From assembly GCF_900098925.1 (NCBI RefSeq), contig NZ_LT622342.1, positions 1 through 64,000 of the forward strand: a DNA stretch of 64,000 nt, in the 5' to 3' direction. A model generated the notes under the pieces. That model made no database searches. It was given only the letters and a program-made list of their open reading frames with translations, and was not told where the DNA came from. The DNA comes from Bacillus massiliglaciei. GTDB lineage: Bacteria > Bacillota > Bacilli > Bacillales > DSM-1321. The translations under genes and the position numbers were made by a program. Of the stretch, positions 1 through 64,000 are shown one piece after another. The first letter of the stretch is position 1. Each line of letters opens with the position of its first letter.

Positions 1-40
1 CAAAACGCTCCTTCCATTGTTGTTCGAGCGTTGGGTTCAT
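1..40 (-). CDS. 5' end of an unidentified leftward gene (partial)
   Basis: An ATG on the minus strand at 38-40 is preceded by a strong ribosome binding site (AAGGAGG, complement of 48-54). It opens a frame reading MNPTLEQQWKERF before the window ends. Only 13 residues are visible. The start loosely resembles small accessory proteins of IS66-type elements, but this is too short for an assignment. Its position directly beside the broken topB suggests it belongs to an inserted element; that is an inference. Confidence 0.45.
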   Translation of the reverse strand, partial: MNPTLEQQWKERF

Positions 41-83
41 AAAAAAACCTCCTTCAAGCTTGTAAACTTAAGGAGATTATCTC

Positions 84-902
84 ATGGTTGTTTTTAAGGT
101 TGTAGGTGGGCACAGTTTTACGCTTACGGAACTATATGACGCAAAAATTCAAAATGGGGTCTTAAAACAGACAGTCTTAGAAAATATTGAAGGCTATTCT
201 CTAATTCAAAAGGAAACTAAACCACCCAAACGTTACACAGAAGGTACACTTTTAAATGATATGGAACATGCAGCTAAATTTCTGGAAGAAGCTAATGATA
301 AAAAGATGTTAAAAACCGTTGAAGGAATCGGAACTGTTGCAACCAGGGCAGCTATTATTAAGAAATTAGTAGAACGGGGGTTTATCGAGAAAAAGAAAAA
401 TCAAATAATTTCTACTCCACTGGGCCGGGAATTAATTGGGATGATGCCTGAAGACTTTTCCTTATATAGTGTTAAATTAACTGCCCTATTTGAAACGATG
501 CTATCTCAGGTAGAGCATGGTGAGTTAACAGAAGACACGTTTTATGAAGAATTAGAGGGTTTGCTCAATCGAACATCAGAAGAAATTAAAGGAAATGTAA
601 AAGTTCTTTCAGCTGCAGCTAATCCAACTAAAGAAGCTGTGGCCGTTTGTCCAAAATGTAAAAAGCCGGTCTATGAAAATAGCAAAGGTTATTCATGTTC
701 CGGTTTTAAAGAAGGTTGTAGAACTACAGTCTGGAAAAATGGATTAGAAAAGCTAGGGAAAAAGAATATCACTAAAATTGAAGCTGGTAAATTACTATCC
801 GGAAATGTTATTAAAGTAAGTCTGAAAACAAGACAAGGAAAACCGTATAAAGCTGACGTTGTTTTTAATAAAGAGAAAAGTTGGATTGAATTTGCTAAAT
901 AA
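84..902 (+). pseudogene. topB: DNA topoisomerase III, C-terminal fragment
   Basis: The 272 residues match the C-terminal part of type IA topoisomerase III. They include the segment around PPKRYTEGTL (near residue 47), the helical gate region and the end-domain zinc-ribbon (CPKCKKPVY followed by a C-x-C-type half near residues 189-213). Full topoisomerase III is about 700 residues, so the toprim domain and active-site tyrosine region are missing upstream. The frame is closed by a TAA at 69-71, just before the ATG, so this is not merely cut by the window edge. AAGGAG at 71-75 could still drive translation of the fragment. It is probably a remnant left by an insertion or deletion beside the leftward gene at 1-40. 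Confidence 0.8.
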
Positions 903-927
903 TATTGTCCTTTAATAAATCAAGCAC

Positions 928-965
928 AAGAAGAGAGCCTAACGTTATGCTCTCTTCTTTTTTTC
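928..965 (+). terminator. Rho-independent terminator after topB fragment
   Basis: AAGAAGAGAGC (928-938) pairs with GCTCTCTTCTT (949-959) around a 10-base loop and is followed by a run of T to 965. Confidence 0.85.
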
Positions 966-1031
966 GCATTTTAATATTAAATATATATCTACATTATACG
1001 GATAGGGAGTTTTTAGAATGGAGGGAGAATC

Positions 1032-1724
1032 ATGGTGAATAATCATCCTGTTAATGTTGTCTTGCAAGAGCTAAATATCGGGCTGTACCATTCTTTATTT
1101 TACTTGGTTGGCTTGCTCTTATTGATTACAGTTTGTATGCTAGGGATTAAGTGGGGACGAAATAGAAATAGAGAGAAGAGGCTTGCCAATTCCGGGATAA
1201 AGGATATTGATAAGATGGACGGCTTTCAATTTGAGGTATATTTAAAAGTCCTTTTTAAAAAGCTGGGATACGCTCCTTTAGTAACTAAAAAAAGTGGTGA
1301 TTTTGGAGTAGATCTCTTATTAAAGGGAAGTAATCAAACCATAGCGATTCAAGCTAAGAGGTATGGCTATGGAAATAAGGTATCTATAAAAGCTATCCAG
1401 GAAGTCTATGCCGGCGGAAAATTTTATTCAGCAGATGAAAATTGGGTGGTTACGAATAGCTTCTTTACAAAATCAGCTCTGCAGCTTGCAGAAGCATGTA
1501 ACGTGCGCCTGGTAAATCGACATCAGCTTCAGGATCTTATTTTGAAAATTAACCCTGATAAGACTCCTGCAGATGTGAGAAAGGAAGTTCCTTCGGAAAA
1601 GAAAAAATGTCCTAAATGCAAAAGTGGATTGGTTTTGCGCAAGGGGAAAAGTAATGATGAATTTTATGGTTGCAGCAATTATCCAAATTGCACATACACA
1701 GCAAATATATACGAGATTAGTTAA
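1032..1724 (+). CDS. Membrane-anchored Mrr-like restriction endonuclease with topoisomerase-type zinc finger
   Basis: This 230-residue protein has an N-terminal membrane helix (about residues 20-38). A restriction-endonuclease fold of the Mrr_cat type follows, with the PD-(D/E)xK signature visible as D94 and Q107-A-K109, and an upstream glutamate at 68. A C4 zinc finger of the kind found at the C-terminus of topoisomerase I/III closes the protein (C193, C196, C214, C220). The start ATG follows GGAGGGAGAATC. Such proteins are common on Firmicute plasmids and chromosomes and are thought to cut modified or foreign DNA; that role is inferred here. The topB fragment just upstream carries a related zinc finger. 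Confidence 0.85.
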   Translation: MVNNHPVNVVLQELNIGLYHSLFYLVGLLLLITVCMLGIKWGRNRNREKRLANSGIKDIDKMDGFQFEVYLKVLFKKLGYAPLVTKKSGDFGVDLLLKGSNQTIAIQAKRYGYGNKVSIKAIQEVYAGGKFYSADENWVVTNSFFTKSALQLAEACNVRLVNRHQLQDLILKINPDKTPADVRKEVPSEKKKCPKCKSGLVLRKGKSNDEFYGCSNYPNCTYTANIYEIS

Positions 1725-1868
1725 GAAATCTCTTGAGAAATTTCACTATATGAATCTTTAAGAGGAATTTATTCGTATTAATATGTATAGGAGAAATCAA
1801 AAAAATATTGAATTCAAAATTCGAGGAATTAGGGAATAATTAGATTGTTCCCTTCGGGGAGTGATTAT

Positions 1869-2060
1869 ATGTTAAAAATATTAAGAAAGATTTGTTATAA
1901 AATAATAGCTATCATAATATTTCTGTTTGTTTTTAAATATGTCGATACTCAAATGGGTCAAGGGAATTATGATCCTATGGTATGGCTGTTTACCTTTGGA
2001 GTAGTAGTGGTAATCATCCGAATGCTGCTATCTGTATTTAAAAAAGCAAAACATAGCTGA
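1869..2060 (+). CDS. Small two-helix membrane protein
   Basis: This 63-residue protein begins MLKILRKICYKIIAII. I chose the ATG at 1869 because GGGGAGTG lies 5-6 bases upstream; a TTG at 1845 in the same frame has no site. It has two hydrophobic segments (about residues 9-24 and 38-55) with basic ends. No family is recognised. It stands alone between the Mrr-like gene and a region of inverted repeats. Confidence 0.5.
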   Translation: MLKILRKICYKIIAIIIFLFVFKYVDTQMGQGNYDPMVWLFTFGVVVVIIRMLLSVFKKAKHS

Positions 2061-2077
2061 ATATCCTAGATTCATGT

Positions 2078-2190
2078 AGAATGGGAAATGAAGGAAAGAT
2101 GACGGTTGATCGAACTATTCATCAAGCGCTCGACTTCTTGATAGTTTCCTGTATAAAGCCATTACCTTTCGATTCTCCCTTTCCCATTCT
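2078..2190. repeat. Spaced inverted repeat in a non-coding stretch
   Basis: AGAATGGGAA (2078-2087) is repeated in inverse as TTCCCATTCT (2181-2190). A weaker internal dyad lies around 2112-2152 (CTATTCATCAAG against CTTCTTGATAG). No convincing gene is seen in 2061-2302. The stretch could be a structured RNA or a transcript end. Confidence 0.35.
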
Positions 2191-2302
2191 TCATTTTTGA
2201 GCATAGGAATAGAAAAATATCCTTCCATATCTGTCATTAACCGGGCTAGTTTAATTGATTTATGACATTATTCTTTTGTTTCTTCTTTTAATTCCTCCTG
2301 GA

Positions 2303-2470
2303 TTACACATCAAACTGTTTTTGGATATCCATAATTGCTCGATTTAACTTTTGGATTTCCTGCCATATTTCATCCTTTTGTTGTGGTGTATAGTCACCAG
2401 TTTCCATTTCATTTTTTAAGTTATATATTTCATTTCTGAGAATACTTAATGCAAATTCTATGTGACCCAT
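2303..2470 (-). CDS. Small helical protein of unknown function
   Basis: The protein has 55 residues starting MGHIEFALSILRNEIYN. This ATG has AAGGAGTGA eight bases upstream, so six residues of a longer frame are excluded. The heptad-like pattern of I/L residues suggests a short coiled coil. It lies 26 bp after the next small leftward gene, so both are probably co-transcribed. No family is recognised. Confidence 0.55.
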   Translation of the reverse strand: MGHIEFALSILRNEIYNLKNEMETGDYTPQQKDEIWQEIQKLNRAIMDIQKQFDV

Positions 2471-2496
2471 GCTCTCACTCCTTATCAACGTAGAAT

Positions 2497-2661
2497 TTAA
2501 TCGAACTGCGAATTACTTTTTTGTTCATATTCATTTAATGTGTTAACCAATAACTCTGTTTTATCTAAAGCTTTCATCATTCCAAACACTTCACACATAA
2601 AATTTTCTTTATTTTTATCAGATAGTTCACTAAAACGTTGTCTGAATTCGAATACATCCAT
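2497..2661 (-). CDS. Small hypothetical protein (54 aa)
   Basis: The frame begins MDVFEFRQRFSELSD and has a good Shine-Dalgarno (GGAGG, about 9 bases upstream). It overlaps the end of the neighbouring 81-residue frame in another reading frame. Composition is charged and helical. The ribosome site is why I prefer it over the distal part of the overlapping frame. Function unknown. Confidence 0.5.
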   Translation of the reverse strand: MDVFEFRQRFSELSDKNKENFMCEVFGMMKALDKTELLVNTLNEYEQKSNSQFD

Positions 2662-2822
2662 TTTCCATTCCTCCAATGAGCAGAATAGGCATGATGGGGA
2701 GTTAATCGATTACCGGCTTGGCTTTCAAAGATCATAACTTGTTTAATTTCCTCAAATTGCTTTTTTTCTATATCGTTCAGTTTACATTGCACTCTACATA
2801 CTCTTTTTTTACTCGCTTTCAA
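2577..2822 (-). CDS. Possible small DNA-binding-like protein
   Basis: This is an 81-residue frame from a TTG with GGGGG seven bases upstream. The N-terminal half (RVQCKLNDIEKKQFEEIK) resembles ribbon-helix-helix strands followed by a helix. The C-terminal third overlaps the better-supported 54-residue gene, so the true product may be shorter or frameshifted. Two direct repeats of GTAGTACAA lie just upstream and may be its operator. Confidence 0.35.
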   Translation of the reverse strand: MKASKKRVCRVQCKLNDIEKKQFEEIKQVMIFESQAGNRLTPHHAYSAHWRNGKWMYSNSDNVLVNYLIKIKKILCVKCLE

Positions 2823-2845
2823 AAGATATCCCCCTAGGAAAATTT

Positions 2846-2878
2846 GTAGTACAATTTTTCTTTAAAAACGTAGTACAA
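2846..2878. promoter_or_regulatory. Tandem GTAGTACAA operator-like repeats
   Basis: GTAGTACAA occurs at 2846-2854 and again at 2870-2878, 24 bp apart, immediately upstream of the leftward gene starting at 2822. Spacing of about two helical turns fits a dimeric repressor site. The regulator is not identified. Confidence 0.4.
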
Positions 2879-2896
2879 ATTCAAGGATGAAATCTG

Positions 2897-3628
2897 TCAT
2901 TCATCTAAGTATTTATTTATTTCTTCTTTGATAGTTGGTATATCTTCAACGCTTTTATATTCCTCCAGAATAAATTTTAATTCCGTCTTCAAGGCTGATT
3001 TTTTAGGAGGGTTATTTTCAAGAGCCGCTTCAAATTGACTTAGTGCATCCCTGAATATTTTCGCTCTTCCTCCTTTTTTGAACCCATATTCATTTGATAT
3101 TTGATCCATTTTTTCGAATACTTCAATATCGGTGTAGATATTCAAATCTTCATGTTCTTGGTTTCTCATTGACGGAAATTTATTTGACGGGACATAAACA
3201 TCCATAATATAAGATGAAAGTTCATAGGTTAGTTCTCTATCTTCTACTATTTTTGAGAGTCTTTGTTTGGTGCCTTTAGGGATCTTGAAAGTCTGTCTTT
3301 GTTGCTGCGTCTTTTGAATTGGATTATCTTTGTATTTCTCTACAAGAATTTTCATTATATCTCGCATGATTGCAGATCGATTAATAGAGAAATTTTTTAT
3401 TTTTGCCTCGTTAATCAAACGGTCTAATTTAATAATTTCTTCTTCTGTCATCCAGTACGGTTGGATGACAATATTATTTACAGGGGTCTGTAATTGTTCC
3501 AGTGACTCCGGTAACTCATACTCATTGAGTAAGTAATTTTTCAAGATTTTCTTACTCTTGTATACGGGTAGGGCTTTTTTAAAGTCATTTAGTAAATCAG
3601 GAGTAAAACTGAAGGAATATTGCTTCAT
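2897..3628 (-). CDS. Plasmid protein of unknown function (243 aa)
   Basis: The start is set at MKQYSFSFTPDLL, preceded by AAAAGGTG; a longer upstream frame overlaps the next gene and is rejected. The protein is helical and charged, without membrane segments or a signal. Two internal parts resemble each other loosely (a strand, then a helix with RSAIMRDIM and RAKIFRDAL), which suggests duplicated small DNA-binding-like units. It follows the 129-residue gene by 16 bp and is probably in its operon. No family is recognised. Confidence 0.55.
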   Translation of the reverse strand: MKQYSFSFTPDLLNDFKKALPVYKSKKILKNYLLNEYELPESLEQLQTPVNNIVIQPYWMTEEEIIKLDRLINEAKIKNFSINRSAIMRDIMKILVEKYKDNPIQKTQQQRQTFKIPKGTKQRLSKIVEDRELTYELSSYIMDVYVPSNKFPSMRNQEHEDLNIYTDIEVFEKMDQISNEYGFKKGGRAKIFRDALSQFEAALENNPPKKSALKTELKFILEEYKSVEDIPTIKEEINKYLDE

Positions 3629-3644
3629 AAAAACACCTTTTCTT

Positions 3645-4034
3645 TTAGTTGATAAAAAGATTTCCATCTTCTGCTTCGTATATATTTTTCCTATTGTATC
3701 TGTAATTTGCAATGTGCAGGGCCATTTCCTTTTGATATTGGTCCAGCTTTGTAAAAACCTCATGGAATTGAAGGTCTACACCGTTATCATAAAGTGCTAC
3801 AGCTAACTTTGCTAGGACTTTTTCAGCATTTGAAAAAGTTTCGCTTTGGAACATTTTTTCATAGTCAAATCCATTAACCCAATTTACATAGGGAATCATT
3901 TTTTGTTCAAGCTCTTTACTGCTGGCCATGATGTAGGCGATTGAAATTAACTCACGATCGCCGGATAGATTAGATGGAATTTGATTTTTAATGAGAGAAA
4001 AGCGTTTTTGTTGTTCAAAGCTAATGAATTTCAT
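3645..4034 (-). CDS. DUF6075-like hypothetical protein
   Basis: A 129-residue protein starting MKFISFEQQKRFSLI with a strong AAAGGAGG site. Length and the N-terminal pattern resemble the small Firmicute family DUF6075, which has no known function; this is from memory and moderate. It is the first gene behind the shared-type promoter at 4061-4090. Confidence 0.55.
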   Translation of the reverse strand: MKFISFEQQKRFSLIKNQIPSNLSGDRELISIAYIMASSKELEQKMIPYVNWVNGFDYEKMFQSETFSNAEKVLAKLAVALYDNGVDLQFHEVFTKLDQYQKEMALHIANYRYNRKNIYEAEDGNLFIN

Positions 4035-4060
4035 GTTAAAAGCCTCCTTTTATTTATGAT

Positions 4061-4090
4061 ACAATTATAACATTAATACATCAAAAAGAC
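4061..4090 (-). promoter_or_regulatory. Leftward promoter of a shared plasmid type
   Basis: Read on the minus strand it contains TGATGTATTAATGTTATAAT, with TATAAT as the -10 and a -35 near GTGTCT 17 bp upstream. Nearly the same sequence precedes two other leftward genes at 9166-9199 and 9643-9675. Confidence 0.65.
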
Positions 4091-4093
4091 ACT

Positions 4094-4119
4094 AAAAAAA
4101 AGCTCCTGAAAATCAGGAG
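4094..4119 (-). terminator. Leftward terminator hairpin
   Basis: CTCCTG (4103-4108) pairs with CAGGAG (4114-4119). On the minus strand the stem is followed by eight T. It would insulate the promoter at 4061-4090 from leftward read-through. Confidence 0.55.
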
Positions 4120-4190
4120 TAAATAAATTAAACACTCAATCAAAAGAAAACACTTTAGATAATTTTATTATATCATAAATTGTATTGATT

Positions 4191-4222
4191 TAATCATGTT
4201 ATTTGTACCAATAACATGATTA
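4191..4222. repeat. Perfect 12-bp inverted repeat
   Basis: TAATCATGTTAT (4191-4202) and ATAACATGATTA (4211-4222) flank 8 bp. It sits about 100 bp upstream of the rightward gene at 4327 and could be a regulator binding site. Confidence 0.45.
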
Positions 4223-4326
4223 AAAATTTAAAAATTCAAAATGTGAGAAAGAGGCTTTCATTCATGGCATAAACGAGCCTTTGTTTATGCACTATACTAA
4301 TAGCAATAGAAAGGAGAAAAGTTGAT

Positions 4327-4680
4327 ATGATACCGGATGATGATTATGAAATGATTGAGTCTGTACTTTATCTCCCTATGCTTCTCCGGATTTTAGAACG
4401 TGATCGAGTGATATTTGAACAGTCTGCTGTAAAATTTAAGTTGCCGTATATAAAACTGATGGATGAAACAATTAAGAGGGTTCGCAAGGAGTTAAAGTCA
4501 GCTAAGAGCTATTTAAGGAATGAAAATATAATCTTGGAAAAATTGGGGGTGAACGGAGATTTTACCGCTTACAGAGTGTTTTACAAAGGATATATCGAGG
4601 ATCGGAACTACTGGAACGTACGACTGAGAAATAGAACGGAAGAATTGTTGGAGCAGTACCTGAATGACGGCAGGATATAA
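4327..4680 (+). CDS. Hypothetical helical protein (117 aa)
   Basis: The gene begins MIPDDDYEMIESVLYLPML with AAAGGAGAAAAG upstream and a plausible -10 (TATACT) near 4293. The sequence is helical and rich in K, E and R, ending EQYLNDGRI. I recognise proteins of this look from Bacillus phages and plasmids but cannot name a family. It runs opposite to the surrounding leftward genes and ends in the bidirectional terminator at 4753-4799. Confidence 0.6.
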   Translation: MIPDDDYEMIESVLYLPMLLRILERDRVIFEQSAVKFKLPYIKLMDETIKRVRKELKSAKSYLRNENIILEKLGVNGDFTAYRVFYKGYIEDRNYWNVRLRNRTEELLEQYLNDGRI

Positions 4681-4752
4681 GGAAAAAGCATCCGCTTGAA
4701 TGAATAAATGCCGGTTTTAAATAGAATTTACTCATTTATGGTAAAATTACAC

Positions 4753-4799
4753 TAAATATAAACAGCAGTCTATATGTATTAGGCTGCTGTTTATATTTA
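4753..4799. terminator. Bidirectional terminator
   Basis: TAAATATAAACAGCAG (4753-4768) and CTGCTGTTTATATTTA (4784-4799) form a perfect 16-bp stem with a 15-base loop, between convergent genes. Confidence 0.75.
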
Positions 4800-4841
4800 A
4801 TCTTTTATCGAAATTGTTAATCTCCCCATAAATTATCCTCA

Positions 4842-4989
4842 TTATAATGAACTTCTTGTATCATTTTGTTTATTTTGCCCTTCATTTCCTTCGGTGGCTA
4901 GATTCTTCATCGATAACTCTAATGAATTCATTAATTTATTATGTTCCTTTAAATAGGATTCTATTAAGTCATTTTTATAATGTAAATTA
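4842..4989 (-). pseudogene. Possible frameshifted continuation of the next leftward gene
   Basis: After the stop of the 67-residue gene, another minus-strand frame stays open to a TAA at 4842-4844. It encodes a coding-like, charged stretch (…LIESYLKEHNKLMNSLELS…) without its own good ribosome site. It may be the former C-terminus of the upstream gene after a frameshift, or a separate tiny gene. Confidence 0.3.
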
Positions 4990-5190
4990 TTCAATATCTA
5001 TCGCAGTGATTATCAAATTTTTATGATACAAGGTTGAGGAGATTTTTGTATTGTAGTGTATATTGAGCTTATCTAAGGTGTCTTTTATAAGAAATTCATT
5101 ATCTATATCTTCAATAGGAATTTTGATTGATTTTTCTTTTTCGAAATGTTTTATTATAGTTTGTTCATCTAAAGTATTGTTTTTTCTCAT
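4987..5190 (-). CDS. Small hypothetical protein (67 aa)
   Basis: The protein starts MRKNNTLDEQTIIKHFEKEK with AAGGAAG upstream. It is acidic/basic mixed and probably alpha-beta. It lies 41 bp after the DUF3850 gene in the same direction. It may once have been longer (see the frame at 4842-4989). No family recognised. Confidence 0.5.
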   Translation of the reverse strand: MRKNNTLDEQTIIKHFEKEKSIKIPIEDIDNEFLIKDTLDKLNIHYNTKISSTLYHKNLIITAIDIE

Positions 5191-5231
5191 TATTTTTTCT
5201 TCCTTACTTAATCGTTTTGTATGACTCGTAA

Positions 5232-5465
5232 TTAGGCAATAGCCATAACAATAAAGTTGCTTTTCTGTGCGAAATTAGAAATATAAGTGATTTTTCTAAC
5301 CAATTCGGCTCCGGTATATTCCTCTTTTTCAGGAATGAATTCTTGTAAAATCAACCAGTCTCCAACTTTAAAATCATGAGAATTTTCTCTAATCTCGAAT
5401 GTTTTTTCTCTGGAAGATAATGCTTTGAAATAAGCAGGATAGACTTTCAAATGATGTGTACTCAT
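5232..5465 (-). CDS. DUF3850 / ASCH-like domain protein
   Basis: A 77-residue protein made of one DUF3850 domain, a small PUA/ASCH-like beta fold suspected of RNA binding. The typical pattern is present: HxLKVYPxYF at the start, then KTFEIRENSHDFKVGD and a final TYISNF…FIVMAI. Length matches the family. DUF3850 proteins are usual on phages and conjugative plasmids; their substrate is unknown. AGGAGAGG lies just upstream of the ATG. Confidence 0.85.
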   Translation of the reverse strand: MSTHHLKVYPAYFKALSSREKTFEIRENSHDFKVGDWLILQEFIPEKEEYTGAELVRKITYISNFAQKSNFIVMAIA

Positions 5466-5483
5466 TCAATTCCTCTCCTTTTA

Positions 5484-5522
5484 ATTCGGAATAGACACAT
5501 AATCTGTACCTATTCCGAAATT
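5484..5522. repeat. Inverted repeat, possible terminator
   Basis: TTCGGAATAG (5486-5495) and CTATTCCGAA (5511-5520) form a 10-bp stem between two leftward genes. No clear T-run follows. Confidence 0.5.
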
Positions 5523-5553
5523 AGCTAATTAATTTTGGTTGTTCATTTTTTTG

Positions 5554-5634
5554 TTACTTAACTGGATTAATCGTATAGATTTCTTCACGTTCATAACCAG
5601 GTTCTTTCAGTTCTTCCCGTTTAATTACGTACAT
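5554..5634 (-). CDS. Very small protein (26 aa)
   Basis: The frame MYVIKREELKEPGYEREEI… ends at a TAA at 5554-5556. It is preceded by an excellent AAGGAGG seven bases before the ATG, and lies 12 bp after the DUF3102 gene. The strong ribosome site is the main evidence. No family known. Confidence 0.45.
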   Translation of the reverse strand: MYVIKREELKEPGYEREEIYTINPVK

Positions 5635-5646
5635 TTCAATTCCTCC

Positions 5647-6576
5647 TTAAAGTTCATCTTGCATTTTGTTTATTAATCCTCTGACAGCTCCTCGGAGCTT
5701 TTCAGAAGCCTCTGAATCCTCTATATCATCTAAAGTGTCGAGGATCTCTTCAAATCCTTTTACAAGTGAATCAAAACTATATTTAAACTTCATAATGGTA
5801 GTGTCATGTGATTTCGATGATATTTGTTTGCGCAACATTTCCAATTCTTCTTTTACTTCTTTTGGAATTTTCTCTATGACTGCAGGGACTTCTATGGGCT
5901 GCTCCTTTAGCTGTTTTTCTAACTCTTTAATGCGATCATTTGAACGTTCTAACGATTTTTCCTTAGACTTCAAAGAGGAGGAAAGCTGATTTATTTCCGC
6001 ATCGTTTCCGGAGTTTACTGCACTTTGTAGCTGTTCCTCTAAATTTTCTATTTTATGTTTGTCCTGTTCAGCTTGTTCTTTCAATGTTTCAACATTATTT
6101 TTTAATTTTTCTTTTGCTTCCTTCTCCTTATCCGCTTTCTCATCACTGAGCTTTAACTGCTCTTCTAACTTTTTCTTTTCTTTTATAGCTTCCTGCAGTT
6201 CTCTTGTGGACATATTTTCAAGGGCGTTTTCATCTATGAAATTTTCTCTTTCTTCTGCAGGGATACTAAGTAAAGCAACAGCTTGCGTATAGTTTAATTT
6301 CGCAATCGCTTGCGAACTATCAATTTCGCCGCTTAGTGACAATTGATCGCCGTACTCATCGTATATTTTCATTAAGTTGTTAGCTGTTCTTTGTGAATAG
6401 TCTACAGATTTTTTAAGCCAGTTCCCCCATTCACCGCGGGGAAGCATTTTTTTGACTTCGACAAGTCTTTTTCCTATTTCTATCGAACTTAACAAGAAAA
6501 TCTTTTGGGTTTGCTCTTTGATACTATTGATTTCCAAAGCTATTAAATCAGAATTTCTATTATTCAGTTCATTCAT
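5647..6576 (-). CDS. DUF3102 domain protein with long coiled coil
   Basis: This 309-residue protein opens with a DUF3102 domain (about residues 1-110), recognisable from IGKRLVEVKKMLPRGEWGNW and the following TANNLMKIY. These domains are found on phage and plasmid proteins and are thought to bind DNA, like KilA/ParB-type helices. A coiled coil of Glu/Lys repeats covers about 130-225, and a helical tail ends the protein. Its start overlaps the PcfJ-like gene by 4 bp (ATGA), so both are translated from one message. Confidence 0.85.
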   Translation of the reverse strand: MNELNNRNSDLIALEINSIKEQTQKIFLLSSIEIGKRLVEVKKMLPRGEWGNWLKKSVDYSQRTANNLMKIYDEYGDQLSLSGEIDSSQAIAKLNYTQAVALLSIPAEERENFIDENALENMSTRELQEAIKEKKKLEEQLKLSDEKADKEKEAKEKLKNNVETLKEQAEQDKHKIENLEEQLQSAVNSGNDAEINQLSSSLKSKEKSLERSNDRIKELEKQLKEQPIEVPAVIEKIPKEVKEELEMLRKQISSKSHDTTIMKFKYSFDSLVKGFEEILDTLDDIEDSEASEKLRGAVRGLINKMQDEL

Positions 6577-8114
6577 ATTGCTAATTTCCTTCCTTTTTTC
6601 ATCTTAGCAAGTATATCTTGATTAAAAGCAACGAGAAAAGACTTTACTTCATCATTAGGATTGGCGTTATCATAACCATGACATTGAATAACTTTATTTA
6701 AACTCAAATCTACTTCAACTGTGAAATATGGTGTGTTAGGGTTTTCCTTTTTTCTAATCAAGAGAATTGTGATTCCACCTTCTGAATACCTTTTAGCATA
6801 GTCTCCAACACAATGAAGTAAATATTTCCCTTCGTCAAAAAGTTCTAAGCTTGAAACAGCTGGACGGATGAATAGATTACCGTATTGGAAGTTGAATTTT
6901 TTAAGGCCTGGTTGAAGACTTGCGATTTTTTGATTAATAATTTTATCTTTTTTAAATTTCATTTTTCGAATTGTCTTCTGGTGAGCGTTAAACAAACTAT
7001 TAGGAGTTAATGTTTTCTCTTCTTTTATATTGAGTCCTAATTCATTGCATTGTTCTAAATAATCGGTCCATGAAATGATGACATTTAAGATATTTCGATA
7101 TCTGGTAGAATCCTTTTTTACTTGGTTATTTGCGTAACGAACAATCCGCTCGGTTGATAAATGATTTTGTAACTGAGCAAACCTTTGCTTATAATACCCT
7201 CCTGTTATCAAGCCTTCGCAAGATTTTGCTATCTCCCAAGAAACAGGAGAATTTCGCTTCTTGAACCATTTATACGTACTTAGAAGGGCGGGGGTCATTT
7301 CGATATTAGTGGCTTTCCAATCATTGATTTCCTTCTTTGTTAACCCTAAGATTTTATTCATTGTTTTACCGCGGTGGTTAATGCTTCGATATAAAGACCA
7401 TCCATCTACCATGTTAGTAACAATGCGGGGCATTCCCATTTTTATTAAATATTCAACAAATGGGTATTTAGAAAATACACTAAAAAATTTCACAAGGTCT
7501 ATATTTTGTTCATAATAGTATTCCCACTGGCTATATATAAACTTCGTTCCCTTGATTGCGTTTTTCAAGCTCTCAACTGACTGTTCGGAATACTTTGTGT
7601 ATATATTCTTTCCGACTATAGAATATGGTTTGCTGGCAAAATTCCAACCTTTTCTATAACTCTCTGGATCGTTGTGCATCATCGTTGCTTTTCCTAATTC
7701 AAAGAGATACCTTGTCACAGGGAGAATAGTAAGTTTTCCGGTCATTTCTGTTCTATAATCTAATGTGGCATAATATCCGGTAGCTGTTATGGCTTGTGAA
7801 TCCAGAAGGGATTTTTCGTACCAAACAACATACATTCTATCTACCATTTTTCCTCTCCCACGTCCTACTGACTTTACTATTACCTTTGAATGGCATTTTT
7901 CACATTGCCAAATTTCATTGTGCTTTAAAATCTTATCAGAAAGAACGGTGTGATTAGATTTACAATGAGTACAGCATCCGCGTTGCAAGGTTGAAGTCAT
8001 TCTTTTCACATAAAAATATCTGCTATTTAAGAGGGCGTTATTTATGATATACGACTTTAACTCATCGCTAATTTCAAAAGAAAAATGAGCCTGAAATTCC
8101 AATTCATTATTCAA
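6573..8114 (-). CDS. PcfJ-like protein
   Basis: A 513-residue protein with an N-terminal zinc-ribbon (C48, C51, C71, C74) and a C-terminal PcfJ-type region around LLHCVGDYAKRYSEG and FTVEVDL, residues about 410-480. PcfJ is named from the enterococcal conjugative plasmid pCF10; its biochemical role is unknown. The family is widespread next to PcfK genes on mobile elements, as here. It is translationally coupled to the DUF3102 gene and follows the PcfK-like gene by 15 bp. Confidence 0.85.
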   Translation of the reverse strand: MNNELEFQAHFSFEISDELKSYIINNALLNSRYFYVKRMTSTLQRGCCTHCKSNHTVLSDKILKHNEIWQCEKCHSKVIVKSVGRGRGKMVDRMYVVWYEKSLLDSQAITATGYYATLDYRTEMTGKLTILPVTRYLFELGKATMMHNDPESYRKGWNFASKPYSIVGKNIYTKYSEQSVESLKNAIKGTKFIYSQWEYYYEQNIDLVKFFSVFSKYPFVEYLIKMGMPRIVTNMVDGWSLYRSINHRGKTMNKILGLTKKEINDWKATNIEMTPALLSTYKWFKKRNSPVSWEIAKSCEGLITGGYYKQRFAQLQNHLSTERIVRYANNQVKKDSTRYRNILNVIISWTDYLEQCNELGLNIKEEKTLTPNSLFNAHQKTIRKMKFKKDKIINQKIASLQPGLKKFNFQYGNLFIRPAVSSLELFDEGKYLLHCVGDYAKRYSEGGITILLIRKKENPNTPYFTVEVDLSLNKVIQCHGYDNANPNDEVKSFLVAFNQDILAKMKKGRKLAI

Positions 8115-8129
8115 TTTAATTTCGCTCCT

Positions 8130-8495
8130 TTACAAAAAATCATCTAATTTAACATCGAATCGTTTCCTTTTTTTGATTTGAGTTTTAGGTTCAGGAAAAG
8201 CTGGTGCTTGGGTTTTGATTCCAAAGTATCTCATCACTAAACTGAAGCCTTCTTCAGGAGTAAACATAGCAAATCCATCAACTGCTTTTTTCTGAGCTTC
8301 CGATTTCATAAAATCTAAACTTTTTTTTATTGTCTTATCAGAGGAAAGGATGATTCCTGCTGCTTTTGAGTTCTCTTTAATTTGAGTTATTAAAAACTCG
8401 CCTATGGTCTGGATATAATTATCTTTTTCATTTTTACTCATTTCATTTTTTAATTTTTCGATTGATTGTTGTTCAACATTTTTTTCTTCCGTCAT
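8130..8495 (-). CDS. PcfK / AcrIIA9-like protein
   Basis: This 121-residue protein resembles PcfK-like proteins, the family that includes the Cas9 inhibitor AcrIIA9. The shared pattern is a helix of type EFLITQIKENSKAAGIIL, then a central block SLDFMKSEAQKKAVDGFAM, then an aromatic-rich EGFSLVMRYFGI. A basic linker (KKRKRFDVK) and acidic end follow. I placed the start at the ATG four codons inside the longest frame, behind GGTGGTAACT. Pairing with pcfJ is the usual arrangement. Whether this copy inhibits Cas9 cannot be told from sequence. Confidence 0.75.
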   Translation of the reverse strand: MTEEKNVEQQSIEKLKNEMSKNEKDNYIQTIGEFLITQIKENSKAAGIILSSDKTIKKSLDFMKSEAQKKAVDGFAMFTPEEGFSLVMRYFGIKTQAPAFPEPKTQIKKRKRFDVKLDDFL

Positions 8496-8564
8496 AGTTA
8501 CCACCACTTTTCCTTGATTTATATAAGTCGGTAGTTTTAAATGGCAAAACCAATGAATAAAAGA

Positions 8565-8599
8565 ACAGGAGGAGGAAGAGGGCGTTTCCTCTCTCCTGT
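8565..8599 (-). terminator. Terminator downstream of the RadC-like gene
   Basis: ACAGGA (8565-8570) and TCCTGT (8594-8599) close an extended, imperfect stem. On the minus strand it is followed by TTCTTTTATT. Confidence 0.55.
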
Positions 8600-8608
8600 A
8601 TGTAATTT

Positions 8609-9067
8609 TTACAGATAACCTTTTTCTTTCAACGACACATATTTATTAGGATTATTGGTAACAACCAAGCTATCAAGCACTTCAATTCCTAGAAACTTCC
8701 CTGCTTCCACAAGTCGTTTGGTAACTTCCACGTCTTCCCTTGATTCAGTGGGGTCGTATGATGGGTGATTATGAGCGACTACAATTGAAGCGCCATTATT
8801 CAATATAGCTGATTTGAAAACCTCTCTGGGATGCACAATACTTGAATTAATGCTCCCTATATGGCATCTGTGAACGGCGTTCACTTGATTCTTAGTGCTA
8901 AGAACTAGCACTAAAAATACTTCTCTATCTTCCTCCCCGATGTACTTAGTACTAATTTCTGCCGCGTCTTGCGGTGAACGAATGATAAATCTATTACCCT
9001 CGATTTCTCGCACTTCTTGTTTGATTCTTACAATTTCATTCATTAGTTCTAACTTTTCTTTCGCCAT
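8609..9067 (-). CDS. RadC-like JAB-domain protein
   Basis: The 152 residues form a JAB1/MPN metalloprotease-like domain with a complete JAMM motif: H99, H101, S109 and D112. Length matches plasmid- and phage-borne RadC-like proteins, which lack the N-terminal helix-hairpin-helix of chromosomal RadC. Despite the old name, RadC is not an established DNA-repair enzyme; the function is open. AAAGGAGCG precedes the ATG, and a shared-type promoter lies at 9166-9199. Confidence 0.88.
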   Translation of the reverse strand: MAKEKLELMNEIVRIKQEVREIEGNRFIIRSPQDAAEISTKYIGEEDREVFLVLVLSTKNQVNAVHRCHIGSINSSIVHPREVFKSAILNNGASIVVAHNHPSYDPTESREDVEVTKRLVEAGKFLGIEVLDSLVVTNNPNKYVSLKEKGYL

Positions 9068-9165
9068 TTAAAACGCTCCTTTTTCTTTTGAGTGATTGTT
9101 TAATTTTATATAAGCAGAAAGATTTGCTTTTCTATTTAGGTATTAATTCCTCACCTCCTTATAAT

Positions 9166-9199
9166 ACAATTATAACATTTTTACATCATAAAAGCAATG
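9166..9199 (-). promoter_or_regulatory. Leftward promoter, shared type (radC-like operon)
   Basis: On the minus strand TTGCTT, a 17-bp spacer containing TGATGTAAAAATGT, and TATAAT are seen. The spacer motif is almost identical to those at 4061-4090 and 9643-9675. Confidence 0.7.
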
Positions 9200-9255
9200 A
9201 AAAAACCGATGAAATACCATAATATCGCACTTTATTTACCGGAATGTTAATTGAA

Positions 9256-9525
9256 TTAATTGGAATTTCCTTTAATTTCAAAATTGTTGTTGGCATATCC
9301 GTACGCTAAAATTCTTAAAAAATTTATGAGTTTCCCTGTCCTCTTATCGATCAATATAAAAGCAGACCTTATTTCTTTTCTATTTTTCTCATCTTCCTTT
9401 TCAATTAACCCCAAAAGATATTCAACTTTTAAAATATATTCTATTCCCCCGTTTTCAATTGAGATAGATTCATTTAGTATACCGTTCTTTTCTAACGTTT
9501 TTCTAAAAAATGATTTTCTGGCCAA
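9256..9525 (-). CDS. Hypothetical protein (89 aa)
   Basis: It starts MARKSFFRKTLEKNG with AGGAGGGAACATTAA upstream. The body looks like a small alpha-beta domain (GGIEYILKVEYLLGLI, then SAFILIDKRTGKLINF). No family is recognised. It has its own shared-type promoter at 9643-9675. Confidence 0.55.
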   Translation of the reverse strand: MARKSFFRKTLEKNGILNESISIENGGIEYILKVEYLLGLIEKEDEKNRKEIRSAFILIDKRTGKLINFLRILAYGYANNNFEIKGNSN

Positions 9526-9642
9526 TTTAATGTTCCCTCCTGAAAGTTTAAGGCTAGGTTTTAAAATAAAGATGAATTACATTATATTCCCTACCTATTT
9601 CCTTTAATGGTAACTAAGTAAGTAAATTACTTATCTTGAATA

Positions 9643-9675
9643 GATTATAACATTTTTACATCATAAAACAATAAC
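9643..9675 (-). promoter_or_regulatory. Leftward promoter, shared type
   Basis: On the minus strand TTGTTT, a 16-bp spacer with TGATGTAAAAATGT, then TATAAT. It would drive the 89-residue gene ending at 9256. Confidence 0.65.
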
Positions 9676-9835
9676 AGGATTTTTTTTTGGGTTTTTTAAG
9701 TTTCTGGAAATAACCAACACTTAAGAATCCATATATTGTAATATCTGTGTTTCAAAAGGTATACCTTTTTATCCTTTAATAATGCTCTTGAAAATTAAGT
9801 ATTTATCTAGTTTCAAAAGGTCGAAAAATAATTAA

Positions 9836-9890
9836 GGGACGTTTCGAAAAAACAATACACCTTTAGGGACGTTTTGTGTATAATTTATGA
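9836..9890. promoter_or_regulatory. Direct repeats and promoter upstream of the resolvase
   Basis: GGGACGTTT is present at 9836-9844 and 9866-9874, 30 bp apart, with a TATAAT at 9878-9883. This fits a recombinase-bound resolution site overlapping the promoter, as is usual for serine resolvases. Confidence 0.5.
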
Positions 9891-9912
9891 CATTAAGAAG
9901 GGGGAAGGCATT

Positions 9913-10518
9913 TTGAAAAGATTTGCTTACATCAGAGTTTCTGATAAAGATCAAAATGAAGATCGGCAAGTTGAGACTATGAAAAAAGAAGGAATAGATG
10001 ATCGAGATATATTTATTGAAAAAATGAGTGGAAAGAATTTCGAACGTCCGAAATATCAATTATTAAAACAGCTAGTGCGAAAAGACGATGAAATTGTATT
10101 TGATTCAATTACCAGAATGGGCCGCTCGATGAATGAAACTTTAAAAGAGTATGAATGGTTTGTAGAAAATGGTATACAGTTAAAGTTTATAAAAGAACCA
10201 ATGATTAATACTTCTAATGAGCAAGAAGATATTATAAAGCAAGCAATTCAGAGAGTTATTTTAACAGTACTAGCTGCATTTGCCGAAAAGGAACGTACTG
10301 ACAGTAAAATTAGGCAGGCTGAGGGAATTCGGGCTGCCAAGGCTAGGGGTAAGCATTTAGGACGGCCAAAAGCTGTTATAACTCCTGAATTTGAGGAAGC
10401 TGTAAAATTATGGACTAATCAAAAAATTTCAGCAGTTGAGGCTATGAAAATGTCGAAAATGTCGAAGACAACCTTTTACCGTAAAGTAAAAGAATTAAAG
10501 GAAATTAACAAGGCGTAG
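9913..10518 (+). CDS. Serine recombinase (resolvase/invertase family)
   Basis: I start it at the TTG at 9913, behind GGGGGAAGGCAT, giving 201 residues. The resolvase catalytic domain begins FAYIRVSDKDQNEDRQ, where the serine is the expected nucleophile; the R of DSITRMGRSM and the RTDSKIRQAEGI helix follow. A C-terminal helix-turn-helix ends it (about 165-195, GRPKAVIT…SKTTFYRKV). It lies outside the Tn3-family transposon and differs from that element's own resolvase, so it probably resolves plasmid multimers or belongs to a lost element. Confidence 0.85.
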   Translation: MKRFAYIRVSDKDQNEDRQVETMKKEGIDDRDIFIEKMSGKNFERPKYQLLKQLVRKDDEIVFDSITRMGRSMNETLKEYEWFVENGIQLKFIKEPMINTSNEQEDIIKQAIQRVILTVLAAFAEKERTDSKIRQAEGIRAAKARGKHLGRPKAVITPEFEEAVKLWTNQKISAVEAMKMSKMSKTTFYRKVKELKEINKA

Positions 10519-10742
10519 TTTTAATACTATTTATGGGTATTTAAAATATCGTCTTTTATGTTTACATTAATAGTCCACGTGGCTATAATATAGTTAGTTG
10601 TAGTGGTTTACAAATTGTAGACAGCGTAAATTTTAGCATCAAAATAAGTATAAGTTTCGATTTACTTATTGAGGATTTCCTCAACCTAATTTTTATTACT
10701 TAAATTTTTTAGCTGGAGGGAATCCATGGAGCAGCGTTTTCA

Positions 10743-10769
10743 TTCTAATTGACTGGTCATCAATTAGAA
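10743..10769. repeat. Inverted repeat in a non-coding stretch
   Basis: TTCTAATTGA (10743-10752) and TCAATTAGAA (10760-10769) are perfect inverses. The stretch 10519-10966 has no gene that I can support. Confidence 0.4.
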
Positions 10770-10779
10770 CAAGGAGGTT

Positions 10780-10821
10780 AAAGAAAGAGACACCCGTGGA
10801 GGGGTGTCTCTTTCTTTTTTT
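10780..10821. terminator. Strong terminator
   Basis: AAAGAAAGAGACACCC (10780-10795) pairs with GGGTGTCTCTTTCTTT (10802-10817), a 16-bp stem followed by T residues. It could act in both directions. Confidence 0.85.
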
Positions 10822-10966
10822 ATTTCGCCTATAATATCCTGTCCATCGGATCAACACGCAAAGCCTTTCCAATTCTCGTTCGTGCAAGGGAAGTAGAAAC
10901 GGGTCAATGTTTCCACAACGTATATTTTCAGACTTCAAAGAAAGAATATAGACAAGGGGTCACCGA

Positions 10967-11212
10967 TTATTTTGTAATAGCCGGCAGGAGTGTTGTGACC
11001 ATTTGAATAACAGTGTCGTATGATATCACACCATTGTAGGCTAATATTATACAGATTGCTAGGACTCCGCAGAGTAGAATCCATAGCCACCGGGGGCTCC
11101 TGCTATTTCCTGGTGGCAAACTGCCATTTGTTACTGAATGTTCTGTAATTGTTGTTACTGTAGTAGTAGTAGTGGTCGTTGTAGTATGCGTAATATTTTG
11201 GATATTCTGCAT
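10967..11212 (-). CDS. Small membrane protein with threonine-rich head
   Basis: This 81-residue frame starts MQNIQNITHTTTTTT, with a GAGG about ten bases upstream. The first third is a run of Thr and Val, then a single strong membrane helix (about 42-61, WLWILLCGVLAICIILAY) and a short amphipathic tail. The Thr run reflects an ACC/ACT repeat in DNA. No family is known; it lies just outside the left end of the transposon. Confidence 0.4.
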   Translation of the reverse strand: MQNIQNITHTTTTTTTTTVTTITEHSVTNGSLPPGNSRSPRWLWILLCGVLAICIILAYNGVISYDTVIQMVTTLLPAITK

Positions 11213-11334
11213 CAAATAGTACCTCGTTTCTTAGTAGTAAGTAACGAGAACCGGTAACTTTTTCCCTGCTGAGATTATTTTACCATGAAATAGAATGGTA
11301 GATGGTGTTTAGGGGGAAGTTTTTATGGCATAGA

Positions 11335-11376
11335 GGGGTACGACCGAGGTACTTGTAAAAAAGGGTCATAGCATGG
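11335..11376 (+). repeat. Left terminal inverted repeat of the Tn3-family element
   Basis: It begins GGGGTACGACCGAGGTACTT and ends AAAAAAGGGTCATAGCATGG. The right end, inverted, is the same except at three positions. The target duplication ATAGA immediately precedes it. Confidence 0.95.
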
Positions 11377-11748
11377 ATTTTTTTTACATTTACAACCCTT
11401 TTTACTCTGTAGGGTAGGGTGGGGTCAGAAAAGTGCGGTTGTTGGTAGGATCCTAATAGGGGTAGTGTCATTGTCGCTACTCCTATTAAGGAATACTTAA
11501 ACTAAATCACAAATTAATAAGAAGAAACACATCTTAAAAAATGAGCATTGAACCTTTGCATAATAAGCAAAAGTCCTTTAAAATTTGTTAGCCGGGTAGA
11601 AAATGCTATAATGCTCTTATAAAAAAGAATGGATGCAAAATAGTTTAGGTAAGTTCTAAAACGATTTCTTTTATTCTTCGACAAACAGGCCAGATTCGTA
11701 ATTTCTCAAGAGAATAATACAAGTCGCTGTAGGGGTTTTTGTGTTTTT
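11377..11748. other. Non-coding left arm of the transposon
   Basis: No gene is supported here. An imperfect hairpin (TCCTAATAGGGGTAG against CTACTCCTATTAAGGA, 11451-11492) is the only clear structure. Short frames on the minus strand lack ribosome sites. Confidence 0.4.
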
Positions 11749-12735
11749 TCACTTATGATCACTTTGATATACAAGACCTATTTCATCTCTCACTTTATCC
11801 AACACTTGTATCGTGGTGTATGAATTTTTATATGAGTTAGTATCAGACTCTGTTTTTCCTCGGTTGATTAATTCAATAAATTCTTTCACTTCGTAATACA
11901 TAGCTGGATGAGATTGGTCGACTGTTAATTGTTCAACCGTGCCGTCAGTGTAGTGAATTTCTACTTTTTCAGCCGTATGAATCTTATCAATCATGATACT
12001 TCCTTTTTCGCCTTGAATTTCGCTTGGTAAATAAGAGTTCGTTATTTTGGAATACATCACAATCGCATCTTTATCATCATATTTTAAGATGACGCTACCT
12101 TCACCATCCACACCCGAATCAAGCATAATGCCAGTTGCCTTCACTTCTTTTGGTTCACCAAATAATGTAATAAGTGGATACAAACAATAGACACCAAGGT
12201 CCATTAATGAACCGTTCGCAAACTCTGGATTGAAGGCATTAAGGACAATTCCTTCTTTGTATTTATCATAACGAGATGAATACTGACAATAGCTTGCAAA
12301 GTATCTACGGATAGGACCAATTTTATGTAAATTATCTTGAATGACCTTGAAGTTTGGAAGTAATGTTGATTTCATTGCTTCCATTAATAGGGCGTTATGA
12401 TCTTTTGCGGCTTGAATCATCCTCGCTACTTCGGTTGCATTAACAGCCAGTGGCTTTTCACATAACACATGTTTGCCATTTTGCAAAAATAAAATAGCTT
12501 GTTCTGCGTGATATGAATTGGGAGTAGCAATGTACACCGCGTCAATTTCTTGACTAACTGCCATTTCTTTTAGGTTTGTAAATATTTTTGTTACTCCATA
12601 TTTACTTGCAAATTCTTCTGCTCTACTAATCGTGCGAGAATAAACAGCAGTTAGTTTAAAATCTTCTACATCATTTGCTGCTTCAAGTAATCTTTCTGTA
12701 ATCCAATTAGTACCGATTACGCCGAATCGAACCAT
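11749..12735 (-). CDS. Gfo/Idh/MocA-family NAD(P)-dependent oxidoreductase
   Basis: The 328 residues have an N-terminal Rossmann domain (FGVIGTNWITERLL near 4-17; IATPNSYHAEQA about 69-80) and the family motif CEKPLA with the key lysine near 95. A C-terminal alpha-beta domain follows (GSLMDLGVYCLYPL about 173-186). It resembles B. subtilis YulF-type proteins. Substrates in this family are usually sugars, inositols or related dehydrogenation targets; none is predictable here. It lies 358 bp downstream of hxlB in the same direction, behind a terminator-like stem, so it may have its own promoter. A place in formaldehyde metabolism is suggested only by location. Confidence 0.85.
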   Translation of the reverse strand: MVRFGVIGTNWITERLLEAANDVEDFKLTAVYSRTISRAEEFASKYGVTKIFTNLKEMAVSQEIDAVYIATPNSYHAEQAILFLQNGKHVLCEKPLAVNATEVARMIQAAKDHNALLMEAMKSTLLPNFKVIQDNLHKIGPIRRYFASYCQYSSRYDKYKEGIVLNAFNPEFANGSLMDLGVYCLYPLITLFGEPKEVKATGIMLDSGVDGEGSVILKYDDKDAIVMYSKITNSYLPSEIQGEKGSIMIDKIHTAEKVEIHYTDGTVEQLTVDQSHPAMYYEVKEFIELINRGKTESDTNSYKNSYTTIQVLDKVRDEIGLVYQSDHK

Positions 12736-13023
12736 TTATTCAACCTCATTCCTTTGTTTTATAAAACGAAGAGTTTTGTTTACTACACTTATGAAGCGTT
12801 TTTCATCGCCAATAGGATTTTATTTTCCCATAAAAAAACTTATATAGACATGGGGCCTACCAGTGAAATATTGGTGATAACCCAAATAGGGCTCATACTG
12901 TGAGTGATGGCTAAATTCTTGGCTGTGCCCCACCCAATAATGATCTCTGATCCGGCCATAGAAGGGACTGAATCAGAGGCTATTTTTTCTTTCCTGTATG
13001 GACTGTGTTATTTGTAATATGCA
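12736..13023 (-). other. Possible structured leader of the oxidoreductase gene
   Basis: Read leftward, this gene-free stretch has a stem CTCTGAT/ATCAGAG (about 12936-12978). Farther on, GGGGC and GCCCC blocks (about 12925 and 12853) could pair across roughly 70 bases. No terminator with a clean T-run is formed. I do not recognise a known riboswitch class. Confidence 0.3.
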
Positions 13024-13065
13024 GTAAAGACCGCAATTCATAAAAGAAATAAATGCGGTCTTTAC
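13024..13065. terminator. Terminator-like hairpin after hxlB
   Basis: GTAAAGACCGCA (13024-13035) pairs with TGCGGTCTTTAC (13054-13065). The stem is strong, but the following bases are only weakly T-rich. Confidence 0.65.
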
Positions 13066-13093
13066 GATGTTTCCATATTTTTTAAAGTGTACT

Positions 13094-13651
13094 CTATTCG
13101 AGATTGGCATGTTTGCCGTACATTTTAGTAGAGTCTAAGCCTTTTTTTTCCATAAAACGCAAGATCAATGCATCATAAAATAATAACATCGTTTGCTCAA
13201 AAAGTGACCCCATTGGTTGTATGGTCTTATATTCACTTTCAGATTGATCTTTCGGTGATCCAGGCAATTTAATGATAATATCAGCTAATTTTCCAATCGT
13301 GGAGTCAGGGGAAATCGTTACAGCTGCGACCGTCCCACCTAAACTTTTTGCTTTTTCAGCGATTGAAACCAAGGTTTTCGTTTCACCTGAACCTGAACCG
13401 ATGATCAACAAATCACCTTTTTCTAAATTTGCTGTTACAGTTTCACCGACTACATAAGCATCGATCCCCATGTGCATCATTCTCATCACGAAAGATTTGC
13501 CCATAAATCCAGATCTGCCCGCACCTGCAACAAAGATTTTTTTGGATTCCAGAATCTTATTAACCAACTTCTCTGCTTCTTCGCCAGAGATTAAGTCGAC
13601 TGTCCGACTTAATTCTTGAACGACTTCAGCTAAATATTGAGTAGTTTTCAT
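13094..13651 (-). CDS. hxlB: 6-phospho-3-hexuloisomerase
   Basis: It isomerises D-arabino-3-hexulose 6-phosphate, made by HxlA, to fructose 6-phosphate in the ribulose-monophosphate pathway. The 185 residues form a single SIS sugar-isomerase domain, the usual length. Visible marks are KIFVAGAGRSGFMGKSF (about 34-50), VVGETVT, the loop GSGSGETKTL and the C-terminal QPMGSLFEQ helix. It lies 8 bp after hxlA with only a weak ribosome site (AAGGTTAATT), so it is probably coupled to hxlA translation. The hxlA-hxlB order and the divergent hxlR are as in B. subtilis. Confidence 0.96.
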   Translation of the reverse strand: MKTTQYLAEVVQELSRTVDLISGEEAEKLVNKILESKKIFVAGAGRSGFMGKSFVMRMMHMGIDAYVVGETVTANLEKGDLLIIGSGSGETKTLVSIAEKAKSLGGTVAAVTISPDSTIGKLADIIIKLPGSPKDQSESEYKTIQPMGSLFEQTMLLFYDALILRFMEKKGLDSTKMYGKHANLE

Positions 13652-13659
13652 AGTTATAA

Positions 13660-14292
13660 TTAACCTTGTTTAATTAATTCTTGCATTTTAGCTGCAACTG
13701 CTTTTTTATCGTCTTTGCTTGTGATACCGCCACCTACGATGACAAGATCTGGTTGTACTTTAATCACATCTGGAAGTGTTTCTAATTTGATTCCGCCTGC
13801 AATAGCAGTTTTCGCATTTTTTACAACGCTCTTAATGGTTGCAAGGTCTTCGAAAGAATTTTTTCCTACAGCTTGAAGGTCATAACCTGTGTGAACGCAG
13901 ATATAATCTACTCCTAGTTCATCCAGTTCTTTCGCACGACCTTCAATGTCTTTAACTGCGATCATATCAGCAAGGATTTGTTTACCTTGTTTTTTTGCTT
14001 CTTCTACAGCACCTTTAATGGACTCGTCTTCAGCTGTACCAAGAATGGTGATGATGTCAGCGCCTGCTGCAGATGCTTGGCTAACTTCATATCCAGCTGC
14101 ATCCATGATTTTAAGGTCAGCTAATACAGTTAAGTTAGGGAAGGCAGCTTTCACTTCCTTTACTGCTTTAAGGCCTTCATTAATCACAACCGGCGTGCCG
14201 ATTTCTACAACATCTATATGATTTTCTACTTCTTTCACCAATTCAATGGCTCCTGGAATATCTACAAGATCTAATGCTAATTGTAATTTCAT
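13660..14292 (-). CDS. hxlA: 3-hexulose-6-phosphate synthase
   Basis: It condenses formaldehyde with ribulose 5-phosphate to give 3-hexulose 6-phosphate, the entry of formaldehyde into the ribulose-monophosphate route. The 210 residues make one TIM barrel of the OMP-decarboxylase superfamily at the normal length. The metal and phosphate-binding parts are present: LQLALDLVD at the start, LADLKIMDAAGYE (about 58-70) and VVGGGIT near the end. ATAAGGAGCGAG precedes the ATG. The promoter at 14397-14440 carries a box shared with the zwf unit, and hxlR is divergent. Confidence 0.97.
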   Translation of the reverse strand: MKLQLALDLVDIPGAIELVKEVENHIDVVEIGTPVVINEGLKAVKEVKAAFPNLTVLADLKIMDAAGYEVSQASAAGADIITILGTAEDESIKGAVEEAKKQGKQILADMIAVKDIEGRAKELDELGVDYICVHTGYDLQAVGKNSFEDLATIKSVVKNAKTAIAGGIKLETLPDVIKVQPDLVIVGGGITSKDDKKAVAAKMQELIKQG

Positions 14293-14396
14293 TTATTACT
14301 CGCTCCTTATATAATAGTATAATTGTGCCGTATAGCTTTCTTTTGCACAGTGTTATTGTATCCAATTGATAGCTATTTACTAACGGTATGATACTC

Positions 14397-14437
14397 AGTA
14401 TACTGGGTATGTTACTAAATTAAAAGTATGCACTTTT
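14397..14437 (-). promoter_or_regulatory. hxlA promoter with HxlR-type box
   Basis: On the minus strand: AAAGTGCATACTTT (14436-14423), exactly 20 bp of spacer containing TAACATAC, then TATACTGA with TATACT as the -10 (14402-14397). The same architecture occurs before the zwf unit at 16974-17013. HxlR of B. subtilis activates hxlAB in response to formaldehyde, so the box is a good candidate for its site; the assignment is inference. Confidence 0.75.
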
Positions 14438-14441
14438 TTAT

Positions 14442-14464
14442 CATATAGTAACAAAAAGTATACT
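14442..14464 (+). promoter_or_regulatory. Probable hxlR promoter region
   Basis: TAGTAAC (14442-14448) mirrors GTTACTA at 14411-14417, and a second AGTATACT (14457-14464) lies exactly 60 bp from the first (14397-14404). TATACT at 14459-14464 is a plausible -10 for hxlR. The symmetry suggests the intergenic region is bound by one regulator over both promoters. Confidence 0.5.
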
Positions 14465-14496
14465 ATGGGACATAATAAGGGTTGGAGGTGAAATGA

Positions 14497-14862
14497 ATGC
14501 CGAATCTTGGGGAAAAAGTGTTTAATTGTGAAAAAGAATTGACTCTTTCGATTATTGGTGGAAAATGGAAAATGTTGATATTGTGGCATCTAGGAAAAGA
14601 AGGAACCAAACGTTTTGGTGAACTAAAGGCCCTCATGCCGGGTATCACTCAAAGAATGCTTGTTAATCAATTGCGCGAACTTGAAGACCATTTGATTGTT
14701 CATCGTGAAGTCTATCCTGTCGTTCCACCAAAAGTTGAATACTCACTCACTGAGTATGGAAGAAGTCTGATGCCTATTCTGGATGCTATGTATGACTGGG
14801 GTAAAGATTATATTGAGAATGTATTGGAAAAAGAAACAGAAAACAAATCGTCTATTCAGTAG
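14497..14862 (+). CDS. hxlR: HxlR-family transcriptional activator of the formaldehyde genes
   Basis: A 121-residue winged-helix regulator. It has the HxlR hallmark start [22 protein letters not shown] (cysteine at residue 10), recognition region [16 protein letters not shown] and wing [17 protein letters not shown]. The start is fixed by GGAGGTG seven bases upstream. In B. subtilis HxlR activates hxlAB on formaldehyde exposure, and the N-terminal cysteine is the likely reactive residue. Here it is divergent from hxlA. Matching boxes before zwf suggest it governs the whole cassette. Confidence 0.93.
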
Positions 14863-14921
14863 AAAAAAGAGTTTCTCCTAGGGGTTCGAAAAAGTGTAAA
14901 AAAGTTCATATACTAACAAAC

Positions 14922-14963
14922 CACGGTTAGCTATCTTAATAAAGATGCTGTCCGTGTTTTTTT
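14922..14963 (+). terminator. Terminator after hxlR
   Basis: CACGG (14922-14926) with inner AGC and ATCTT pairs with AAGAT, GCT and CCGTG (to 14956), followed by seven T. Confidence 0.75.
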
Positions 14964-15139
14964 ATATCTCTACGTATTTAAAAGGTTGAAAAAACACAAC
15001 ATTTAAACACAACATTTAATAAAAGAACGGTGTTTGTCAATATAGTTGTCGCATTTAGCTTGTTTAGTATTTTATTAAATATCCGTTTACTGTCGTTTAG
15101 CTCCAAGTTCAATCAAGGCTACCGCGCTGCGCTTGCTGG

Positions 15140-15191
15140 CCTGGTGATTTGAGTCGAAAAGAAAAGCGTGCTTTCGACTCAAATCACCAGG
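15140..15191. terminator. Perfect 20-bp stem at the IS end
   Basis: CCTGGTGATTTGAGTCGAAA (15140-15159) and its exact inverse (15172-15191) flank 12 bases, just after the orfB stop. It may protect the element from, or end, transcription. Confidence 0.75.
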
Positions 15192-15202
15192 GAAAAGGCG
15201 TA

Positions 15203-16282
15203 TTATGATTTTCCCAATGCTTCTGTTTGCCCCTCATCTCGCATTGGATTAAGCGCTACTTTTTCGTGTGGCGACCAATTCCTTGTGGCTCGTGCCCAAC
15301 GCTCTGGATGCTTCGCCTTCGCTGCTTCGTACACGTCTTTTCGGTTTTCTAATACGGCCACATACGCCCCAGTGTGGCACTGCACCGGTGTCACAAAATT
15401 GAGCCCACTATGCAAGTGAACCTCATTATACCAATAGACAAATTGCTGGGCCCATTGCCTTGCTTTCTCGAGTGACACAAACCCTTTGTGTGGGAAATCC
15501 GGGCGATATTTAAGCGTCCGAAACATCGCTTCTGAATACGGGTTATCGTTACTCACACGCGGTCTGGAAAACGAGCTTTGAATGCCCAATTTCTCCAGTA
15601 AACCTAGGAATGTTGCTGCTTTCATCGGACTACCATTGTCGGAATGTAACACCAGCGGTTCGCCTTGGATTTTTTCGCTGATGACTGCTTTTTTCACGAG
15701 TGTCTCCGCGTATTTTGCCTCTTCTGTTTCCCATACTTCCCAGTTGACTACCTTTCTACTAAATAAGTCGAGAATTAAATAGAGTCGATAAAATAAACCT
15801 TTTGCCGGTCCGCCAAGCCATGTAATATCCCATGTCCACACTTGATTTGGCGCTGTTGCGAGATGGCTCTCTGGGATTCTTCGCTCCGGTTTTTGGCTTC
15901 GACCTCGGTGATTTTGCATCTTTTCTTCACGCAACACACGATAAAATGTTGATTCTGACGCAATATAAGTGCCTTTGTCTGCTAGCTTCGGCACGATTTG
16001 CGTTGGTGGTCAATCAGTGTATTCTTCTTGTTTTACGACGGCCAGTATTTCTCCTTTTTCCTTTTCAGACAACTTATTTTTCGGTATTGGGCGTTTTGTA
16101 AGTGGACGCTGATCGACCTTCACGCAACCTTCCGCCACCCAGCGCTCATATGTCCGAACACTAATGTACAATACCTGACAAGCCTTCGTTAATCGAGCAC
16201 CGTTTTGATTGGCTTCTTGTATCAGTTCTACAGCGAGTGCGCGATTTGACGGGCTAATCATTCTTCCTCGTCGTCCCCCCAA
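15203..16282 (-). pseudogene. IS3-family transposase orfB, interrupted by an in-frame TGA
   Basis: The DDE integrase domain is intact in sequence: D in WTWDITWLGG, D in LHSDNGSPMKAATF and E in SNDNPYSEAMFRTLKYR. The frame from 16282 runs into TGA at 16010-16012 (after KQEEYTD) and continues in the same frame with PPTQIVPKLADKG, where related elements have a leucine-type residue. The upstream part overlaps orfA by 25 bp in the -1 frame. Slippery strings AAAAAAG (16294-16300, minus strand) or GGGGGGA nearby would allow the fusion product. The nonsense codon should abolish it. Confidence 0.85.
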
Positions 16283-16764
16283 ATCGCTTGGGCCTTTTTT
16301 CTAAGCAGTATTAATGCCGCAGCTTCTGCCAGCGCCTTCTCTTTCTTTTGTAAATCTTTCTCTAAAGCCTTCGCTCGTTGTTGTTCTTCTTTCAGCTGTA
16401 CATTCAACTGCTTAGCTTGATCGAATGCCTGACCATGAAGGCATACACTCTTCCACGCCTCAATCTGTTCACGGTATAATCCTTTTTTGCGACAATACTC
16501 TGCTAGCTCCAGCTCATTCATCGAAAACGTCTCCATCACGATTAAAAACTTATCTTGACTACTCCACTTGTCGCTCGTTTGTCCATTGCCAGGCGTTGCA
16601 GTACCTGCAGCTCGTGCTTCCTTACGCCATTTATACAACGTCACTTCTGTAATACTTTCTTCTTTACTCAACTTCGCCACTGATTCATTCTGAGGTGGCA
16701 TCATACGTTTGACAATTTCATCTTTTCGTTCCTGTGTGTAACGTACTCTATTTCGTCCTGTCAT
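16258..16764 (-). CDS. IS3-family transposase orfA
   Basis: The 168 residues begin MTGRNRVRYTQERKDEIVKR. A helix-turn-helix follows (SVAKLSKEESITEVTLYKWRKEA, about 28-51), and a C-terminal leucine-zipper-like helix covers about 120-155. This is the DNA-binding half of the IS3 transposase. GGAGG lies nine bases before the ATG. The frameshift region near the end would fuse it to orfB. Confidence 0.85.
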   Translation of the reverse strand: MTGRNRVRYTQERKDEIVKRMMPPQNESVAKLSKEESITEVTLYKWRKEARAAGTATPGNGQTSDKWSSQDKFLIVMETFSMNELELAEYCRKKGLYREQIEAWKSVCLHGQAFDQAKQLNVQLKEEQQRAKALEKDLQKKEKALAEAAALILLRKKAQAIWGDDEEE

Positions 16765-16852
16765 ATCGATTGACCTCCGTGTAATTTACTTAATCATACC
16801 ACGTTAGCCTCGTACGACATCTATCCTAACAGAGGGGGAGAATCAGTTACTA

Positions 16853-16899
16853 AAAAGCCAAGGGCAGCGAATCTTGTATAATCGCTGTCCTTGGCTTTT
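16853..16899. terminator. Terminator upstream of the zwf unit
   Basis: AAAAGCCAAGG (16853-16863) and CCTTGGCTTTT (16889-16899), with inner CAGCGA/TCGCTG, form a long stem. It would block read-through from the IS side into the zwf promoter. Confidence 0.75.
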
Positions 16900-16973
16900 C
16901 ACTCTTGGTATTGGATTCAAGTTTATAGTATTATTTTTAACACTATGTTATACCAATGTATCTATATGTTAAT

Positions 16974-17013
16974 AAAGTGCGTACTTTCAAAAGTATAACA
17001 TACGTAATATACT
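16974..17013 (+). promoter_or_regulatory. Promoter of the zwf unit with HxlR-type box
   Basis: AAAGTGCGTACTTT (16974-16987), then 20 bp containing TAACATAC, then TATACTGA with TATACT at 17008-17013. Box, spacer length, inner TAACATAC position and -10 match the hxlA promoter; 13 of 14 box bases are the same. Confidence 0.75.
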
Positions 17014-17151
17014 GATTTTGCTCAAGTAATAGCGAGCTTAAAGAATACTACCAAACCTTAAGGGAATACTGCTACAAGCATGGTGAGATGAAGTGAAACT
17101 TCATTTAATAATTTATACATGTTGTTGCTTTTTACGAAAGGAGAGATCCGC

Positions 17152-17316
17152 ATGGAAAGGTTCAAAACTAAGCAGCGAAAAGTTTGTGAAAGATGTCTAA
17201 TCATCACCATAAATAATGAAACCTGTCCAAAATGTGGACATTCTCAATTAAGAGATATCATTATTACCGGACAAGCTGGGAGAAATAAACGAAACTTACA
17301 TCCAAAAGTAGGATAA
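17152..17316 (+). CDS. Small zinc-ribbon protein
   Basis: The 54 residues start MERFKTKQRKVCERCLI behind GAAAGGAGAGATC. Two CxxC pairs (C12/C15 and C25/C28) make a zinc ribbon, and the rest is basic. It is the first gene after the shared-type promoter, about 95 bp before zwf, so it is probably part of that transcript. The function is unknown. A metal-site regulator, a chaperone or a formaldehyde-reactive thiol protein are guesses only. Confidence 0.6.
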   Translation: MERFKTKQRKVCERCLIITINNETCPKCGHSQLRDIIITGQAGRNKRNLHPKVG

Positions 17317-17412
17317 CGCAATAGCGAAAATCCTTGTTGTTTTGTAGGGGAAACGAAGAAAATCAGACATTTTTCTATTTGAAAATGCTTTGAAAAAGTG
17401 GAGGAATGAAAA

Positions 17413-18885
17413 GTGGATTCTATGACGTTTGTCTTATTTGGGGCAACTGGGGATTTAGCTAAGCGAAAAATCTACCCTGCCTTGTTTAATTTATATTTGA
17501 ATCAAAAATTACCAGATTCTTTTTTGATCATTGGTGTAGGAATAGACGAAATGTCTGATGTTGATTTTCAAAACCATGTAACAGACTCGCTATACACTTT
17601 TTCTAGACACTTGATAAATGATAAATCCGAAAAACAAGAGTTTGTAAAGGCATTTCGTTATTGCCAGTTAGATTTCACGAATGCTGAAGGGTATAAGAAG
17701 TTAGTTGAAGTCGTTCAACAAAATGAAAAAGACCAGAGTATTGAAGAGAATCGAATGTTTTATCTTTCTGTTGCTCCTGAATTCTTTGATGTAATTGCTT
17801 TGAACATCAAGGAGAGTGGATTAGGCTCGACAAAAGGATGGAAACGATTAATGATCGAAAAACCATTTGGGCGTGATTTAAAATCTGCTCAAGATTTAAA
17901 TGAAAAACTAAGCAAAGCTTTTGAAGAAGACGAAATTTTCAGGATTGACCATTATCTTGGAAAACCGATGGTTCAAAACCTTGAAGCTTTAGAATTTGCC
18001 AACCCTGTGCTGCAATCACTATGGAACAATCGGTATATTGCCAATGTGCAAATAACGGCTAGTGAAACGGTTGGTGTAGAAGAGAGAGCTAGTTATTATG
18101 AAAAAGCAGGGGCTATTCGTGATATGGTCCAAAATCATATGATGCAGCTGTTGATGATGACGGCCATGCATCAGCCAAAACAGATGAGCACGAACGATAT
18201 CCGTACAGTGAAAAGAAAAGTTATGGACTCTCTTCGGCCAGTACAGAAAGATACTGTAGGTATCCACGTTGTTCGTGGTCAATATGGACCGGGGGAAATA
18301 AAGGGTAAACCTGTAGTCGGATATTTAGAAGAACCTGGAGTGAATGCTTCTTCCACAAACGATACATTTGTGGCTGCTCGTTTATGGATTGATAGTTCAT
18401 TCTGGGATGGGGTGCCATTTTATATCCGGACAGGAAAAAGAATGAAGGAAAAGTCGACGCGGATTGTGATTGAATTCAAGAATCCAACGAAAAATGTGTA
18501 TACTAACGAGAATCAATTTGCAGAACCCAATCTATTAGTTATCAAAGTAAGTCCAAATGAGGGTGTGTCGATGCAATTAAATAGCAAAAATTTAACAAAT
18601 GGAAATTTGGAGCCGATAATTGTTGACTTCTCAGCAAGTACAAAAGACATACCAGAAGCTTATGAACTCTTAATATTCGATGCTCTGCGTGGGGACTCTA
18701 CCTTCTTTGCTCATTGGGACGAAGTTGAATTATCTTGGAAATGGGTACAGCCCGTTTTAGAGGCGTTTGAGGAAAATGCCCTTCCACTCCACCTATATCA
18801 AGCCGGTTCGATGGGGCCACAAGCTGCTTCGCAATTATTGGAGGAGGATGGTTTTAAATGGTGGGAAACTAGGGGGGGAGTTTAA
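17413..18885 (+). CDS. zwf: Glucose-6-phosphate dehydrogenase
   Basis: It oxidises glucose 6-phosphate to 6-phosphoglucono-lactone with NAD(P)+. The 490 residues are full length. The start is GTG at 17413, behind GGAGG. The dinucleotide loop GATGDLAKRK (about 9-18), the substrate loop RIDHYLGK (about 177-184) with its catalytic-site histidine, and EKPFGRD are present. In this cassette it carries hexulose-derived glucose 6-phosphate toward ribulose 5-phosphate regeneration. It lies second in the rightward unit, upstream of gnd. Confidence 0.97.
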   Translation: MDSMTFVLFGATGDLAKRKIYPALFNLYLNQKLPDSFLIIGVGIDEMSDVDFQNHVTDSLYTFSRHLINDKSEKQEFVKAFRYCQLDFTNAEGYKKLVEVVQQNEKDQSIEENRMFYLSVAPEFFDVIALNIKESGLGSTKGWKRLMIEKPFGRDLKSAQDLNEKLSKAFEEDEIFRIDHYLGKPMVQNLEALEFANPVLQSLWNNRYIANVQITASETVGVEERASYYEKAGAIRDMVQNHMMQLLMMTAMHQPKQMSTNDIRTVKRKVMDSLRPVQKDTVGIHVVRGQYGPGEIKGKPVVGYLEEPGVNASSTNDTFVAARLWIDSSFWDGVPFYIRTGKRMKEKSTRIVIEFKNPTKNVYTNENQFAEPNLLVIKVSPNEGVSMQLNSKNLTNGNLEPIIVDFSASTKDIPEAYELLIFDALRGDSTFFAHWDEVELSWKWVQPVLEAFEENALPLHLYQAGSMGPQAASQLLEEDGFKWWETRGGV

Positions 18886-18992
18886 TCCGCACCTCCCTGG
18901 AAGGCTATTGGTATGAAGAGAGCAAACCGAGGTTGGATTTGACAGATAATTGTTACGCGATTTACCCAAGGAACTTAAAGTATTTGTTGAAT

Positions 18993-19010
18993 CCTTATGG
19001 TTCCATAAGG
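18993..19010. repeat. Short palindrome between zwf and gnd
   Basis: CCTTATGG, TT, CCATAAGG. It may be a processing stem or a regulator site; there is no T-run after it. Confidence 0.35.
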
Positions 19011-19083
19011 AGACCATGAAGAACAACAAATGGGTAGCATAATAATACAGGCTATTTTTTGTAATTTAAAGGAGGAAACTCAA

Positions 19084-19977
19084 GTGAAAGTAGGATTAAT
19101 TGGATTAGGGAAAATGGGTATGAACTTAGGAAAAAACTTAATTGACAATAAACACCGTGTAATGGCGTTTGATCTAAATACAAATACTATTGAAGAAATT
19201 AAAAAATACGGAGTTGAAGGAGCATCCAGTTTACAAGATCTTGTTCAATCATTAGAAAAGCCACGAGTTGTTTGGATAATGGTCCCACACTCCGTCGTTG
19301 ATTCAGTTATTAGTGAAATCACACCATTTCTAAGTGAAGGAGATATCGTCATTGAAGCTGGTAATTCGCATTATAAGGAATCCATTCGTCGTTACGAACA
19401 GTTGAAGAAAGTTGGAGTGAGCTTTATGGATGCCGGTACTTCTGGGGGGATGGAAGGTGCTCGCTATGGTGCTTGTTATATGATTGGTGGAGATCCTGAA
19501 GCATGGAGCATTGTCGAGCCGATTTTTAGAGATACAGCTGTAGATAATGGGTATTTATATGCTGGGAAATCTGGTAGTGGCCACTTCTTAAAAATGGTCC
19601 ACAATGGAATAGAATACGGAATGATGGCCGCCATTGGTGAAGGATTCGAAGTCCTGGAAAAAAGCGATTTCGATTTTGACTATGAAAAAGTGGCACGGGT
19701 GTGGAATAACGGTTCTGTCATCCGCTCATGGCTCATGGAATTGACAGAACGCGCATTTTCTAAAGATGCAAAATTAGATGAAATTAAGGGCATTATGCAT
19801 TCTTCTGGGGAAGGGAAATGGACAGTTGAAACCGCTTTGGATCTTCAAACAGCTACCCCTGTTATCGCTATGTCTTTACTAATGCGTTACCGTTCATTAG
19901 ACAATGATACATTTACAGGTAAAGTGGTAGCTTCCCTTCGTAATGAATTTGGCGGACATGCTGTGGAAAAATCATAA
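19084..19977 (+). CDS. gnd: 6-phosphogluconate dehydrogenase, decarboxylating (short form)
   Basis: It converts 6-phosphogluconate to ribulose 5-phosphate and CO2 with reduction of NAD(P)+, closing the oxidative formaldehyde cycle. I start it at GTG 19084, behind AAAGGAGGAAACTCAA, giving 297 residues. That is the short YqeC-like class rather than the roughly 470-residue Gnd. Seen: VGLIGLGKMGMNLGKNL at the N-terminus, IEAGNSHYKES, the substrate motif MDAGTSGGMEGARYGAC and the catalytic GHFLKMVHNGIEYGMM. Short-form enzymes are often NAD-preferring. Confidence 0.95.
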   Translation: MKVGLIGLGKMGMNLGKNLIDNKHRVMAFDLNTNTIEEIKKYGVEGASSLQDLVQSLEKPRVVWIMVPHSVVDSVISEITPFLSEGDIVIEAGNSHYKESIRRYEQLKKVGVSFMDAGTSGGMEGARYGACYMIGGDPEAWSIVEPIFRDTAVDNGYLYAGKSGSGHFLKMVHNGIEYGMMAAIGEGFEVLEKSDFDFDYEKVARVWNNGSVIRSWLMELTERAFSKDAKLDEIKGIMHSSGEGKWTVETALDLQTATPVIAMSLLMRYRSLDNDTFTGKVVASLRNEFGGHAVEKS

Positions 19978-20093
19978 AGTCATCTGCTGTATATGTCTTT
20001 CGTTAAAATGAGCCGGAAATTCATTGGATTTTTAGTTTGGTATATCCCAAAAATTGGTAGATTTACTTAAGTCGTTGATAGTGCTAACTATGT

Positions 20094-20275
20094 TGATTGA
20101 AGCAGAAGGAGCGAGACTCCTCGAAAATGCATTCACATTTTCTCGTGCGGTGCCTATTCACGGATGATGATTCAACGTCCTGCGGGAAAAACAGGACAAG
20201 GGAGACCCCGCAGCCGCACAGCGCCGAGGAGGCTCCCGGCTCGCCCGCGGAAAGCGAGCACCTGGAGCCAACAGA
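20094..20275. repeat. Bacillus-type GC-rich intergenic repeat, interrupted
   Basis: The blocks GGAGCGAGACTCCT, TCCTGCGGGAAAAACAGGAC, GAGACCCCGCAG, GAGGAGGCTC, CGCCCGCGGAAAGCGAGC and CCTGGAGC belong to a repeat abundant between genes in many Bacillaceae. Base composition is far more GC-rich than the rest. Between the first block and the second about 55 bp of unrelated sequence is inserted. Its presence inside the transposon suggests the zwf-gnd segment came from a Bacillaceae chromosome. Confidence 0.7.
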
Positions 20276-20323
20276 CAAGTTTAACAGAGCCAAAAAAATA
20301 AAACAATATTGGGGTGTGACATC

Positions 20324-20815
20324 ATGAACGTATTGGATGCAAAAATCATTAACACACAATATGGTTTAGAAACCTATTTAGACATGGTGAAGAATATCGA
20401 AGTAAAAGAACTCCATTCTCCATCAGATAATGAGCCCTTTTATGAAATAGTATTAGGGATAGAGTATTTTCTTCTAAGGGACGGAAAATATTATGATAGT
20501 GAAAGGAATTATTTTCGGATTCAAATGAGCGAAGATTTTAATTCAATCACGTTAAGAGAGACAGATACCGAAAGTTTATTTGCTGTCAAAACCGAACACG
20601 AGAGAGACTCAACTAAGCTACTGGTTGGAGAATGGCTTATAAAAACCAATGCTTTCAAGCAAGTAATAAGTGAACTGATCCAACAAAAGAAAATGGAGAA
20701 TGTTCAAAATGAGGGAGACACTCGAAAAGTATTAGGAACGATAAGATTCTTGGAAATATTACTTGAAATCAAAACAGAAGACATACTAAGTGCCGATGTA
20801 GAGAGGGACCATTGA
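20324..20815 (+). CDS. Hypothetical protein in the cassette (163 aa)
   Basis: It starts MNVLDAKIINTQYGLETYL with GGGGTGTG upstream. The protein looks soluble and alpha-beta, with no signal or membrane helix. I recognise no family. It lies between gnd and pgi in the same direction, so it may be co-expressed with them. A role in the pathway is possible but unsupported. Confidence 0.6.
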   Translation: MNVLDAKIINTQYGLETYLDMVKNIEVKELHSPSDNEPFYEIVLGIEYFLLRDGKYYDSERNYFRIQMSEDFNSITLRETDTESLFAVKTEHERDSTKLLVGEWLIKTNAFKQVISELIQQKKMENVQNEGDTRKVLGTIRFLEILLEIKTEDILSADVERDH

Positions 20816-20960
20816 GTTTTCTTAATACTAACTATCTTTTAATGTACGCTATTGATAATTACACGGTCCCACTAAGGATTTTTCAAAATTGAAAAGGGGG
20901 AGTTTAAATGTGTTTTTAAAAACTTCCCTTATATACTGTAGAAAAGGAGAATGCACTAAC

Positions 20961-21059
20961 ATGAAACGTTTTACTATGCCGAGAGATCTTTTTTACGGAG
21001 AAGGATCTCCGATTGAAGCAGCTAAGCTAAATTTGATTGAAAGGGGAAGTAATGTATGA
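20961..21059 (+). pseudogene. N-terminal remnant of an iron-type alcohol dehydrogenase
   Basis: A 32-codon frame, MKRFTMPRDLFYGEGSPIEA…, has a good ribosome site (AAAAGGAGAATG). It matches the conserved start of group III (iron-containing) alcohol dehydrogenases, which open with a pattern like R-F-x-x-P-R-D-x-x-x-G-x-G-S. The normal protein has about 385 residues; only the first roughly 24 resemble the family. The frame ends in TGA overlapping the pgi start (ATGA), so translation of the stub may feed pgi. Confidence 0.65.
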
Positions 21060-22393
21060 CTATTTCGTTTGATTACTCCAATGCATTAGCATTTATGAAA
21101 AAGAGTGAAGTAGATAATCTAAGTGAATTTGTAAAAGTGGCTCATAAAATGCTACATGAAAAAACAGGCCCCGGCTCTGATTATCTTGGTTGGGTCGATT
21201 TGCCACTAAACTATGATAAGAGTGAATTTGAAAGAATTAAACAAGCTGCTGAAAGAATCAAGAAACATTCAGACGCAATGGTTGTAATTGGTATTGGTGG
21301 TTCGTACCTGGGGGCAAGATCGGCTATAGAATCTCTGTCCCATAGCTTTCATAACCAGATGAACAATAAGACACATGTTTATTTTGCCGGTCAGAATATC
21401 AGTTCTACTTATATCTCTCATTTATTTGAGCTATTAGAGGGGAAAGATATCTCTGTTAACGTCATTTCTAAATCAGGAACAACGACAGAGCCAGCCCTTG
21501 CTTTCCGTATTTTCCGTGACTATATGGAGAAAAAATACGGAAAAGAAGAGGCGAGAAAACGTATTTTTGCTACTACAGATCAGAAAAAAGGCGCATTAAA
21601 AAAGCTTGCGGACGAAGAAGGATATGAAACGTTCGTTATTCCGGATGATGTTGGTGGAAGGTATTCTGTGCTAACAGCAGTTGGTCTCTTACCAATTGCC
21701 GTAGCAGGACTTGATATTGATCATATGATGGAAGGGGCAGCAGCAGCAGCCCGTAAATACAACAATCCTGATTTATTGACAAATGAGAGCTATCAGTATG
21801 CTGCGGTCCGAAATGTACTCTACAATAAGGGAAAAGCAATTGAAGTGCTTGTTAACTATGAGCCCTCCCTTCACTACGTATCGGAATGGTGGAAGCAGCT
21901 GTTTGGGGAAAGTGAAGGAAAAGATCAAAAGGGGCTATTCCCTGCTTCCGTTGATTTTTCAACGGATTTGCATTCCATGGGGCAATATGTACAAGAAGGT
22001 CGACGAAACCTTTTAGAAACGGTTTTACAGATTAAGAAACCTCGAATTGAAGTGACTATTCAGGAGGATCCAGAAAATATTGATGGATTAAACTTCCTGG
22101 CAGGTAAGACGATGGATGAAGTCAACAAAAGTGCATTTCAGGGTACCCTTATGGCCCATATAGATGGAGAAGTACCTAATCTCGTGATTGAACTGGATGA
22201 AATGAATGAATACACTTACGGTGAGATGGTTTACTTTTTTGAGAAGGCATGTGGGATTAGTGGCCATCTATTAGGAGTTAACCCATTTGACCAGCCTGGA
22301 GTCGAAGCATACAAGAAGAATATGTTTGCTTTACTTGACAAACCTGGTTTTGAAGCAGAAAAAGCTACTCTCATGGAGCGTTTATCAAAATAA
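21056..22393 (+). CDS. pgi: Glucose-6-phosphate isomerase
   Basis: It interconverts fructose 6-phosphate and glucose 6-phosphate, linking HxlB to Zwf in the cycle. The 445 residues match the usual Bacillus length (about 450). SIS domains are seen as [29 protein letters not shown] and [17 protein letters not shown]; the C-terminal QPGVEAYKK is present. GGGGAAG precedes the ATG, and the start overlaps the stop of the dehydrogenase stub. Glycolytic pgi copies on a transposon are unusual, which strengthens the reading as a pathway cassette. Confidence 0.97.
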
Positions 22394-22426
22394 TTATATC
22401 TGATTGGTTTTGTATTAATAAAAAGA

Positions 22427-22457
22427 TTGTTACCAAAAATCATATTTTTTGTAACAA
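22427..22457 (+). terminator. Terminator-like hairpin after pgi
   Basis: TTGTTAC (22427-22433) pairs with GTAACAA (22451-22457), extended by A/T pairs inside. Confidence 0.55.
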
Positions 22458-22489
22458 CGTTTATGAGAAATAATGATGCTTGATTTTAC

Positions 22490-22597
22490 TAATTTTATAG
22501 GTTACCAAAAATAATTACCAAAAATTTTACCAAATACTTTTACAAAAATGAAGTCTCTTGTACAATAAAATTATTAAATTGTGCAGGGGGCTTCTTT
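22490..22597. other. Probable res site of the transposon
   Basis: The AT-rich stretch upstream of tnpR holds repeated TTACCAAAAA and an imperfect dyad TGTACAAT...AATTGTGCA (about 22559-22584). Resolvase-binding subsites are normally placed here in Tn3-family elements; I cannot define the three subsites exactly. Confidence 0.5.
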
Positions 22598-23164
22598 ATG
22601 ATAATCGGTTATGCCCGAGTTTCGACAGTTGACCAAAATTTAGACCGACAAATTATATTACTTTCTGAGTACGGCTGTGAAAAAATGGTTCAAGAGAAAT
22701 TTACCGGGACTACAAAGGATAGAGATGGACTTAACTCATTGCTAGATGTTATACGGAAAGGTGATACCGTTGTAGTTGAAAGTATTTCACGATTAGGGAG
22801 AAGAACACTTGATATTCTTTCTATTATTCAGCAATTCGAGGATACAGGTGTAAAGTTCGTTTCTATTAAAGAGAATATGGATACAAGAACATCAACAGGA
22901 AAAGCCATGTTTCAAATGATGTGTGTCATTGCAGAATTAGAAAGAAATTTAATTGTAGAGAGAGTTAAAGAAGGATTAGAAGCTAGTAAGAAAAGAGGAA
23001 AGAAACTAGGGAGACCAAAAGTTGATCAAGGAAAAATTGAAATAGCCTTGAGGATGTATGACAGTAAAGAATACTCGGTAAAAGAAATTGTAGAAGGTAC
23101 AGGACTTTCACAGGGTTCATTATATCGAGCAATTAATAAAAGAAAACTAAAAGAAGTAAATTAA
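22598..23164 (+). CDS. tnpR: Tn3-family resolvase
   Basis: The 188 residues form a serine recombinase that resolves cointegrates at res. The catalytic start is IIGYARVSTVDQNLDRQ, with the nucleophilic serine at residue 9. SISRLGRRTLDIL and AELERNLIVERVKEGL follow, and a C-terminal helix-turn-helix (GRPKVDQGKI…GLSQGSLYRAI) ends it. A GGGGG ribosome site precedes the ATG. It lies directly before tnpA in the same direction. Confidence 0.95.
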   Translation: MIIGYARVSTVDQNLDRQIILLSEYGCEKMVQEKFTGTTKDRDGLNSLLDVIRKGDTVVVESISRLGRRTLDILSIIQQFEDTGVKFVSIKENMDTRTSTGKAMFQMMCVIAELERNLIVERVKEGLEASKKRGKKLGRPKVDQGKIEIALRMYDSKEYSVKEIVEGTGLSQGSLYRAINKRKLKEVN

Positions 23165-23258
23165 TAACCTCTTATTAATTTTTAGGAATTATGTGATGGA
23201 CTAAGCTAGGGTAACTATTCTGTTACTATCCCAAATTACTGTGAATGGAGTTGGCAAT

Positions 23259-26213
23259 TTGGCATCCATAGAACGTACAGCTTACCCAAGATTTAAAAAA
23301 CGTCCTACTTCAAAAGAACTTCGTGATATTTACTCCCCTACACCTGAAGAAAATCAATTTGCGCATAAAGTTGCTAGGGGGCCTGTTTCAGTTCTTAGTC
23401 TACTAATTATGTTAAAGTCTTTCCAACGTCTTGGTTACTTCCCACGACCGAAAGATAATCCTGTAGAGATCATGATTCATATTCGGACTTGTTTGAATCT
23501 CTCTGCTAGTGTTGAACCGAATTACAATAGTAAATCAATTTATCGACATCAAAAAGCAATAAGAGATTACCTCAGTGTACGTCCTTATGGAAAAGAAGCA
23601 TTACATATTGCCACTACTTCAATTTATAAGGCTACACAGGTAATGGACAATCCGGCTGATCTTATCAACGTATCCATTGAAATATTAATAAAAGAAAGGT
23701 GTGAGTTACCTGCTTTTAGTACATTAGATCGATTGGCTCGTCGTATAAGAACATTAGTGAATCACCAGCTATTTAATTCAGTATTTTCAAAACTAACTCC
23801 TGAAGTTAAGCAAAAATTAGACCAATTACTAGTTACTACAGATGATAATCGGACTTCTGAATATAACTATTTAAAGGAAATTCCAAAAAGCGCAACACTT
23901 TCTCATATGAAGGAAATACAAAATAGATTACACTGGTTAACTGACTTTATAGAAGAAATTGATAGCTTACTAAAGACTATTCCAAATTCAAAAATTAAGC
24001 ACTTCGCTTTAGAAGCAAAAGCGCTTGATGTATCAGAATTAAAAGACTTTAATTTGCCTAAAAGATATACGCTGTTACTTTGTATGATTTATCGCTCAAA
24101 AATTTCAGTTATTGATAGTTTGGTAGAGATGTTTCTGAAAAGAATTAGAGCTATACATAACAAAGGCAAAGAGGAGTTAGAACTTCTTCGAGAAAAACAT
24201 AGGTCAAAAACTGAAAATCTCATATCTGTTTTGGCGGAAGTCATAGATACCACAAGTATAAATGAGAACGATACCCTTGCTGGTCAGAAAATAAAGGAGT
24301 TATTAGAAAAAAGAGGTGGCATCACAGCATTAAAAGAAGATTGCGAATCAATTTCATCATATAATGGCAATAACTACCTTTCTCTTTTATGGAAGTTCTA
24401 TAAAAGCCACAGGAAAACTCTTTTTAGATTGATTAGTATGATTGAAATTGATTCAACCACTCAGGATCAATCACTTTTAGAAGCCTTACAATTTTTACGT
24501 GACAATGAGAACAGAAAAATTGAATATCTACAAATAGATTTTGATCTTTCATTTACTAGTGAACAGTGGAAAAAAACGATTTATGTACCTAAAGAAAATA
24601 ATTTAATTTATCGAAAACACCTTGAAATCTGTATTTTCTCCTATCTTGCCGGCGAGTTAAAGACAGGAGACCTTTGTGTAAAAGGATCAGAGAATTTTGC
24701 CGATTACCGTGAACAGCTCCTTCCCTGGGAAGAGTGTAAACCTATGGTAGCCGAATACTGTAAGGAGCTCGGCTTTTCTTCAAATTCAAGGGATTTTGTT
24801 AAACAATTAAAGCTCTGGCTAGAAGATACCGCACAAAAAGTAGATGAAGGCTATCCTAATAACGGTCAAATAATTATTAATGAAAATGGAGAACCAACGC
24901 TGAGAAAAATAATAAGAAAAGAACAACCTCAAACAAGCAAGGCGTTAGAGGCAGTTATTTCTCAACGGTTACCTGAACGAAATGTCTTAGATATTCTTTG
25001 TAATGTAGAACATTGGACAAAATGGACACGGCATTTTGGACCGTTATCTGGTTCAGATCCTAAGATTGAAAATACAATGGAACGTTATATCATAACCTCT
25101 TTCGGCTACGGGTGTAATTTGGGGCCAACGCAGACTTCTAAGCACATGAAAAAGGCAGTAACCCCACATATGATTTCATTTGTAAATCGGCGACATATTA
25201 ATGCATCTAAAATAGACGCGGCAATTCGTGATATTTTAAATCAATACAATCAATTTAGTTTGCCTAAACTATGGGGTGATGGAAGAACGGCTGCTGCAGA
25301 TGGAACAAAATTTGATCTCTACGAAGAAAACTTAATCTCTGAATACCACATTAGATATGGAGGTTATGGGGGGATTGCGTATCATCATGTTTCAGATACT
25401 TATATTGCACTCTTTAGTCACTTCATTCCATGTGGGGTATGGGAAGCAGTTTACATTATTGATGGATTGCTAAAAAATAAATCAGACATTCAGCCCGATA
25501 CGTTACATGCGGATACGCAGGGTCAATCGACGCCTGTTTTTGCACTTGCACATTTATTGGGGATTAATTTAATGCCCCGTATTCGAAATTGGAAGGATTT
25601 AAAATTTTACAGGGCTGATAAGGACACAAAATATCACCACATTGACCAGTTGTTTAGTGATACAGTTGATTGGGATCTAATTGAAACACACTGGCAAGAC
25701 CTGCTCCAAGTTGTTCTTTCTATAAAAGCTGGTAAAATATTACCCTCTACACTACTTAGAAAACTAAGTAACTATAGTAGGAAAAACCGATTATATCAAG
25801 CTTTTAGGGAATTAGGAAGGATTGTGAGAACTGTATTTTTGCTTAAATATATTTCTGATATAAAACTAAGAGAGCAAATTGGTGCTAGTACAAACAAAGT
25901 CGAAGCATATAACGGCTTTTCCAAATGGCTATTTTTTGGTGGCGATGGAATCATTTCAGAAAATGATCCAGAAGAGCAAGAAAAGCGAATTAAATATAAT
26001 GATTTAGTTGCCAACGCAGTAATATTCCAAAATGTATGTGACATAACACTTATTTTATGGGAACTTTCTAAAGAAGGCTATGTATTTTCAAAAGAAGATA
26101 TTGTAATGCTTAGCCCATATCTGACTAGGCATATAAAACGTTTCGGAGACTATATGATAGATTTAGAAAATGTTCCACAACCGATCGAAGAAGGTATTCC
26201 AATAAATATATAA
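23259..26213 (+). CDS. tnpA: Tn3-family transposase
   Basis: The start is placed at TTG 23259 (MASIERTAYPRFKK), behind GGAG, because family members begin this way; a GTG six codons upstream is less likely. The 984 residues fit the family (about 950-1,010). The DDE triad is visible as D in TAAADGTKFDLY, D in LHADTQGQSTPVF and E in STNKVEAYNGFSKW. The N-terminal DUF4158-type domain contains the PTPEE motif. It ends 42 bp before the right terminal repeat, as expected. Confidence 0.96.
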   Translation: MASIERTAYPRFKKRPTSKELRDIYSPTPEENQFAHKVARGPVSVLSLLIMLKSFQRLGYFPRPKDNPVEIMIHIRTCLNLSASVEPNYNSKSIYRHQKAIRDYLSVRPYGKEALHIATTSIYKATQVMDNPADLINVSIEILIKERCELPAFSTLDRLARRIRTLVNHQLFNSVFSKLTPEVKQKLDQLLVTTDDNRTSEYNYLKEIPKSATLSHMKEIQNRLHWLTDFIEEIDSLLKTIPNSKIKHFALEAKALDVSELKDFNLPKRYTLLLCMIYRSKISVIDSLVEMFLKRIRAIHNKGKEELELLREKHRSKTENLISVLAEVIDTTSINENDTLAGQKIKELLEKRGGITALKEDCESISSYNGNNYLSLLWKFYKSHRKTLFRLISMIEIDSTTQDQSLLEALQFLRDNENRKIEYLQIDFDLSFTSEQWKKTIYVPKENNLIYRKHLEICIFSYLAGELKTGDLCVKGSENFADYREQLLPWEECKPMVAEYCKELGFSSNSRDFVKQLKLWLEDTAQKVDEGYPNNGQIIINENGEPTLRKIIRKEQPQTSKALEAVISQRLPERNVLDILCNVEHWTKWTRHFGPLSGSDPKIENTMERYIITSFGYGCNLGPTQTSKHMKKAVTPHMISFVNRRHINASKIDAAIRDILNQYNQFSLPKLWGDGRTAAADGTKFDLYEENLISEYHIRYGGYGGIAYHHVSDTYIALFSHFIPCGVWEAVYIIDGLLKNKSDIQPDTLHADTQGQSTPVFALAHLLGINLMPRIRNWKDLKFYRADKDTKYHHIDQLFSDTVDWDLIETHWQDLLQVVLSIKAGKILPSTLLRKLSNYSRKNRLYQAFRELGRIVRTVFLLKYISDIKLREQIGASTNKVEAYNGFSKWLFFGGDGIISENDPEEQEKRIKYNDLVANAVIFQNVCDITLILWELSKEGYVFSKEDIVMLSPYLTRHIKRFGDYMIDLENVPQPIEEGIPINI

Positions 26214-26255
26214 AAACAGCACAGAATAAAAAAGGGTTTTAAATGGTAAATAATA

Positions 26256-26297
26256 CCATGATATGACCCTTTTTTACATGTATCTCGGTCGTACCCC
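26256..26297 (-). repeat. Right terminal inverted repeat of the Tn3-family element
   Basis: It reads CCATGATATGACCC… to …CTCGGTCGTACCCC and is the inverse of 11335-11376 except for three bases. The duplication ATAGA (26298-26302) follows. Confidence 0.95.
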
Positions 26298-26423
26298 ATA
26301 GAGGTATAGAAAAAGCTAGGCTTTAGACACGGCTTCTTTTATTCCATCGGGGATCGATCCTGGCCAAGCCCACGGACAAGAAAGGATTCGGTACTACAAA
26401 TAAAAAAACCTGTCACGACATGA

Positions 26424-26460
26424 TTTATTCGACTCTTATAGGTTGTTCCTATCGAATAAA
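26424..26460. repeat. Inverted repeat upstream of a decayed gene
   Basis: TTTATTCGA (26424-26432) and TCGAATAAA (26452-26460) with an inner ATAGG/CCTAT stem. Just before it, 26340-26400 resembles the end part of the B repeats (GGATCCTGG…ACGGACAAGAAA). Confidence 0.45.
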
Positions 26461-26462
26461 AC

Positions 26463-26800
26463 ATGGAAAACAAGGTGGTATTAATTGAGTTATTTAATAA
26501 ATTCAATACTTATTTAAAAGAGGAAATAGGAGCCAAACCATTGCTAGATATGGAAATGTACGAACCGTACAAATGGAATCGCACGAATCGGACAAATCCA
26601 TTAGTACAAACCGTACAAATGAAAATCAGCAAATCGCACAAATGAAATCGTACGAATCGCTCAATTCTTTAACAGAGAATACAACAAAGATTACTTCAGA
26701 GGTTTTTGAAACTGTCAAGCCGGAGCAGCACGCTTTCGGAATATTCGGAGAGAAAGGACCAGGATATGAATCTCTTCCAAACTTGGCCGGCATCGGTTAG
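26463..26800 (+). pseudogene. Decayed, frameshifted small gene beside the repeats
   Basis: Two overlapping frames (MENKVVLIELFNKFNTY…, and MESHESDKSISTNRTNE…) look like one coding region broken by a shift near 26570. A short tandem pattern (…CGTACAAAT…CGGACAAAT…) lies in it. The part KEEIGAKPLLDME resembles EEQIRPNPLIDLE encoded in the downstream A repeats, which suggests the repeats arose from this gene. Function unknown. Confidence 0.35.
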
Positions 26801-27219
26801 ATGAATATGGAGAATCAGACGAGTACCAAAAAATTTTTGAAGAACAAATTCGGCCTAATCCATTGATAGACCTTGAAAGTACCGAATCGGTATTATCCAA
26901 AATACCAAAACGGTATTATCCAAAATACCGAATAGGACTTTCTTTAAATAAGAATAACTTCAGAGATTTTTGAAGCTTTCCGGCCGGAGCAGCCATGCTC
27001 CGGAATATTCGGAGCGAAAGGACCAGGATCCGAATCTCTTCCAAACTTGGCCGGCATCGGTTAGATGAATATGGAGAATCAGACGAGTACCAAAAAATTT
27101 TTGAAGAATAAATTCGGCCTAATCCATTGATAGACCTCGAAAGTACCGATTCGGTATTATCCAAAATACCAAAACGGTATTATCCAAAATACCGAATAGG
27201 ACTTTCTTTAAATAAGAAT
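26693..27219. repeat. Repeat family A, two tandem copies of about 263 bp
   Basis: Copies begin ACTTCAGAG at 26693 and 26956 (period 263) and are nearly identical. Each ends in a double hairpin block, where GGTATT…AATACC occurs twice (CGGTATTATCCAAAATACC). A third start at 27220 leads into family B. Confidence 0.85.
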
Positions 27220-27965
27220 ACTTCAGAGATTTTTGAAGCTTTCCGGCCGGAGCAGCCATGCTTCCGGAATTTACGGAGGAAAAGGTCTAGGATCCGAACC
27301 CCTTCTAATCTTGGCCGGCACCGGCTATCGTTACACCTGCAGGGGGGTTCTATTTCAGAACGGGGGGGTTCTGAAATAGGAGATACTAATATACTTAATA
27401 CTTCTCAACGGGGAGTCAATACATCTGCAGGGATCCTGGATAAGGCCCGCGGACAAGAAAAAATTCGGAACTACATATGAAAAGGTCTTGGAGCTCTCCA
27501 ACGGGAGCAGCCATGCTTCCGGAATTTATGGAGGAAAAGGTCTAGGATCCGAACCCCTTCTAATCTTGGCCGGCACCGGCCATCGTTACACCTGCAGGGG
27601 GGGGTTCTATTTCAGAACGGGGGGTTCTGAAATAGGAGACACTAATATACCTAATACTTCTCAACGGGGAGTCAATACATCTGCAGGGATCCTGGATAAG
27701 ACCCGCGGACAAGAAAAAATTCGGAACTACATATGAAAAGGTCTTGGAGCTCTCCAACGGGAGCAGCCATGCTTCTGAAATTTATGGAGGAAAAGGTCTA
27801 GGATCCGAACCCCTTCTAATCTTGGCCGGCACCGGCCATCGTTACACCTGCAGGGGGGTTCTATTTCAGAACGGGGGGTTCTGAAATAGGAGACACTAAT
27901 ATACTTAATACTTCTCAACGGGGAGTCAATACATCTGCAGGGATCCAAAATAAGGCCCACAGGGT
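27220..27965. repeat. Repeat family B, three tandem copies of about 255 bp
   Basis: GGAGCAGCCATGCTTC begins at 27249, 27504 and 27760 (periods 255 and 256). Each copy holds a perfect hairpin CTATTTCAGAAC/GTTCTGAAATAG (for example 27350-27361 and 27368-27379) around a run of G, plus CTTGGCCGGCACCGG and TCTGCAGGGATCC blocks. The third copy is cut short near 27965. The repeats are GC-richer than their surroundings and shared partly with family A. No gene is supported inside. Confidence 0.85.
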
Positions 27966-28006
27966 AGATTAAGATCAATTTATCTTTTTGTTTATAGAGA
28001 ACTCCT

Positions 28007-28936
28007 TTACTTACTTTGATTGTTTAAATACTCCTTATAACGATGAAGGGAGAATGGACCAGCAAGCCGAAAAAAAGATACTACAGAATTAGTGGCAAGA
28101 CCTTTTGATAAATGTTCTAGAATGCAACTATTTCTTAAGTGCTTAGCAGAAATTTTTCTAAGACCAGCAAGTTTCACCTCATCTTTTATCATTTCTTGAA
28201 TTCCACGGATAGTTAAGGCTTTCGGCATCCCGAATGTATTGTCGTAGTAGTACCTGCAGGTCAAGTTAAAGAATGCTACAAAAAGAGGATCTTTAGAACC
28301 AAAGCGCGGCCTACACTTTTCTTCAATTGAGTTACGATAATCCCTAATATATTGAATATGTTCATCTTTAAGCTGAATTTTAATTATAGAATCTGGTGTC
28401 CTAATGTCTATCGTTTTTTGAGCTAAATTAATCTTATCCATAGTGATGGATGATATATCTTTAGGAGTTAAGCCGTAATATCTTGCAAATAAGACGATGC
28501 TAAGATTGCGCTCGATCAGGTAATCCCTCGCTGTTGATTCATTAGGCTTTTTCATAGAAATTATTAGTTTTTCAAATTCCTCGTCAGAAATGAAATCCTC
28601 TTTACTTAGTGGTCTTAGAGGGTGTGCCTTTGATATTTCTAAGAGTGTATCCATATATATATCCATGTGTTGTAAAAAACGATTTAATACAGCAAAAAGC
28701 CGCCTAATAGTAGCTTCTGATATGTCCCTATTGTATAGATATTTGAGGTAGTTCTTTAAATCATCTTCAGTAAGTAAAAACAGCGTATCAAAATTGTTTG
28801 ACCCTTTATAATCGTTCATCCACATTATAAATTTGGACAAATCAGAAGAATATTGTTTTAAGGTTGCGGGGCTGCGTCCCTTTTTAGATAAATAAGAAAG
28901 ATAATTATCAACATAGGCGGGAATCGAATATGTCAT
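28007..28936 (-). CDS. Tyrosine recombinase / integrase
   Basis: The 309 residues carry an N-terminal SAM-like core-binding domain (about 5-105) and a catalytic domain. Visible active-site elements are the arginine in LFARYYGLTPKDI, the H-x-x-R of AKHLRNSCIL and the C-terminal tyrosine in HRYKEYL. The middle lysine region is less clear. The gene follows directly after the repeat array and has a 16-bp inverted repeat upstream. Dimer resolution, or recombination within the repeats, is possible. Confidence 0.85.
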   Translation of the reverse strand: MTYSIPAYVDNYLSYLSKKGRSPATLKQYSSDLSKFIMWMNDYKGSNNFDTLFLLTEDDLKNYLKYLYNRDISEATIRRLFAVLNRFLQHMDIYMDTLLEISKAHPLRPLSKEDFISDEEFEKLIISMKKPNESTARDYLIERNLSIVLFARYYGLTPKDISSITMDKINLAQKTIDIRTPDSIIKIQLKDEHIQYIRDYRNSIEEKCRPRFGSKDPLFVAFFNLTCRYYYDNTFGMPKALTIRGIQEMIKDEVKLAGLRKISAKHLRNSCILEHLSKGLATNSVVSFFRLAGPFSLHRYKEYLNNQSK

Positions 28937-28955
28937 TTAGGCCTCCGTAATACAC

Positions 28956-29075
28956 ATAATTTTACGCATCCTGCGCTATATATAATATATCATATACTCC
29001 TCAATCAATAAATTTAAATATTAATATAATATGTTCGTGAACAAAGTAAGTAATGTTATGGATGCGTAAAATTAT
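28956..29075. repeat. 16-bp inverted repeats flanking the integrase promoter
   Basis: ATAATTTTACGCATCC (28956-28971) and GGATGCGTAAAATTAT (29060-29075) are perfect inverses, 88 bp apart. The DNA between is very AT-rich. They are candidates for recombinase binding arms or an operator pair. Confidence 0.7.
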
Positions 29076-29101
29076 ATGGAATGCTAAAAAGAATCCATGA
29101 C

Positions 29102-29710
29102 TTAGTCATTGGGAAAGATTCTTTTGCAGTACTTTACAATATCAGCAACCGCATTGGGTAAATTTCCTTTTTTATATTCTCTAATAAAATGAATAAAATG
29201 CATTTCAATTAACCTTTCTAACGTTATAGAAATACAAAACGCTTCGTATAGATCACTTAATACTAATTCTCCCTTTAAAGCTTCTTTTTTTGTAAGAGTA
29301 ATGATAATTTTAGTCATTCCCTCCGGAACTTTACTTCGATTTATGATTGCCCCTTGATAATCAATTACTTTTACCTCGTTATCTTCCATGGCATTTATAA
29401 AATTACATAACTCAATGAGATTATTATACTTATAAGCGCGTCCTAAAAAATCTCGATATAAAATCCAAATAAATGTCCCTAAGTCAAAATCTAAATCGTA
29501 CTCTTCGCAAATGAAATCAACCAGCGCCGCAGCTCTCAAATAAAGATAAGTTGGAATTCTAATAATAAATTCACATTCACAAGACTTGGGCTTCTCCGGA
29601 ATAATTCTGTCTAATATCCGGAGGAAAAAAGAGTCATTCTCTACTGGAGGTTCTATATTTAACTCCTTACCAATTAAATCATGAGAACTGAATTTTACTC
29701 TGTTCGTCAT
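29102..29710 (-). CDS. Hypothetical plasmid protein (202 aa)
   Basis: It starts MTNRVKFSSHDLIGKEL and overlaps the end of the 155-residue gene by 4 bp, so the two are coupled. It is soluble and helical, with several hydrophobic helices (FIWILYRDFLGRAY; LIEMHFIHFIREY). No family recognised. The two genes may form a plasmid maintenance or regulatory pair, but that is a guess. Confidence 0.55.
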   Translation of the reverse strand: MTNRVKFSSHDLIGKELNIEPPVENDSFFLRILDRIIPEKPKSCECEFIIRIPTYLYLRAAALVDFICEEYDLDFDLGTFIWILYRDFLGRAYKYNNLIELCNFINAMEDNEVKVIDYQGAIINRSKVPEGMTKIIITLTKKEALKGELVLSDLYEAFCISITLERLIEMHFIHFIREYKKGNLPNAVADIVKYCKRIFPND

Positions 29711-30174
29711 ATACGTCTTGCCTCCATTTCAAGAATAAATGAAAAAATCCGATGAGCAGCCTTAGCATAAGAATAATCCCACTTTACTGTATAATCAAAA
29801 AGCAAATTATAATATTTTTCATCGAGCTTGGCCCTGCCTTTCTTAGAATCACTTTTAGGATAGGGCACTTCGGGGAAATCAATTTCTTTCATCAATAAGG
29901 CCTTTTTTAGCAAATGTGTACACACAAATGTAGGCGATATTTCTTCTCGATTTCTCAGTGCGCTATCTTTCATTTTCTTAGTGACTCTTTTCAATAGCTG
30001 CCTTTGTTCAGCTGTAAGATTTATTTTAATATCATGTTTTTTATCTGATCTCGTTTGTCTAGGTTTAGCAAGCGTTTTGTCTTTAACAATTGGTTTCCGA
30101 ACATTTGGAGAAATTATTGATTCAGTTTTTATATCAACTTTTTTATTATTAAATAAAATCCTAGGTGATTCCAT
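29707..30174 (-). CDS. Basic hypothetical protein with RHH-like segment (155 aa)
   Basis: It has a basic, disordered head (residues 1-48), then DIKINLTAEQRQLLKRVTK, which resembles the strand-helix start of ribbon-helix-helix proteins. A helical C-terminus follows. GGAGAG lies upstream of the ATG. It may bind DNA; this is inferred from composition only. Confidence 0.5.
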   Translation of the reverse strand: MESPRILFNNKKVDIKTESIISPNVRKPIVKDKTLAKPRQTRSDKKHDIKINLTAEQRQLLKRVTKKMKDSALRNREEISPTFVCTHLLKKALLMKEIDFPEVPYPKSDSKKGRAKLDEKYYNLLFDYTVKWDYSYAKAAHRIFSFILEMEARRI

Positions 30175-30346
30175 CCTCTTCTCTCCTCTCTTTTTCCCTC
30201 CCCCCCTACTTTAAGCCAGGGACAAAAGGTTAAAAGGTAATTTGGATAATTTATATGAGGGAGGAAGAGAGAATATGAGGTATGAAGTTCAAAATTTTAG
30301 GAAATAATAAAAATACGAATATATATGTTTAAGGAAGGTTAAAAGT

Positions 30347-30439
30347 ATGACCAAAAGTGAGAAAAGAGAAATTCAAAAGCTCCTAAAAAAAGTAGTGAAG
30401 AATAGTAAAATAAAAGTGAAATCAATTAGTCATAGTTAA
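30347..30439 (+). CDS. Very small basic protein (30 aa)
   Basis: The frame MTKSEKREIQKLLKKVVKN… has AAGGAAGG at a good distance and is followed by the terminator at 30482-30510. It is lysine-rich and probably one amphipathic helix. No family known. Confidence 0.4.
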   Translation: MTKSEKREIQKLLKKVVKNSKIKVKSISHS

Positions 30440-30481
30440 AAATAACAATTACATATCAGTCGGCTACAGCTGGATAATAAT

Positions 30482-30510
30482 AAAACCGGCCTTAATTCAG
30501 GGCCGGTTTT
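30482..30510. terminator. Bidirectional terminator
   Basis: AAAACCGGCC (30482-30491) and GGCCGGTTTT (30501-30510), a perfect stem between convergent genes. Confidence 0.85.
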
Positions 30511-30550
30511 CACATTCTCATTTTTGATTTAGCAATCGCTTGCGAATATA

Positions 30551-30736
30551 TCAGTTCGTTGTATTCTTTTCAAACAGTTCGATATATCGCCCATCTATGC
30601 TCTCGCCGTAAGCTTTTACAACTGTGTCATTAGCTTCTTTTAATTTATTAGTAAGATAAGGCAGTTCTTCCCACTCTCCAACTGTATATATGGGTTTTTC
30701 ATCAGCTTCAATTTCAAATAGGTATAATTTCTTCAT
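30551..30736 (-). CDS. Small hypothetical protein (61 aa)
   Basis: It starts MKKLYLFEIEADEKPIYTVG behind AAGGAGTTGAAA, 17 bp after the ArdC-like gene and in its direction. The protein is acidic and looks like a small beta-alpha domain. No family recognised. Confidence 0.55.
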   Translation of the reverse strand: MKKLYLFEIEADEKPIYTVGEWEELPYLTNKLKEANDTVVKAYGESIDGRYIELFEKNTTN

Positions 30737-30753
30737 ATTTTCAACTCCTTAAT

Positions 30754-32265
30754 TTAAAGGGATAAATCCAATTCCGGTTCAGATTTAGCACTACGAGGGT
30801 GAACATCGCGATTATCCGAAATACCATCACCATCAGTATCACGATTAATCGGATTTGTTCCAGTTCTCTTTTCCTGCAAATCCGTTAATCCATCTCCATC
30901 ACGATCTCTCATTGATAAATCTTTTTCAATTTGCTTACTTTCACTTAATCCAATATCTTTAGAAGTCATTCGTTTAAATGCAGCTAAAGTTGATTCCTGA
31001 TCTAGAGTAGGTCTTGTTAAAGCTTTAATATTTGTAAAACTGGCCACTCCAATGAAATATACATTTTTCTCTTTATTATCCGTTGGATCCAAAAGGGATC
31101 TTTTATAGATATGTACTTTGCCTTTTTCGTTATCAATTTTCTCGGCATTATTTAATGGGACATGGCCTTTCAGCAATTCAAATTGTTTTTGCGCTGCTTC
31201 CTTATTTTTATATGTGTTCCCTAACTGGTTAATACTTGCCTGATTATTAAGCGAACTTTCTTTATAAGGACCTTTCACAATTGTAAAACTTTCCCCATAT
31301 TGAATTAGTGATAACGGCTTTTCTCCTTCTTCTACTGATGTAGTATTAGTTTCTAATACAGATGGAACATTAAAAGTTATATTTTTTTCAAGAATAACAT
31401 TTTCAATTTTACCAATTATTTTGGCACTTTCTTTTTGAATATCACTTTGAAAAGAAAGAAGTAATTCTTCGTCTTTACCAGCAGCCCATCCCTTAATATA
31501 TGCAAAGCTATAATCACTTGTATCCATTCCGAAGCTTTTTGTAGTTAGGTAAGCTACACTCTCAGCTTGAAGTTCTTTAGAATCCTTATCATAATCTTTA
31601 TATTTTCCAGTTTCATTATGGAAAATAGAATGAGCATATTCATGAATCAGTGTTTTAAACTGATTTGTAAGATCCCGATGCGGATTGGCATTAACTACAA
31701 TTTTATGCTCTAATCGTGAATAATATCCATTACTCTCAAGAGGATATTTTTCATTTAATTCGATTGGTAGTTCTTTTCTTAATTCATCAACCAAATACAT
31801 ATAAGTTTTTTCAGCAAATTCACTTTTTTGTACATTTTCTGGAACTAATGGATTAAGAGGTAGTGGAACACCATTAGTATCATTCACATCAAAAACATTA
31901 ACTAATTTGAACCCTTTAATTACAGTTTTTTCAACTTCTTCTTTTGTTTGCTTATCAATCTCCTTTTCTTTTACTTTTATTGGCGCAAAAATCCGAATTG
32001 CTTTAGCTCCTTTATTTACTTGGCGTCCAAATGTATTCCAAGTTTTCATTCCAGCAACAAGTTCAGCATCAGGCTTTTGCGTAAAAATAAGCATATTATT
32101 TCGAACAGATCTTTTAGGAAATTTACTAACAAAATTTAAGAATTTTTTATAATTCTCTGGGCTTGAAGCAGCATTCTTTACACCATTTAATAATTTTTGA
32201 TGATTTTCATTTAGCTCAGCTTGTCTTTCTTCATATGTTTTTCTTTTATAATTGCTTTTAACCAA
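30754..32265 (-). CDS. ArdC-like protein with metallopeptidase motif and calcium-repeat tail
   Basis: The start is taken as TTG 32265, because GGAG lies eight bases upstream; the in-frame ATG at 32283 has no site. The N-terminus is an ArdC/DUF1738 single-strand-DNA-binding domain (FVSKFPKRSVRNNMLIFTQKP, then WNTFGRQVNKGAKAIRIF). A zinc-protease site HEYAH (about 208-212) follows, with a downstream acidic helix (ELQAESVAYL). ArdC proteins protect incoming plasmid DNA from restriction. The far C-terminus carries two DxDxDG repeats (RDRDGDGLTDLQEK; RDTDGDGISDNRD) of the thrombospondin-3/calcium type, unusual in this family. It sits next to the relaxase. Confidence 0.85.
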   Translation of the reverse strand: MVKSNYKRKTYEERQAELNENHQKLLNGVKNAASSPENYKKFLNFVSKFPKRSVRNNMLIFTQKPDAELVAGMKTWNTFGRQVNKGAKAIRIFAPIKVKEKEIDKQTKEEVEKTVIKGFKLVNVFDVNDTNGVPLPLNPLVPENVQKSEFAEKTYMYLVDELRKELPIELNEKYPLESNGYYSRLEHKIVVNANPHRDLTNQFKTLIHEYAHSIFHNETGKYKDYDKDSKELQAESVAYLTTKSFGMDTSDYSFAYIKGWAAGKDEELLLSFQSDIQKESAKIIGKIENVILEKNITFNVPSVLETNTTSVEEGEKPLSLIQYGESFTIVKGPYKESSLNNQASINQLGNTYKNKEAAQKQFELLKGHVPLNNAEKIDNEKGKVHIYKRSLLDPTDNKEKNVYFIGVASFTNIKALTRPTLDQESTLAAFKRMTSKDIGLSESKQIEKDLSMRDRDGDGLTDLQEKRTGTNPINRDTDGDGISDNRDVHPRSAKSEPELDLSL

Positions 32266-32283
32266 AATATTCACTCCATTCAT

Positions 32284-34347
32284 CTATAATGATGGACCAG
32301 AACGATGGATATTTTTCTTTTTCTTATTGTTAGAATTAAGGTCTTCTTCAAATTGCTTTTTAGATCCGAAGTTCCTTTCTTCCAATATTCCTTGTAATAG
32401 CCCATTTGTAACCCCTGAAGATAAAACTGGCACTTGATTATTATGTGTATAATTTTCAATTTGTTCATTTATTTGAATATTTAAATCTTTAAATAAGTTG
32501 CTCTTACTAAATTCATTTTTTGCCAAAGCCTCTGGATTTATCTTTTCTAACATATGAGAAACGGAAAGAGGTAATTGTTCAATATTTCTCAAGCACTCAT
32601 CTTTAAATAACATCAGATAACGCGGGTTTTCACTTTGGAAATCAGGATAATTTTTATTGATTATTTCCTTACTCATTGGATCTGTATTAGTTAGAAGTTC
32701 TATTAACTTGATTTGATCATCAGTAGAATAACGTTGCAACTTAGAAATTGAATTCAAAGAAATTGGCTGCTCATAATACTCTGTTGCTACTACTAATATT
32801 TCTTTTTCTTCAAGAGATAGATTTTTTATGTTTATAGTTGGATATGACTTTTCAATTTCTAAGTCATAAAATTCATTCATTAAATCTCTAGCTTTAAACA
32901 ACTCACCTGTAGCTGAAATAATTCTCTTTAGCAATTCAAAATCTCTCGGATATTGTAACGCTGCTTGCTTCAAGGTACTTTCAAAGTTCTTAGAGGAAAT
33001 TCCCATTCTTTTCTCAAGAATATTTCTATCTGAAATTAATTTATCTAAATTGTGATTTATGGTTAGAACGAAAGCATATCGATTACGCAATAAACCATTA
33101 ATTTCAGTTAGCAAATTATTAGAATATACTTCCTCTTCTATAAGTTCCATTTCATCTTCAGTTAATATTGAATTGTTTTCAATTGTCTTTTCAACTATTG
33201 CAATCTTTTCCTCTAAGGTAAAGCTATTAATATCCCAAGTTGAATAATGTTGTAGAAGGAATCTATTACTTTCAGAATCAAAAATACTTTCTGCTGTAGA
33301 TATCAATTCTTCTTCTTTTTCAATTCTAGATAATTGTTTGATTTTTGATTCATTATCTTTTGTAAATTGAATGGATTTTTTCCATTCTTTTAATTGCATT
33401 TTCCTTTCAGAAATAGATTGAGTATCAACAAACATTTTTAATTGTTTAGCAATATCACTTAGATTCTTTTTTTCGCTCGGTGAAAATTTCCTAGCAAACT
33501 TATTTTGATAGCCAATTTTTTCTTTTTTAGCTTTGTATTTTTGCAGATTTGAAACACTTTGATTATAAACATTAACTTTTTTATTAAAGGAAATTCGTTC
33601 AGATTTTTGTCCGTTTTCTTCCATTTTTCGGGCTACATAACCTTCATGAATTGTAGGTAATTGTTCAATCCCTCGATCTTCATTTGATAAATGAGAAATT
33701 GTTTCTTTGATTCCACTCTTATTTAAATAAAAGTTTGCTTTATCAGCCCATAATTTTCTCCAAAAATTAAAAGTTTCTTTTTTATTCCAATCTACTGTTT
33801 CAACTTTATAAAATGCTTTTTTCCCATTTTTGTCTAAAATATGATTTCCATGTTCATCATATTTGTATCTTCTTGTTGCTTTAATTCCCCATGTTCCATC
33901 TTCATTAAATGGCCTTACAGTAAGCATCACATGAAAATGCGGGTTATTTTCGTCATCTCTATGTATCGCAATATCAGCGACCATACCCCGATTAACAAAT
34001 GCTTCCTGACAAAAATCTAATGCTAATTCTTCTTGCTTTTCCTTGGACAATTCTACTGGAAGTGCAACATTAAATTCTCTGGCAAATTGAGCATTATAGT
34101 TTTTTTCAATTTTATTTACTTCATTCCATAATCTTTCACGATCTAAGGTCCACTCAGGAGCATGTACGGGTTTCAGTATATATGTAACAGGAGCTATTTC
34201 ACGTTTATAAAAGAAGGATTGGTTGTCTATATTATCAACTAGCTTTTCTCCTGATCGATAAGCAACAGCAGCTAAAGGACTTTTAGGCTTTCCTGTTTGT
34301 TTTGATATTCTGCTCATTATCTGACCGCTAAAATGATAAATAGCCAT
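32284..34347 (-). CDS. MobA/MobL-family relaxase (MOBQ)
   Basis: It nicks one strand at oriT and pilots the plasmid in transfer. The 687 residues have the MobA/MobL domain at the N-terminus: IYHFSGQIMSR, the PLAAVAYRSGEKL region with the candidate catalytic tyrosine near 30, and the three-histidine metal site (H129, and H137/H139 in NNPHFHVML). A long helical C-terminus follows. AAAGGAGAATGT precedes the ATG. The candidate oriT lies just upstream at 34420-34490, and the ArdC-like gene follows directly. Confidence 0.93.
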   Translation of the reverse strand: MAIYHFSGQIMSRISKQTGKPKSPLAAVAYRSGEKLVDNIDNQSFFYKREIAPVTYILKPVHAPEWTLDRERLWNEVNKIEKNYNAQFAREFNVALPVELSKEKQEELALDFCQEAFVNRGMVADIAIHRDDENNPHFHVMLTVRPFNEDGTWGIKATRRYKYDEHGNHILDKNGKKAFYKVETVDWNKKETFNFWRKLWADKANFYLNKSGIKETISHLSNEDRGIEQLPTIHEGYVARKMEENGQKSERISFNKKVNVYNQSVSNLQKYKAKKEKIGYQNKFARKFSPSEKKNLSDIAKQLKMFVDTQSISERKMQLKEWKKSIQFTKDNESKIKQLSRIEKEEELISTAESIFDSESNRFLLQHYSTWDINSFTLEEKIAIVEKTIENNSILTEDEMELIEEEVYSNNLLTEINGLLRNRYAFVLTINHNLDKLISDRNILEKRMGISSKNFESTLKQAALQYPRDFELLKRIISATGELFKARDLMNEFYDLEIEKSYPTINIKNLSLEEKEILVVATEYYEQPISLNSISKLQRYSTDDQIKLIELLTNTDPMSKEIINKNYPDFQSENPRYLMLFKDECLRNIEQLPLSVSHMLEKINPEALAKNEFSKSNLFKDLNIQINEQIENYTHNNQVPVLSSGVTNGLLQGILEERNFGSKKQFEEDLNSNNKKKKNIHRSGPSL

Positions 34348-34419
34348 TCATACATTCTCCTTTCCATATAACATGAGCGAAGCGAATTTTAACCCACACG
34401 CCTGACGGAAACCAAGAAA

Positions 34420-34492
34420 GAACGGAGTTCTTACTGGTTTTAGCACACACTCGATAGAGTGTATAAGTGCGCCATTTATCACTTCGTGATGG
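34420..34492. other. Candidate oriT (MOBQ/RSF1010-like nick region)
   Basis: TAAGTGCGCC (34464-34473) matches the conserved nick-side sequence of RSF1010-type MOBQ origins. Immediately 5' lies the hairpin ACACTC-GATA-GAGTGT (34447-34462), and after it ATCAC-TTC-GTGAT (34478-34490). A further stem AAGAAC-GGA-GTTCTT lies near 34420. The site is between divergent relaxase and accessory genes, the normal place. Confidence 0.8.
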
Positions 34493-34611
34493 ATATATCT
34501 TATCATTATTTGGATTTCCATACAATAATTTCAGTATAATTGATGGTATAATATTGAAGCATCTAAGGAAATTTGGTAAAATTATAGAAAATTAGAAAAG
34601 GAGTTCACAAT

Positions 34612-34860
34612 ATGGCCCAAAGTACTCAATCAAAAATACTCAGTATTGACGAACAGATTCAAAAGCTAAAAGAAAAAAGGAATAGAGAAGTAGCAAAGTT
34701 AGAAAGAAACGCAGGTAAAAAACTAATTGAAAAATTTAATCTTGAAAACAAATCATTTGATGAAATCAGTTTATTTATTGATTCTCTACAAGATCCATCA
34801 AAGGAAAATGAAAAGGAAGACGCTTTAAGTAATCAAACCAATGAACAATCAAATCAATAA
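34612..34860 (+). CDS. Mobilization accessory protein, MobC/TraA-like (82 aa)
   Basis: It starts MAQSTQSKILSIDEQIQKL behind AAAAGGAG. A short coiled coil with Lys/Glu is followed by a helical region and a polar tail. Its position, divergent from the relaxase across oriT and overlapping the next gene by 20 bp, matches small accessory proteins of MOBQ plasmids. The sequence alone would be weak evidence. Confidence 0.6.
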   Translation: MAQSTQSKILSIDEQIQKLKEKRNREVAKLERNAGKKLIEKFNLENKSFDEISLFIDSLQDPSKENEKEDALSNQTNEQSNQ

Positions 34861-35095
34861 GATTAATGAGAAAATAAAGAAACTTGAAATAGAAAAGAAA
34901 ATCATGGAACACTCTCTTAGTAAAGTGAGCAGAAAAGAAAGGACTCATAGACTAATTCAAATCGGTGCCCTTTCAGAAAAATACTTTGATTTATATAAAA
35001 ATAATACTCACGAAATTGAAGAAATCTTTTCTCAATTTGCAAACTATATAAAAGAAAATAAACTGGATAAACATAAAAAAGGAGAACGGATATAA
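34841..35095 (+). CDS. Mobilization-associated protein, DUF3847-like (84 aa)
   Basis: The protein starts MNNQINKINEKIKKLEIEKK. It has a coiled coil, then the pattern RKERTHRLIQIGALSEKYF, which is typical of DUF3847/MobC-like proteins beside relaxases. It overlaps the previous gene by 20 bp, so it is co-translated. A strong terminator starts within its last codons. Confidence 0.65.
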   Translation: MNNQINKINEKIKKLEIEKKIMEHSLSKVSRKERTHRLIQIGALSEKYFDLYKNNTHEIEEIFSQFANYIKENKLDKHKKGERI

Positions 35096-35112
35096 CTTCC
35101 GTTCTCCTTTTT
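35076..35112 (+). terminator. Terminator of the mobilization accessory operon
   Basis: AAAAAGGAGAACGGA (35076-35090) and its inverse (35098-35112), with five T at the end. Confidence 0.9.
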
Positions 35113-35166
35113 AAAAGGTACTTGATTTTCTTTATTTTTTCTACGAACTTCATGTTAATGTTGATT

Positions 35167-35303
35167 TAAAATAAAGTTTGATCATTTATATTAAAGTTGT
35201 ATCGTTTTGAAAAAAGATTGATCAAAACTACAGGTAAAATGAAAGTGTATTATTAGTTTAGCAAGGTTCAATCGTTATTTTGATCAAACTTTTTTATAAA
35301 AAA
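35167..35303. promoter_or_regulatory. Repeated TGATCAAACTTT motif region
   Basis: TGATCAAACTTTTTTATAAAA at 35281-35301 is exactly repeated at 35765-35785, upstream of the gene starting at 35736. The core TGATCAAACTTT occurs inverted near 35174-35185. AAAACTACAG also recurs (35226 and 35784). The pattern suggests operators of one regulator around the 122-residue gene. Confidence 0.5.
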
Positions 35304-35367
35304 TGCATTTTTTTAGCACCTAAAGATAAGGTTTTAATCAATCTTTATTTAAAATTATACGATTGTA

Positions 35368-35736
35368 TTAACTTTTAATATTTTTTGTAAATGTAGTTAG
35401 GTAATCCTCTAATCCATAACTCTTCATAAAACTTTTAGCAATTTGCTGATACTTTTCTCCACACTGATGAAGTTCGGTTTGATATTCAAGAAACATCTCT
35501 TTGATTTCAGGAATTCTTAAGGTATCTTTATGTTGATATATACCTAATCCGGCAATAGTGGCTTTAATAAAGATGGAAGCTACTTTCTGATCTATCTCTG
35601 AATTTCTTTTATTTAAGATTCGAATGAATTCATTTAATTTTTCATAACCTCGATTTCCAATCCATCCGTCTATTCCATTATTCATTACTTGATAATCCAT
35701 ATACTCTATTACCTCTATTTCCTTTTCATTTAGCAT
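35368..35736 (-). CDS. Hypothetical helical protein (122 aa)
   Basis: It begins MLNEKEIEVIEYMDYQVMNN with a GGGGAGAAAG site upstream. It is all-helical, without signal or membrane helix. The repeated TGATCAAACTTT motifs on both sides hint that it is self-regulated or under a common regulator. Family unknown. Confidence 0.55.
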   Translation of the reverse strand: MLNEKEIEVIEYMDYQVMNNGIDGWIGNRGYEKLNEFIRILNKRNSEIDQKVASIFIKATIAGLGIYQHKDTLRIPEIKEMFLEYQTELHQCGEKYQQIAKSFMKSYGLEDYLTTFTKNIKS

Positions 35737-35807
35737 TTCTTTCTCCCCTTTACTTATTTGAAAATGATCAAACTTTTTTATAAAACTACAGTTAACTCTC
35801 CACTTTA

Positions 35808-36458
35808 CTAAAGTTCTAATCCTTTGTTTTTTGAGATTCTATTAAACTGATTAATGAGATTCATATCAGGAACCTCATTTACTATGGCTTGATTAAATAT
35901 CTCTTCAAATGAGTCAGAGTTTAACACTGAGCGTATAGAAGCTTTTATCATTGTTTCTTCATCAATCTTTGACCAATCAATATTAAACCCATTCTTTAAC
36001 CCTAAAAGACGAAAGTATTCCCTTTGAGTTCTTCCATTACCTTCTGGAAATGGATGAAGAAAATTCACCTCTGACATGTAATATGATAATCTTTGTATGA
36101 ATTTCTCTTTATCTAATCCTCTGAGATATTTTTCATCTTTTAGCTGCTTAGAAATTTCTAATCCATTATTATGAATATACATTGGTGTAGCAAATCTTGT
36201 TGATCCTTTCGCTATTCCCTCATCTCTTATCTCACCAGCAAATGGATAGACATCTTTAAAAATAAACTTATGAATTTTTTGTAAGTGCTTCAATCCGAAT
36301 GCTCCTGAAATTGGTTTTTTATATAATTGATAAATTCTCCTGGTAGTAAATATAACTTCCAATTTTTTAAGCTTTTCAGGATCTTGTTCATCAAATTTAT
36401 TTATTAAAATATCAGTACCAGGATAACAATATTTTGATTGGTTTTTATATTTATTCAT
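35808..36458 (-). CDS. Fic-family toxin (AMP-transferase)
   Basis: A 216-residue Fic/DOC protein with a complete active-site motif HPFPEGNGRT (135-144). The histidine is catalytic and the acidic residue binds metal. The flap and core helices (FAGEIRDEGIAKGSTRFA) are present. Such enzymes transfer AMP from ATP to target proteins and are toxic unless held by an antitoxin helix. The gene overlaps the end of the small antitoxin gene by 8 bp, the usual order for class I Fic pairs. Confidence 0.92.
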   Translation of the reverse strand: MNKYKNQSKYCYPGTDILINKFDEQDPEKLKKLEVIFTTRRIYQLYKKPISGAFGLKHLQKIHKFIFKDVYPFAGEIRDEGIAKGSTRFATPMYIHNNGLEISKQLKDEKYLRGLDKEKFIQRLSYYMSEVNFLHPFPEGNGRTQREYFRLLGLKNGFNIDWSKIDEETMIKASIRSVLNSDSFEEIFNQAIVNEVPDMNLINQFNRISKNKGLEL

Positions 36459-36618
36459 TAGCCAACATTCTAGCTCTTTTATTAAATTCTTCTTCTGAAA
36501 TCTTTTTACTTTCCCGGTCTAATATTAATTGTTCTTGTTTTTCAGTGACTTTTAAACCTTCCATCGCTTGTGATGCTTTGGCATATTCCATAGCTTTATC
36601 AACATTAAACTTTTTCAT
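36451..36618 (-). CDS. VbhA-like Fic antitoxin
   Basis: The 55 residues start MKKFNVDKAMEYAKASQAM behind AGGAGG. They contain the inhibitory S-x-x-x-E-G motif (S16 to G21, SQAMEG) that blocks the gamma-phosphate pocket of class I Fic enzymes. The second half (KISEEEFNKRARMLANE) is the VbhA-type helix pattern. It precedes and overlaps the Fic gene, so the antitoxin is made first. Confidence 0.85.
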   Translation of the reverse strand: MKKFNVDKAMEYAKASQAMEGLKVTEKQEQLILDRESKKISEEEFNKRARMLANE

Positions 36619-36636
36619 ATAAAAACCTCCTACTTA

Positions 36637-37008
36637 TTAAAAATCATAATCATCATCTAAATCTTCCTCAATACCACCTAAAATGTTATCTTTTATTCCT
36701 AAATCACCTTGTTTAATTTCATCTTCAACGACAGGTTTTTCCTCTTGTATTGAAGCGAATTCTACTCCATCGAATTTGGATTTGAAACCAGAAAACTCAT
36801 CACTTAAATGATCAACCTTCTGGATGACAGTTGATAAGCTCTGAATGAGCTTATCCATCATGTCTTCTTTTTCCACTAAACTGACAATATAAGGCGTAAG
36901 CTTTCTGTCAGCTCCTTTTTCTTCAAGTTTTCTATATACTTCGTCCGGCATTTTATTTCCGGTTAAAGTCAATCTGCCTTTTTTTACTGCTTCTTTTTTA
37001 TCCGGCAT
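36637..37008 (-). CDS. ParR-like adaptor of the actin-type partition system
   Basis: The 123 residues have a basic N-terminal segment (KKGRLTLTGNKMPDEVYRKLEE) like a DNA-binding ribbon-helix-helix. A coiled part and a very acidic C-terminus (EEDLDDDYDF) follow. It lies 13 bp after the actin-like gene in the same operon, where a ParR centromere-binding adaptor is expected. The sequence alone is not diagnostic. Confidence 0.6.
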   Translation of the reverse strand: MPDKKEAVKKGRLTLTGNKMPDEVYRKLEEKGADRKLTPYIVSLVEKEDMMDKLIQSLSTVIQKVDHLSDEFSGFKSKFDGVEFASIQEEKPVVEDEIKQGDLGIKDNILGGIEEDLDDDYDF

Positions 37009-37021
37009 TTAAATCACTACC

Positions 37022-38239
37022 TTAATTAGACTTTCTTTCATTTAGGCTCAGAATTTCAAGAGCAGTTAGATTAATCGTCCTTGCTGTTGGTTTAAAGATT
37101 TCACTTTTTTCTTCTTCAAGTAAATCTCCAAGAAAATGATGGTTGTTTTCCATTATTTCTTCATTGGTCCTTTTCTTTACACACTCTTTAATATACGGAG
37201 CTAAGATCGGTGCTTCTCCACCAAAGTAAATAAACTTTAGAACACCCTTCGAATTGCTACTAAAGGCCCCCATGACCTTATAAACCAGTAACTCTGCATA
37301 TTCTTTTAGCATTTCTATAATTGGTTCTGTAAGGTCATATTTCGCTCCAGTGTTTTGATTTCGAAGAATGTACTTTTGATTTTTATAATTGGCCACAATA
37401 AATTTTTCTAAACTTCTTAGGTCAGTGAAATATTCAAGCAATTTCTCTTTTAGCAGCGTTTCTAAGGCTCCTAAAAACGGAGTAATCTGGATGACCTGAA
37501 AACTATCTTTTGAAACAGGTGTATTTAACCCCTTGGTAAGTAGTACTGCATCCGTAGATCCACCGCCTATATCAACTAATACTGTCTCATTCTCACTGAA
37601 TTTTCTGGACTCATTACGTTTTTCAATTACTGTTGCTGTTCTTTCTTTATCATTAATCATTTTGTACTTTAAGGCCCATCTTGCAACTTCACTTTCAATG
37701 TTACATTTTGAATTTCCTACTTTAATGGTTAGTTCAGTTTCCATTCCTGGAGTTAAAAGCCTTACTGTGTGTTCTCCAATAAATCGGTTTGCCATTTTAT
37801 TTTGTCCGATTGAAAATTTTTCTTCCTTTTTCAGCAGCCAAATTGGTAACATCATTTTCATGCTTTCTATATCTACTTCGGCAACATTTTCTCCATTTTC
37901 ATTTTTTAGTCTGTGATAATAAGCAATGGCTGCTAAGAAGACCGCATAAGGAATATCACTTGTGATTTTATCGTGCATTTTTCCTACATGGCTATTTGAA
38001 TATGGATTATCTTCTGCTAGTTTCCCTACTAAGAAATATCGTTCTTCATCATTGATTGTTGTCGCGATAAGTAATCGATCTAAAAGATCCCCTACTTCAT
38101 CTACAGTATTTGTAAAATGACTTTCAGCCTTTTCCTTTTTAAGTTCGACTACACACGTAGGAATTTCAAAATAATAACTATCAACTAAAAAATTATTTGT
38201 GGAATTTCCAAAGTCAGCATTCATTCTCTCGATTTTCAA
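37022..38239 (-). CDS. parM: ParM/Alp-type actin-like ATPase
   Basis: It polymerises to move plasmid copies apart. The start is taken at TTG 38239, behind AGGGAG, giving 405 residues. Actin-fold phosphate loops are visible: MNADFGNSTNNFLV at the N-terminus and ETVLVDIGGGSTDAVLL about halfway, then KFIYFGGEAPIL near the end. It resembles StbA/ParM-like proteins of Firmicute plasmids. The ParR-like gene follows. Inverted AGTACACA…/TGTGTACT elements upstream (38250-38370) may be the centromere. Confidence 0.85.
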   Translation of the reverse strand: MKIERMNADFGNSTNNFLVDSYYFEIPTCVVELKKEKAESHFTNTVDEVGDLLDRLLIATTINDEERYFLVGKLAEDNPYSNSHVGKMHDKITSDIPYAVFLAAIAYYHRLKNENGENVAEVDIESMKMMLPIWLLKKEEKFSIGQNKMANRFIGEHTVRLLTPGMETELTIKVGNSKCNIESEVARWALKYKMINDKERTATVIEKRNESRKFSENETVLVDIGGGSTDAVLLTKGLNTPVSKDSFQVIQITPFLGALETLLKEKLLEYFTDLRSLEKFIVANYKNQKYILRNQNTGAKYDLTEPIIEMLKEYAELLVYKVMGAFSSNSKGVLKFIYFGGEAPILAPYIKECVKKRTNEEIMENNHHFLGDLLEEEKSEIFKPTARTINLTALEILSLNERKSN

Positions 38240-38249
38240 TATAAACACT

Positions 38250-38370
38250 CCCTAAATATTATTAAGTACACATTGTTGTTAACTTATATACTTATTATCT
38301 CACAAATCCACAAAAAATCAATAGGTAATCCTAAATTAGTTTGCAATGTTGTGTACTAAATGTTGTTAAT
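38250..38370. promoter_or_regulatory. Candidate parC centromere / operator of the parM operon
   Basis: AAGTACACATTGTTGTTAAC (about 38263-38282) is matched by an inverse-type block AATGTTGTGTACT (about 38343-38355), followed by AAATGTTGTTAATC. They lie directly upstream of the actin-like gene, where ParR normally binds. Confidence 0.45.
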
Positions 38371-38439
38371 CTTTTATATTTCTACAAAACTTAGTGAGTT
38401 ACCTTTTTTTAATTTACTTCTAAGTGAATGAACGGATAT

Positions 38440-38538
38440 ACTAAATATATCCGCATACACGCATATGTAAATATGTGCATATGCAAATATCAATATACGT
38501 GTATGCAAGTATACAAACATATAAAAGGAGATTCTAAT
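38440..38538. repeat. GCATATACGTGTATGC-type repeats upstream of parA
   Basis: Short alternating purine-pyrimidine repeats (ATATCCGCATACACGCATATG, ATATGTGCATATGCAAATAT, ATACGTGTATGCAAGTATAC; each run given approximately) fill the 100 bp before the parA ribosome site. The same type appears after the second par gene at 39680-39815. They are good candidates for a par centromere and operator. Confidence 0.65.
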
Positions 38539-39360
38539 ATGGCAGCCACAAAGGTGACTTTCGGAAACTTTAAAGGCGGGACCGGAAAAACCACAAATTG
38601 TTCAATGATTGGATACATACTAGCTAAGCAGGGTTATAAAGTGTTGCTCCTAGATATGGATCCACAAGCTAATGCAACATCCCTATACTTAAAAACAAAG
38701 GCCCGAACTGAAGAGAACATTAGTTTAGACAAAACATTAATGTCAGCCATCGCAGATGGAGATTTAGAACAAATTGTGACACCGATTTTAAAGAACTTAT
38801 ATTTATTACCTAGTTATGGTGATTTCACATCTTATCCATTGTTCCTTGAAAAAATGTTTCCTGATGATTTATTGGCCCGGACAACTTATCTATCAACATT
38901 ATTAAAACCCCTTGAAAAGGAATTTGACTTTATCTTGATAGATGTCCCGCCAACATTATCTATTTACACTGATTCAGCATTACTTTCTAGCGATTTTACA
39001 GTAATAGTCTTACAAACTCAGGAAAGGTCATTAGTAGGGGCTGAAGCATATGTCAAATATCTTCAGGAGCTAATCGACAATTACAATGCAGATTTTGATA
39101 TTTTAGGAGTCTTGCCGGTATTACTTAAAAATAATGCTGCAGTCGATCTAAACACTTTAGAAAACGCTAAAGAAAAGTTCGGAGAAGAAAATATCTTCTT
39201 AACAATTGTAAAAAATATGGAGCGTTTAAAAAGATATGACATGATAGGGATCATTGATGCTGCTCATGATAAGAAAGCAGATATTCACGACAAAAGAGTA
39301 ATGTCACTATATGAAGAAGTAACCGCGGATTTCTTAGAAAGAATCAAGAGGGGAGTATAA
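38539..39360 (+). CDS. parA: ParA-type partition ATPase
   Basis: The start is the ATG at 38539, behind AAAAGGAG, giving 273 residues; a longer upstream frame is only the repeat region. Seen: the deviant Walker A KGGTGKTTN (about 14-22), DMDPQANAT, and the Walker B-like FILIDVPPTLS. Lack of an N-terminal helix-turn-helix puts it with the small ParA (type Ib). It is followed within 4 bp by a ribbon-helix-helix partner. Confidence 0.93.
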   Translation: MAATKVTFGNFKGGTGKTTNCSMIGYILAKQGYKVLLLDMDPQANATSLYLKTKARTEENISLDKTLMSAIADGDLEQIVTPILKNLYLLPSYGDFTSYPLFLEKMFPDDLLARTTYLSTLLKPLEKEFDFILIDVPPTLSIYTDSALLSSDFTVIVLQTQERSLVGAEAYVKYLQELIDNYNADFDILGVLPVLLKNNAAVDLNTLENAKEKFGEENIFLTIVKNMERLKRYDMIGIIDAAHDKKADIHDKRVMSLYEEVTADFLERIKRGV

Positions 39361-39363
39361 ATT

Positions 39364-39678
39364 ATGGCTAATCTTTTAAACAAGACGAAAAAGATCGAGA
39401 GAACGGAAAATACTGAACCGAAAGATACTTACAATCCAAATAATGTTTTCACCGTTAAACAAAACGAAAAAAAAGAAACCAGGGCTAAAGAAAAGAAAAC
39501 GACAATTAGACTGTCTTACAAAAATCAACAGAGATTAAATGCGCTGGTAACACAAAATAGTTTAGACTCCGTGGACCAAGTATTAGACTTAATCTTAAAT
39601 CAATACGAGTCTGGGTTAAGCAAAGAACAAAGAAAAGAATTAGATACAATTATAAAAATATATTCAAAAAAACAATAA
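39364..39678 (+). CDS. Ribbon-helix-helix ParB-like partner
   Basis: The 104 residues have a disordered basic head and then KKTTIRLSYKNQQRLNALV, the strand-helix pattern of ribbon-helix-helix proteins. A second helix is seen in SVDQVLDLILNQY. In type Ib systems this small protein binds the centromere and represses the operon. Repeats on both sides of the two genes are its likely binding sites. Confidence 0.75.
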   Translation: MANLLNKTKKIERTENTEPKDTYNPNNVFTVKQNEKKETRAKEKKTTIRLSYKNQQRLNALVTQNSLDSVDQVLDLILNQYESGLSKEQRKELDTIIKIYSKKQ

Positions 39679-39679
39679 T

Positions 39680-39815
39680 GAATATACGTGTATACGTGCA
39701 TATAAATATATTTATATGCACGTATACTTATAGATGCGCATACTTACCAAAGGCTTTGCTATCTCTTGTATCTCATCGCCCGCATACACGTATACACGCA
39801 TATGAGTATATGAGT
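39680..39815. repeat. Iteron-like repeats downstream of the parA operon
   Basis: ATACGTGTATACGTGCATAT, ATATGCACGTATAC and CGCATACACGTATACACGCA lie here, the last two in inverse relation to the first. The composition matches the upstream array at 38440-38538. Confidence 0.65.
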
Positions 39816-39963
39816 ATATGTAAAAAAACCTTATCAAATCAGGCTTTTATCAGCAATTATTAAATGCAATTCACCAGTTACTTATAAAACAGTATATTGC
39901 ATAGTTAGATTTTTACTGCTATACTAATCTCAATAAATCAAATGAACGGAAAAAAGACCCCCG

Positions 39964-40018
39964 CCATCTAAGTAGTGCGACCAACACTCTTAGACGGTTC
40001 CCCCTAATTACACTAGGG
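39964..40018. ncRNA. Paired stem-loops in the rep leader, possible copy-control RNA
   Basis: CCATCTAAG…AGTG pairs with CACT…CTTAGACGG (39964-39997) around a loop CGACCAA, and CCCTA (40002-40006) pairs with TAGGG (40014-40018). The C-rich loops upstream of a rep gene with an attenuator resemble target and antisense-RNA loci of copy-number control. No antisense promoter was proven. Confidence 0.45.
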
Positions 40019-40144
40019 AAAACACTGACAGGAAGTCTTTTCTGACCTCTTTCTTATATATGCTTATTTTACCTTAATATAAGAAGGAAGTCAAAGAGAA
40101 ATACTGTCAAAATGTCTATTTTGTGCTTTCTTTTTTCAACACAT

Positions 40145-40190
40145 AAAAGACGATGTTTTCCTTTAAAGATAAGGGTTCATCGTCTTTTTT
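40145..40190 (+). terminator. Attenuator-like terminator ahead of rep
   Basis: AAAAGACGATG (40145-40155) pairs with CATCGTCTTTT (40178-40188) plus further T. It ends 26 bp before the rep start, inside the leader, so reading through it is required for rep expression. Confidence 0.75.
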
Positions 40191-40215
40191 CTTGTTTAAA
40201 AAAGGAGCAAAAGTT

Positions 40216-41403
40216 ATGTCTATATTAAGTCAACCTCAAAAACCTCAAAACTTCACAGTTGATGGCGTGAAATTTTTCAATGAACATCTTCAAAAAATCA
40301 GATGCGATTCTATGGTAACGGACCATCCAATAACTACTTCCGAAATTGCAGTTTTTATGATTCTTCATCTTTACACAGACGAAATGGGACAAATTCGTAC
40401 TTTAACTAAGGATCCCTCAATTAGTGATCGTAAGCAGCTGTGTATCTCTAATCTCTCAATTGAACACGATTTAACTTATGAAACTGTAAAAAAGGCTTTT
40501 GATAGTTTACTTAAAAGAGGTTACATAGCTGAAGTTCATACATCAAAAGGAATGCATTATGAAATTGTTGGTTACGGTAAGTTAAATGAAAGCTTTAGTA
40601 ATCCCTTAAACACTGAAAGCCCTACATACTTCAGGCTTCCTTCACTTCTATTCCAAGAAAAATTCTTCGGAACATTAATTAAGCAGCGTTATCATAAAGG
40701 GCCACTCTTGATATTAGAGTTATTTCAATATTTCACAGTTCAAGCTGGAACCACCCGTAGAAATGCTGAAGATATTCAACGGATAGTAGGAACCAGAAAA
40801 ATGGAGTATTTGAAAAAAACATTAAATACAACAGCAAAAAGAGTCAGGAACTTTTTATCAATTATTCGGAATGTTTTTTCCTTTAAACCAATTGATATTA
40901 GAGAAAAACAGCCTTCCCAAAATCGAATCAGCCGAAAGAGAACATTTGTTCAAATTGCTATAAAGAAATATAATTTTAGTTTGAATCCAGCTTGTTTTAA
41001 GCGAACTGATGAAAAGGGGACTCAAAAAATTTATGCCAGGACAAAAAATGAAATGGCTGCCCGAGTTAAAAACGCCCGGATCCCTTTAAAATGGAGAGAC
41101 TTAAAAGATATTGATAAATCAATAAGCCGTATGGTCAATATTTCAGTCCATTTGGATATCGTAAATAAAAGCAAAAACATGCTCGATTACACTATTTCAA
41201 AGGTAGCCGACATATTAGAATCCTTGCATATCACCGGAGAATTAGATTCTATTAAATCCATTGGTGCATTTGTAAATAAGAGCTTTACTAAAGCATTTGA
41301 GGAATTCCAAAAACATTACATAAGCATTGAAGAACGCATGGAAATAGGGGTAGCATACCATAATATTTTTGGAGAATATCCTAGTTTTTTAATAACAGAA
41401 TAA
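40216..41403 (+). CDS. Putative plasmid replication initiator
   Basis: The ATG at 40216 follows AAAAAAGGAGCAAAAGTT and gives 395 residues. A winged-helix-like N-terminal domain (residues 30-120) is suggested by ITTSEIAVFMILHLYTDE and LTYETVKKAFDSLLKRGYIAE. A basic helical middle and a C-terminal helical domain follow. The fold order, the attenuator leader, iteron-like repeats just downstream and the neighbouring par genes together point to a Rep protein. I cannot place it in RepA_N, Rep_3 or another named class with certainty. Confidence 0.7.
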   Translation: MSILSQPQKPQNFTVDGVKFFNEHLQKIRCDSMVTDHPITTSEIAVFMILHLYTDEMGQIRTLTKDPSISDRKQLCISNLSIEHDLTYETVKKAFDSLLKRGYIAEVHTSKGMHYEIVGYGKLNESFSNPLNTESPTYFRLPSLLFQEKFFGTLIKQRYHKGPLLILELFQYFTVQAGTTRRNAEDIQRIVGTRKMEYLKKTLNTTAKRVRNFLSIIRNVFSFKPIDIREKQPSQNRISRKRTFVQIAIKKYNFSLNPACFKRTDEKGTQKIYARTKNEMAARVKNARIPLKWRDLKDIDKSISRMVNISVHLDIVNKSKNMLDYTISKVADILESLHITGELDSIKSIGAFVNKSFTKAFEEFQKHYISIEERMEIGVAYHNIFGEYPSFLITE

Positions 41404-41428
41404 TTTTTTAAAAAAGTATAATTAGTCC

Positions 41429-41461
41429 AGCCTTTTCAAAAATTCTAATTTTGAAAGGGCT
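41429..41461. terminator. Hairpin after rep
   Basis: AGCCTTTTCAAAAATT and AATTTTGAAAGGGCT form a 14-15 bp stem with a 2-base loop region, without a strong T-run. Confidence 0.55.
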
Positions 41462-41615
41462 ATTTGTCATGCAATCAAGATTAAGATTGATTTATTTTTT
41501 ATGATTTAAGAGATTTATTCGAGAGAGTTCCATTACAATTTGCAAAAATTCTCTAAATATAAGAAATCAAAACTGTATTTCTAGTTATCTCTTTTTTGCA
41601 AAATGTATTTAGAAG

Positions 41616-41694
41616 CATGTGTGAATGTGGATATAGTAATTGTAAATATGTGCAAATGTGAATTTAATATTTAAACATATGTGCAGATGTGAAT
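41616..41694. other. Candidate replication origin with three iterons
   Basis: ATATGTGCAAATGTGAAT (41646-41663) and ATATGTGCAGATGTGAAT (41677-41694) differ by one base and are 31 bp apart. A third, weaker copy (CATGTGTGAATGTGG) lies at 41616-41630. AT-rich DNA is on both sides. Position right after rep suits an origin. Confidence 0.6.
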
Positions 41695-41718
41695 AATGTA
41701 TTTCGTTAAAAATTAAAA

Positions 41719-41754
41719 GTGCTGTAAACCCATATATATCAAGGGTTACAGCAC
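41719..41754. terminator. Hairpin terminator
   Basis: GTGCTGTAA (41719-41727) pairs with TTACAGCAC (41746-41754), with inner CC/GG. It closes the origin region before the leftward XRE gene. Confidence 0.6.
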
Positions 41755-41858
41755 CTATGTATCTTATCCTTATAGTTTTTTGTTTTTTTCTATTATTTTT
41801 TGATATTTTTATACTTATTTAAGTTTTTATACGTAATTGTCTTTTACACCAAAATTGT

Positions 41859-42212
41859 CTATTTCAATTTATGATTCATTATTCTTAAACATTCTAAAAT
41901 TTTTTCTTCTTGTACTTCATCAATATCCATGCCTTCTAACATTTTTAGCCATGCATCAATATTACTTCTTCCGATAGGATCTCCATCAAATGAATTACTT
42001 CTGCCTCTTAAATAATCCATTGATACATTAAAATAATCTGCAATTTTAATGAAATTTTCGTATGAGGGACTAGCTTTTCCTGTAATATATTTGGTTATCA
42101 AAGCTGGAGATACATTTATTGCTCGTGCTAACTCTGCATTTGTAAGCCCTTTATATTTAATCAATAAAGAGAGTCGTTCACTGAAGAGTACTCTATATTC
42201 CTTTTTATCCAA
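41859..42212 (-). CDS. XRE-family regulator (117 aa)
   Basis: It starts at a TTG (MDKKEYRVLFSERLSLLIK) behind AAGGTGGTG. The Cro/C1 helix-turn-helix covers about 10-65 (GLTNAELARAINVSPALITKYITGKASPSYENF), followed by SMDYLRGRS, typical of phage-like repressors. A C-terminal helical domain may dimerise. Target unknown; it may control the plasmid's own transfer or copy genes. Confidence 0.88.
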   Translation of the reverse strand: MDKKEYRVLFSERLSLLIKYKGLTNAELARAINVSPALITKYITGKASPSYENFIKIADYFNVSMDYLRGRSNSFDGDPIGRSNIDAWLKMLEGMDIDEVQEEKILECLRIMNHKLK

Positions 42213-42395
42213 ATTTTCTCACCACCTTAACCCGAGTTTAACGAAGAGTAAAAGGCTTGTGAATACAGAATTAGTTCATTGGGACCAAAAAAACACTTTT
42301 TTTTATTAATGAGCATTGAATTAAATTCAATATTGTGGTAATTTTGTACCAGTGGAACCGAGTTACTACTATTTTCCAAAGGGGTTTTATAGGTA

Positions 42396-42482
42396 ATGAC
42401 TAAACGATCACTGAAGAACAAACAAGAAATCATACATCTTTTAAATTTACTTCAACGCAAGATTCCTTTAAAACAAACGTAA
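42396..42482 (+). CDS. Very small basic protein (28 aa)
   Basis: The frame MTKRSLKNKQEIIHLLNLL… lies behind AAAGGGG at a rather long distance. One amphipathic helix is predicted from the pattern. Weak support; could be chance. Confidence 0.3.
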   Translation: MTKRSLKNKQEIIHLLNLLQRKIPLKQT

Positions 42483-42534
42483 AATCCAGTCAGTGTTCTA
42501 ATGGATTCCCAAAACTTTTACTTTAATTCAATTA

Positions 42535-42750
42535 CTAACAACGCCGTTTATTGCTACGACCAGTAAGATAATCAATCGAAACATTAAAATATTCGGCTAG
42601 GGTGATAGCAGCAGATAAAGATAAATCACTTTCATCTTTTTCGTATCTCTGAACTTGTCTTAATGAGACATTTAGAATTTTTGCTATATCCGATTGGTAA
42701 AGTCCTCGCTCTACCCTTAATTCTTTTAATCTGGTTCCCAATGTATTCAT
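42535..42750 (-). CDS. XRE-family regulator (71 aa)
   Basis: It starts MNTLGTRLKELRVERGLYQ and is a single Cro/C1-type helix-turn-helix (QSDIAKILNVSLRQVQRYEKDESDLSLSAAI) ending SIDYLTGRSNKRRC. It is divergent from the next XRE gene. The ATATGAC dyad and TTGACA promoter lie between them, a lambda-like switch arrangement. Confidence 0.88.
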   Translation of the reverse strand: MNTLGTRLKELRVERGLYQSDIAKILNVSLRQVQRYEKDESDLSLSAAITLAEYFNVSIDYLTGRSNKRRC

Positions 42751-42791
42751 AAAATAACCAATCCTTAGTAAGAATAATGTAAAAAAATGTC

Positions 42792-42853
42792 TTGACACGA
42801 CACAGGATGACGTATAGACTGTAGTTATTAAGATATGACGTTTAATGTCATAT
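42792..42853 (+). promoter_or_regulatory. Promoter and operator between divergent XRE genes
   Basis: TTGACA (42792-42797), 17 bp, TAGACT (42815-42820) form a rightward promoter. ATATGAC (42833-42839) and GTCATAT (42847-42853) form a perfect dyad 7 bp apart just downstream of it. GATGACGTAT (42807-42816) resembles a half site. Confidence 0.7.
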
Positions 42854-42874
42854 CCGATAGAAAGAGGCGGTGAT

Positions 42875-43099
42875 GTGTTACTAAAATATTTTAGACAGAA
42901 AAAAAATTTAACTCAGAGTGAAGTTGCTCAGAAACTCCAAATTTCGGTTAGGCAATATCAAAGAATTGAAGCTGGGACCAGTTTTCCCAGAGAATCTTCC
43001 ATTGTGATATTAGAAGATTTATTTGAAGCACCTCATAGGGTGTTATTCGCAGATTCTGTAGATGATATTCCGTTTTTTTTGAGATGTTTTTTACCGTAA
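42875..43099 (+). CDS. XRE-family regulator (74 aa)
   Basis: I start it at GTG 42875 behind AGAGGCGGTGAT. MLLKYFRQKKNLTQSEVAQKL opens a Cro/C1 helix-turn-helix, with QISVRQYQRIEAG as recognition region. It probably competes with the divergent 71-residue protein at the shared operator. Confidence 0.85.
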   Translation: MLLKYFRQKKNLTQSEVAQKLQISVRQYQRIEAGTSFPRESSIVILEDLFEAPHRVLFADSVDDIPFFLRCFLP

Positions 43100-43146
43100 T
43101 TGTAACATACTGAAGGTTTAAAAATACACTTAGTGAGGTGATAGAA

Positions 43147-43401
43147 TTGCGCAAAGTGAATTTACCTAAAATGAACAGATTTCAATTTTTGAATTTTAAC
43201 AATCGAGTTACGATTCGAACTTTCAGCAAAGATGTTTACATATTAAAATCTGGGTTGGTTGTTCAGAATGTAGCAAATAATGAACTTTGTAGGCTAGAAG
43301 ATATTTATTATGACATTAGGACTGTAAGGACAATTTCAGGAAAAATTGTAGCAAAACGTAAAAACAAATATAGTGATCTTTATAAGCAGAGAATTAGTTA
43401 G
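43147..43401 (+). CDS. Hypothetical basic protein (84 aa)
   Basis: The likely start is TTG 43147 behind GAGGTGATAGAA (a GTG three codons earlier would overlap that site). The sequence is beta-rich and basic: RFQFLNFNNRVTIRTFSKDVYILKSG. It follows the XRE gene by 47 bp and is probably in the same transcript. No family recognised. The structured region at 43480-43905 begins about 80 bp downstream. Confidence 0.5.
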   Translation: MRKVNLPKMNRFQFLNFNNRVTIRTFSKDVYILKSGLVVQNVANNELCRLEDIYYDIRTVRTISGKIVAKRKNKYSDLYKQRIS

Positions 43402-43479
43402 AACCAATACTTTTATACGTTATGATGTGTGCAATTTATTTTTAAGCACAAATTGATCTTTGATAATTTAATAAGCGTG

Positions 43480-43905
43480 GTTCTCGATGGAAACGTCACG
43501 ATTCGAGTGAACTATACGAAAATCTAGTTCGTGGGGACTTTAGCTTAAAACCCACTTGTGGCAACGTCGATCAATATGAGTTTATTGATCGTAAGGGTGT
43601 TGGTACATGCCAAAAACCAACAAAAACATCGATTAATTTTTTAATTAATCGTAGGGTTATTGGAATAAGCCAAAAACCAATAAATTAAACATCGATCAGT
43701 AAGGTATATTGATCGTAAGGGTGTTGGTACATGCCAAAAACCAACAAAAATGAAGAAAAGATTATTTATTAACTGCCCGTGAGACGGCTTTGAGTTAATA
43801 AATCCTTTTCCTCGAATTGCAACAATTTTCAAACCTCTAACAAAAAACATTTCGCAAGTGATTGCGAATTAACCAGGAGGCTGTTCGTAGCAGCCTCCTA
43901 TTATT
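43480..43905 (+). ncRNA. Tandem-hairpin region, probable structured RNA
   Basis: Four units of 60-63 bp each hold a hairpin A followed by a hairpin B. Unit starts are 43509, 43569, 43631 and 43694. Hairpin A stems are GAACTA/TAGTTC, GATCAATA/TATTGATC, GATTAATT/AATTAATC and GATCAGTA/TATTGATC. Hairpin B stems are GTGGG/CCCAC, GTTGGT/ACCAAC, TTATTGG/CCAATAA and GTTGGT/ACCAAC. Sequence changes on one side are matched on the other, while the B loop keeps a GCCAAAAA-like core. A long stem (TTTATTAACT…AGTTAATAAA, about 43768-43803), the palindrome TTCGCA-N6-TGCGAA and a strong final hairpin (AGGAGGCTG/CAGCCTCCT, about 43876-43901) follow. No frame fits. I recognise no Rfam class with certainty. Confidence 0.7.
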
Positions 43906-44017
43906 AAATAAATTGTGAACATGATAACGTATGTAATATAAAGATCCTTTTTCCTTTAATAATGTCCTTGAATTTTTCAGAAAGTTTACGATATAACCAA
44001 CGAAGGGGTGTATGTAG

Positions 44018-45211
44018 ATGTTTAAAAAGAAAATTGTTGTTGGAGTATTAGCTTTTTCCTTGATTGCAGGAACTGGAACTGGTGTCTATGCCTATAATCA
44101 AAAGGCAAAAGAAGAAGTAAGATTAGAGCAATTGCATAATCTAAACTCAGCTGAAAAGGCAATTGATTCATTGTATAACAGTTCGAAGACAGAGCTGGCA
44201 GAAAATATTGATCAGAGAATCAACAAGGCTGAAGCTACTTTAAAGAAAGTAGAAGCAGGTAAAGCGAAAACACGTTTATCCAATGAAATCAAGGATGTAA
44301 AAGAAATTGCGAAAATCCAACAAGAAGTCTACAGCATCTTAGAAAATGGAATCTTAGTAGCAAATGCTACTGATAAGACAGTGGATGAACTTTCTGAAAA
44401 GTTGATTGATGTTAAAAACAAGAATGAATCCATTTATACTCATTTGACTGACTATTTATCTGTTGCTAATGATCAATTGGCTGTGATCGATACTGCGCAA
44501 AAGAAAGTAAAAGAAGCAGAAAAGACAACAAATAAAAAAAGTTATGATGCAGCTGTTAAACTTGCGGACAAAGTGAAAAATGAAGAGAAAAAAGATGAAC
44601 TTAAGAAAAGACTTAGTGTTGTTAACAAAAAATTAGTAGCTTTAGAAAAAGAAGAGTTAAATAGTAAAGAAGAATCTAAGCAAGTAGCTAAGAAAGTGAC
44701 AGTTGAGAAAGAGAATGTTAATCAGGTAGAAACTAATCAAGGCCAAAATTCTGTTGTATCTAATTCTTCACAATCTGAATCTTCTAAGCCGAATTCAGTG
44801 AGTTCTCAGCAGAAGGCATCATCTGCCAAGTCAAATTCAGAAAGTACTCAACAAAAGTCATCATCTACAAGCAAATCTTCATCTACTTCAACAAAATCAG
44901 CAGCACAATCAAGTTCATCTAAAGTATCATCTAACGTTTCAAGTTCAACTAAACAGAATACAAGTGGATCAACTTCTAAAAGTTCAGCCAAACCTACTTC
45001 TAAACCTAAATCGAACCAATCAACATCGAACACCACTAAATCTGCTACCAGCGAAAAAAAGCAAACTTCATCTAATTCCGGAAGTTCTTCAGGAAAGTCA
45101 GGTGGAACAGATTGGGATAAGGTAGGAAGTCAATTAGAGAATCACGATTGGAGTAATACCGGATCTGGTGAAATTGACAAAGACGGTAATACTTGGGAAT
45201 CCTGGGACTGA
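44018..45211 (+). CDS. Secreted protein with coiled coil and serine-rich tail
   Basis: The 397 residues start with a signal peptide or anchor (MFKKKIVVGVLAFSLIAGTG). A long helical, Glu/Lys-rich region (about 30-235) follows, then a Ser/Thr/Lys-rich low-complexity segment (about 245-365) and an acidic end with WDKVGSQLENHDW and DKDGNTWESWD. AAGGGGTG lies upstream. No sortase motif is seen. As the first gene of the long transfer block it may act in the cell wall during mating; that is inference. Confidence 0.7.
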   Translation: MFKKKIVVGVLAFSLIAGTGTGVYAYNQKAKEEVRLEQLHNLNSAEKAIDSLYNSSKTELAENIDQRINKAEATLKKVEAGKAKTRLSNEIKDVKEIAKIQQEVYSILENGILVANATDKTVDELSEKLIDVKNKNESIYTHLTDYLSVANDQLAVIDTAQKKVKEAEKTTNKKSYDAAVKLADKVKNEEKKDELKKRLSVVNKKLVALEKEELNSKEESKQVAKKVTVEKENVNQVETNQGQNSVVSNSSQSESSKPNSVSSQQKASSAKSNSESTQQKSSSTSKSSSTSTKSAAQSSSSKVSSNVSSSTKQNTSGSTSKSSAKPTSKPKSNQSTSNTTKSATSEKKQTSSNSGSSSGKSGGTDWDKVGSQLENHDWSNTGSGEIDKDGNTWESWD

Positions 45212-45225
45212 TTAAGATATTGATA

Positions 45226-45258
45226 GAGCTATTCATAAAAATGAATGGCTCTTTTTTT
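45226..45258 (+). terminator. Terminator
   Basis: GAGCTATTCAT (45226-45236) and ATGAATGGCTC (45241-45251), then seven T. Confidence 0.85.
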
Positions 45259-45285
45259 ATATAAAAAAAGAGAAAGGAAAATGCA

Positions 45286-47592
45286 ATGAGTATGAAAAGG
45301 AGATTGAGGTTCTTTTTATTAACGCTTGTCTGTGTTTTCGCTTTGCAAAATGTTTTATATTCCTTCAATAATCATGTAGCTCAAGCAGCTGGGCCAAAAG
45401 TTGAATATTTGGGAAATGTATCATATTCGTATTACACAGTCGGGAAATTTAAAGTAGACGGGGAGTATGCTTTCTGTGTGGATCACAAGAAGTCCAGCCC
45501 ACCAACAGGAAGTTCTTATTCTGGTGGATCTGTTTACAATAATGAGAGTATAAGAGCTATTCTGTACTATGGATATGGCGGAGATGGAAACATTGTAGGA
45601 AACGGGGATGCTGGTCTTGTAGCTACATCATTAGCACTGGACAGCATTATGAATGGAGATTATTCTTCAGGGAAATCTACAGTACCTGGATATGACAAAT
45701 TAATGGATCATGCGTCTAAAAAAGATGCCCCTAGTACATCTGCTTCATTTAGCAAATCAGAAGTAAAAACAAGTATATCTGGTAATTTACAAAAATCCGA
45801 AACAATAAAGTTTAATGCAGATGAAAAGAATTCAATAAAAGTGAATGTACCTTCAGGAGTAACGCTTCATTTAGGGAATAAGAGTTATACGAATAAAGCT
45901 GTTACAATCAAAGGGGGACAATCATTTTATTTAACTGCTGGGCTAGATTATGGTAAAGACGTATCTTTCAGCAACATTAAACCCTCTATGGGCACCTATC
46001 AATCTATCTTATTTGTACCATCTAGTAGCTCTCAACAAAGGCTTGCACAAGGGTTAGTAAAAGACCCGGTATCATTAAAAAAGTTAACTGTTGATTTTGA
46101 AGTAAGACAAAAGAAAATCACTGTGCAGCATATTGATAAGCATACAAATAAATTACTTTCTAGTTCTTCTTATACAAGGAATATTGGTTCAAGTTATGAC
46201 TTTTCTCCAAAAAACAGCATTGTTGATGGGGAAAATAAATACCTACCAGTTGATAAAAAAAGTAAATCCGGAAAGTTAGGAAATAGCAATCTCACATTAA
46301 AGTTTTATTATAATTTAGAACGGACCATTACAGTAAGGCATATTGATGCTAGGGATAACCGATTGATTACTTCTAATAGCTATAAAAAATTAAGAGGTGA
46401 AACGTATAGTTACGGTCCAAAAACAAATTTAAAGAAAGGCAGCTATACTTACAGACCATTATCAAAGGATAAGAAGACAGGGACTGTAGGGGCTAATAAT
46501 ATAACATTAGATTTTTATTATGATGTACCATTGATAAAGGCGGGCTTAGAAAAAATTCAAGTTTATACCGCACCAGCTAATAAGGGCCTTCCAGTTAAAG
46601 TGGATCTATCAAAGGAAAACATTTATCCTGCCAGCAACGGTGATATGAATGATGCGAAATTAGATGTTTCTTTGTATCAAGGAAGTACAAAAGTGGATAC
46701 AAAAACATATACAGCAAAATCTTTGCCTGAAAAGATTGATTTTAAAGTTCCAGCAAGCCGGTTGTCAGTAAATCAGAAAAGGGCATATACAGTCAAGCTT
46801 GAAGGCTATTCGAAAGATGAAATAGATGTTATTTCAAATGCTGCTTCCATCACAACAGATGGGTATACATCATCACAAAAGACCCTCAATGTAAGTGACA
46901 CTTCCCTTTCTTTCACGGGAGTAATAATGACGGAAAGAGCAGTGGGAAAGAACATGGTCGTTTTTAACGAGACTTTACAAGCAAATCTAAAGAAGCTTGA
47001 TAAAAAACTAACAGGATATGGTTTTGAATATCCTGTTGACATTGTATACAGAAATGATCTCGAACAAAAAATCAATAGTAAGTTCGAAATTTATGTTCCA
47101 AAATCTTTAGTGGATTCTTATTTGTCATATCCAGTTAGTAATGATTGTTACAAAATAAGGTTTGATGAAACTAATCAAATTGAGAGTAAGAATCAAAAAG
47201 TTTTAACTACAACAAAGCGTTTTGAACTGCCTGAAGTAAATATCGAAAAAAGAACTGGTCATCTTTTCACCAGTTCACAAGTCGCTGACGGCGATAGTCG
47301 AATTAAACATGAAATTATCGATGGGGGGAGAAAGTTTTATACTCCAATTTGGGGAGATCTTGGAACCTATCAATTAGAAGTGAAAAACGTTGAGCCTTTA
47401 GGTGTTCATAAAATAAACGTGTCGATAAAACAAAATCTTGATATCTATGCTTATATGTATGGTCATATGGATTCTAAAACAGGAAAGCAAGATGCGATTT
47501 ATTTAAGACCGATTAATGCAGATGATCCTAATTATCCAGCTAACTGGACAGCTGAAGATAAAAGACGTTTTGAAGAATGGAGTCAAAATTAA
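45286..47592 (+). CDS. Surface protein with thioester-type domain and MucBP-like repeats
   Basis: The 768 residues have a signal peptide (about 1-34, cut near QAAGPKVE). An N-terminal thioester-like domain follows: VSYSYYTVGKF, then AFCVDHKKS, where the cysteine would form the thioester, and ILYYGYGG. After a beta region come two MucBP-like repeats (KKITVQHIDKHTNKLLSSSSY and RTITVRHIDARDNRLITSNSY, each ending FYYN or FYYD). A large C-terminal beta region ends EEWSQN without LPxTG. Thioester adhesins can bind host or cell surfaces covalently; here contact between mating cells is a reasonable guess. Confidence 0.75.
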   Translation: MSMKRRLRFFLLTLVCVFALQNVLYSFNNHVAQAAGPKVEYLGNVSYSYYTVGKFKVDGEYAFCVDHKKSSPPTGSSYSGGSVYNNESIRAILYYGYGGDGNIVGNGDAGLVATSLALDSIMNGDYSSGKSTVPGYDKLMDHASKKDAPSTSASFSKSEVKTSISGNLQKSETIKFNADEKNSIKVNVPSGVTLHLGNKSYTNKAVTIKGGQSFYLTAGLDYGKDVSFSNIKPSMGTYQSILFVPSSSSQQRLAQGLVKDPVSLKKLTVDFEVRQKKITVQHIDKHTNKLLSSSSYTRNIGSSYDFSPKNSIVDGENKYLPVDKKSKSGKLGNSNLTLKFYYNLERTITVRHIDARDNRLITSNSYKKLRGETYSYGPKTNLKKGSYTYRPLSKDKKTGTVGANNITLDFYYDVPLIKAGLEKIQVYTAPANKGLPVKVDLSKENIYPASNGDMNDAKLDVSLYQGSTKVDTKTYTAKSLPEKIDFKVPASRLSVNQKRAYTVKLEGYSKDEIDVISNAASITTDGYTSSQKTLNVSDTSLSFTGVIMTERAVGKNMVVFNETLQANLKKLDKKLTGYGFEYPVDIVYRNDLEQKINSKFEIYVPKSLVDSYLSYPVSNDCYKIRFDETNQIESKNQKVLTTTKRFELPEVNIEKRTGHLFTSSQVADGDSRIKHEIIDGGRKFYTPIWGDLGTYQLEVKNVEPLGVHKINVSIKQNLDIYAYMYGHMDSKTGKQDAIYLRPINADDPNYPANWTAEDKRRFEEWSQN

Positions 47593-47598
47593 ATGTAG

Positions 47599-47631
47599 AA
47601 AAGCCTAGAATTTTGTTTCTAGGCTTTTTTT
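47599..47631 (+). terminator. Terminator
   Basis: AAAAGCCTAGAA and TTCTAGGCTTTT with extra T residues, between the adhesin and the pilus genes. Confidence 0.85.
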
Positions 47632-47645
47632 AATGGAGGAATAAG

Positions 47646-48029
47646 ATGAAAGATTTTCCTTTAATAATCTTAATCCTGTTTATCGGCCTATATTTTGTCT
47701 TGTTTACCTGCCATTATAAAATCGAAGAATTTCGTTATAACTCTTTGATTCTTTCAATAACAGAAACTGCTAAAATAGCAGGGTTTCAAAGTTTAGATAA
47801 TAGTGTCAGGGCCGAAACTGGTATTGTTGAAATTACAAGTGAGAATTTTGAAATGAGTTTCGAAAGAAAATTTCGAGAGACTGTAAATGTGAAGCTTGAA
47901 AATCCAAGATATTCTTACGATTACCTGAGAGATAATGATGGAACTATTATGGCGATAAGAGTTATCGTTACGGATGAAAGAGACAATAAATATCAAGCGA
48001 CTTATATATCAGATATAGGCAATCGTTAA
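47646..48029 (+). CDS. Small single-pass membrane protein, pilin-like position
   Basis: The 127 residues start MKDFPLIILILFIGLYFVLF, one N-terminal membrane helix, then a beta-rich soluble part. GGAGG lies ahead of the ATG. It stands 11 bp before the secretion ATPase and could be a minor pilin or assembly protein. No family recognised. Confidence 0.55.
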   Translation: MKDFPLIILILFIGLYFVLFTCHYKIEEFRYNSLILSITETAKIAGFQSLDNSVRAETGIVEITSENFEMSFERKFRETVNVKLENPRYSYDYLRDNDGTIMAIRVIVTDERDNKYQATYISDIGNR

Positions 48030-48040
48030 AGGAGGATATA

Positions 48041-49282
48041 ATGAAAATAATTTCAGAGGATATTTTGAAAGACATAATCAATGATTTAAAGATAATTAAT
48101 CCCGAATTGATGCTAGAAGCCTTTACTGATCCAATTGCTAGGGAAGCTTTGAAAAAGGTAATGCAAAATGACCTCCCAAAACGACATAATATTATTTTGA
48201 GGACTGAAGACCATATTGATTATGCTTTATCTGAGATTGTTGGATTAGGGGTAATTGAAGAAATTATTAAAGATCCTTCAGTGACAGATATAAGCTATAA
48301 CGGTACTGAGTTAATTGTTAATACAAATAATAAAAAATACGTTTATGATGATGATATTAACGAAAATTACATTATTAAATTAATCCAAAAGTTTGCTAAT
48401 GCAGTAGGGAAAGAGTTTACTCCCAAGAATCCTATTTTGGATGCTTCTCTTAACAATTTACGTATCAATGCTGTTCACAAAAGTTTGTCGCCTTTTGGAA
48501 CTACAATGGCCCTTCGATCATCGAAAGCTGAAGCTGTGCTAAATGAGGGTAATTTTAAAGATTTTGCACCGGAATATATATTGGAATTTTTTGAGGCAGC
48601 AATTAAATCTCGTTGTAATATTATCATCGCAGGGGAAACGGGAACCGGAAAAACCGAGTTGCAAAAATTCCTTGTTAGATATATTGATTTTGCCGAGAAG
48701 ATTATCAATATGGAGGATACTTTAGATAGTTATCTTAAAGAATTGTATCCCGATAAAGACATTCATAGTTGGTTAACTTCTCAATCTATTAGTTTTACTG
48801 ATTTAATAAGGGCTGGTTTGCGAAATAACCCTGTGTGGATGCTTGTATCTGAAACACGAGGTAAAGAAGCCTACGAAATGCTTCAGGCTGTCCTATCAGG
48901 ACATAGGATTATTACAACTTTACATTCTGTTGATGCCAGGGCAATTCCGAAACGATTTATCAATATGATGAAGATTGGATATACAATCGATGAAAAATCT
49001 GTTTTAGAAGATATTTATAATTACTTTCAGTTAGGATGTCATATCGAGAAAGCCCAAATTAATGGAAAAGTTGTTCGTTATTTGAGTGAAGTCGTAGAAT
49101 TTAGACCTGATAATACTGCTGTTACGGTTTTCAAACAAATCAAAAGAGGACAAGAAATAATTCCGGTTGTTGGTGAAATGAGCGATGAATTTATCCAAAA
49201 TCTTTTGAAATTTGGTTGTAAAATACCGACTTTTGGAAATGAGGGAGTTTTAGATGGCAAAGAAAAAACAGTATACGCTTGA
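48041..49282 (+). CDS. TadA/VirB11-family secretion ATPase
   Basis: The 413 residues contain the type II/IV secretion ATPase domain: Walker A GETGTGKTE (198-206), Asp-box region NMEDTLDSY, and LRNNPVWMLVSETRGKEAYEM with the acidic Walker B-like residues, then TTLHSVDARAIPKR. It powers pilus assembly or conjugative transfer on the inner face of the membrane. AAAGGAGG precedes the start, and it overlaps the TadB-like gene by 29 bp. The adjoining TadB/TadC-like pair makes a TadA role likelier than a classical VirB11. Confidence 0.92.
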   Translation: MKIISEDILKDIINDLKIINPELMLEAFTDPIAREALKKVMQNDLPKRHNIILRTEDHIDYALSEIVGLGVIEEIIKDPSVTDISYNGTELIVNTNNKKYVYDDDINENYIIKLIQKFANAVGKEFTPKNPILDASLNNLRINAVHKSLSPFGTTMALRSSKAEAVLNEGNFKDFAPEYILEFFEAAIKSRCNIIIAGETGTGKTELQKFLVRYIDFAEKIINMEDTLDSYLKELYPDKDIHSWLTSQSISFTDLIRAGLRNNPVWMLVSETRGKEAYEMLQAVLSGHRIITTLHSVDARAIPKRFINMMKIGYTIDEKSVLEDIYNYFQLGCHIEKAQINGKVVRYLSEVVEFRPDNTAVTVFKQIKRGQEIIPVVGEMSDEFIQNLLKFGCKIPTFGNEGVLDGKEKTVYA

Positions 49283-50060
49283 TGAAGTGAATGCTCTTCG
49301 CGTTGCTTATGGAGATCCTTTACAAAAAAGAGAACTTGTCTCTACTCTTTTAATCCCTTTCGCTATTAGTGCTCTTTTTACATTTGCACTCTTTTACTAC
49401 TGGTGGTTAGCTCTTATAACCGGAGTTGTTTCCATGATTTATGCATACAAAATTATGATGCCTCAAAATGTAAAACGAGCGTATGAAGTGAATGCTTTTC
49501 GTGAAAGAAACAACTTTGTCAATAATATTACTCAAATATTAACTAATCAGGAAAGAACAGTACTGGATGCCCTTAAAACAGTAACAGAAAGGGCCAAAGG
49601 GGAATTTAAAGAAGATCTTCTTTTATTGCAAGCTACATTAGTTGATGCAAACGTAAAAGAGCAGCAAGACGCTTTCCAAGTTATATCCGATAAATACAAA
49701 AAAGATGTAATATTTGACTTGTTTGTAGAGCAATTAGCAACGGCCTCCATTGAAGGCCGTTTTTCTATGGAAACATTAAAAGATATTAAATCTTATCACA
49801 ATCAAGTAAAGAAAAGGCAAGATGATTTCATGGCCAAAAAACAGAGAGAAGCATACAATTTTAAATTTATTGTAACTATCGGTTTTGTATTAATTATGGC
49901 AATAACATTTAGCTTTGGTTGGGATAAATTTGCAAATTTATATGCTAGAAATCCGATTGGATGGATTACTAGTGCAGCTTATTTATTTATTGTTGGAGGC
50001 TATTTTCTGGCATTCAGAAAGAAACTTGTTGATGACAACATAATGGAGGTGAAATTATGA
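49254..50060 (+). CDS. TadB-like membrane protein
   Basis: The 268 residues have two N-terminal membrane helices (about 30-68) and two C-terminal ones (about 203-255), with a cytoplasmic helical domain between. This is the layout of TadB/GspF-type platform proteins. It overlaps both neighbours (29 bp with the ATPase, ATGA with the next gene), showing tight coupling. Confidence 0.7.
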   Translation: MAKKKQYTLDEVNALRVAYGDPLQKRELVSTLLIPFAISALFTFALFYYWWLALITGVVSMIYAYKIMMPQNVKRAYEVNAFRERNNFVNNITQILTNQERTVLDALKTVTERAKGEFKEDLLLLQATLVDANVKEQQDAFQVISDKYKKDVIFDLFVEQLATASIEGRFSMETLKDIKSYHNQVKKRQDDFMAKKQREAYNFKFIVTIGFVLIMAITFSFGWDKFANLYARNPIGWITSAAYLFIVGGYFLAFRKKLVDDNIMEVKL

Positions 50061-50791
50061 GTGAAACTACTATCGAGGCGAATCCTAGTATATGGTTTCG
50101 TGTTGCTGAACACAATCTTTACGATATGTGTATGGAAATGGGATTTACAGAAGAACGGTTTATTAAGTATCAAAAGAAAAGATTTCTCAGAGCCGTTTTG
50201 TTCGGTTTTCCTTTAATAATAGTATCTTTCTTCTTTCAGTGGTGGTGGGTTTTCGCTGGCATAGCAATTAGTGGATTTTTGTGGTGGAACGAATATAATC
50301 GGGCCAAAAAGTTCTATGGGAACTTTAATTTTGAGAAACAGCTTCAGTTTTCAAAGTTTACACGAATGCTAATCCCTTATTTATTACAGACAGATGCTAC
50401 CCTTTACAGCGTATTTACGAGATTGCTAGATCGTTTAGAACCTGGTCATCTTAAAAACTCTTTAGAACGTTTGTTAATCGAAATGAACGAATTTCCGAAC
50501 TCAGAAGTACCGTTTGTACGTTTTGCAAAAGATGCCTCCGGTACCGATAGCTCTATATTATTTATGACAACATTGTATGATTTCCATCAAAATACTTTTG
50601 ACCATTCAATTATTATGGAACTTGGTCAATTATCAAGTGAACAGTTGTTTGAAGGTGTTGACGAAATTATTGCTTATAAACTTCGGAAATTCTCAATGTA
50701 TCCAACGAAGTTAACAATGGCTAGTTTTGTTATTACATTAGGTTATGCGATTTGTATGATTTCTGAAGCTTTCTCTACTGGATTATTTTGA
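50057..50791 (+). CDS. TadC-like membrane protein
   Basis: The 244 residues show an N-terminal helix pair (about 45-75), a cytoplasmic helical domain and at least one C-terminal membrane helix (LTMASFVITLGYAICMI). With the preceding gene it forms the paired platform of Tad-type pilus systems. It starts in the ATGA overlap. Confidence 0.65.
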   Translation: MSETTIEANPSIWFRVAEHNLYDMCMEMGFTEERFIKYQKKRFLRAVLFGFPLIIVSFFFQWWWVFAGIAISGFLWWNEYNRAKKFYGNFNFEKQLQFSKFTRMLIPYLLQTDATLYSVFTRLLDRLEPGHLKNSLERLLIEMNEFPNSEVPFVRFAKDASGTDSSILFMTTLYDFHQNTFDHSIIMELGQLSSEQLFEGVDEIIAYKLRKFSMYPTKLTMASFVITLGYAICMISEAFSTGLF

Positions 50792-50807
50792 TAAGGAGGT
50801 AGGTCCT

Positions 50808-51170
50808 ATGTTAGAAAGTTCGACTATGGAAATGGGTAAAATTTACATTTCCTTATTTATCATATTTTCTATGGTATCTCTAGCGTTATTTTTCTCTGAA
50901 ATAAATCACGCTAATGATTTTAAGCAGTATGTAAATTATCAAATAGAGAGGAATGGTGGTCTAACTGGTGAAGCGATTGAAAAAGTGAATAATTACAATC
51001 AGGAGCATTTTGGAGGTAAGTTTGACATACAAAGTGCTCAAATGAATCAGCAATTTTCTTTTGGTCAGGAAGTAGATTACACGATTAAAACAACACATAA
51101 TTTTTTCTTTTTGCCTTTGTTAAGTAGAGATATCTCGGTTAAGGGTTCAGCTATATCTCAAATCAGATAA
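50808..51170 (+). CDS. Pseudopilin-like protein (TadE/F-type)
   Basis: The 120 residues start MLESSTMEMGKIYISLFIIF behind AAGGAGG. A single N-terminal hydrophobic helix after a Glu-containing stretch and a short soluble domain are typical of TadE-like minor pilins. It comes directly after the TadC-like gene. The assignment is by layout and location. Confidence 0.55.
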   Translation: MLESSTMEMGKIYISLFIIFSMVSLALFFSEINHANDFKQYVNYQIERNGGLTGEAIEKVNNYNQEHFGGKFDIQSAQMNQQFSFGQEVDYTIKTTHNFFFLPLLSRDISVKGSAISQIR

Positions 51171-51236
51171 TGCCTGGGTTTATACTTTCCCATTTTAAAA
51201 AAAGTAAAAAAATAACAAATTAGGAGTGGTGTGTAA

Positions 51237-51425
51237 ATGTTAGATCAAAACACAGATCGTACGTATTGGATGATTGGAGCCGTTGTTGTTGTTGCTATTT
51301 TAATAGGTGCTGCAAAAGTTGCTTTTCCGGATCTTTTCGATGATGTTATCACCAAGTTCACAAGCACATTAACAGCTGGCTTCGCTGTCTTCCCTTTTCA
51401 ATCTTTATTGAGTTTCTTTAAATAA
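51237..51425 (+). CDS. Small Flp-type pilin candidate 1
   Basis: The 62 residues start MLDQNTDRTYWMIGAVVVV with one hydrophobic helix (about 11-28), then an amphipathic tail. AGGAGTGGTGTG precedes the ATG. The next gene is a paralogue, so the two probably form a pilus of two related subunits. Confidence 0.6.
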   Translation: MLDQNTDRTYWMIGAVVVVAILIGAAKVAFPDLFDDVITKFTSTLTAGFAVFPFQSLLSFFK

Positions 51426-51571
51426 TGCTCGAACAAAACACGGACCGGATATACTGGATGATCGGGATGGTCTTGCTGGTGGCGGTAGTAATTGGTTTAG
51501 GTTCTATAGCATTTCCGGAAATCAATGATTTGGTAACTACGAGGTTTCAAGGAATGGTTCCAAAATTTTAG
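51425..51571 (+). CDS. Small Flp-type pilin candidate 2 (paralogue)
   Basis: The start ATG overlaps the previous stop (TAATG), and no separate ribosome site is seen, so it is translationally coupled. The 48 residues MLEQNTDRIYWMIGMVLLVA… match the first 30 residues of the preceding pilin closely and then diverge. It lacks the longer hydrophobic C-terminal tail. Confidence 0.65.
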   Translation: MLEQNTDRIYWMIGMVLLVAVVIGLGSIAFPEINDLVTTRFQGMVPKF

Positions 51572-51660
51572 ATTTATTTTAGTTATAAAAGGGGGTGGTT
51601 GCAAATAAGTTCAATTTAACTCACCCATATTTACTAATGTTTGTGAAGGGAGATTAGAAA

Positions 51661-53157
51661 ATGTCAAAAAAGCTTCATGATATTCCTTCAATGGATGCTT
51701 TTATGAAAGGTTTAGAAAAAATTCGAGAACAGCAGCTTGAAGCAAGAGAAACAGGTAAAATGAATGTCTATCCTTTTGAAGGAAATAATGGTCAATATAG
51801 TGAGTACCAAACCGGCATTATAACACCGAAGGATCAGCATTATTTAATATCTGCCGAAGGTGACATCAGCTTTACCGGAACTGAAATTTTGAGCTACGAA
51901 GGAGGAAAAGATGCTTTTCCTCCTTTTAGTTGTGCGGAGATGCTTTTAGAGTCAAAAGATGATTTTAAAATTGATTATCAAAAGGCTGCTGAATATTATT
52001 CTCTCAATAAGGAACTCGCAATTAAAGAAAATGAGCAAATCCTTTCCTCAAAAGAATTTAAACCTGAACATCCTATTACCCTGACAGTTAATCAAGGGAT
52101 GCAAGATGTAACTGAAATGTTAGAAAAACAAGGTGTGAATCCTTCGGGTAATGAAGAAGTGACAGCGCTTTTGGATAAGCATTTTTCGAAAATAGAGAAG
52201 CTATTGTCTGATTTTACCGAGAATGTGGAAAAATCTTCTTTTGAGAAGGTACCTGAGCTAGAAAAAAGTTTAAAGGAAAAGTTAAATAAGATCTTCTCTG
52301 ATTTAAAAATGGGTCTTAAACAGCTATTTGTAGATATGAAGGACCAGGTGCAATCAGGTATTGAAAATAAGATAGAAAATATTCAAACCAATATTCATAA
52401 TGCAGTGGCTAGCAGGGTTCAAAATGTTAATGATAAAATCAAAAACTTCACAAATGCAGTTGATCAGAAATTCCAGGTGATTGATCGTCCTAAGACAGAT
52501 TCCAAAGAACTGGAAGTAAACTTTTCTAAAGAATCAGAGATTCCGATGAAGGTAGTTACATTGGAACAGCCCAAAAAAGAGGAACAACAAAAAAAAGAAT
52601 CGGTTCAGGATGTTCAGAAGGAAGAAATTAAAAAGCTATTGCTCCCGTATGCTGAAGAGTTAAGAGAAAAATATGGGGATATAGGGGAAGCTAGTATCAA
52701 CAGTAATGATGATAAGAATTTCAATATTACTTTTAGCAAAGAAAATCCTTTGGGTCCTCAATCATTTTACAGGTTGAAGGCCAATATGGAGACTGGAAAA
52801 GTTGAATTCTATCACAGTTTTCCTGATTCAAGAAATGAAAATTGGTTTCAAAACGTCGAAACCTTAGAAGTAACTAGTTTGGATAAACTTAGAAGTCGTG
52901 AATTGGAGAACATTAGTCCTCAACAAGATGAATTAACTGTTGAAAAACCTGACTCATCTTTATCTGAACTGAAAAAAGAAATCAACCATCTAAAGAAAGA
53001 AAATGAAGGGTTGAAAACATTTGTTAATGTTATTAAATCAAAAAACCCTGAAGTTTTTAAAGAAATCATAAATACGATGAAGGGGGTAGATAAAGAAGAA
53101 CTAAATCATGATACTCCTGTTGTAAAAGAAAAAGTAGTAGAAGAAATTCAATTATAA
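51661..53157 (+). CDS. Large coiled-coil protein of the transfer operon, unknown function
   Basis: The 498 residues start MSKKLHDIPSMDAFMKGLE behind GAAGGGAG. No signal peptide or membrane helix. Residues about 135-275 are helical with KxEK-type heptads, and 280-320 is Glu/Lys/Gln-rich. A mixed domain follows (LREKYGDIGEASINSN…), and a final coiled coil ends it. Domains of this kind occur on Firmicute conjugative plasmids, but I cannot name one. Confidence 0.6.
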   Translation: MSKKLHDIPSMDAFMKGLEKIREQQLEARETGKMNVYPFEGNNGQYSEYQTGIITPKDQHYLISAEGDISFTGTEILSYEGGKDAFPPFSCAEMLLESKDDFKIDYQKAAEYYSLNKELAIKENEQILSSKEFKPEHPITLTVNQGMQDVTEMLEKQGVNPSGNEEVTALLDKHFSKIEKLLSDFTENVEKSSFEKVPELEKSLKEKLNKIFSDLKMGLKQLFVDMKDQVQSGIENKIENIQTNIHNAVASRVQNVNDKIKNFTNAVDQKFQVIDRPKTDSKELEVNFSKESEIPMKVVTLEQPKKEEQQKKESVQDVQKEEIKKLLLPYAEELREKYGDIGEASINSNDDKNFNITFSKENPLGPQSFYRLKANMETGKVEFYHSFPDSRNENWFQNVETLEVTSLDKLRSRELENISPQQDELTVEKPDSSLSELKKEINHLKKENEGLKTFVNVIKSKNPEVFKEIINTMKGVDKEELNHDTPVVKEKVVEEIQL

Positions 53158-53167
53158 TATCAATCAG

Positions 53168-53195
53168 GCAAGTACTCGAATGAGTACTTGCTTTT
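53168..53195 (+). terminator. Weak terminator or attenuator
   Basis: GCAAGTACTC (53168-53177) and GAGTACTTGC (53182-53191), followed by TTTT. Confidence 0.6.
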
Positions 53196-53209
53196 AAAGG
53201 AGCTTTTTT

Positions 53210-53563
53210 ATGTTATTAATCAAGAAATTCGACAATGTGTATTTTAAGTCATTCGCTTTATTAGCATTCACTTGTTTTATGTATCTAGTTGTTCCTGAGA
53301 TTGGGTTTGCAGCATCCAGTACTAGTTCTGTTCAGACAAAATTAAAGAATGGCGCTACTGCTTTTCAGACGGTATTAACCGGAATTGTAGTGGTTGTTGG
53401 TATTGCTGCAGCCCTAAAAATCGTAGTCAAACATCTACCTAGCATTGATGATCCTCACGTAAAAAACGAAATGTGGAAAAGTATTGGTGGGGTTCTCGCG
53501 GCTATCGGAGCATCTGCTGGTTTGATCTGGATTATTCCTTGGGTCTACTCTCTCTTTAAATAA
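53210..53563 (+). CDS. VirB2/TrbC-like pilin or channel subunit
   Basis: The 117 residues have a signal-like N-terminus ending near AASS (about 30-36). Two membrane helices follow (about 53-72 and 91-113) with a short polar loop. This two-helix layout after a signal is that of VirB2/TrbC-like subunits. AAAGGAGC lies upstream. It immediately precedes a VirB3-like gene, which supports the call. Confidence 0.65.
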   Translation: MLLIKKFDNVYFKSFALLAFTCFMYLVVPEIGFAASSTSSVQTKLKNGATAFQTVLTGIVVVVGIAAALKIVVKHLPSIDDPHVKNEMWKSIGGVLAAIGASAGLIWIIPWVYSLFK

Positions 53564-53625
53564 TAATGAAAGGCGAGGAAGCTTAAAGCTTTCTCGTTTT
53601 CTTAAAAGGTGTGAATATTTTTATT

Positions 53626-54015
53626 ATGGATCAAGATCAAATTAAACAAGCATTGATAGAAATATTAGATTCAAATGGTAAGAAGGGCCGTAGGTGGTTC
53701 TTTCCAAAAAATGTAGATAATCAATATAAGATTTTAGCGAATATGACGTTAAAGGAATTACTCCTATACATTTTTCCGGCATTATTAATATCAACCGGGA
53801 TAGGTCTTATTCCCCCTTATAATTCAACCTTATTTTGGCTTTTTAAAGCGATCTTAATAGTAGTTATTATTGTATTACCTGTTGTCTATGTAAACTTTAG
53901 GCCTGTTAAATTCAGAGACAATATCCGTGCAAAAGATTATATAAAAGAATTTTTTGATTACAAAAGGAAAAAGAAAGTGTATTTTATAAAACCTAAAAAT
54001 AAATTTTTGGGATAA
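53626..54015 (+). CDS. VirB3/PrgI-like membrane protein
   Basis: About 129 residues from the ATG at 53626; a GTG five codons upstream is possible, as the ribosome site AAAAGGTG is awkward for either. Two membrane helices (about residues 45-90) and the motif RVVY-like NFRPVKFRDNIRAKDYI after them fit the VirB3/PrgI/TcpE group, the usual partners of VirB4. Confidence 0.6.
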   Translation: MDQDQIKQALIEILDSNGKKGRRWFFPKNVDNQYKILANMTLKELLLYIFPALLISTGIGLIPPYNSTLFWLFKAILIVVIIVLPVVYVNFRPVKFRDNIRAKDYIKEFFDYKRKKKVYFIKPKNKFLG

Positions 54016-54044
54016 TTTGTTACAGAGAAATAGGAGTGAATAAT

Positions 54045-54638
54045 TTGAGCGAAAAAGAAATTTCCTTCAATGATATTAGCCCTATCCTGGGTGTGTATTC
54101 TGATTTTGTTTATCTAAAGGAACATGCTCTAATAACCATGATTAAGATAAAAGGTGTGAATTTTGATTTGTTGTCTCTTTACGAACAAAACTCAATCTTT
54201 GATGAATACGGAGCATTTTTGGCTCAAAATATTCATTATCGTCCAGAAACTGTTTCCATGACAGTTCCTATAAAAATGGGAGATTATTTAAGGAAGTGGA
54301 AGATGCAGCACATTAAGTCTTTACAAGATCCTTCAGTAAATGAAAATTTAAGACAGTTAAGGGCCAGTTATTTATATGAATATCAAAAAACAGAAACGGA
54401 TTTAAATATGGCTGTAAAAGCCCATTTTATTGTGCTTAAAGAGAAATTGAAAAAGCCGACATTGGAATATTTGCATGAAGCTGAAAAAAAGTTAACAGAA
54501 AAAAGGGAAGAAATCATAAGAGCAATCCATCAGGTATTGAATGCTTATGATAGTCGGCAAGAAGTACTAAGTGCTAATGAGGCCCTTTCTCTATTACATC
54601 AATTTTTAGATTATAAAACATCAATTTATCAACAATAA
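54045..54638 (+). CDS. VirB4 N-terminal-like companion protein
   Basis: The start is TTG 54045 behind AGGAG, giving 197 residues. The first 100 residues look like the N-terminal domain of VirB4/TraC proteins (ISPILGVYSDFVYLKEHALITMIKIKG; a run of beta strands), then a long helical part. No ATPase domain. It may act with the VirB4-like ATPase that begins 150 bp downstream, as a split or duplicated N-domain. Confidence 0.55.
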   Translation: MSEKEISFNDISPILGVYSDFVYLKEHALITMIKIKGVNFDLLSLYEQNSIFDEYGAFLAQNIHYRPETVSMTVPIKMGDYLRKWKMQHIKSLQDPSVNENLRQLRASYLYEYQKTETDLNMAVKAHFIVLKEKLKKPTLEYLHEAEKKLTEKREEIIRAIHQVLNAYDSRQEVLSANEALSLLHQFLDYKTSIYQQ

Positions 54639-54652
54639 GGAAGGTGATAAAT

Positions 54653-54757
54653 ATGGATATATTATCTAATAAATACCTAAAATACTTAGCTGTCATTGGT
54701 GGGACTAAGCTTGTTATAGACTGCACAACAAAAATTGATCCGTTGGAATTTAAATAA
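54653..54757 (+). CDS. Very small protein (34 aa)
   Basis: The frame MDILSNKYLKYLAVIGGTK… has an excellent AAGGAAGGTG site and lies between two transfer genes. A short hydrophobic stretch occurs in the middle. Family unknown. Confidence 0.45.
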   Translation: MDILSNKYLKYLAVIGGTKLVIDCTTKIDPLEFK

Positions 54758-54787
54758 AATTATCAACAATAAAAGAAGGTGCAAAGT

Positions 54788-56767
54788 ATGAGTTTATTAT
54801 CTTTGTTTGGCTTCAATTCCAAAAAAAATACAAATGTAATTGAAGAAAATCAGATTGATGGCTTAATCGATAAAGATGTTATAGAAAGCCGTTATCCTTT
54901 TGTATTTGAAATGAATAGGGAGTACATTGCTTCTAGTGGGAATTATATAAAGCCGTATGTAATTCTAAGTTATCCATCGGAGCCTACTGGAAACTGGTTG
55001 TCTCCTTTAAAAAGATTAAAAGGTAATATTACTATTACTCAGCATTTAGAACCGGCTAATGGAGAGATTTTAAACCGGCATTATAATGAGACAGTGAAAA
55101 ACAAAGAGGCAGAGCTATTGAAAACGTTGGATCATTATAGAAGAGAACAAATTAAAAGGGAATTGATAACAGCTAAGAAGCAGTTAGAACAGTCATTGGA
55201 TGAAAAAAGTGCATTTATTTATCTTTACACCTATATTCTATTACAAGCTCATTCTGAAGCAGAATTGAAAAATTTAGAAGAGAGCTTGAATCGGGTATTG
55301 ATTAAAATAAACTTAAAAGGAATAACTCCATATAGAAGAATAGAGGATGCTTATTTTTCATCATTTCCAATTGGGCTTAACAAATTAAAAGAGTATACTT
55401 ATGCGATGACTAATACAGTCAGCGCCAGTTCCTTTTTTCCTTTTGATGACAATGAAATTTGTGATTTGACACCAACAGCGACTATTGAAGGAATGAATAA
55501 AGAAACCAACTCTTGGATAGCTATAGATTATAAAGACCGAGGCAGGACATTAAATAGAAATAAAATTGTTTTAGGTACTTCAGGAGGAGGAAAATCGACT
55601 TATCAAAAAAGTAATGTATTCAGAAAGGTAGCCGAGGGCGAGGATAATCTTTATATTATTGATCCCGAGGATGAATATTCAAAAGATGTATTGGCTTTTG
55701 GTGGAACTGTTATAGACCTATCAAGTGCTAGTCCCACTAGAATGAATCCTTTTGAGATTTTATCACAAGCATTAGACTCGGATGATGACAACGTTATTAG
55801 GGATCGGAAATTAACTGATAAAGAAGTAGATAATTTGATTAGACAAAAGGTCAATCGCTTGAAAGGTTTCCATAAAGTTAATATGTCTGATATGGACCAA
55901 GTACAGTTATCCATCATATCTAATGTTTCGATGGATCTTTTTGGAACATTTAGAAAGAAGAAAGACTTAGATAAAATGGGACCTGAAGATTGGCCAATAT
56001 TAGAAGACCTTCTTAAATCTCTACAAAAATTGAAAGAAACTGATATAAAAAAATACGAATTAATTGAGAAGTATTGTTTTATATTGGAAGATATGGTGTA
56101 TGGGTCAAGTACGCTGTTTAACGGTTATACAAATGTAGATTTAAGCCCAAAGATTGTTTCCTTTAATTTGAAGCCATTACAGACAGAAAAGGAAATACAG
56201 GCTGCAGCTTATTTAAACACATTTAGTTATTTGTGGGAACTATTCACAAGCGATGTTTCTCAGTCAGATGAATTGTATTGTGATGAATTTCATTTCCTCT
56301 TGAAAAATCCTGAAAGTGCTGACTTCTTTTTTCAAGCCTATAAACGTTTCAGAAAATATAATGCCGGCGCTACAGTAACCACACAACAAATTCAGGATCT
56401 ACTCAATGCCCCTGGTGGGATTGGTGAAGCTATTGTTGGTAATAGCTATACGAAGGTTATGTTTGGTTTTGAGCCGCGTGAAGTTGAACAAATTATTAAT
56501 CGGTTAAAAATACCTTTATCAGATAAAGAAATACACTTTTTGCAAGCAAAAAAGCAAGGGGAAGCTTTAATACTTTATGGTTCACAACGGGCGCTATTAC
56601 AAGTTGTTTTAACAGAGGAAGAGTTAAGGTTACTCAATCCAGCAAAATATGAAGAAAAGACCGGACGTAAAGCAAAGATTCTTCCGGATTGGACAGAAAA
56701 AGTTCTTCTTTCTCAAAATGAAATTAGTCAAATAACTAATGAATTGAATAAAGTTGAGGGCTTTTAA
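54788..56767 (+). CDS. VirB4/ConE-like conjugation ATPase
   Basis: The start ATG at 54788 follows AAGAAGGTG and gives 659 residues. Walker A is LGTSGGGKSTYQ (about 262-273), Walker B ELYCDEFHFLL, and the VirB4 C-terminal motif GATVTTQQIQDLL follows. It drives assembly and substrate movement of the type IV secretion channel at the membrane. The gene ends 1 bp before the EssB-like gene, so they are one operon. Confidence 0.93.
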   Translation: MSLLSLFGFNSKKNTNVIEENQIDGLIDKDVIESRYPFVFEMNREYIASSGNYIKPYVILSYPSEPTGNWLSPLKRLKGNITITQHLEPANGEILNRHYNETVKNKEAELLKTLDHYRREQIKRELITAKKQLEQSLDEKSAFIYLYTYILLQAHSEAELKNLEESLNRVLIKINLKGITPYRRIEDAYFSSFPIGLNKLKEYTYAMTNTVSASSFFPFDDNEICDLTPTATIEGMNKETNSWIAIDYKDRGRTLNRNKIVLGTSGGGKSTYQKSNVFRKVAEGEDNLYIIDPEDEYSKDVLAFGGTVIDLSSASPTRMNPFEILSQALDSDDDNVIRDRKLTDKEVDNLIRQKVNRLKGFHKVNMSDMDQVQLSIISNVSMDLFGTFRKKKDLDKMGPEDWPILEDLLKSLQKLKETDIKKYELIEKYCFILEDMVYGSSTLFNGYTNVDLSPKIVSFNLKPLQTEKEIQAAAYLNTFSYLWELFTSDVSQSDELYCDEFHFLLKNPESADFFFQAYKRFRKYNAGATVTTQQIQDLLNAPGGIGEAIVGNSYTKVMFGFEPREVEQIINRLKIPLSDKEIHFLQAKKQGEALILYGSQRALLQVVLTEEELRLLNPAKYEEKTGRKAKILPDWTEKVLLSQNEISQITNELNKVEGF

Positions 56768-58180
56768 ATGAAGAAAATAACAATGATGGACAATTTGACT
56801 CTTTTTATTAACAAAAGAGAATATAAAATTGAACTTGATGAGAAATTCACAAAGGTTACAAGTTTAGACGAAATTGAAGACCTGGAGCAGACGCTGACAG
56901 GTTTTTTTGATGTCGAAAGCATTAGCAGACAAAATAATAAAATATATCTGGTATATGATATTCCAGATGGCTATGAGTCTTTAGAAAAGGCTAAGCTTTT
57001 TGTTCCAGTAATCAAACTGCAGCTAATTAAGAATCTGTTAGATATTGATCCCCTATTAGAATCAAATGAGATGACGTATTTGGATCCAACTAATATCTTT
57101 TTTAAGAATTTTAATGATATTAAAGTACTTTATCGTTCAAACGGTCATCTTCCTTATCATAGAGATTTGAGTGCATTGGATCAATATAAGCTATTTGTAT
57201 TAGGCTTCTTTAGTAATAAATACTCGTATAAAAGATTTTTAGTGAACAAAGATACATTGTTAAGAAAAGAAAATAATGAGTTTATGTTCGCTGTAAATGC
57301 TGCTACATCATTTGCAGGATTGAAAAATTTAGTAAATGAAGAATTAGAGAAAGAACAATCCAGGTTTTATGAAAAAGTGCAATTTCAAGAATCAAGCCGT
57401 AAAAAAGGATTTAAAAGGAAAATATATTCGAGCGTGGCAGGTGTTTTGTTACTGATCTTAATCTTTGCTGGGGGAGTAAAGCAAATAGAAAAAAATGTTA
57501 GAGCAGATTTTAAAGATGAATTAGCTGCAGCTAAGGCTGAAAATGAATTAACACTGGCCGTATCTAGTGGAGATACAAAAGATGCCGTGAAACTCATGGA
57601 AGATAAAGGTGAAACGCCTGAAGTTATTGCAAACATGCTTGTTAAAGCAGGAAAATATGATGAAGCTATTAAGTACGATAAATCAATAGAAAATAAGGTA
57701 GTCTCCCATCTTTATAAAATCGGCCAAAGAGATAAAATCTTAGAGCTGAAATCAAATTCAACTTTCCTGAAATTTGAAAAGGAAATAGTTGATTTTGATC
57801 CGGATAATTTAGCAGATAAGATGTCGCTAATTGAAGATAAAGATACGCTTAGGAGGTTAGCACTTGCCTTTATGGAGCATGACAATTTTGAGGTGGCTAA
57901 AGAGGTATTAGAAAGGTTAAAGTCCGATAGCTCCGGAGCCTTTGAACTTTCTAAAAAAGAAGAGTCAGAGATAGATGAATATATGAATAAAGCAAACCTT
58001 GAAATTAAAGTCAAAAATCTAAATGAGCAGCTTGCTATTTTAAAACAAACTGACTCATTACTTGAAGAAGAAGAAGAGACACTAAAAAGAGAGGAAGAGA
58101 TCAAAAAATTAGAAGATGAGCTTGTAAGTTTGCAAAAAAAGCTTATCAAAGTAGATGAAAAAATAGGGATGGATGTTTAA
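56768..58180 (+). CDS. EssB/YukC-like membrane protein
   Basis: The 470 residues have a cytoplasmic N-terminal domain that resembles the kinase-like fold of EssB/YukC (NDIKVLYRSNGHLPYHR, then EQYK-like LDQYKLFVLGFFSNKYSY). One membrane helix (about 219-237) follows, then an external, all-helical part ending in a charged coiled coil. EssB is a core part of type VII secretion; such proteins also occur in some Gram-positive conjugation operons. It overlaps the next gene by 1 bp (TAATG). Confidence 0.7.
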   Translation: MKKITMMDNLTLFINKREYKIELDEKFTKVTSLDEIEDLEQTLTGFFDVESISRQNNKIYLVYDIPDGYESLEKAKLFVPVIKLQLIKNLLDIDPLLESNEMTYLDPTNIFFKNFNDIKVLYRSNGHLPYHRDLSALDQYKLFVLGFFSNKYSYKRFLVNKDTLLRKENNEFMFAVNAATSFAGLKNLVNEELEKEQSRFYEKVQFQESSRKKGFKRKIYSSVAGVLLLILIFAGGVKQIEKNVRADFKDELAAAKAENELTLAVSSGDTKDAVKLMEDKGETPEVIANMLVKAGKYDEAIKYDKSIENKVVSHLYKIGQRDKILELKSNSTFLKFEKEIVDFDPDNLADKMSLIEDKDTLRRLALAFMEHDNFEVAKEVLERLKSDSSGAFELSKKEESEIDEYMNKANLEIKVKNLNEQLAILKQTDSLLEEEEETLKREEEIKKLEDELVSLQKKLIKVDEKIGMDV

Positions 58181-59244
58181 TGGAACCTGTAACAACTGTT
58201 AAAGTCGCCTTAACAGTAGCACAACAGGCAAAAAAACATTGGAAAAAGATAGTGCTGATTGCGCTATCTATTTTTATGTTATTGATTTTTGGTGTCATGG
58301 CATTACTGAGCAGTAGTTCTGGGAGTTCAGGAACAGCTAATGTAAATGAGGCGGTCATGGCGCTTAAACCGGCTGTGATTGAATACGCTGGTAAATATGA
58401 AATTCCGGAATATGTAGATGTAATACTTGCTATTATAATGATCGAAACCGGAGGGAAAGGGCCTGATGTTATGCAAAGCTCTGAATCATTAGGATTACCT
58501 CCGAATTCTATATCAGATCCCCTTGTATCAATCGATGCAGGGGTTAAACATCTTGCGGAAGTTATTAAAGATGCTCGATCCAGTGGATTGGACTTTTGGA
58601 CGCCGGTTCAAAGCTATAATTTTGGTACTGCGTTTAATGGTTTCATTAAGAAAAATGGAAAACAATATACCTTTGATTTAGCCAGTAATTATGCAAAGGA
58701 TATGGCAAATGGCAAAAAGGTCAAGTATTCAAACCCGGTTGCCAAATCTAATGGTAATTTTCGTTATTCTTACGGAAACATGTATTATGTAATGCTTGTT
58801 CAATCATATCTTTCTCCTGCAGCTGGTGGAGATATAGGTAATGCCGATGCTTCTGCGTTGGGTCCAGAAGCTTATCAAGCTTTAATGGCGGAAGTACTGA
58901 AATACAATGGTTGGACATATGTGTGGGGCGGTTCAAGCCCAAATACAGGATTTGATTGTAGTGGGCTAATGCAATATTCTTTTCGACAGCTTGGATATGA
59001 TTTACCAAGAACCGCAGCAGAACAGGAGAAACATTCAATTCCGGTAGCTGAACCGCAGCCAGGTGATTTAGTTTTCTTTAAAGGAACTAATTCGAGTAGA
59101 GGAGCATCCGCGATAACTCATGTAGGGATATATGTTGATGATCAAAGATTTTATGCTGCTAATAGCAGTGGAGTAGGCTATGCAAAATGGAATTCAGGAT
59201 ACTGGGGAAAACATTTTGCTGGATTTGGGAGAGTTGTTAAGTAA
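58180..59244 (+). CDS. CwlT-like bifunctional peptidoglycan hydrolase (VirB1-type)
   Basis: The 354 residues begin with a membrane anchor (about 27-48). A lysozyme/transglycosylase-like domain follows (ILAIIMIETGGKG with the catalytic Glu, about 83-95), then a C-terminal NlpC/P60 domain. The Cys is in TGFDCSGLMQYS, the His in ITHVGIYVDD. This matches CwlT of ICEBs1, which opens the wall for the conjugation channel. It is coupled to the preceding gene. Confidence 0.92.
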   Translation: MEPVTTVKVALTVAQQAKKHWKKIVLIALSIFMLLIFGVMALLSSSSGSSGTANVNEAVMALKPAVIEYAGKYEIPEYVDVILAIIMIETGGKGPDVMQSSESLGLPPNSISDPLVSIDAGVKHLAEVIKDARSSGLDFWTPVQSYNFGTAFNGFIKKNGKQYTFDLASNYAKDMANGKKVKYSNPVAKSNGNFRYSYGNMYYVMLVQSYLSPAAGGDIGNADASALGPEAYQALMAEVLKYNGWTYVWGGSSPNTGFDCSGLMQYSFRQLGYDLPRTAAEQEKHSIPVAEPQPGDLVFFKGTNSSRGASAITHVGIYVDDQRFYAANSSGVGYAKWNSGYWGKHFAGFGRVVK

Positions 59245-59292
59245 AGATGGTCTTCTGCCGTAAGACAAACGAAAGGAGGTGATATTAAAAAG

Positions 59293-59520
59293 ATGAAAAA
59301 ATTTGTTGTTGAATTATCAATTACTCAAACGTTTACGGCTCAAGTAGTCGTTGAAGGAGACTTTAAAGATAAGAAAGATCCTGCTATTGATGCAACAGCT
59401 AAACTTGCAGCAGATAATATGGATCACGACAATTGGGGATATGAAGAAACGGAATTCGAAATTTTAAATGTAACACCTGTACTAGACAATCTTTCGGCAT
59501 TACATCACAAAGTATCGTAG
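59293..59520 (+). CDS. Small hypothetical protein (75 aa)
   Basis: It starts MKKFVVELSITQTFTAQVVV behind AAAGGAGGTG (spacing somewhat long). The pattern is a small beta-alpha-beta domain. No signal peptide. It lies between the wall hydrolase and the WxL genes; family unknown. Confidence 0.55.
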   Translation: MKKFVVELSITQTFTAQVVVEGDFKDKKDPAIDATAKLAADNMDHDNWGYEETEFEILNVTPVLDNLSALHHKVS

Positions 59521-59645
59521 CTTTGATGAACAGTTCGAGAATATAGCGACATAACAAAAACAAAGGGTAATTCCATCAGATAATCCGAATACCCAAATTA
59601 TATTATTGTTTGCAGATTAATTTATTCAAGAAAAAGGAGACCATT

Positions 59646-60224
59646 ATGAAAAAAGGATTTTTTACATTATGTTTCATAGGAGTGCTAAGTTTTTCTTTTG
59701 AGACTGGTGCATTTGCTGCGACAGAAACTAGCAAAGAAAACGGAGTAGACTTACAAATCGAGGGTGGAGAATTTTCTTTGAATACAACAGATATTCATTC
59801 ATTCGGGAATGTAACATTAGAGGATCAACCAGAGATATATCATACATCCTTTGACGATAAATTTACTGTTAAAGATATACGAGGCACCCAGGCCGGTTGG
59901 AGAATAGATGTTTCTGCTACGCCATTTACTGATGGAACAAATACTTTACCTAGAGGGTCATTAAGCATAGCGCCGTTAACAAGTATTGAAAGGGTTGGCA
60001 TAGGACAAGGTGCGATTCCTGAGAAAACAGCGACAGCCAATAGAATCATCGATGATGGCACAGTAACTATAGCAAAAGCTGATATAGGCAGTGGGATGGG
60101 GGTTTTTGACTTAAAATTCCCTAACAATGCTCTTTCGGTTGTGGTTGATCCAACAACGGCAAAAATAGAAGAGAATGGCCAATATCAGTCAACATTAACT
60201 TGGGATTTAGTTCAAGCTCCATAA
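59646..60224 (+). CDS. WxL-domain surface protein
   Basis: The 192 residues have a signal peptide (about 1-24) and then one WxL domain: FGNVTLEDQP, GWRIDVSATPF, and the second WxL motif STLTWDLVQAP at the C-terminus. WxL domains bind peptidoglycan without a covalent link. GGAGACC precedes the ATG. It resembles the C-terminal domain of the following 612-residue protein, so the two are paralogues in one cluster with a WxL-interacting protein. Confidence 0.9.
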   Translation: MKKGFFTLCFIGVLSFSFETGAFAATETSKENGVDLQIEGGEFSLNTTDIHSFGNVTLEDQPEIYHTSFDDKFTVKDIRGTQAGWRIDVSATPFTDGTNTLPRGSLSIAPLTSIERVGIGQGAIPEKTATANRIIDDGTVTIAKADIGSGMGVFDLKFPNNALSVVVDPTTAKIEENGQYQSTLTWDLVQAP

Positions 60225-60232
60225 CTTACAAG

Positions 60233-60263
60233 AAAGGGGATAGGCTTTCACTATTCCCTTTTT
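60233..60263 (+). terminator. Terminator between WxL genes
   Basis: AAAGGGGATAG (60233-60243) pairs with CTATTCCCTTT (60251-60261), followed by T. Confidence 0.75.
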
Positions 60264-60350
60264 GTTATGTTGTTTTTCTATATCCTGAAATATTGAAATG
60301 GCAATTTTAGATATAGAAAAGCCTCAAAACAATAAAAGGAGAAGGTTTGA

Positions 60351-62189
60351 GTGAAAAAAATAATTATTAGTTTAACAGCAGCCTTTTTAATGATCCCAAT
60401 AATACAAAATACTCAGGAAGTTGAAGCAAGTACTAAAGAGGAGCAAATACCCTCACTAAAAGTTTATCAAGATGACAATCATACTAAAATGGAATGGGCC
60501 ATTGAAATGTTAGATGAGGATGTATTATATCAAACCGGTTTCGAAGCAAATGATGAATTACCCCGATTGACATATAATGCTTCAGGAAATAGACAGTATG
60601 GGGGTCAATCCTTTACATCTGAAGAAAAATTTTCTGGTAATCAATCTTTAAAAGTAGTGGATTCATCATCTAACGGTAATTACCGGGAAACAGACCTGAA
60701 TGGAAAAGAGACATTTTTACCTTATTCAGCTGCAATTTTTACAAATAGAAAATATATGGAAAATGGGACAGATTTATCGGTAAGTTTTCGTGCTAAAACT
60801 AACGGAGCTGGAAGCATTAATATTTATGGGAGTGGGGGATATGCCGATTACGGACAACAATTAAATATAACTTTTCTTGAAAATGTTTCTAAAGGAGATC
60901 TCACCGCTAAGGTTAGTAACCCGGAATTTTTCCAGAACTATATTAATAGAGGAATAAAATATTACTTGGCAACCGAGAAAGGTAAATATTCAGCTTATCG
61001 ACATGTGACAAGTGTAGATATGGAAACTTCGACAATCACTCTTAATGCTTCTTTTCTTGGCGACTTTGCAAAAGGAGATAGAGTGTTAAAACATAATTAT
61101 AGATCTCCTGTTTCCTTCAATAATAGAGCAGTTTCAAAAAATGATGGTTGGTCATTATTTAATGTAAATACAAAAGTGATTGATTATGAAGATTATAATA
61201 CATTAATCAATGGATTTGAATTATGGATAAGGACGACAACAAATGACACTGTTTATATAGATGATTTGAAGTTGGGGTATGCGACAAAGTCTCAACTCTT
61301 TCGAGGAGACAAAAAGATATATGAAGGGTATTTATCTGACTTTACAGATTCTGAGGCTGTAGATAAAACCAAACCTGATAAAGTTGGGAATTATTCTATT
61401 CAGAAGGAAAATGACAAATTTTATATTTCAATAAAACCAGTAGAAGATCGGGGTTCAGAATATAAATATTCGGTAGGGGCCGTTGCCCATGATGGAAGTT
61501 TATATAAATCGGCCATTGAAACGGTAGAAATAACCAGTGGAGTTAAAGGGTATTCGTTTGTGTTTGATAATAATCCTAATACGAATCCAGGAACCAATAT
61601 TAATACCACTGGAAAAATTGAAGTACCTATAAATACAAATGCAAATTCTTATTTGCATATTAAATCCATTGATAATGCAGGAAATGCTTCTGATACTATG
61701 CATATTTCTATGAAAGATATAGTGAAAAAAAAGCTCGAAGTAATGGTCCCTGAAATTAAGTCTCTCGGCTCAATCGAATTACAGGATCAGCCAAAAACAT
61801 ATAAAACGTCATTTAATTCAAACTTCCATATTCAGAATTTCTATCCAGGATCAGATGAAGGCTGGCGTCTTAGTGTTTCTGCTAGCCACTTAAAATTACT
61901 TGGAGAATCATACACGCTGCCGCAAGGATCTATCAGTCTTGAGCCACTTTCATCTATAAAAAGAATAAGTGAAGCCGGGGGTGGTAATGCTCCAACAAAT
62001 GTAATGACACAAAAATCGATTATTGATAATGGGGCAGTCACTGTTTTAAGTGCATTAAGTGGGGATGGGATTGGAGAATATGAATTTGGATTCCCTGAAA
62101 ATGCTTTGAGTATTGTTATCGATCCAACAACAGCAAAGGTAGGGGAGTATCAATCAACATTAACATGGGATCTAATATCTGCCCCATAA
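60351..62189 (+). CDS. Large WxL-domain surface protein
   Basis: The start is GTG behind AAAAGGAGAAGG. The 612 residues have a signal peptide (to about residue 27), a large N-terminal beta region (about 50-320, jelly-roll-like with a carbohydrate-module look), an Ig-like part with PNTNPGTNINTTG, and a C-terminal WxL domain (SIELQDQPKTYKTSF…EGWRLSVSAS…STLTWDLISAP). It is probably wall-bound and may bind another cell or a sugar. Confidence 0.88.
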   Translation: MKKIIISLTAAFLMIPIIQNTQEVEASTKEEQIPSLKVYQDDNHTKMEWAIEMLDEDVLYQTGFEANDELPRLTYNASGNRQYGGQSFTSEEKFSGNQSLKVVDSSSNGNYRETDLNGKETFLPYSAAIFTNRKYMENGTDLSVSFRAKTNGAGSINIYGSGGYADYGQQLNITFLENVSKGDLTAKVSNPEFFQNYINRGIKYYLATEKGKYSAYRHVTSVDMETSTITLNASFLGDFAKGDRVLKHNYRSPVSFNNRAVSKNDGWSLFNVNTKVIDYEDYNTLINGFELWIRTTTNDTVYIDDLKLGYATKSQLFRGDKKIYEGYLSDFTDSEAVDKTKPDKVGNYSIQKENDKFYISIKPVEDRGSEYKYSVGAVAHDGSLYKSAIETVEITSGVKGYSFVFDNNPNTNPGTNINTTGKIEVPINTNANSYLHIKSIDNAGNASDTMHISMKDIVKKKLEVMVPEIKSLGSIELQDQPKTYKTSFNSNFHIQNFYPGSDEGWRLSVSASHLKLLGESYTLPQGSISLEPLSSIKRISEAGGGNAPTNVMTQKSIIDNGAVTVLSALSGDGIGEYEFGFPENALSIVIDPTTAKVGEYQSTLTWDLISAP

Positions 62190-62213
62190 TAGAAAGGAAT
62201 TGAGTGGAATAAA

Positions 62214-63296
62214 ATGAAAAAATTCTTGTTAAGCTTTATTGCTGTTGCATTTCTAACCATCGGATTATCACTACCCTCATTAGCAAGTGCTAGTACAGGG
62301 GAAATTCCTTATTCAGTAAAACCGATTCTGCCTAAGAATCAAGATGAAGGAATTACGAGATATATATCTATATCGCCAGACTCCAATACCTTACAACAGG
62401 AATTGGAGTTTTTAATTACCAATAAATCGGATAAGGAATTGACTTTAGAAGTTGAAAAATTAAATGCATATACTTCCGCGAACGGAGGTATTCAATATTC
62501 TGCTAAAAAAACAGAGAATAATTTGATTATTGATAAAAAGTTTGAGATGCAGCAGTATCTTCAGGCTCCGGATAAAGTAATTCTTAAAGGAGGCGAAAGC
62601 AAAGCTATTAAGTTAACAATCGATATTCCTAATATAGAAGGGACCATTTTGGGAGGGATTGCATTTAAGGGAATTGAAGGGACAGAGAAAAAGACAAATA
62701 GTGGAATATCCTTAGAAATTAAAAACAAAGTAAATACAGTATATGGGGTAGTGATAAACTTCCCTACTGATAAAAAGCCAGCTTTTGATTTCGGACAGGC
62801 ATATCTAGATATGATGCCAAGCTATTATGTTATGAGATTACCTATTACTTTAAATAGTCCAGTACTGGTGAAAGATATTTCTCTTGAATATGAAGTGGAT
62901 TTAAAAGGGAAGAAGTTATTTTCTTCAAAGGGGAAATTAGACTATGCACCCATGACAATGACCAATTTTGCTGTACCTTTTGAACATGATGAAATTGTAA
63001 AAAACAAGCCCTATACACTGAAAGGGAAAATATCCTACTTGGATCAAAACGGAGACAGACAAGTTCAGGAATTTAAAAAAGAAATTAGGTATAAAGAAAA
63101 AAATGAAGATAGTCATTCACTGATTACGAATTTGAAAAGACCAATTGTAAAGAATGGACCTGTTTATTGGTTGATTCCTTTGGCCCTTCTTCCTTTAATA
63201 ATCTTTTTTGTTTTTCATATTTACCGTAGAAAAAAGAAAAGTAAGGACACAGATAACGTGAAAGAAATGGATCCAAAAAGGGAGGGAATATCTTGA
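62214..63296 (+). CDS. WxL-interacting protein (DUF916 + DUF3324)
   Basis: The 360 residues have a signal peptide (to about 27), a DUF916 domain (IPYSVKPILPKNQ; ITRYISISPDS; about 30-150) and a DUF3324 domain (about 160-290). A membrane helix (about 318-338) and a basic cytoplasmic end (RRKKKSK) follow. Such proteins anchor WxL proteins to the surface and are always found in WxL clusters. Confidence 0.92.
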   Translation: MKKFLLSFIAVAFLTIGLSLPSLASASTGEIPYSVKPILPKNQDEGITRYISISPDSNTLQQELEFLITNKSDKELTLEVEKLNAYTSANGGIQYSAKKTENNLIIDKKFEMQQYLQAPDKVILKGGESKAIKLTIDIPNIEGTILGGIAFKGIEGTEKKTNSGISLEIKNKVNTVYGVVINFPTDKKPAFDFGQAYLDMMPSYYVMRLPITLNSPVLVKDISLEYEVDLKGKKLFSSKGKLDYAPMTMTNFAVPFEHDEIVKNKPYTLKGKISYLDQNGDRQVQEFKKEIRYKEKNEDSHSLITNLKRPIVKNGPVYWLIPLALLPLIIFFVFHIYRRKKKSKDTDNVKEMDPKREGIS

Positions 63297-63877
63297 ATCC
63301 AAAAATAATCATTACTGTAACTGCTTTGCTTGTTATTTCATTATTCGCGAATATTGCATTAGGTTTTAATCTGAGCAATGAGAATAGTAAAAATGAAAAA
63401 ATGACTGTAGCTAATAAAGAATTAAAAGAAAAGATTAAGGGCTTAGAACAAGGTTTAGATGAGGCAGAAGGGATTATAACAGATGAACAGCTGGCCGGAA
63501 ATGAGGAGGCGAAAAACCTTGTTGAAAAATTCTTCAAGTATCAATATGACTACAACTCAGATACATACAAGGAAAGGTTTGAAAAAATTAAACCTTTAGT
63601 CAATAAAGAAGTGTACGGCCAATTAACAACTGCCGGCATTTCGGATATCCCGAATGTACGGTTTGAAAATAAAATTCAAAAGCTGAAAATTTATTTAACA
63701 GCTGATAATAAAGAATTATCGGGACTTGTTTTATTAGATTCTGTTTATAAATTTGAAGGGGTAGAGAGTCCGGAAACAACCCAAATATTTCAAGTAAAGA
63801 TTGAGGAAAAAAAAGGACAAAAGCAAATCGTTTCCTTAGAAACTTTGGGAACTTTTGCTTCAATGTCGGAAAGCTGA
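63293..63877 (+). CDS. VirB8/TcpC-like candidate
   Basis: The TTG start overlaps the preceding stop by 4 bp, behind GGGAGGG. The 194 residues have one N-terminal membrane helix, a coiled stretch, then a soluble domain (NLVEKFFKYQYDYNSDTYKERFEKI…) whose pattern resembles the NTF2-like fold of VirB8/TcpC proteins. The type IV channel would need such a subunit and no other candidate is seen in the window. Medium confidence. Confidence 0.55.
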   Translation: MNPKIIITVTALLVISLFANIALGFNLSNENSKNEKMTVANKELKEKIKGLEQGLDEAEGIITDEQLAGNEEAKNLVEKFFKYQYDYNSDTYKERFEKIKPLVNKEVYGQLTTAGISDIPNVRFENKIQKLKIYLTADNKELSGLVLLDSVYKFEGVESPETTQIFQVKIEEKKGQKQIVSLETLGTFASMSES

Positions 63878-63886
63878 GGAGATCTT

Positions 63887-64000
63887 ATGAAATTTAAAAT
63901 TACTGTTTTTTCTATACTTGCTGTTTTCCTATTTTATTTTTCATTATTTATTGCTGGATTTATTCCTTTTGTGGCTGAATATAAAACGGAATTTAGTCCA
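63887..64000 (+). CDS. N-terminus of a membrane protein (partial, runs off the window)
   Basis: The ATG at 63887 follows GAGGAGATC. The 38 visible residues contain one membrane helix or signal (VFSILAVFLFYFSLFIAGF). It continues the operon. The rest is outside the window. Confidence 0.7.
   Translation, partial: MKFKITVFSILAVFLFYFSLFIAGFIPFVAEYKTEFSP

Follow-up and report, generated by a model that had tools for sequence, protein, structure and literature searches.

Mobile elements are known for carrying resistance genes and linear catabolic routes, and a regulated, nearly self-contained cycle of central metabolism on one transposon would be unusual. Among the closest described systems, the cyclic RuMP route is, in the sections of a review cited here and to its authors' knowledge, active only in RuMP methylotrophs, and a table in the same review also has Bacillus subtilis (PMC8879981). 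For the B. subtilis regulator HxlR, the portion of the report used here describes a Cys11/Lys13 peptide that is cross-linked by formaldehyde, together with a rise in DNA binding and reporter expression (PMC7835342). Staphylococcal plasmids carry a seven-gene cluster with hxlA, hxlB, pgi, gndA and zwf between copies of IS257; as far as the cited part of that paper goes, the cluster, which is IS257-flanked in pShoR14-1, lacks direct repeats and its function is termed unknown (PMC9782665). Finally, the Aeromonas plasmid pAsaXII bears frm formaldehyde detoxification genes, according to the excerpt cited (PMC5736529). A preliminary description of the element presented below had stated that no well-described transposon holds all five cycle genes. 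That statement needs qualifying, as the accessible portion of PMC9782665 already presents the IS257-flanked plasmid cluster; for the present transposon itself we recognised no describing paper in the literature searched, which took in few subscription journals and was seen in part, and a term search of the available text of a Priestia megaterium strain announcement found none of 'formaldehyde', 'transpos' and 'hxl' (PMC8265218).

The window, by which we mean the whole 64,000-nucleotide stretch of Bacillus massiliglaciei DNA that was analysed, contains a real, mobile and modular Tn3-family transposon that, judged from its sequence, would encode a near-complete and probably formaldehyde-regulated oxidation cycle. 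The transposon is complete and occupies positions 11335-26297. Terminal inverted repeats of the Tn3 family are about 38-48 bp long with GGGG at the start; here the left repeat (11335..11403, plus strand) pairs with the right one (26229..26297, minus strand), the two ends (GGGGTACGACCGAG...) being identical at 39 of 42 positions and at 87% over 69 nt. The 5-bp target duplication ATAGA stands on both sides (11330..11334 and 26298..26302). On the plus strand, tnpR (22598..23164, PF00239) encodes a serine resolvase and tnpA (23241..26213) a Tn3-family transposase (PF01526, 502 bits; NF033527, 745 bits against a cut-off of 500). TnpA thus scores above the Tn3 cut-offs of both Pfam and NCBIfam, and TnpR above the Pfam resolvase cut-off and above none in NCBIfam. 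The element therefore has the DDE transposase, GGGG-start repeats, 5-bp duplication and resolvase with res palindrome by which the family is recognized, and the inverted ends, ATAGA duplication and tnpR/tnpA pair claimed in the preliminary description all stand.

From left to right, the element holds a Gfo/Idh/MocA oxidoreductase gene, hxlB, hxlA, hxlR, an IS3-type insertion, a 54-aa ORF, zwf, gnd, a gene for a 163-aa protein, pgi, tnpR and tnpA, so that the cargo lies entirely between the left end and tnpR. Both hxlB and hxlA are on the minus strand, and everything from hxlR through tnpA is on the plus strand except the IS. The IS3-type insertion, the Gfo/Idh/MocA gene, the 54-aa zinc-ribbon ORF and the 163-aa protein are additional to the cargo first described.

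Is this one unit that moves? When the element was compared by megablast with 72,556 plasmid records, 20 of them matched, and four did so across 80% or more of the query, namely two plasmids from a single P. megaterium strain (L001 and L002) and plasmids of two Paenibacillus urinalis strains. An exact scan with one end pattern in genome_contigs (one genome per species, 84,980 species) found 18 stretches in 10 genomes. Copies with both ends number 12 including the window's own; the eleven further ones are the four on these plasmids and those in Bacillus sp. B1-b2, Bacillus sp. 522_BSPC, Cytobacillus horneckiae, Bacillus sp. PS06, Robertmurraya yapensis, R. kyonggiensis and Oceanobacillus bengalensis, and span Priestia, Paenibacillus, Cytobacillus, Robertmurraya, Oceanobacillus and unclassified Bacillus. 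Eight sites, the window's included, each show a different 5-bp duplication (ATAGA, AAGTA, TCTTT, TAACT, TTTAA, AAATA, ATATT and TATTT). The two P. urinalis copies have one insertion site in common, as do, by their flanking bases, those of B1-b2 and 522_BSPC; no matching duplication pair was found at the R. yapensis copy, and the C. horneckiae copy stops at a contig edge and gives no duplication reading. The earlier proposal that the element can move between replicons is borne out by the P. megaterium strain, in which it sits at different sites on two plasmids, and by near-identical copies in other genera that are flanked by duplications of their own. Since near-identical copies occupy different positions in several genera, this part of central metabolism seems to be mobile in the manner of resistance genes.

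The preliminary description had named, as its own refutation, an empty-site comparison in which the ends belong to different elements. With the joined flanks of three insertions as queries, two of the three sites were found empty, each closing exactly at the duplication predicted for it. Uninterrupted forms of the pPmC-129-4 site occur in Priestia plasmids: of 22 matching records, 21 cover at least 80% of the query and 14 reach 99% or more, the latter a count that may include the insertion-bearing plasmid itself. In all eight records listed of the 22, the site aligns in one piece over 600 of 600 positions at 100%. The P. urinalis site is likewise intact in NZ_CP118102.1 (600/600 at 100%). The empty site of the window's own insertion had no match in the plasmid search. 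Because two insertions have exact empty sites, the two ends delimit one element and belong together, and a reading of them as chance or unrelated ends is ruled out.

For C. firmus NBRC 15306, a neighbourhood reading that covered one locus for each of 10 genomes showed only fragments of tnpA and of the ends, with more distant relatives of cargo genes elsewhere. CP079755.1, a plasmid record labelled Klebsiella grimontii, matches tnpA at 71% and tnpR at 78% (6138-9158 and 321373-322019); mislabelling and wide transfer are both possible.

Some features of the surrounding DNA may be recorded here. Just to the right of the element (26553-27946) are tandem repeats with periods of about 23, 256 and 264 bp and repeated short ORFs. 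The remainder of the window (28007-64000) resembles a plasmid backbone, with a MobA/MobL relaxase, a ParA-type ATPase, an Alp7A-like actin, and TraG-, PrgI- and secretion-ATPase-like genes. No exact terminal overlap of the 71,769-bp contig was found.

Besides moving as a whole, the element appears to be assembled from halves. In the mechanism that we propose, TnpA would move the unit with 5-bp duplications and TnpR would act at res. A palindrome between pgi and tnpR (TTGTTAC...GTAACAA, 22427..22457), with a central AT at 22442-22443, is the probable res crossover site. Junctions at a single dinucleotide are expected from a serine resolvase with a 2-bp overlap, and three types of junction, whose partner DNA is unrelated, all break at the central AT. 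Similarity to the element ends there in a B. subtilis kimchi plasmid (L005) and, with one further base matching, at a junction common to Paenibacillus sp. 453mf and Marseille-Q4541 (L045 and L047); it begins there, with the tnpR-tnpA half, in a second Marseille-Q4541 contig (L048).

The window element is, on alignment with locus L039, itself mosaic at res: left of 22440 the two have 25 differing columns in 9.3 kb (four of them from the IS duplication), and from 22440 on 252 in 3.9 kb. Taken alone, this mosaic, in which the first of the 252 differences falls 2 bp to the left of the central AT, could be explained by homologous recombination. That ordinary homologous recombination or deletion, and not TnpR, produced the exchanges at res is nevertheless unlikely in our estimation, since three junction types at the mid-palindrome AT, with partner DNA that is unrelated, are hard to account for in this way. 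We therefore favour the reading that TnpR probably exchanged cargo and transposition halves at res, which makes the element a clear candidate for an exchange of cargo at res.

Comparison of the copies revealed further variation. In the 11.9-kb Oceanobacillus copy the 163-aa gene is missing, and tnpA has 92.5% identity with that of the window. Two versions of zwf, about 92% alike, occur on elements that are otherwise similar. Against the window's Gfo/Idh/MocA gene (11749..12735, minus strand, identified by profile matches), the matching stretch is one base longer in eight copies and equal in four loci; L046 has a match of 982 bases and L005 a partial one. Being one base longer, the gene is probably frameshifted in those eight copies; given this variation in length, it is unlikely to be essential. 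Both Robertmurraya copies bear a 3.2-kb extension (L044 15158-18398) that starts with an HxlR-type operator block and holds a Zn-type alcohol dehydrogenase gene, a second resolvase, a tnpA tail and a second right end, and in R. kyonggiensis ATATT stands on both sides of the whole 16.4 kb. The insertion between hxlR and the zwf block (15028..16838, minus strand), which we read as IS3-type from its HTH_Tnp_1 and rve domains, is bounded by an AGAA duplication (15024-15027 and 16839-16842), and its second frame is broken by an in-frame TGA. The four copies that were aligned in full over this position lack it, and no hit over half or more of its length was seen in the 29 loci compared.

The cargo listed in the preliminary description (hxlA, hxlB, pgi, zwf, gnd and hxlR) was recovered in full. 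All five genes for enzymes are intact, and the products (Hps, Phi, Pgi, Zwf and decarboxylating Gnd) score above curated NCBIfam cut-offs: hxlA (13660..14292, minus strand; TIGR03128, 289 bits, cut-off 200), hxlB for 6-phospho-3-hexuloisomerase (13094..13651, minus strand; TIGR03127, 259 bits, cut-off 160), pgi for glucose-6-phosphate isomerase (21056..22393, plus strand; NF010697, 733 bits, cut-off 443), zwf for glucose-6-phosphate dehydrogenase (17413..18885, plus strand; TIGR00871, 577 bits, cut-off 400.6) and gnd for 6-phosphogluconate dehydrogenase (19084..19977, plus strand, its ORF opening at 19030 and the start following the L001 annotation; TIGR00872, 478 bits, cut-off 297). The last model is the NAD-dependent one. 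The product of hxlR passes the HxlR cut-off of Pfam and that cut-off only.

In the predicted cycle, HxlA would couple formaldehyde with ribulose 5-phosphate and HxlB would yield fructose 6-phosphate, which Pgi would convert to glucose 6-phosphate for oxidation by Zwf; a host lactonase would then open the lactone, and Gnd would give off CO2 and regenerate ribulose 5-phosphate. Each turn would thus burn one formaldehyde and gain two reduced nucleotides, the net cycle being formaldehyde + NAD+ + NADP+ -> CO2 + NADH + NADPH. A 6-phosphogluconolactonase was absent among the ten element proteins scanned with Pfam and NCBIfam, and the host chromosome encodes one PF10282 (lactonase) protein, to which the lactone step may be left. 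The host chromosome also has its own hxlA, hxlB and hxlR (81, 73 and 81% protein identity to those of the element) and its own zwf (49%). The element therefore adds to existing genes, and the gain may be one of dose.

The regulator points to formaldehyde. The hxlR gene (14497..14862, plus strand, PF01638) encodes a putative formaldehyde-responsive activator whose closest solved relative is B. subtilis HxlR (7bzd); the window protein has in its first helix, with Cys11 and Lys13, the peptide FNCEKEL that is cross-linked in the B. subtilis protein. By extension from B. subtilis, formaldehyde would cross-link the window HxlR at these two residues, and HxlR would then activate hxlAB and probably also, acting at a second operator, the zwf-gnd-pgi block. 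A probable operator lies in the gap between hxlA and hxlR (14423..14466, plus strand), with the sequence AAAGTAYGCACTTT-N6-ACATAGTGNTAAAAAGTATACTAT; a pattern for the block finds it in 25 of 29 loci and also in the chromosomal copy of the host, the four misses being L048 (where there are no hxl genes), L054 (a near variant), L057 and L058.

A second probable operator (16925..16987, minus strand) lies upstream of the zwf block, where the two halves are reversed and more widely spaced, start 439 and 488 bp before zwf and score 23.3 and 26.4 bits under a motif whose training set included the hxlA-hxlR site and left out the zwf site. At 18 bits or more, operator halves occur in the 64-kb window at these two sites only. 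In 300 Markov elements, the maxima were 20.1 bits for half 1 and 19.9 for half 2, with none of the 300 reaching 23 bits (half 1) or 20 bits (half 2); at a low threshold (>10 bits), 20 Markov elements gave 44 chance matches for half 1 and two for half 2. Both halves are found on one strand in 14 of 18 zwf-upstream stretches, a set of 14 that includes three copies of the window element and other close relatives. In the remaining four, the second half is on the other strand (L007b and L051b), half 1 stands alone (L058) or neither is present (L057). We infer that the conserved blocks are HxlR sites; since the probable operator is found again ahead of zwf, the two gene blocks are probably co-induced. 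The formaldehyde role is thus strengthened by the Cys11/Lys13 pair of HxlR and by operator-like sites before both gene blocks.

Two other readings of the cargo were weighed. The first is a formaldehyde assimilation (methylotrophy) module, in which fructose 6-phosphate would feed growth and not be burnt. In the passages of the review cited here, hxlA and hxlB are common to the assimilation and dissimilation routes (PMC8879981), and alcohol dehydrogenase genes stand near relatives of the cluster; the element proteins scanned, however, include no alcohol dehydrogenase, and what the element adds is zwf and gnd, the oxidative return path, so that we consider assimilation very unlikely. The second, to us the least probable of all, sees the cargo chiefly as a source of NADPH and pentose phosphates during oxidative or thiol stress, with hxlAB secondary. 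It would accommodate zwf and gnd as the oxidative pentose phosphate path, and relatives of HxlR sense electrophiles and oxidants, as stated in the portion of PMC7835342 consulted, but the Cys11/Lys13 pair specific for formaldehyde is retained in the regulator, and operator-like sites connect hxlAB with zwf. We are accordingly left with a high degree of confidence in a passenger that would be a formaldehyde-inducible dissimilatory RuMP cycle on a Tn3-family transposon, the probable exchange by TnpR at res included. From sequence comparisons we infer the function of the enzymes, the oxidation of formaldehyde, its inducing effect and any tolerance conferred.

The two small cargo proteins are less easily placed. 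The 163-aa protein (20324..20815, plus strand) belongs to a family linked to zwf-gnd clusters. It had no Pfam match even at an E-value of 5, and a profile search of solved structures with its family gave one hit, a protein kinase at E 1.4, which we take as chance. Relatives occur on 14 plasmid records and, in a sample of 299 genomes of the order, in 19, which include the host and a copy of the window element as well as two genomes with only broken reading frames. In the neighbourhoods fetched (11 of the 19 genomes), zwf and gnd are nearby in eight, the gene following directly after gnd in six; of the others, one has Fe- and Zn-alcohol dehydrogenase genes and two have no cycle gene. We read the protein as a putative formaldehyde-linked accessory protein, and its family as a candidate for a role in formaldehyde oxidation. 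The 54-aa zinc-ribbon-like ORF (17152..17316, plus strand) is annotated in L001 and has Pfam matches below the cut-off only. It stands between the second operator and zwf, and has relatives in several other clusters.

How widespread is such cargo on plasmids? HxlA relatives at E 1e-30 occur in 144 plasmid records, 81 of them staphylococcal, and 16 of the 144 were opened (nine and seven). Among the last seven, seen over the stretch shown and with an incomplete gene table, one (S. aureus) has all five enzymes; hxlA and hxlB only are present in Leuconostoc, Latilactobacillus and Alicyclobacillus, hxlA without hxlB in an S. xylosus plasmid, hxlA, hxlB and a glucose-6-phosphate isomerase family gene in a Salmonella plasmid, and hxlA, hxlB, zwf and gnd without pgi in P. 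megaterium NCT-2.

The S. aureus plasmid pBSN170 (L086 326-6425) holds a five-enzyme hxl cassette with an HxlR-family regulator (PF01638), and its neighbours are one IS6-family transposase and qac genes. This 6.1-kb cassette matches 79 plasmid records, 34 of which hold at least 80% of its length, the query record counted. Staphylococcal plasmids thus bear the same five enzyme functions as the window element, in pBSN170 again with an HxlR-family regulator, as far as the published description was available. In contrast, the cassette proteins are 34-61% identical to the window's, its gnd is annotated as the long NADP-type GndA against the NAD type here, and the pBSN170 regulator has, by eye, no Cys at the sensing position. 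No Tn3 gene was seen in the pBSN170 stretch shown, and a two-mismatch scan of the cassette for operator halves gave three weak matches, none of them in the pgi-hxlA gap. Identity and gnd type rule out that the window cargo belongs to the staphylococcal lineage; the cassette is apparently the same idea, built separately.

More broadly, the chances seem to us evenly balanced that the element represents a modular platform for mobile one-carbon detoxification, in which a whole cycle with a formaldehyde switch on both blocks travels as one unit, a resolvase swaps cargo at res (also with Zn-alcohol dehydrogenase neighbours), a formaldehyde-linked 163-aa family takes part, and staphylococci have separately built an equivalent cassette beside qac biocide genes. 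Such a natural and compact formaldehyde-burning module would be of interest for engineered methylotrophy. It would also offer a testable answer to why staphylococcal plasmids bear zwf and pgi, which the authors of the staphylococcal study find hard to imagine in the part cited (PMC9782665).

Among better characterized transposons, Tn4430 is a useful reference. Its solved transposase aligns with the window TnpA over residues 99-973 (875 residues, E 4e-77), with blocks of the WGDG, ADT and NK-EA type, which we take to be the sites of the catalytic D, D and E, in register by eye. Resolution of Tn4430 is by the tyrosine recombinase TnpI, whereas the window element has a serine resolvase and metabolic cargo. 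With B. subtilis hxlR-hxlAB, the element shares a regulator with the same sensing residues and the same two enzymes, to which it adds zwf, gnd, pgi, a second operator-like site and mobility. The dissimilatory RuMP cycle of Bacillus methanolicus and other methylotrophs is, by the sections cited, the same cycle around ribulose 5-phosphate (PMC8879981), but the window version is transposon-borne, has its own regulator and is without an alcohol dehydrogenase among the proteins scanned. Finally, where pAsaXII has a glutathione-dependent frm-type system, the window element has a sugar-phosphate cycle.
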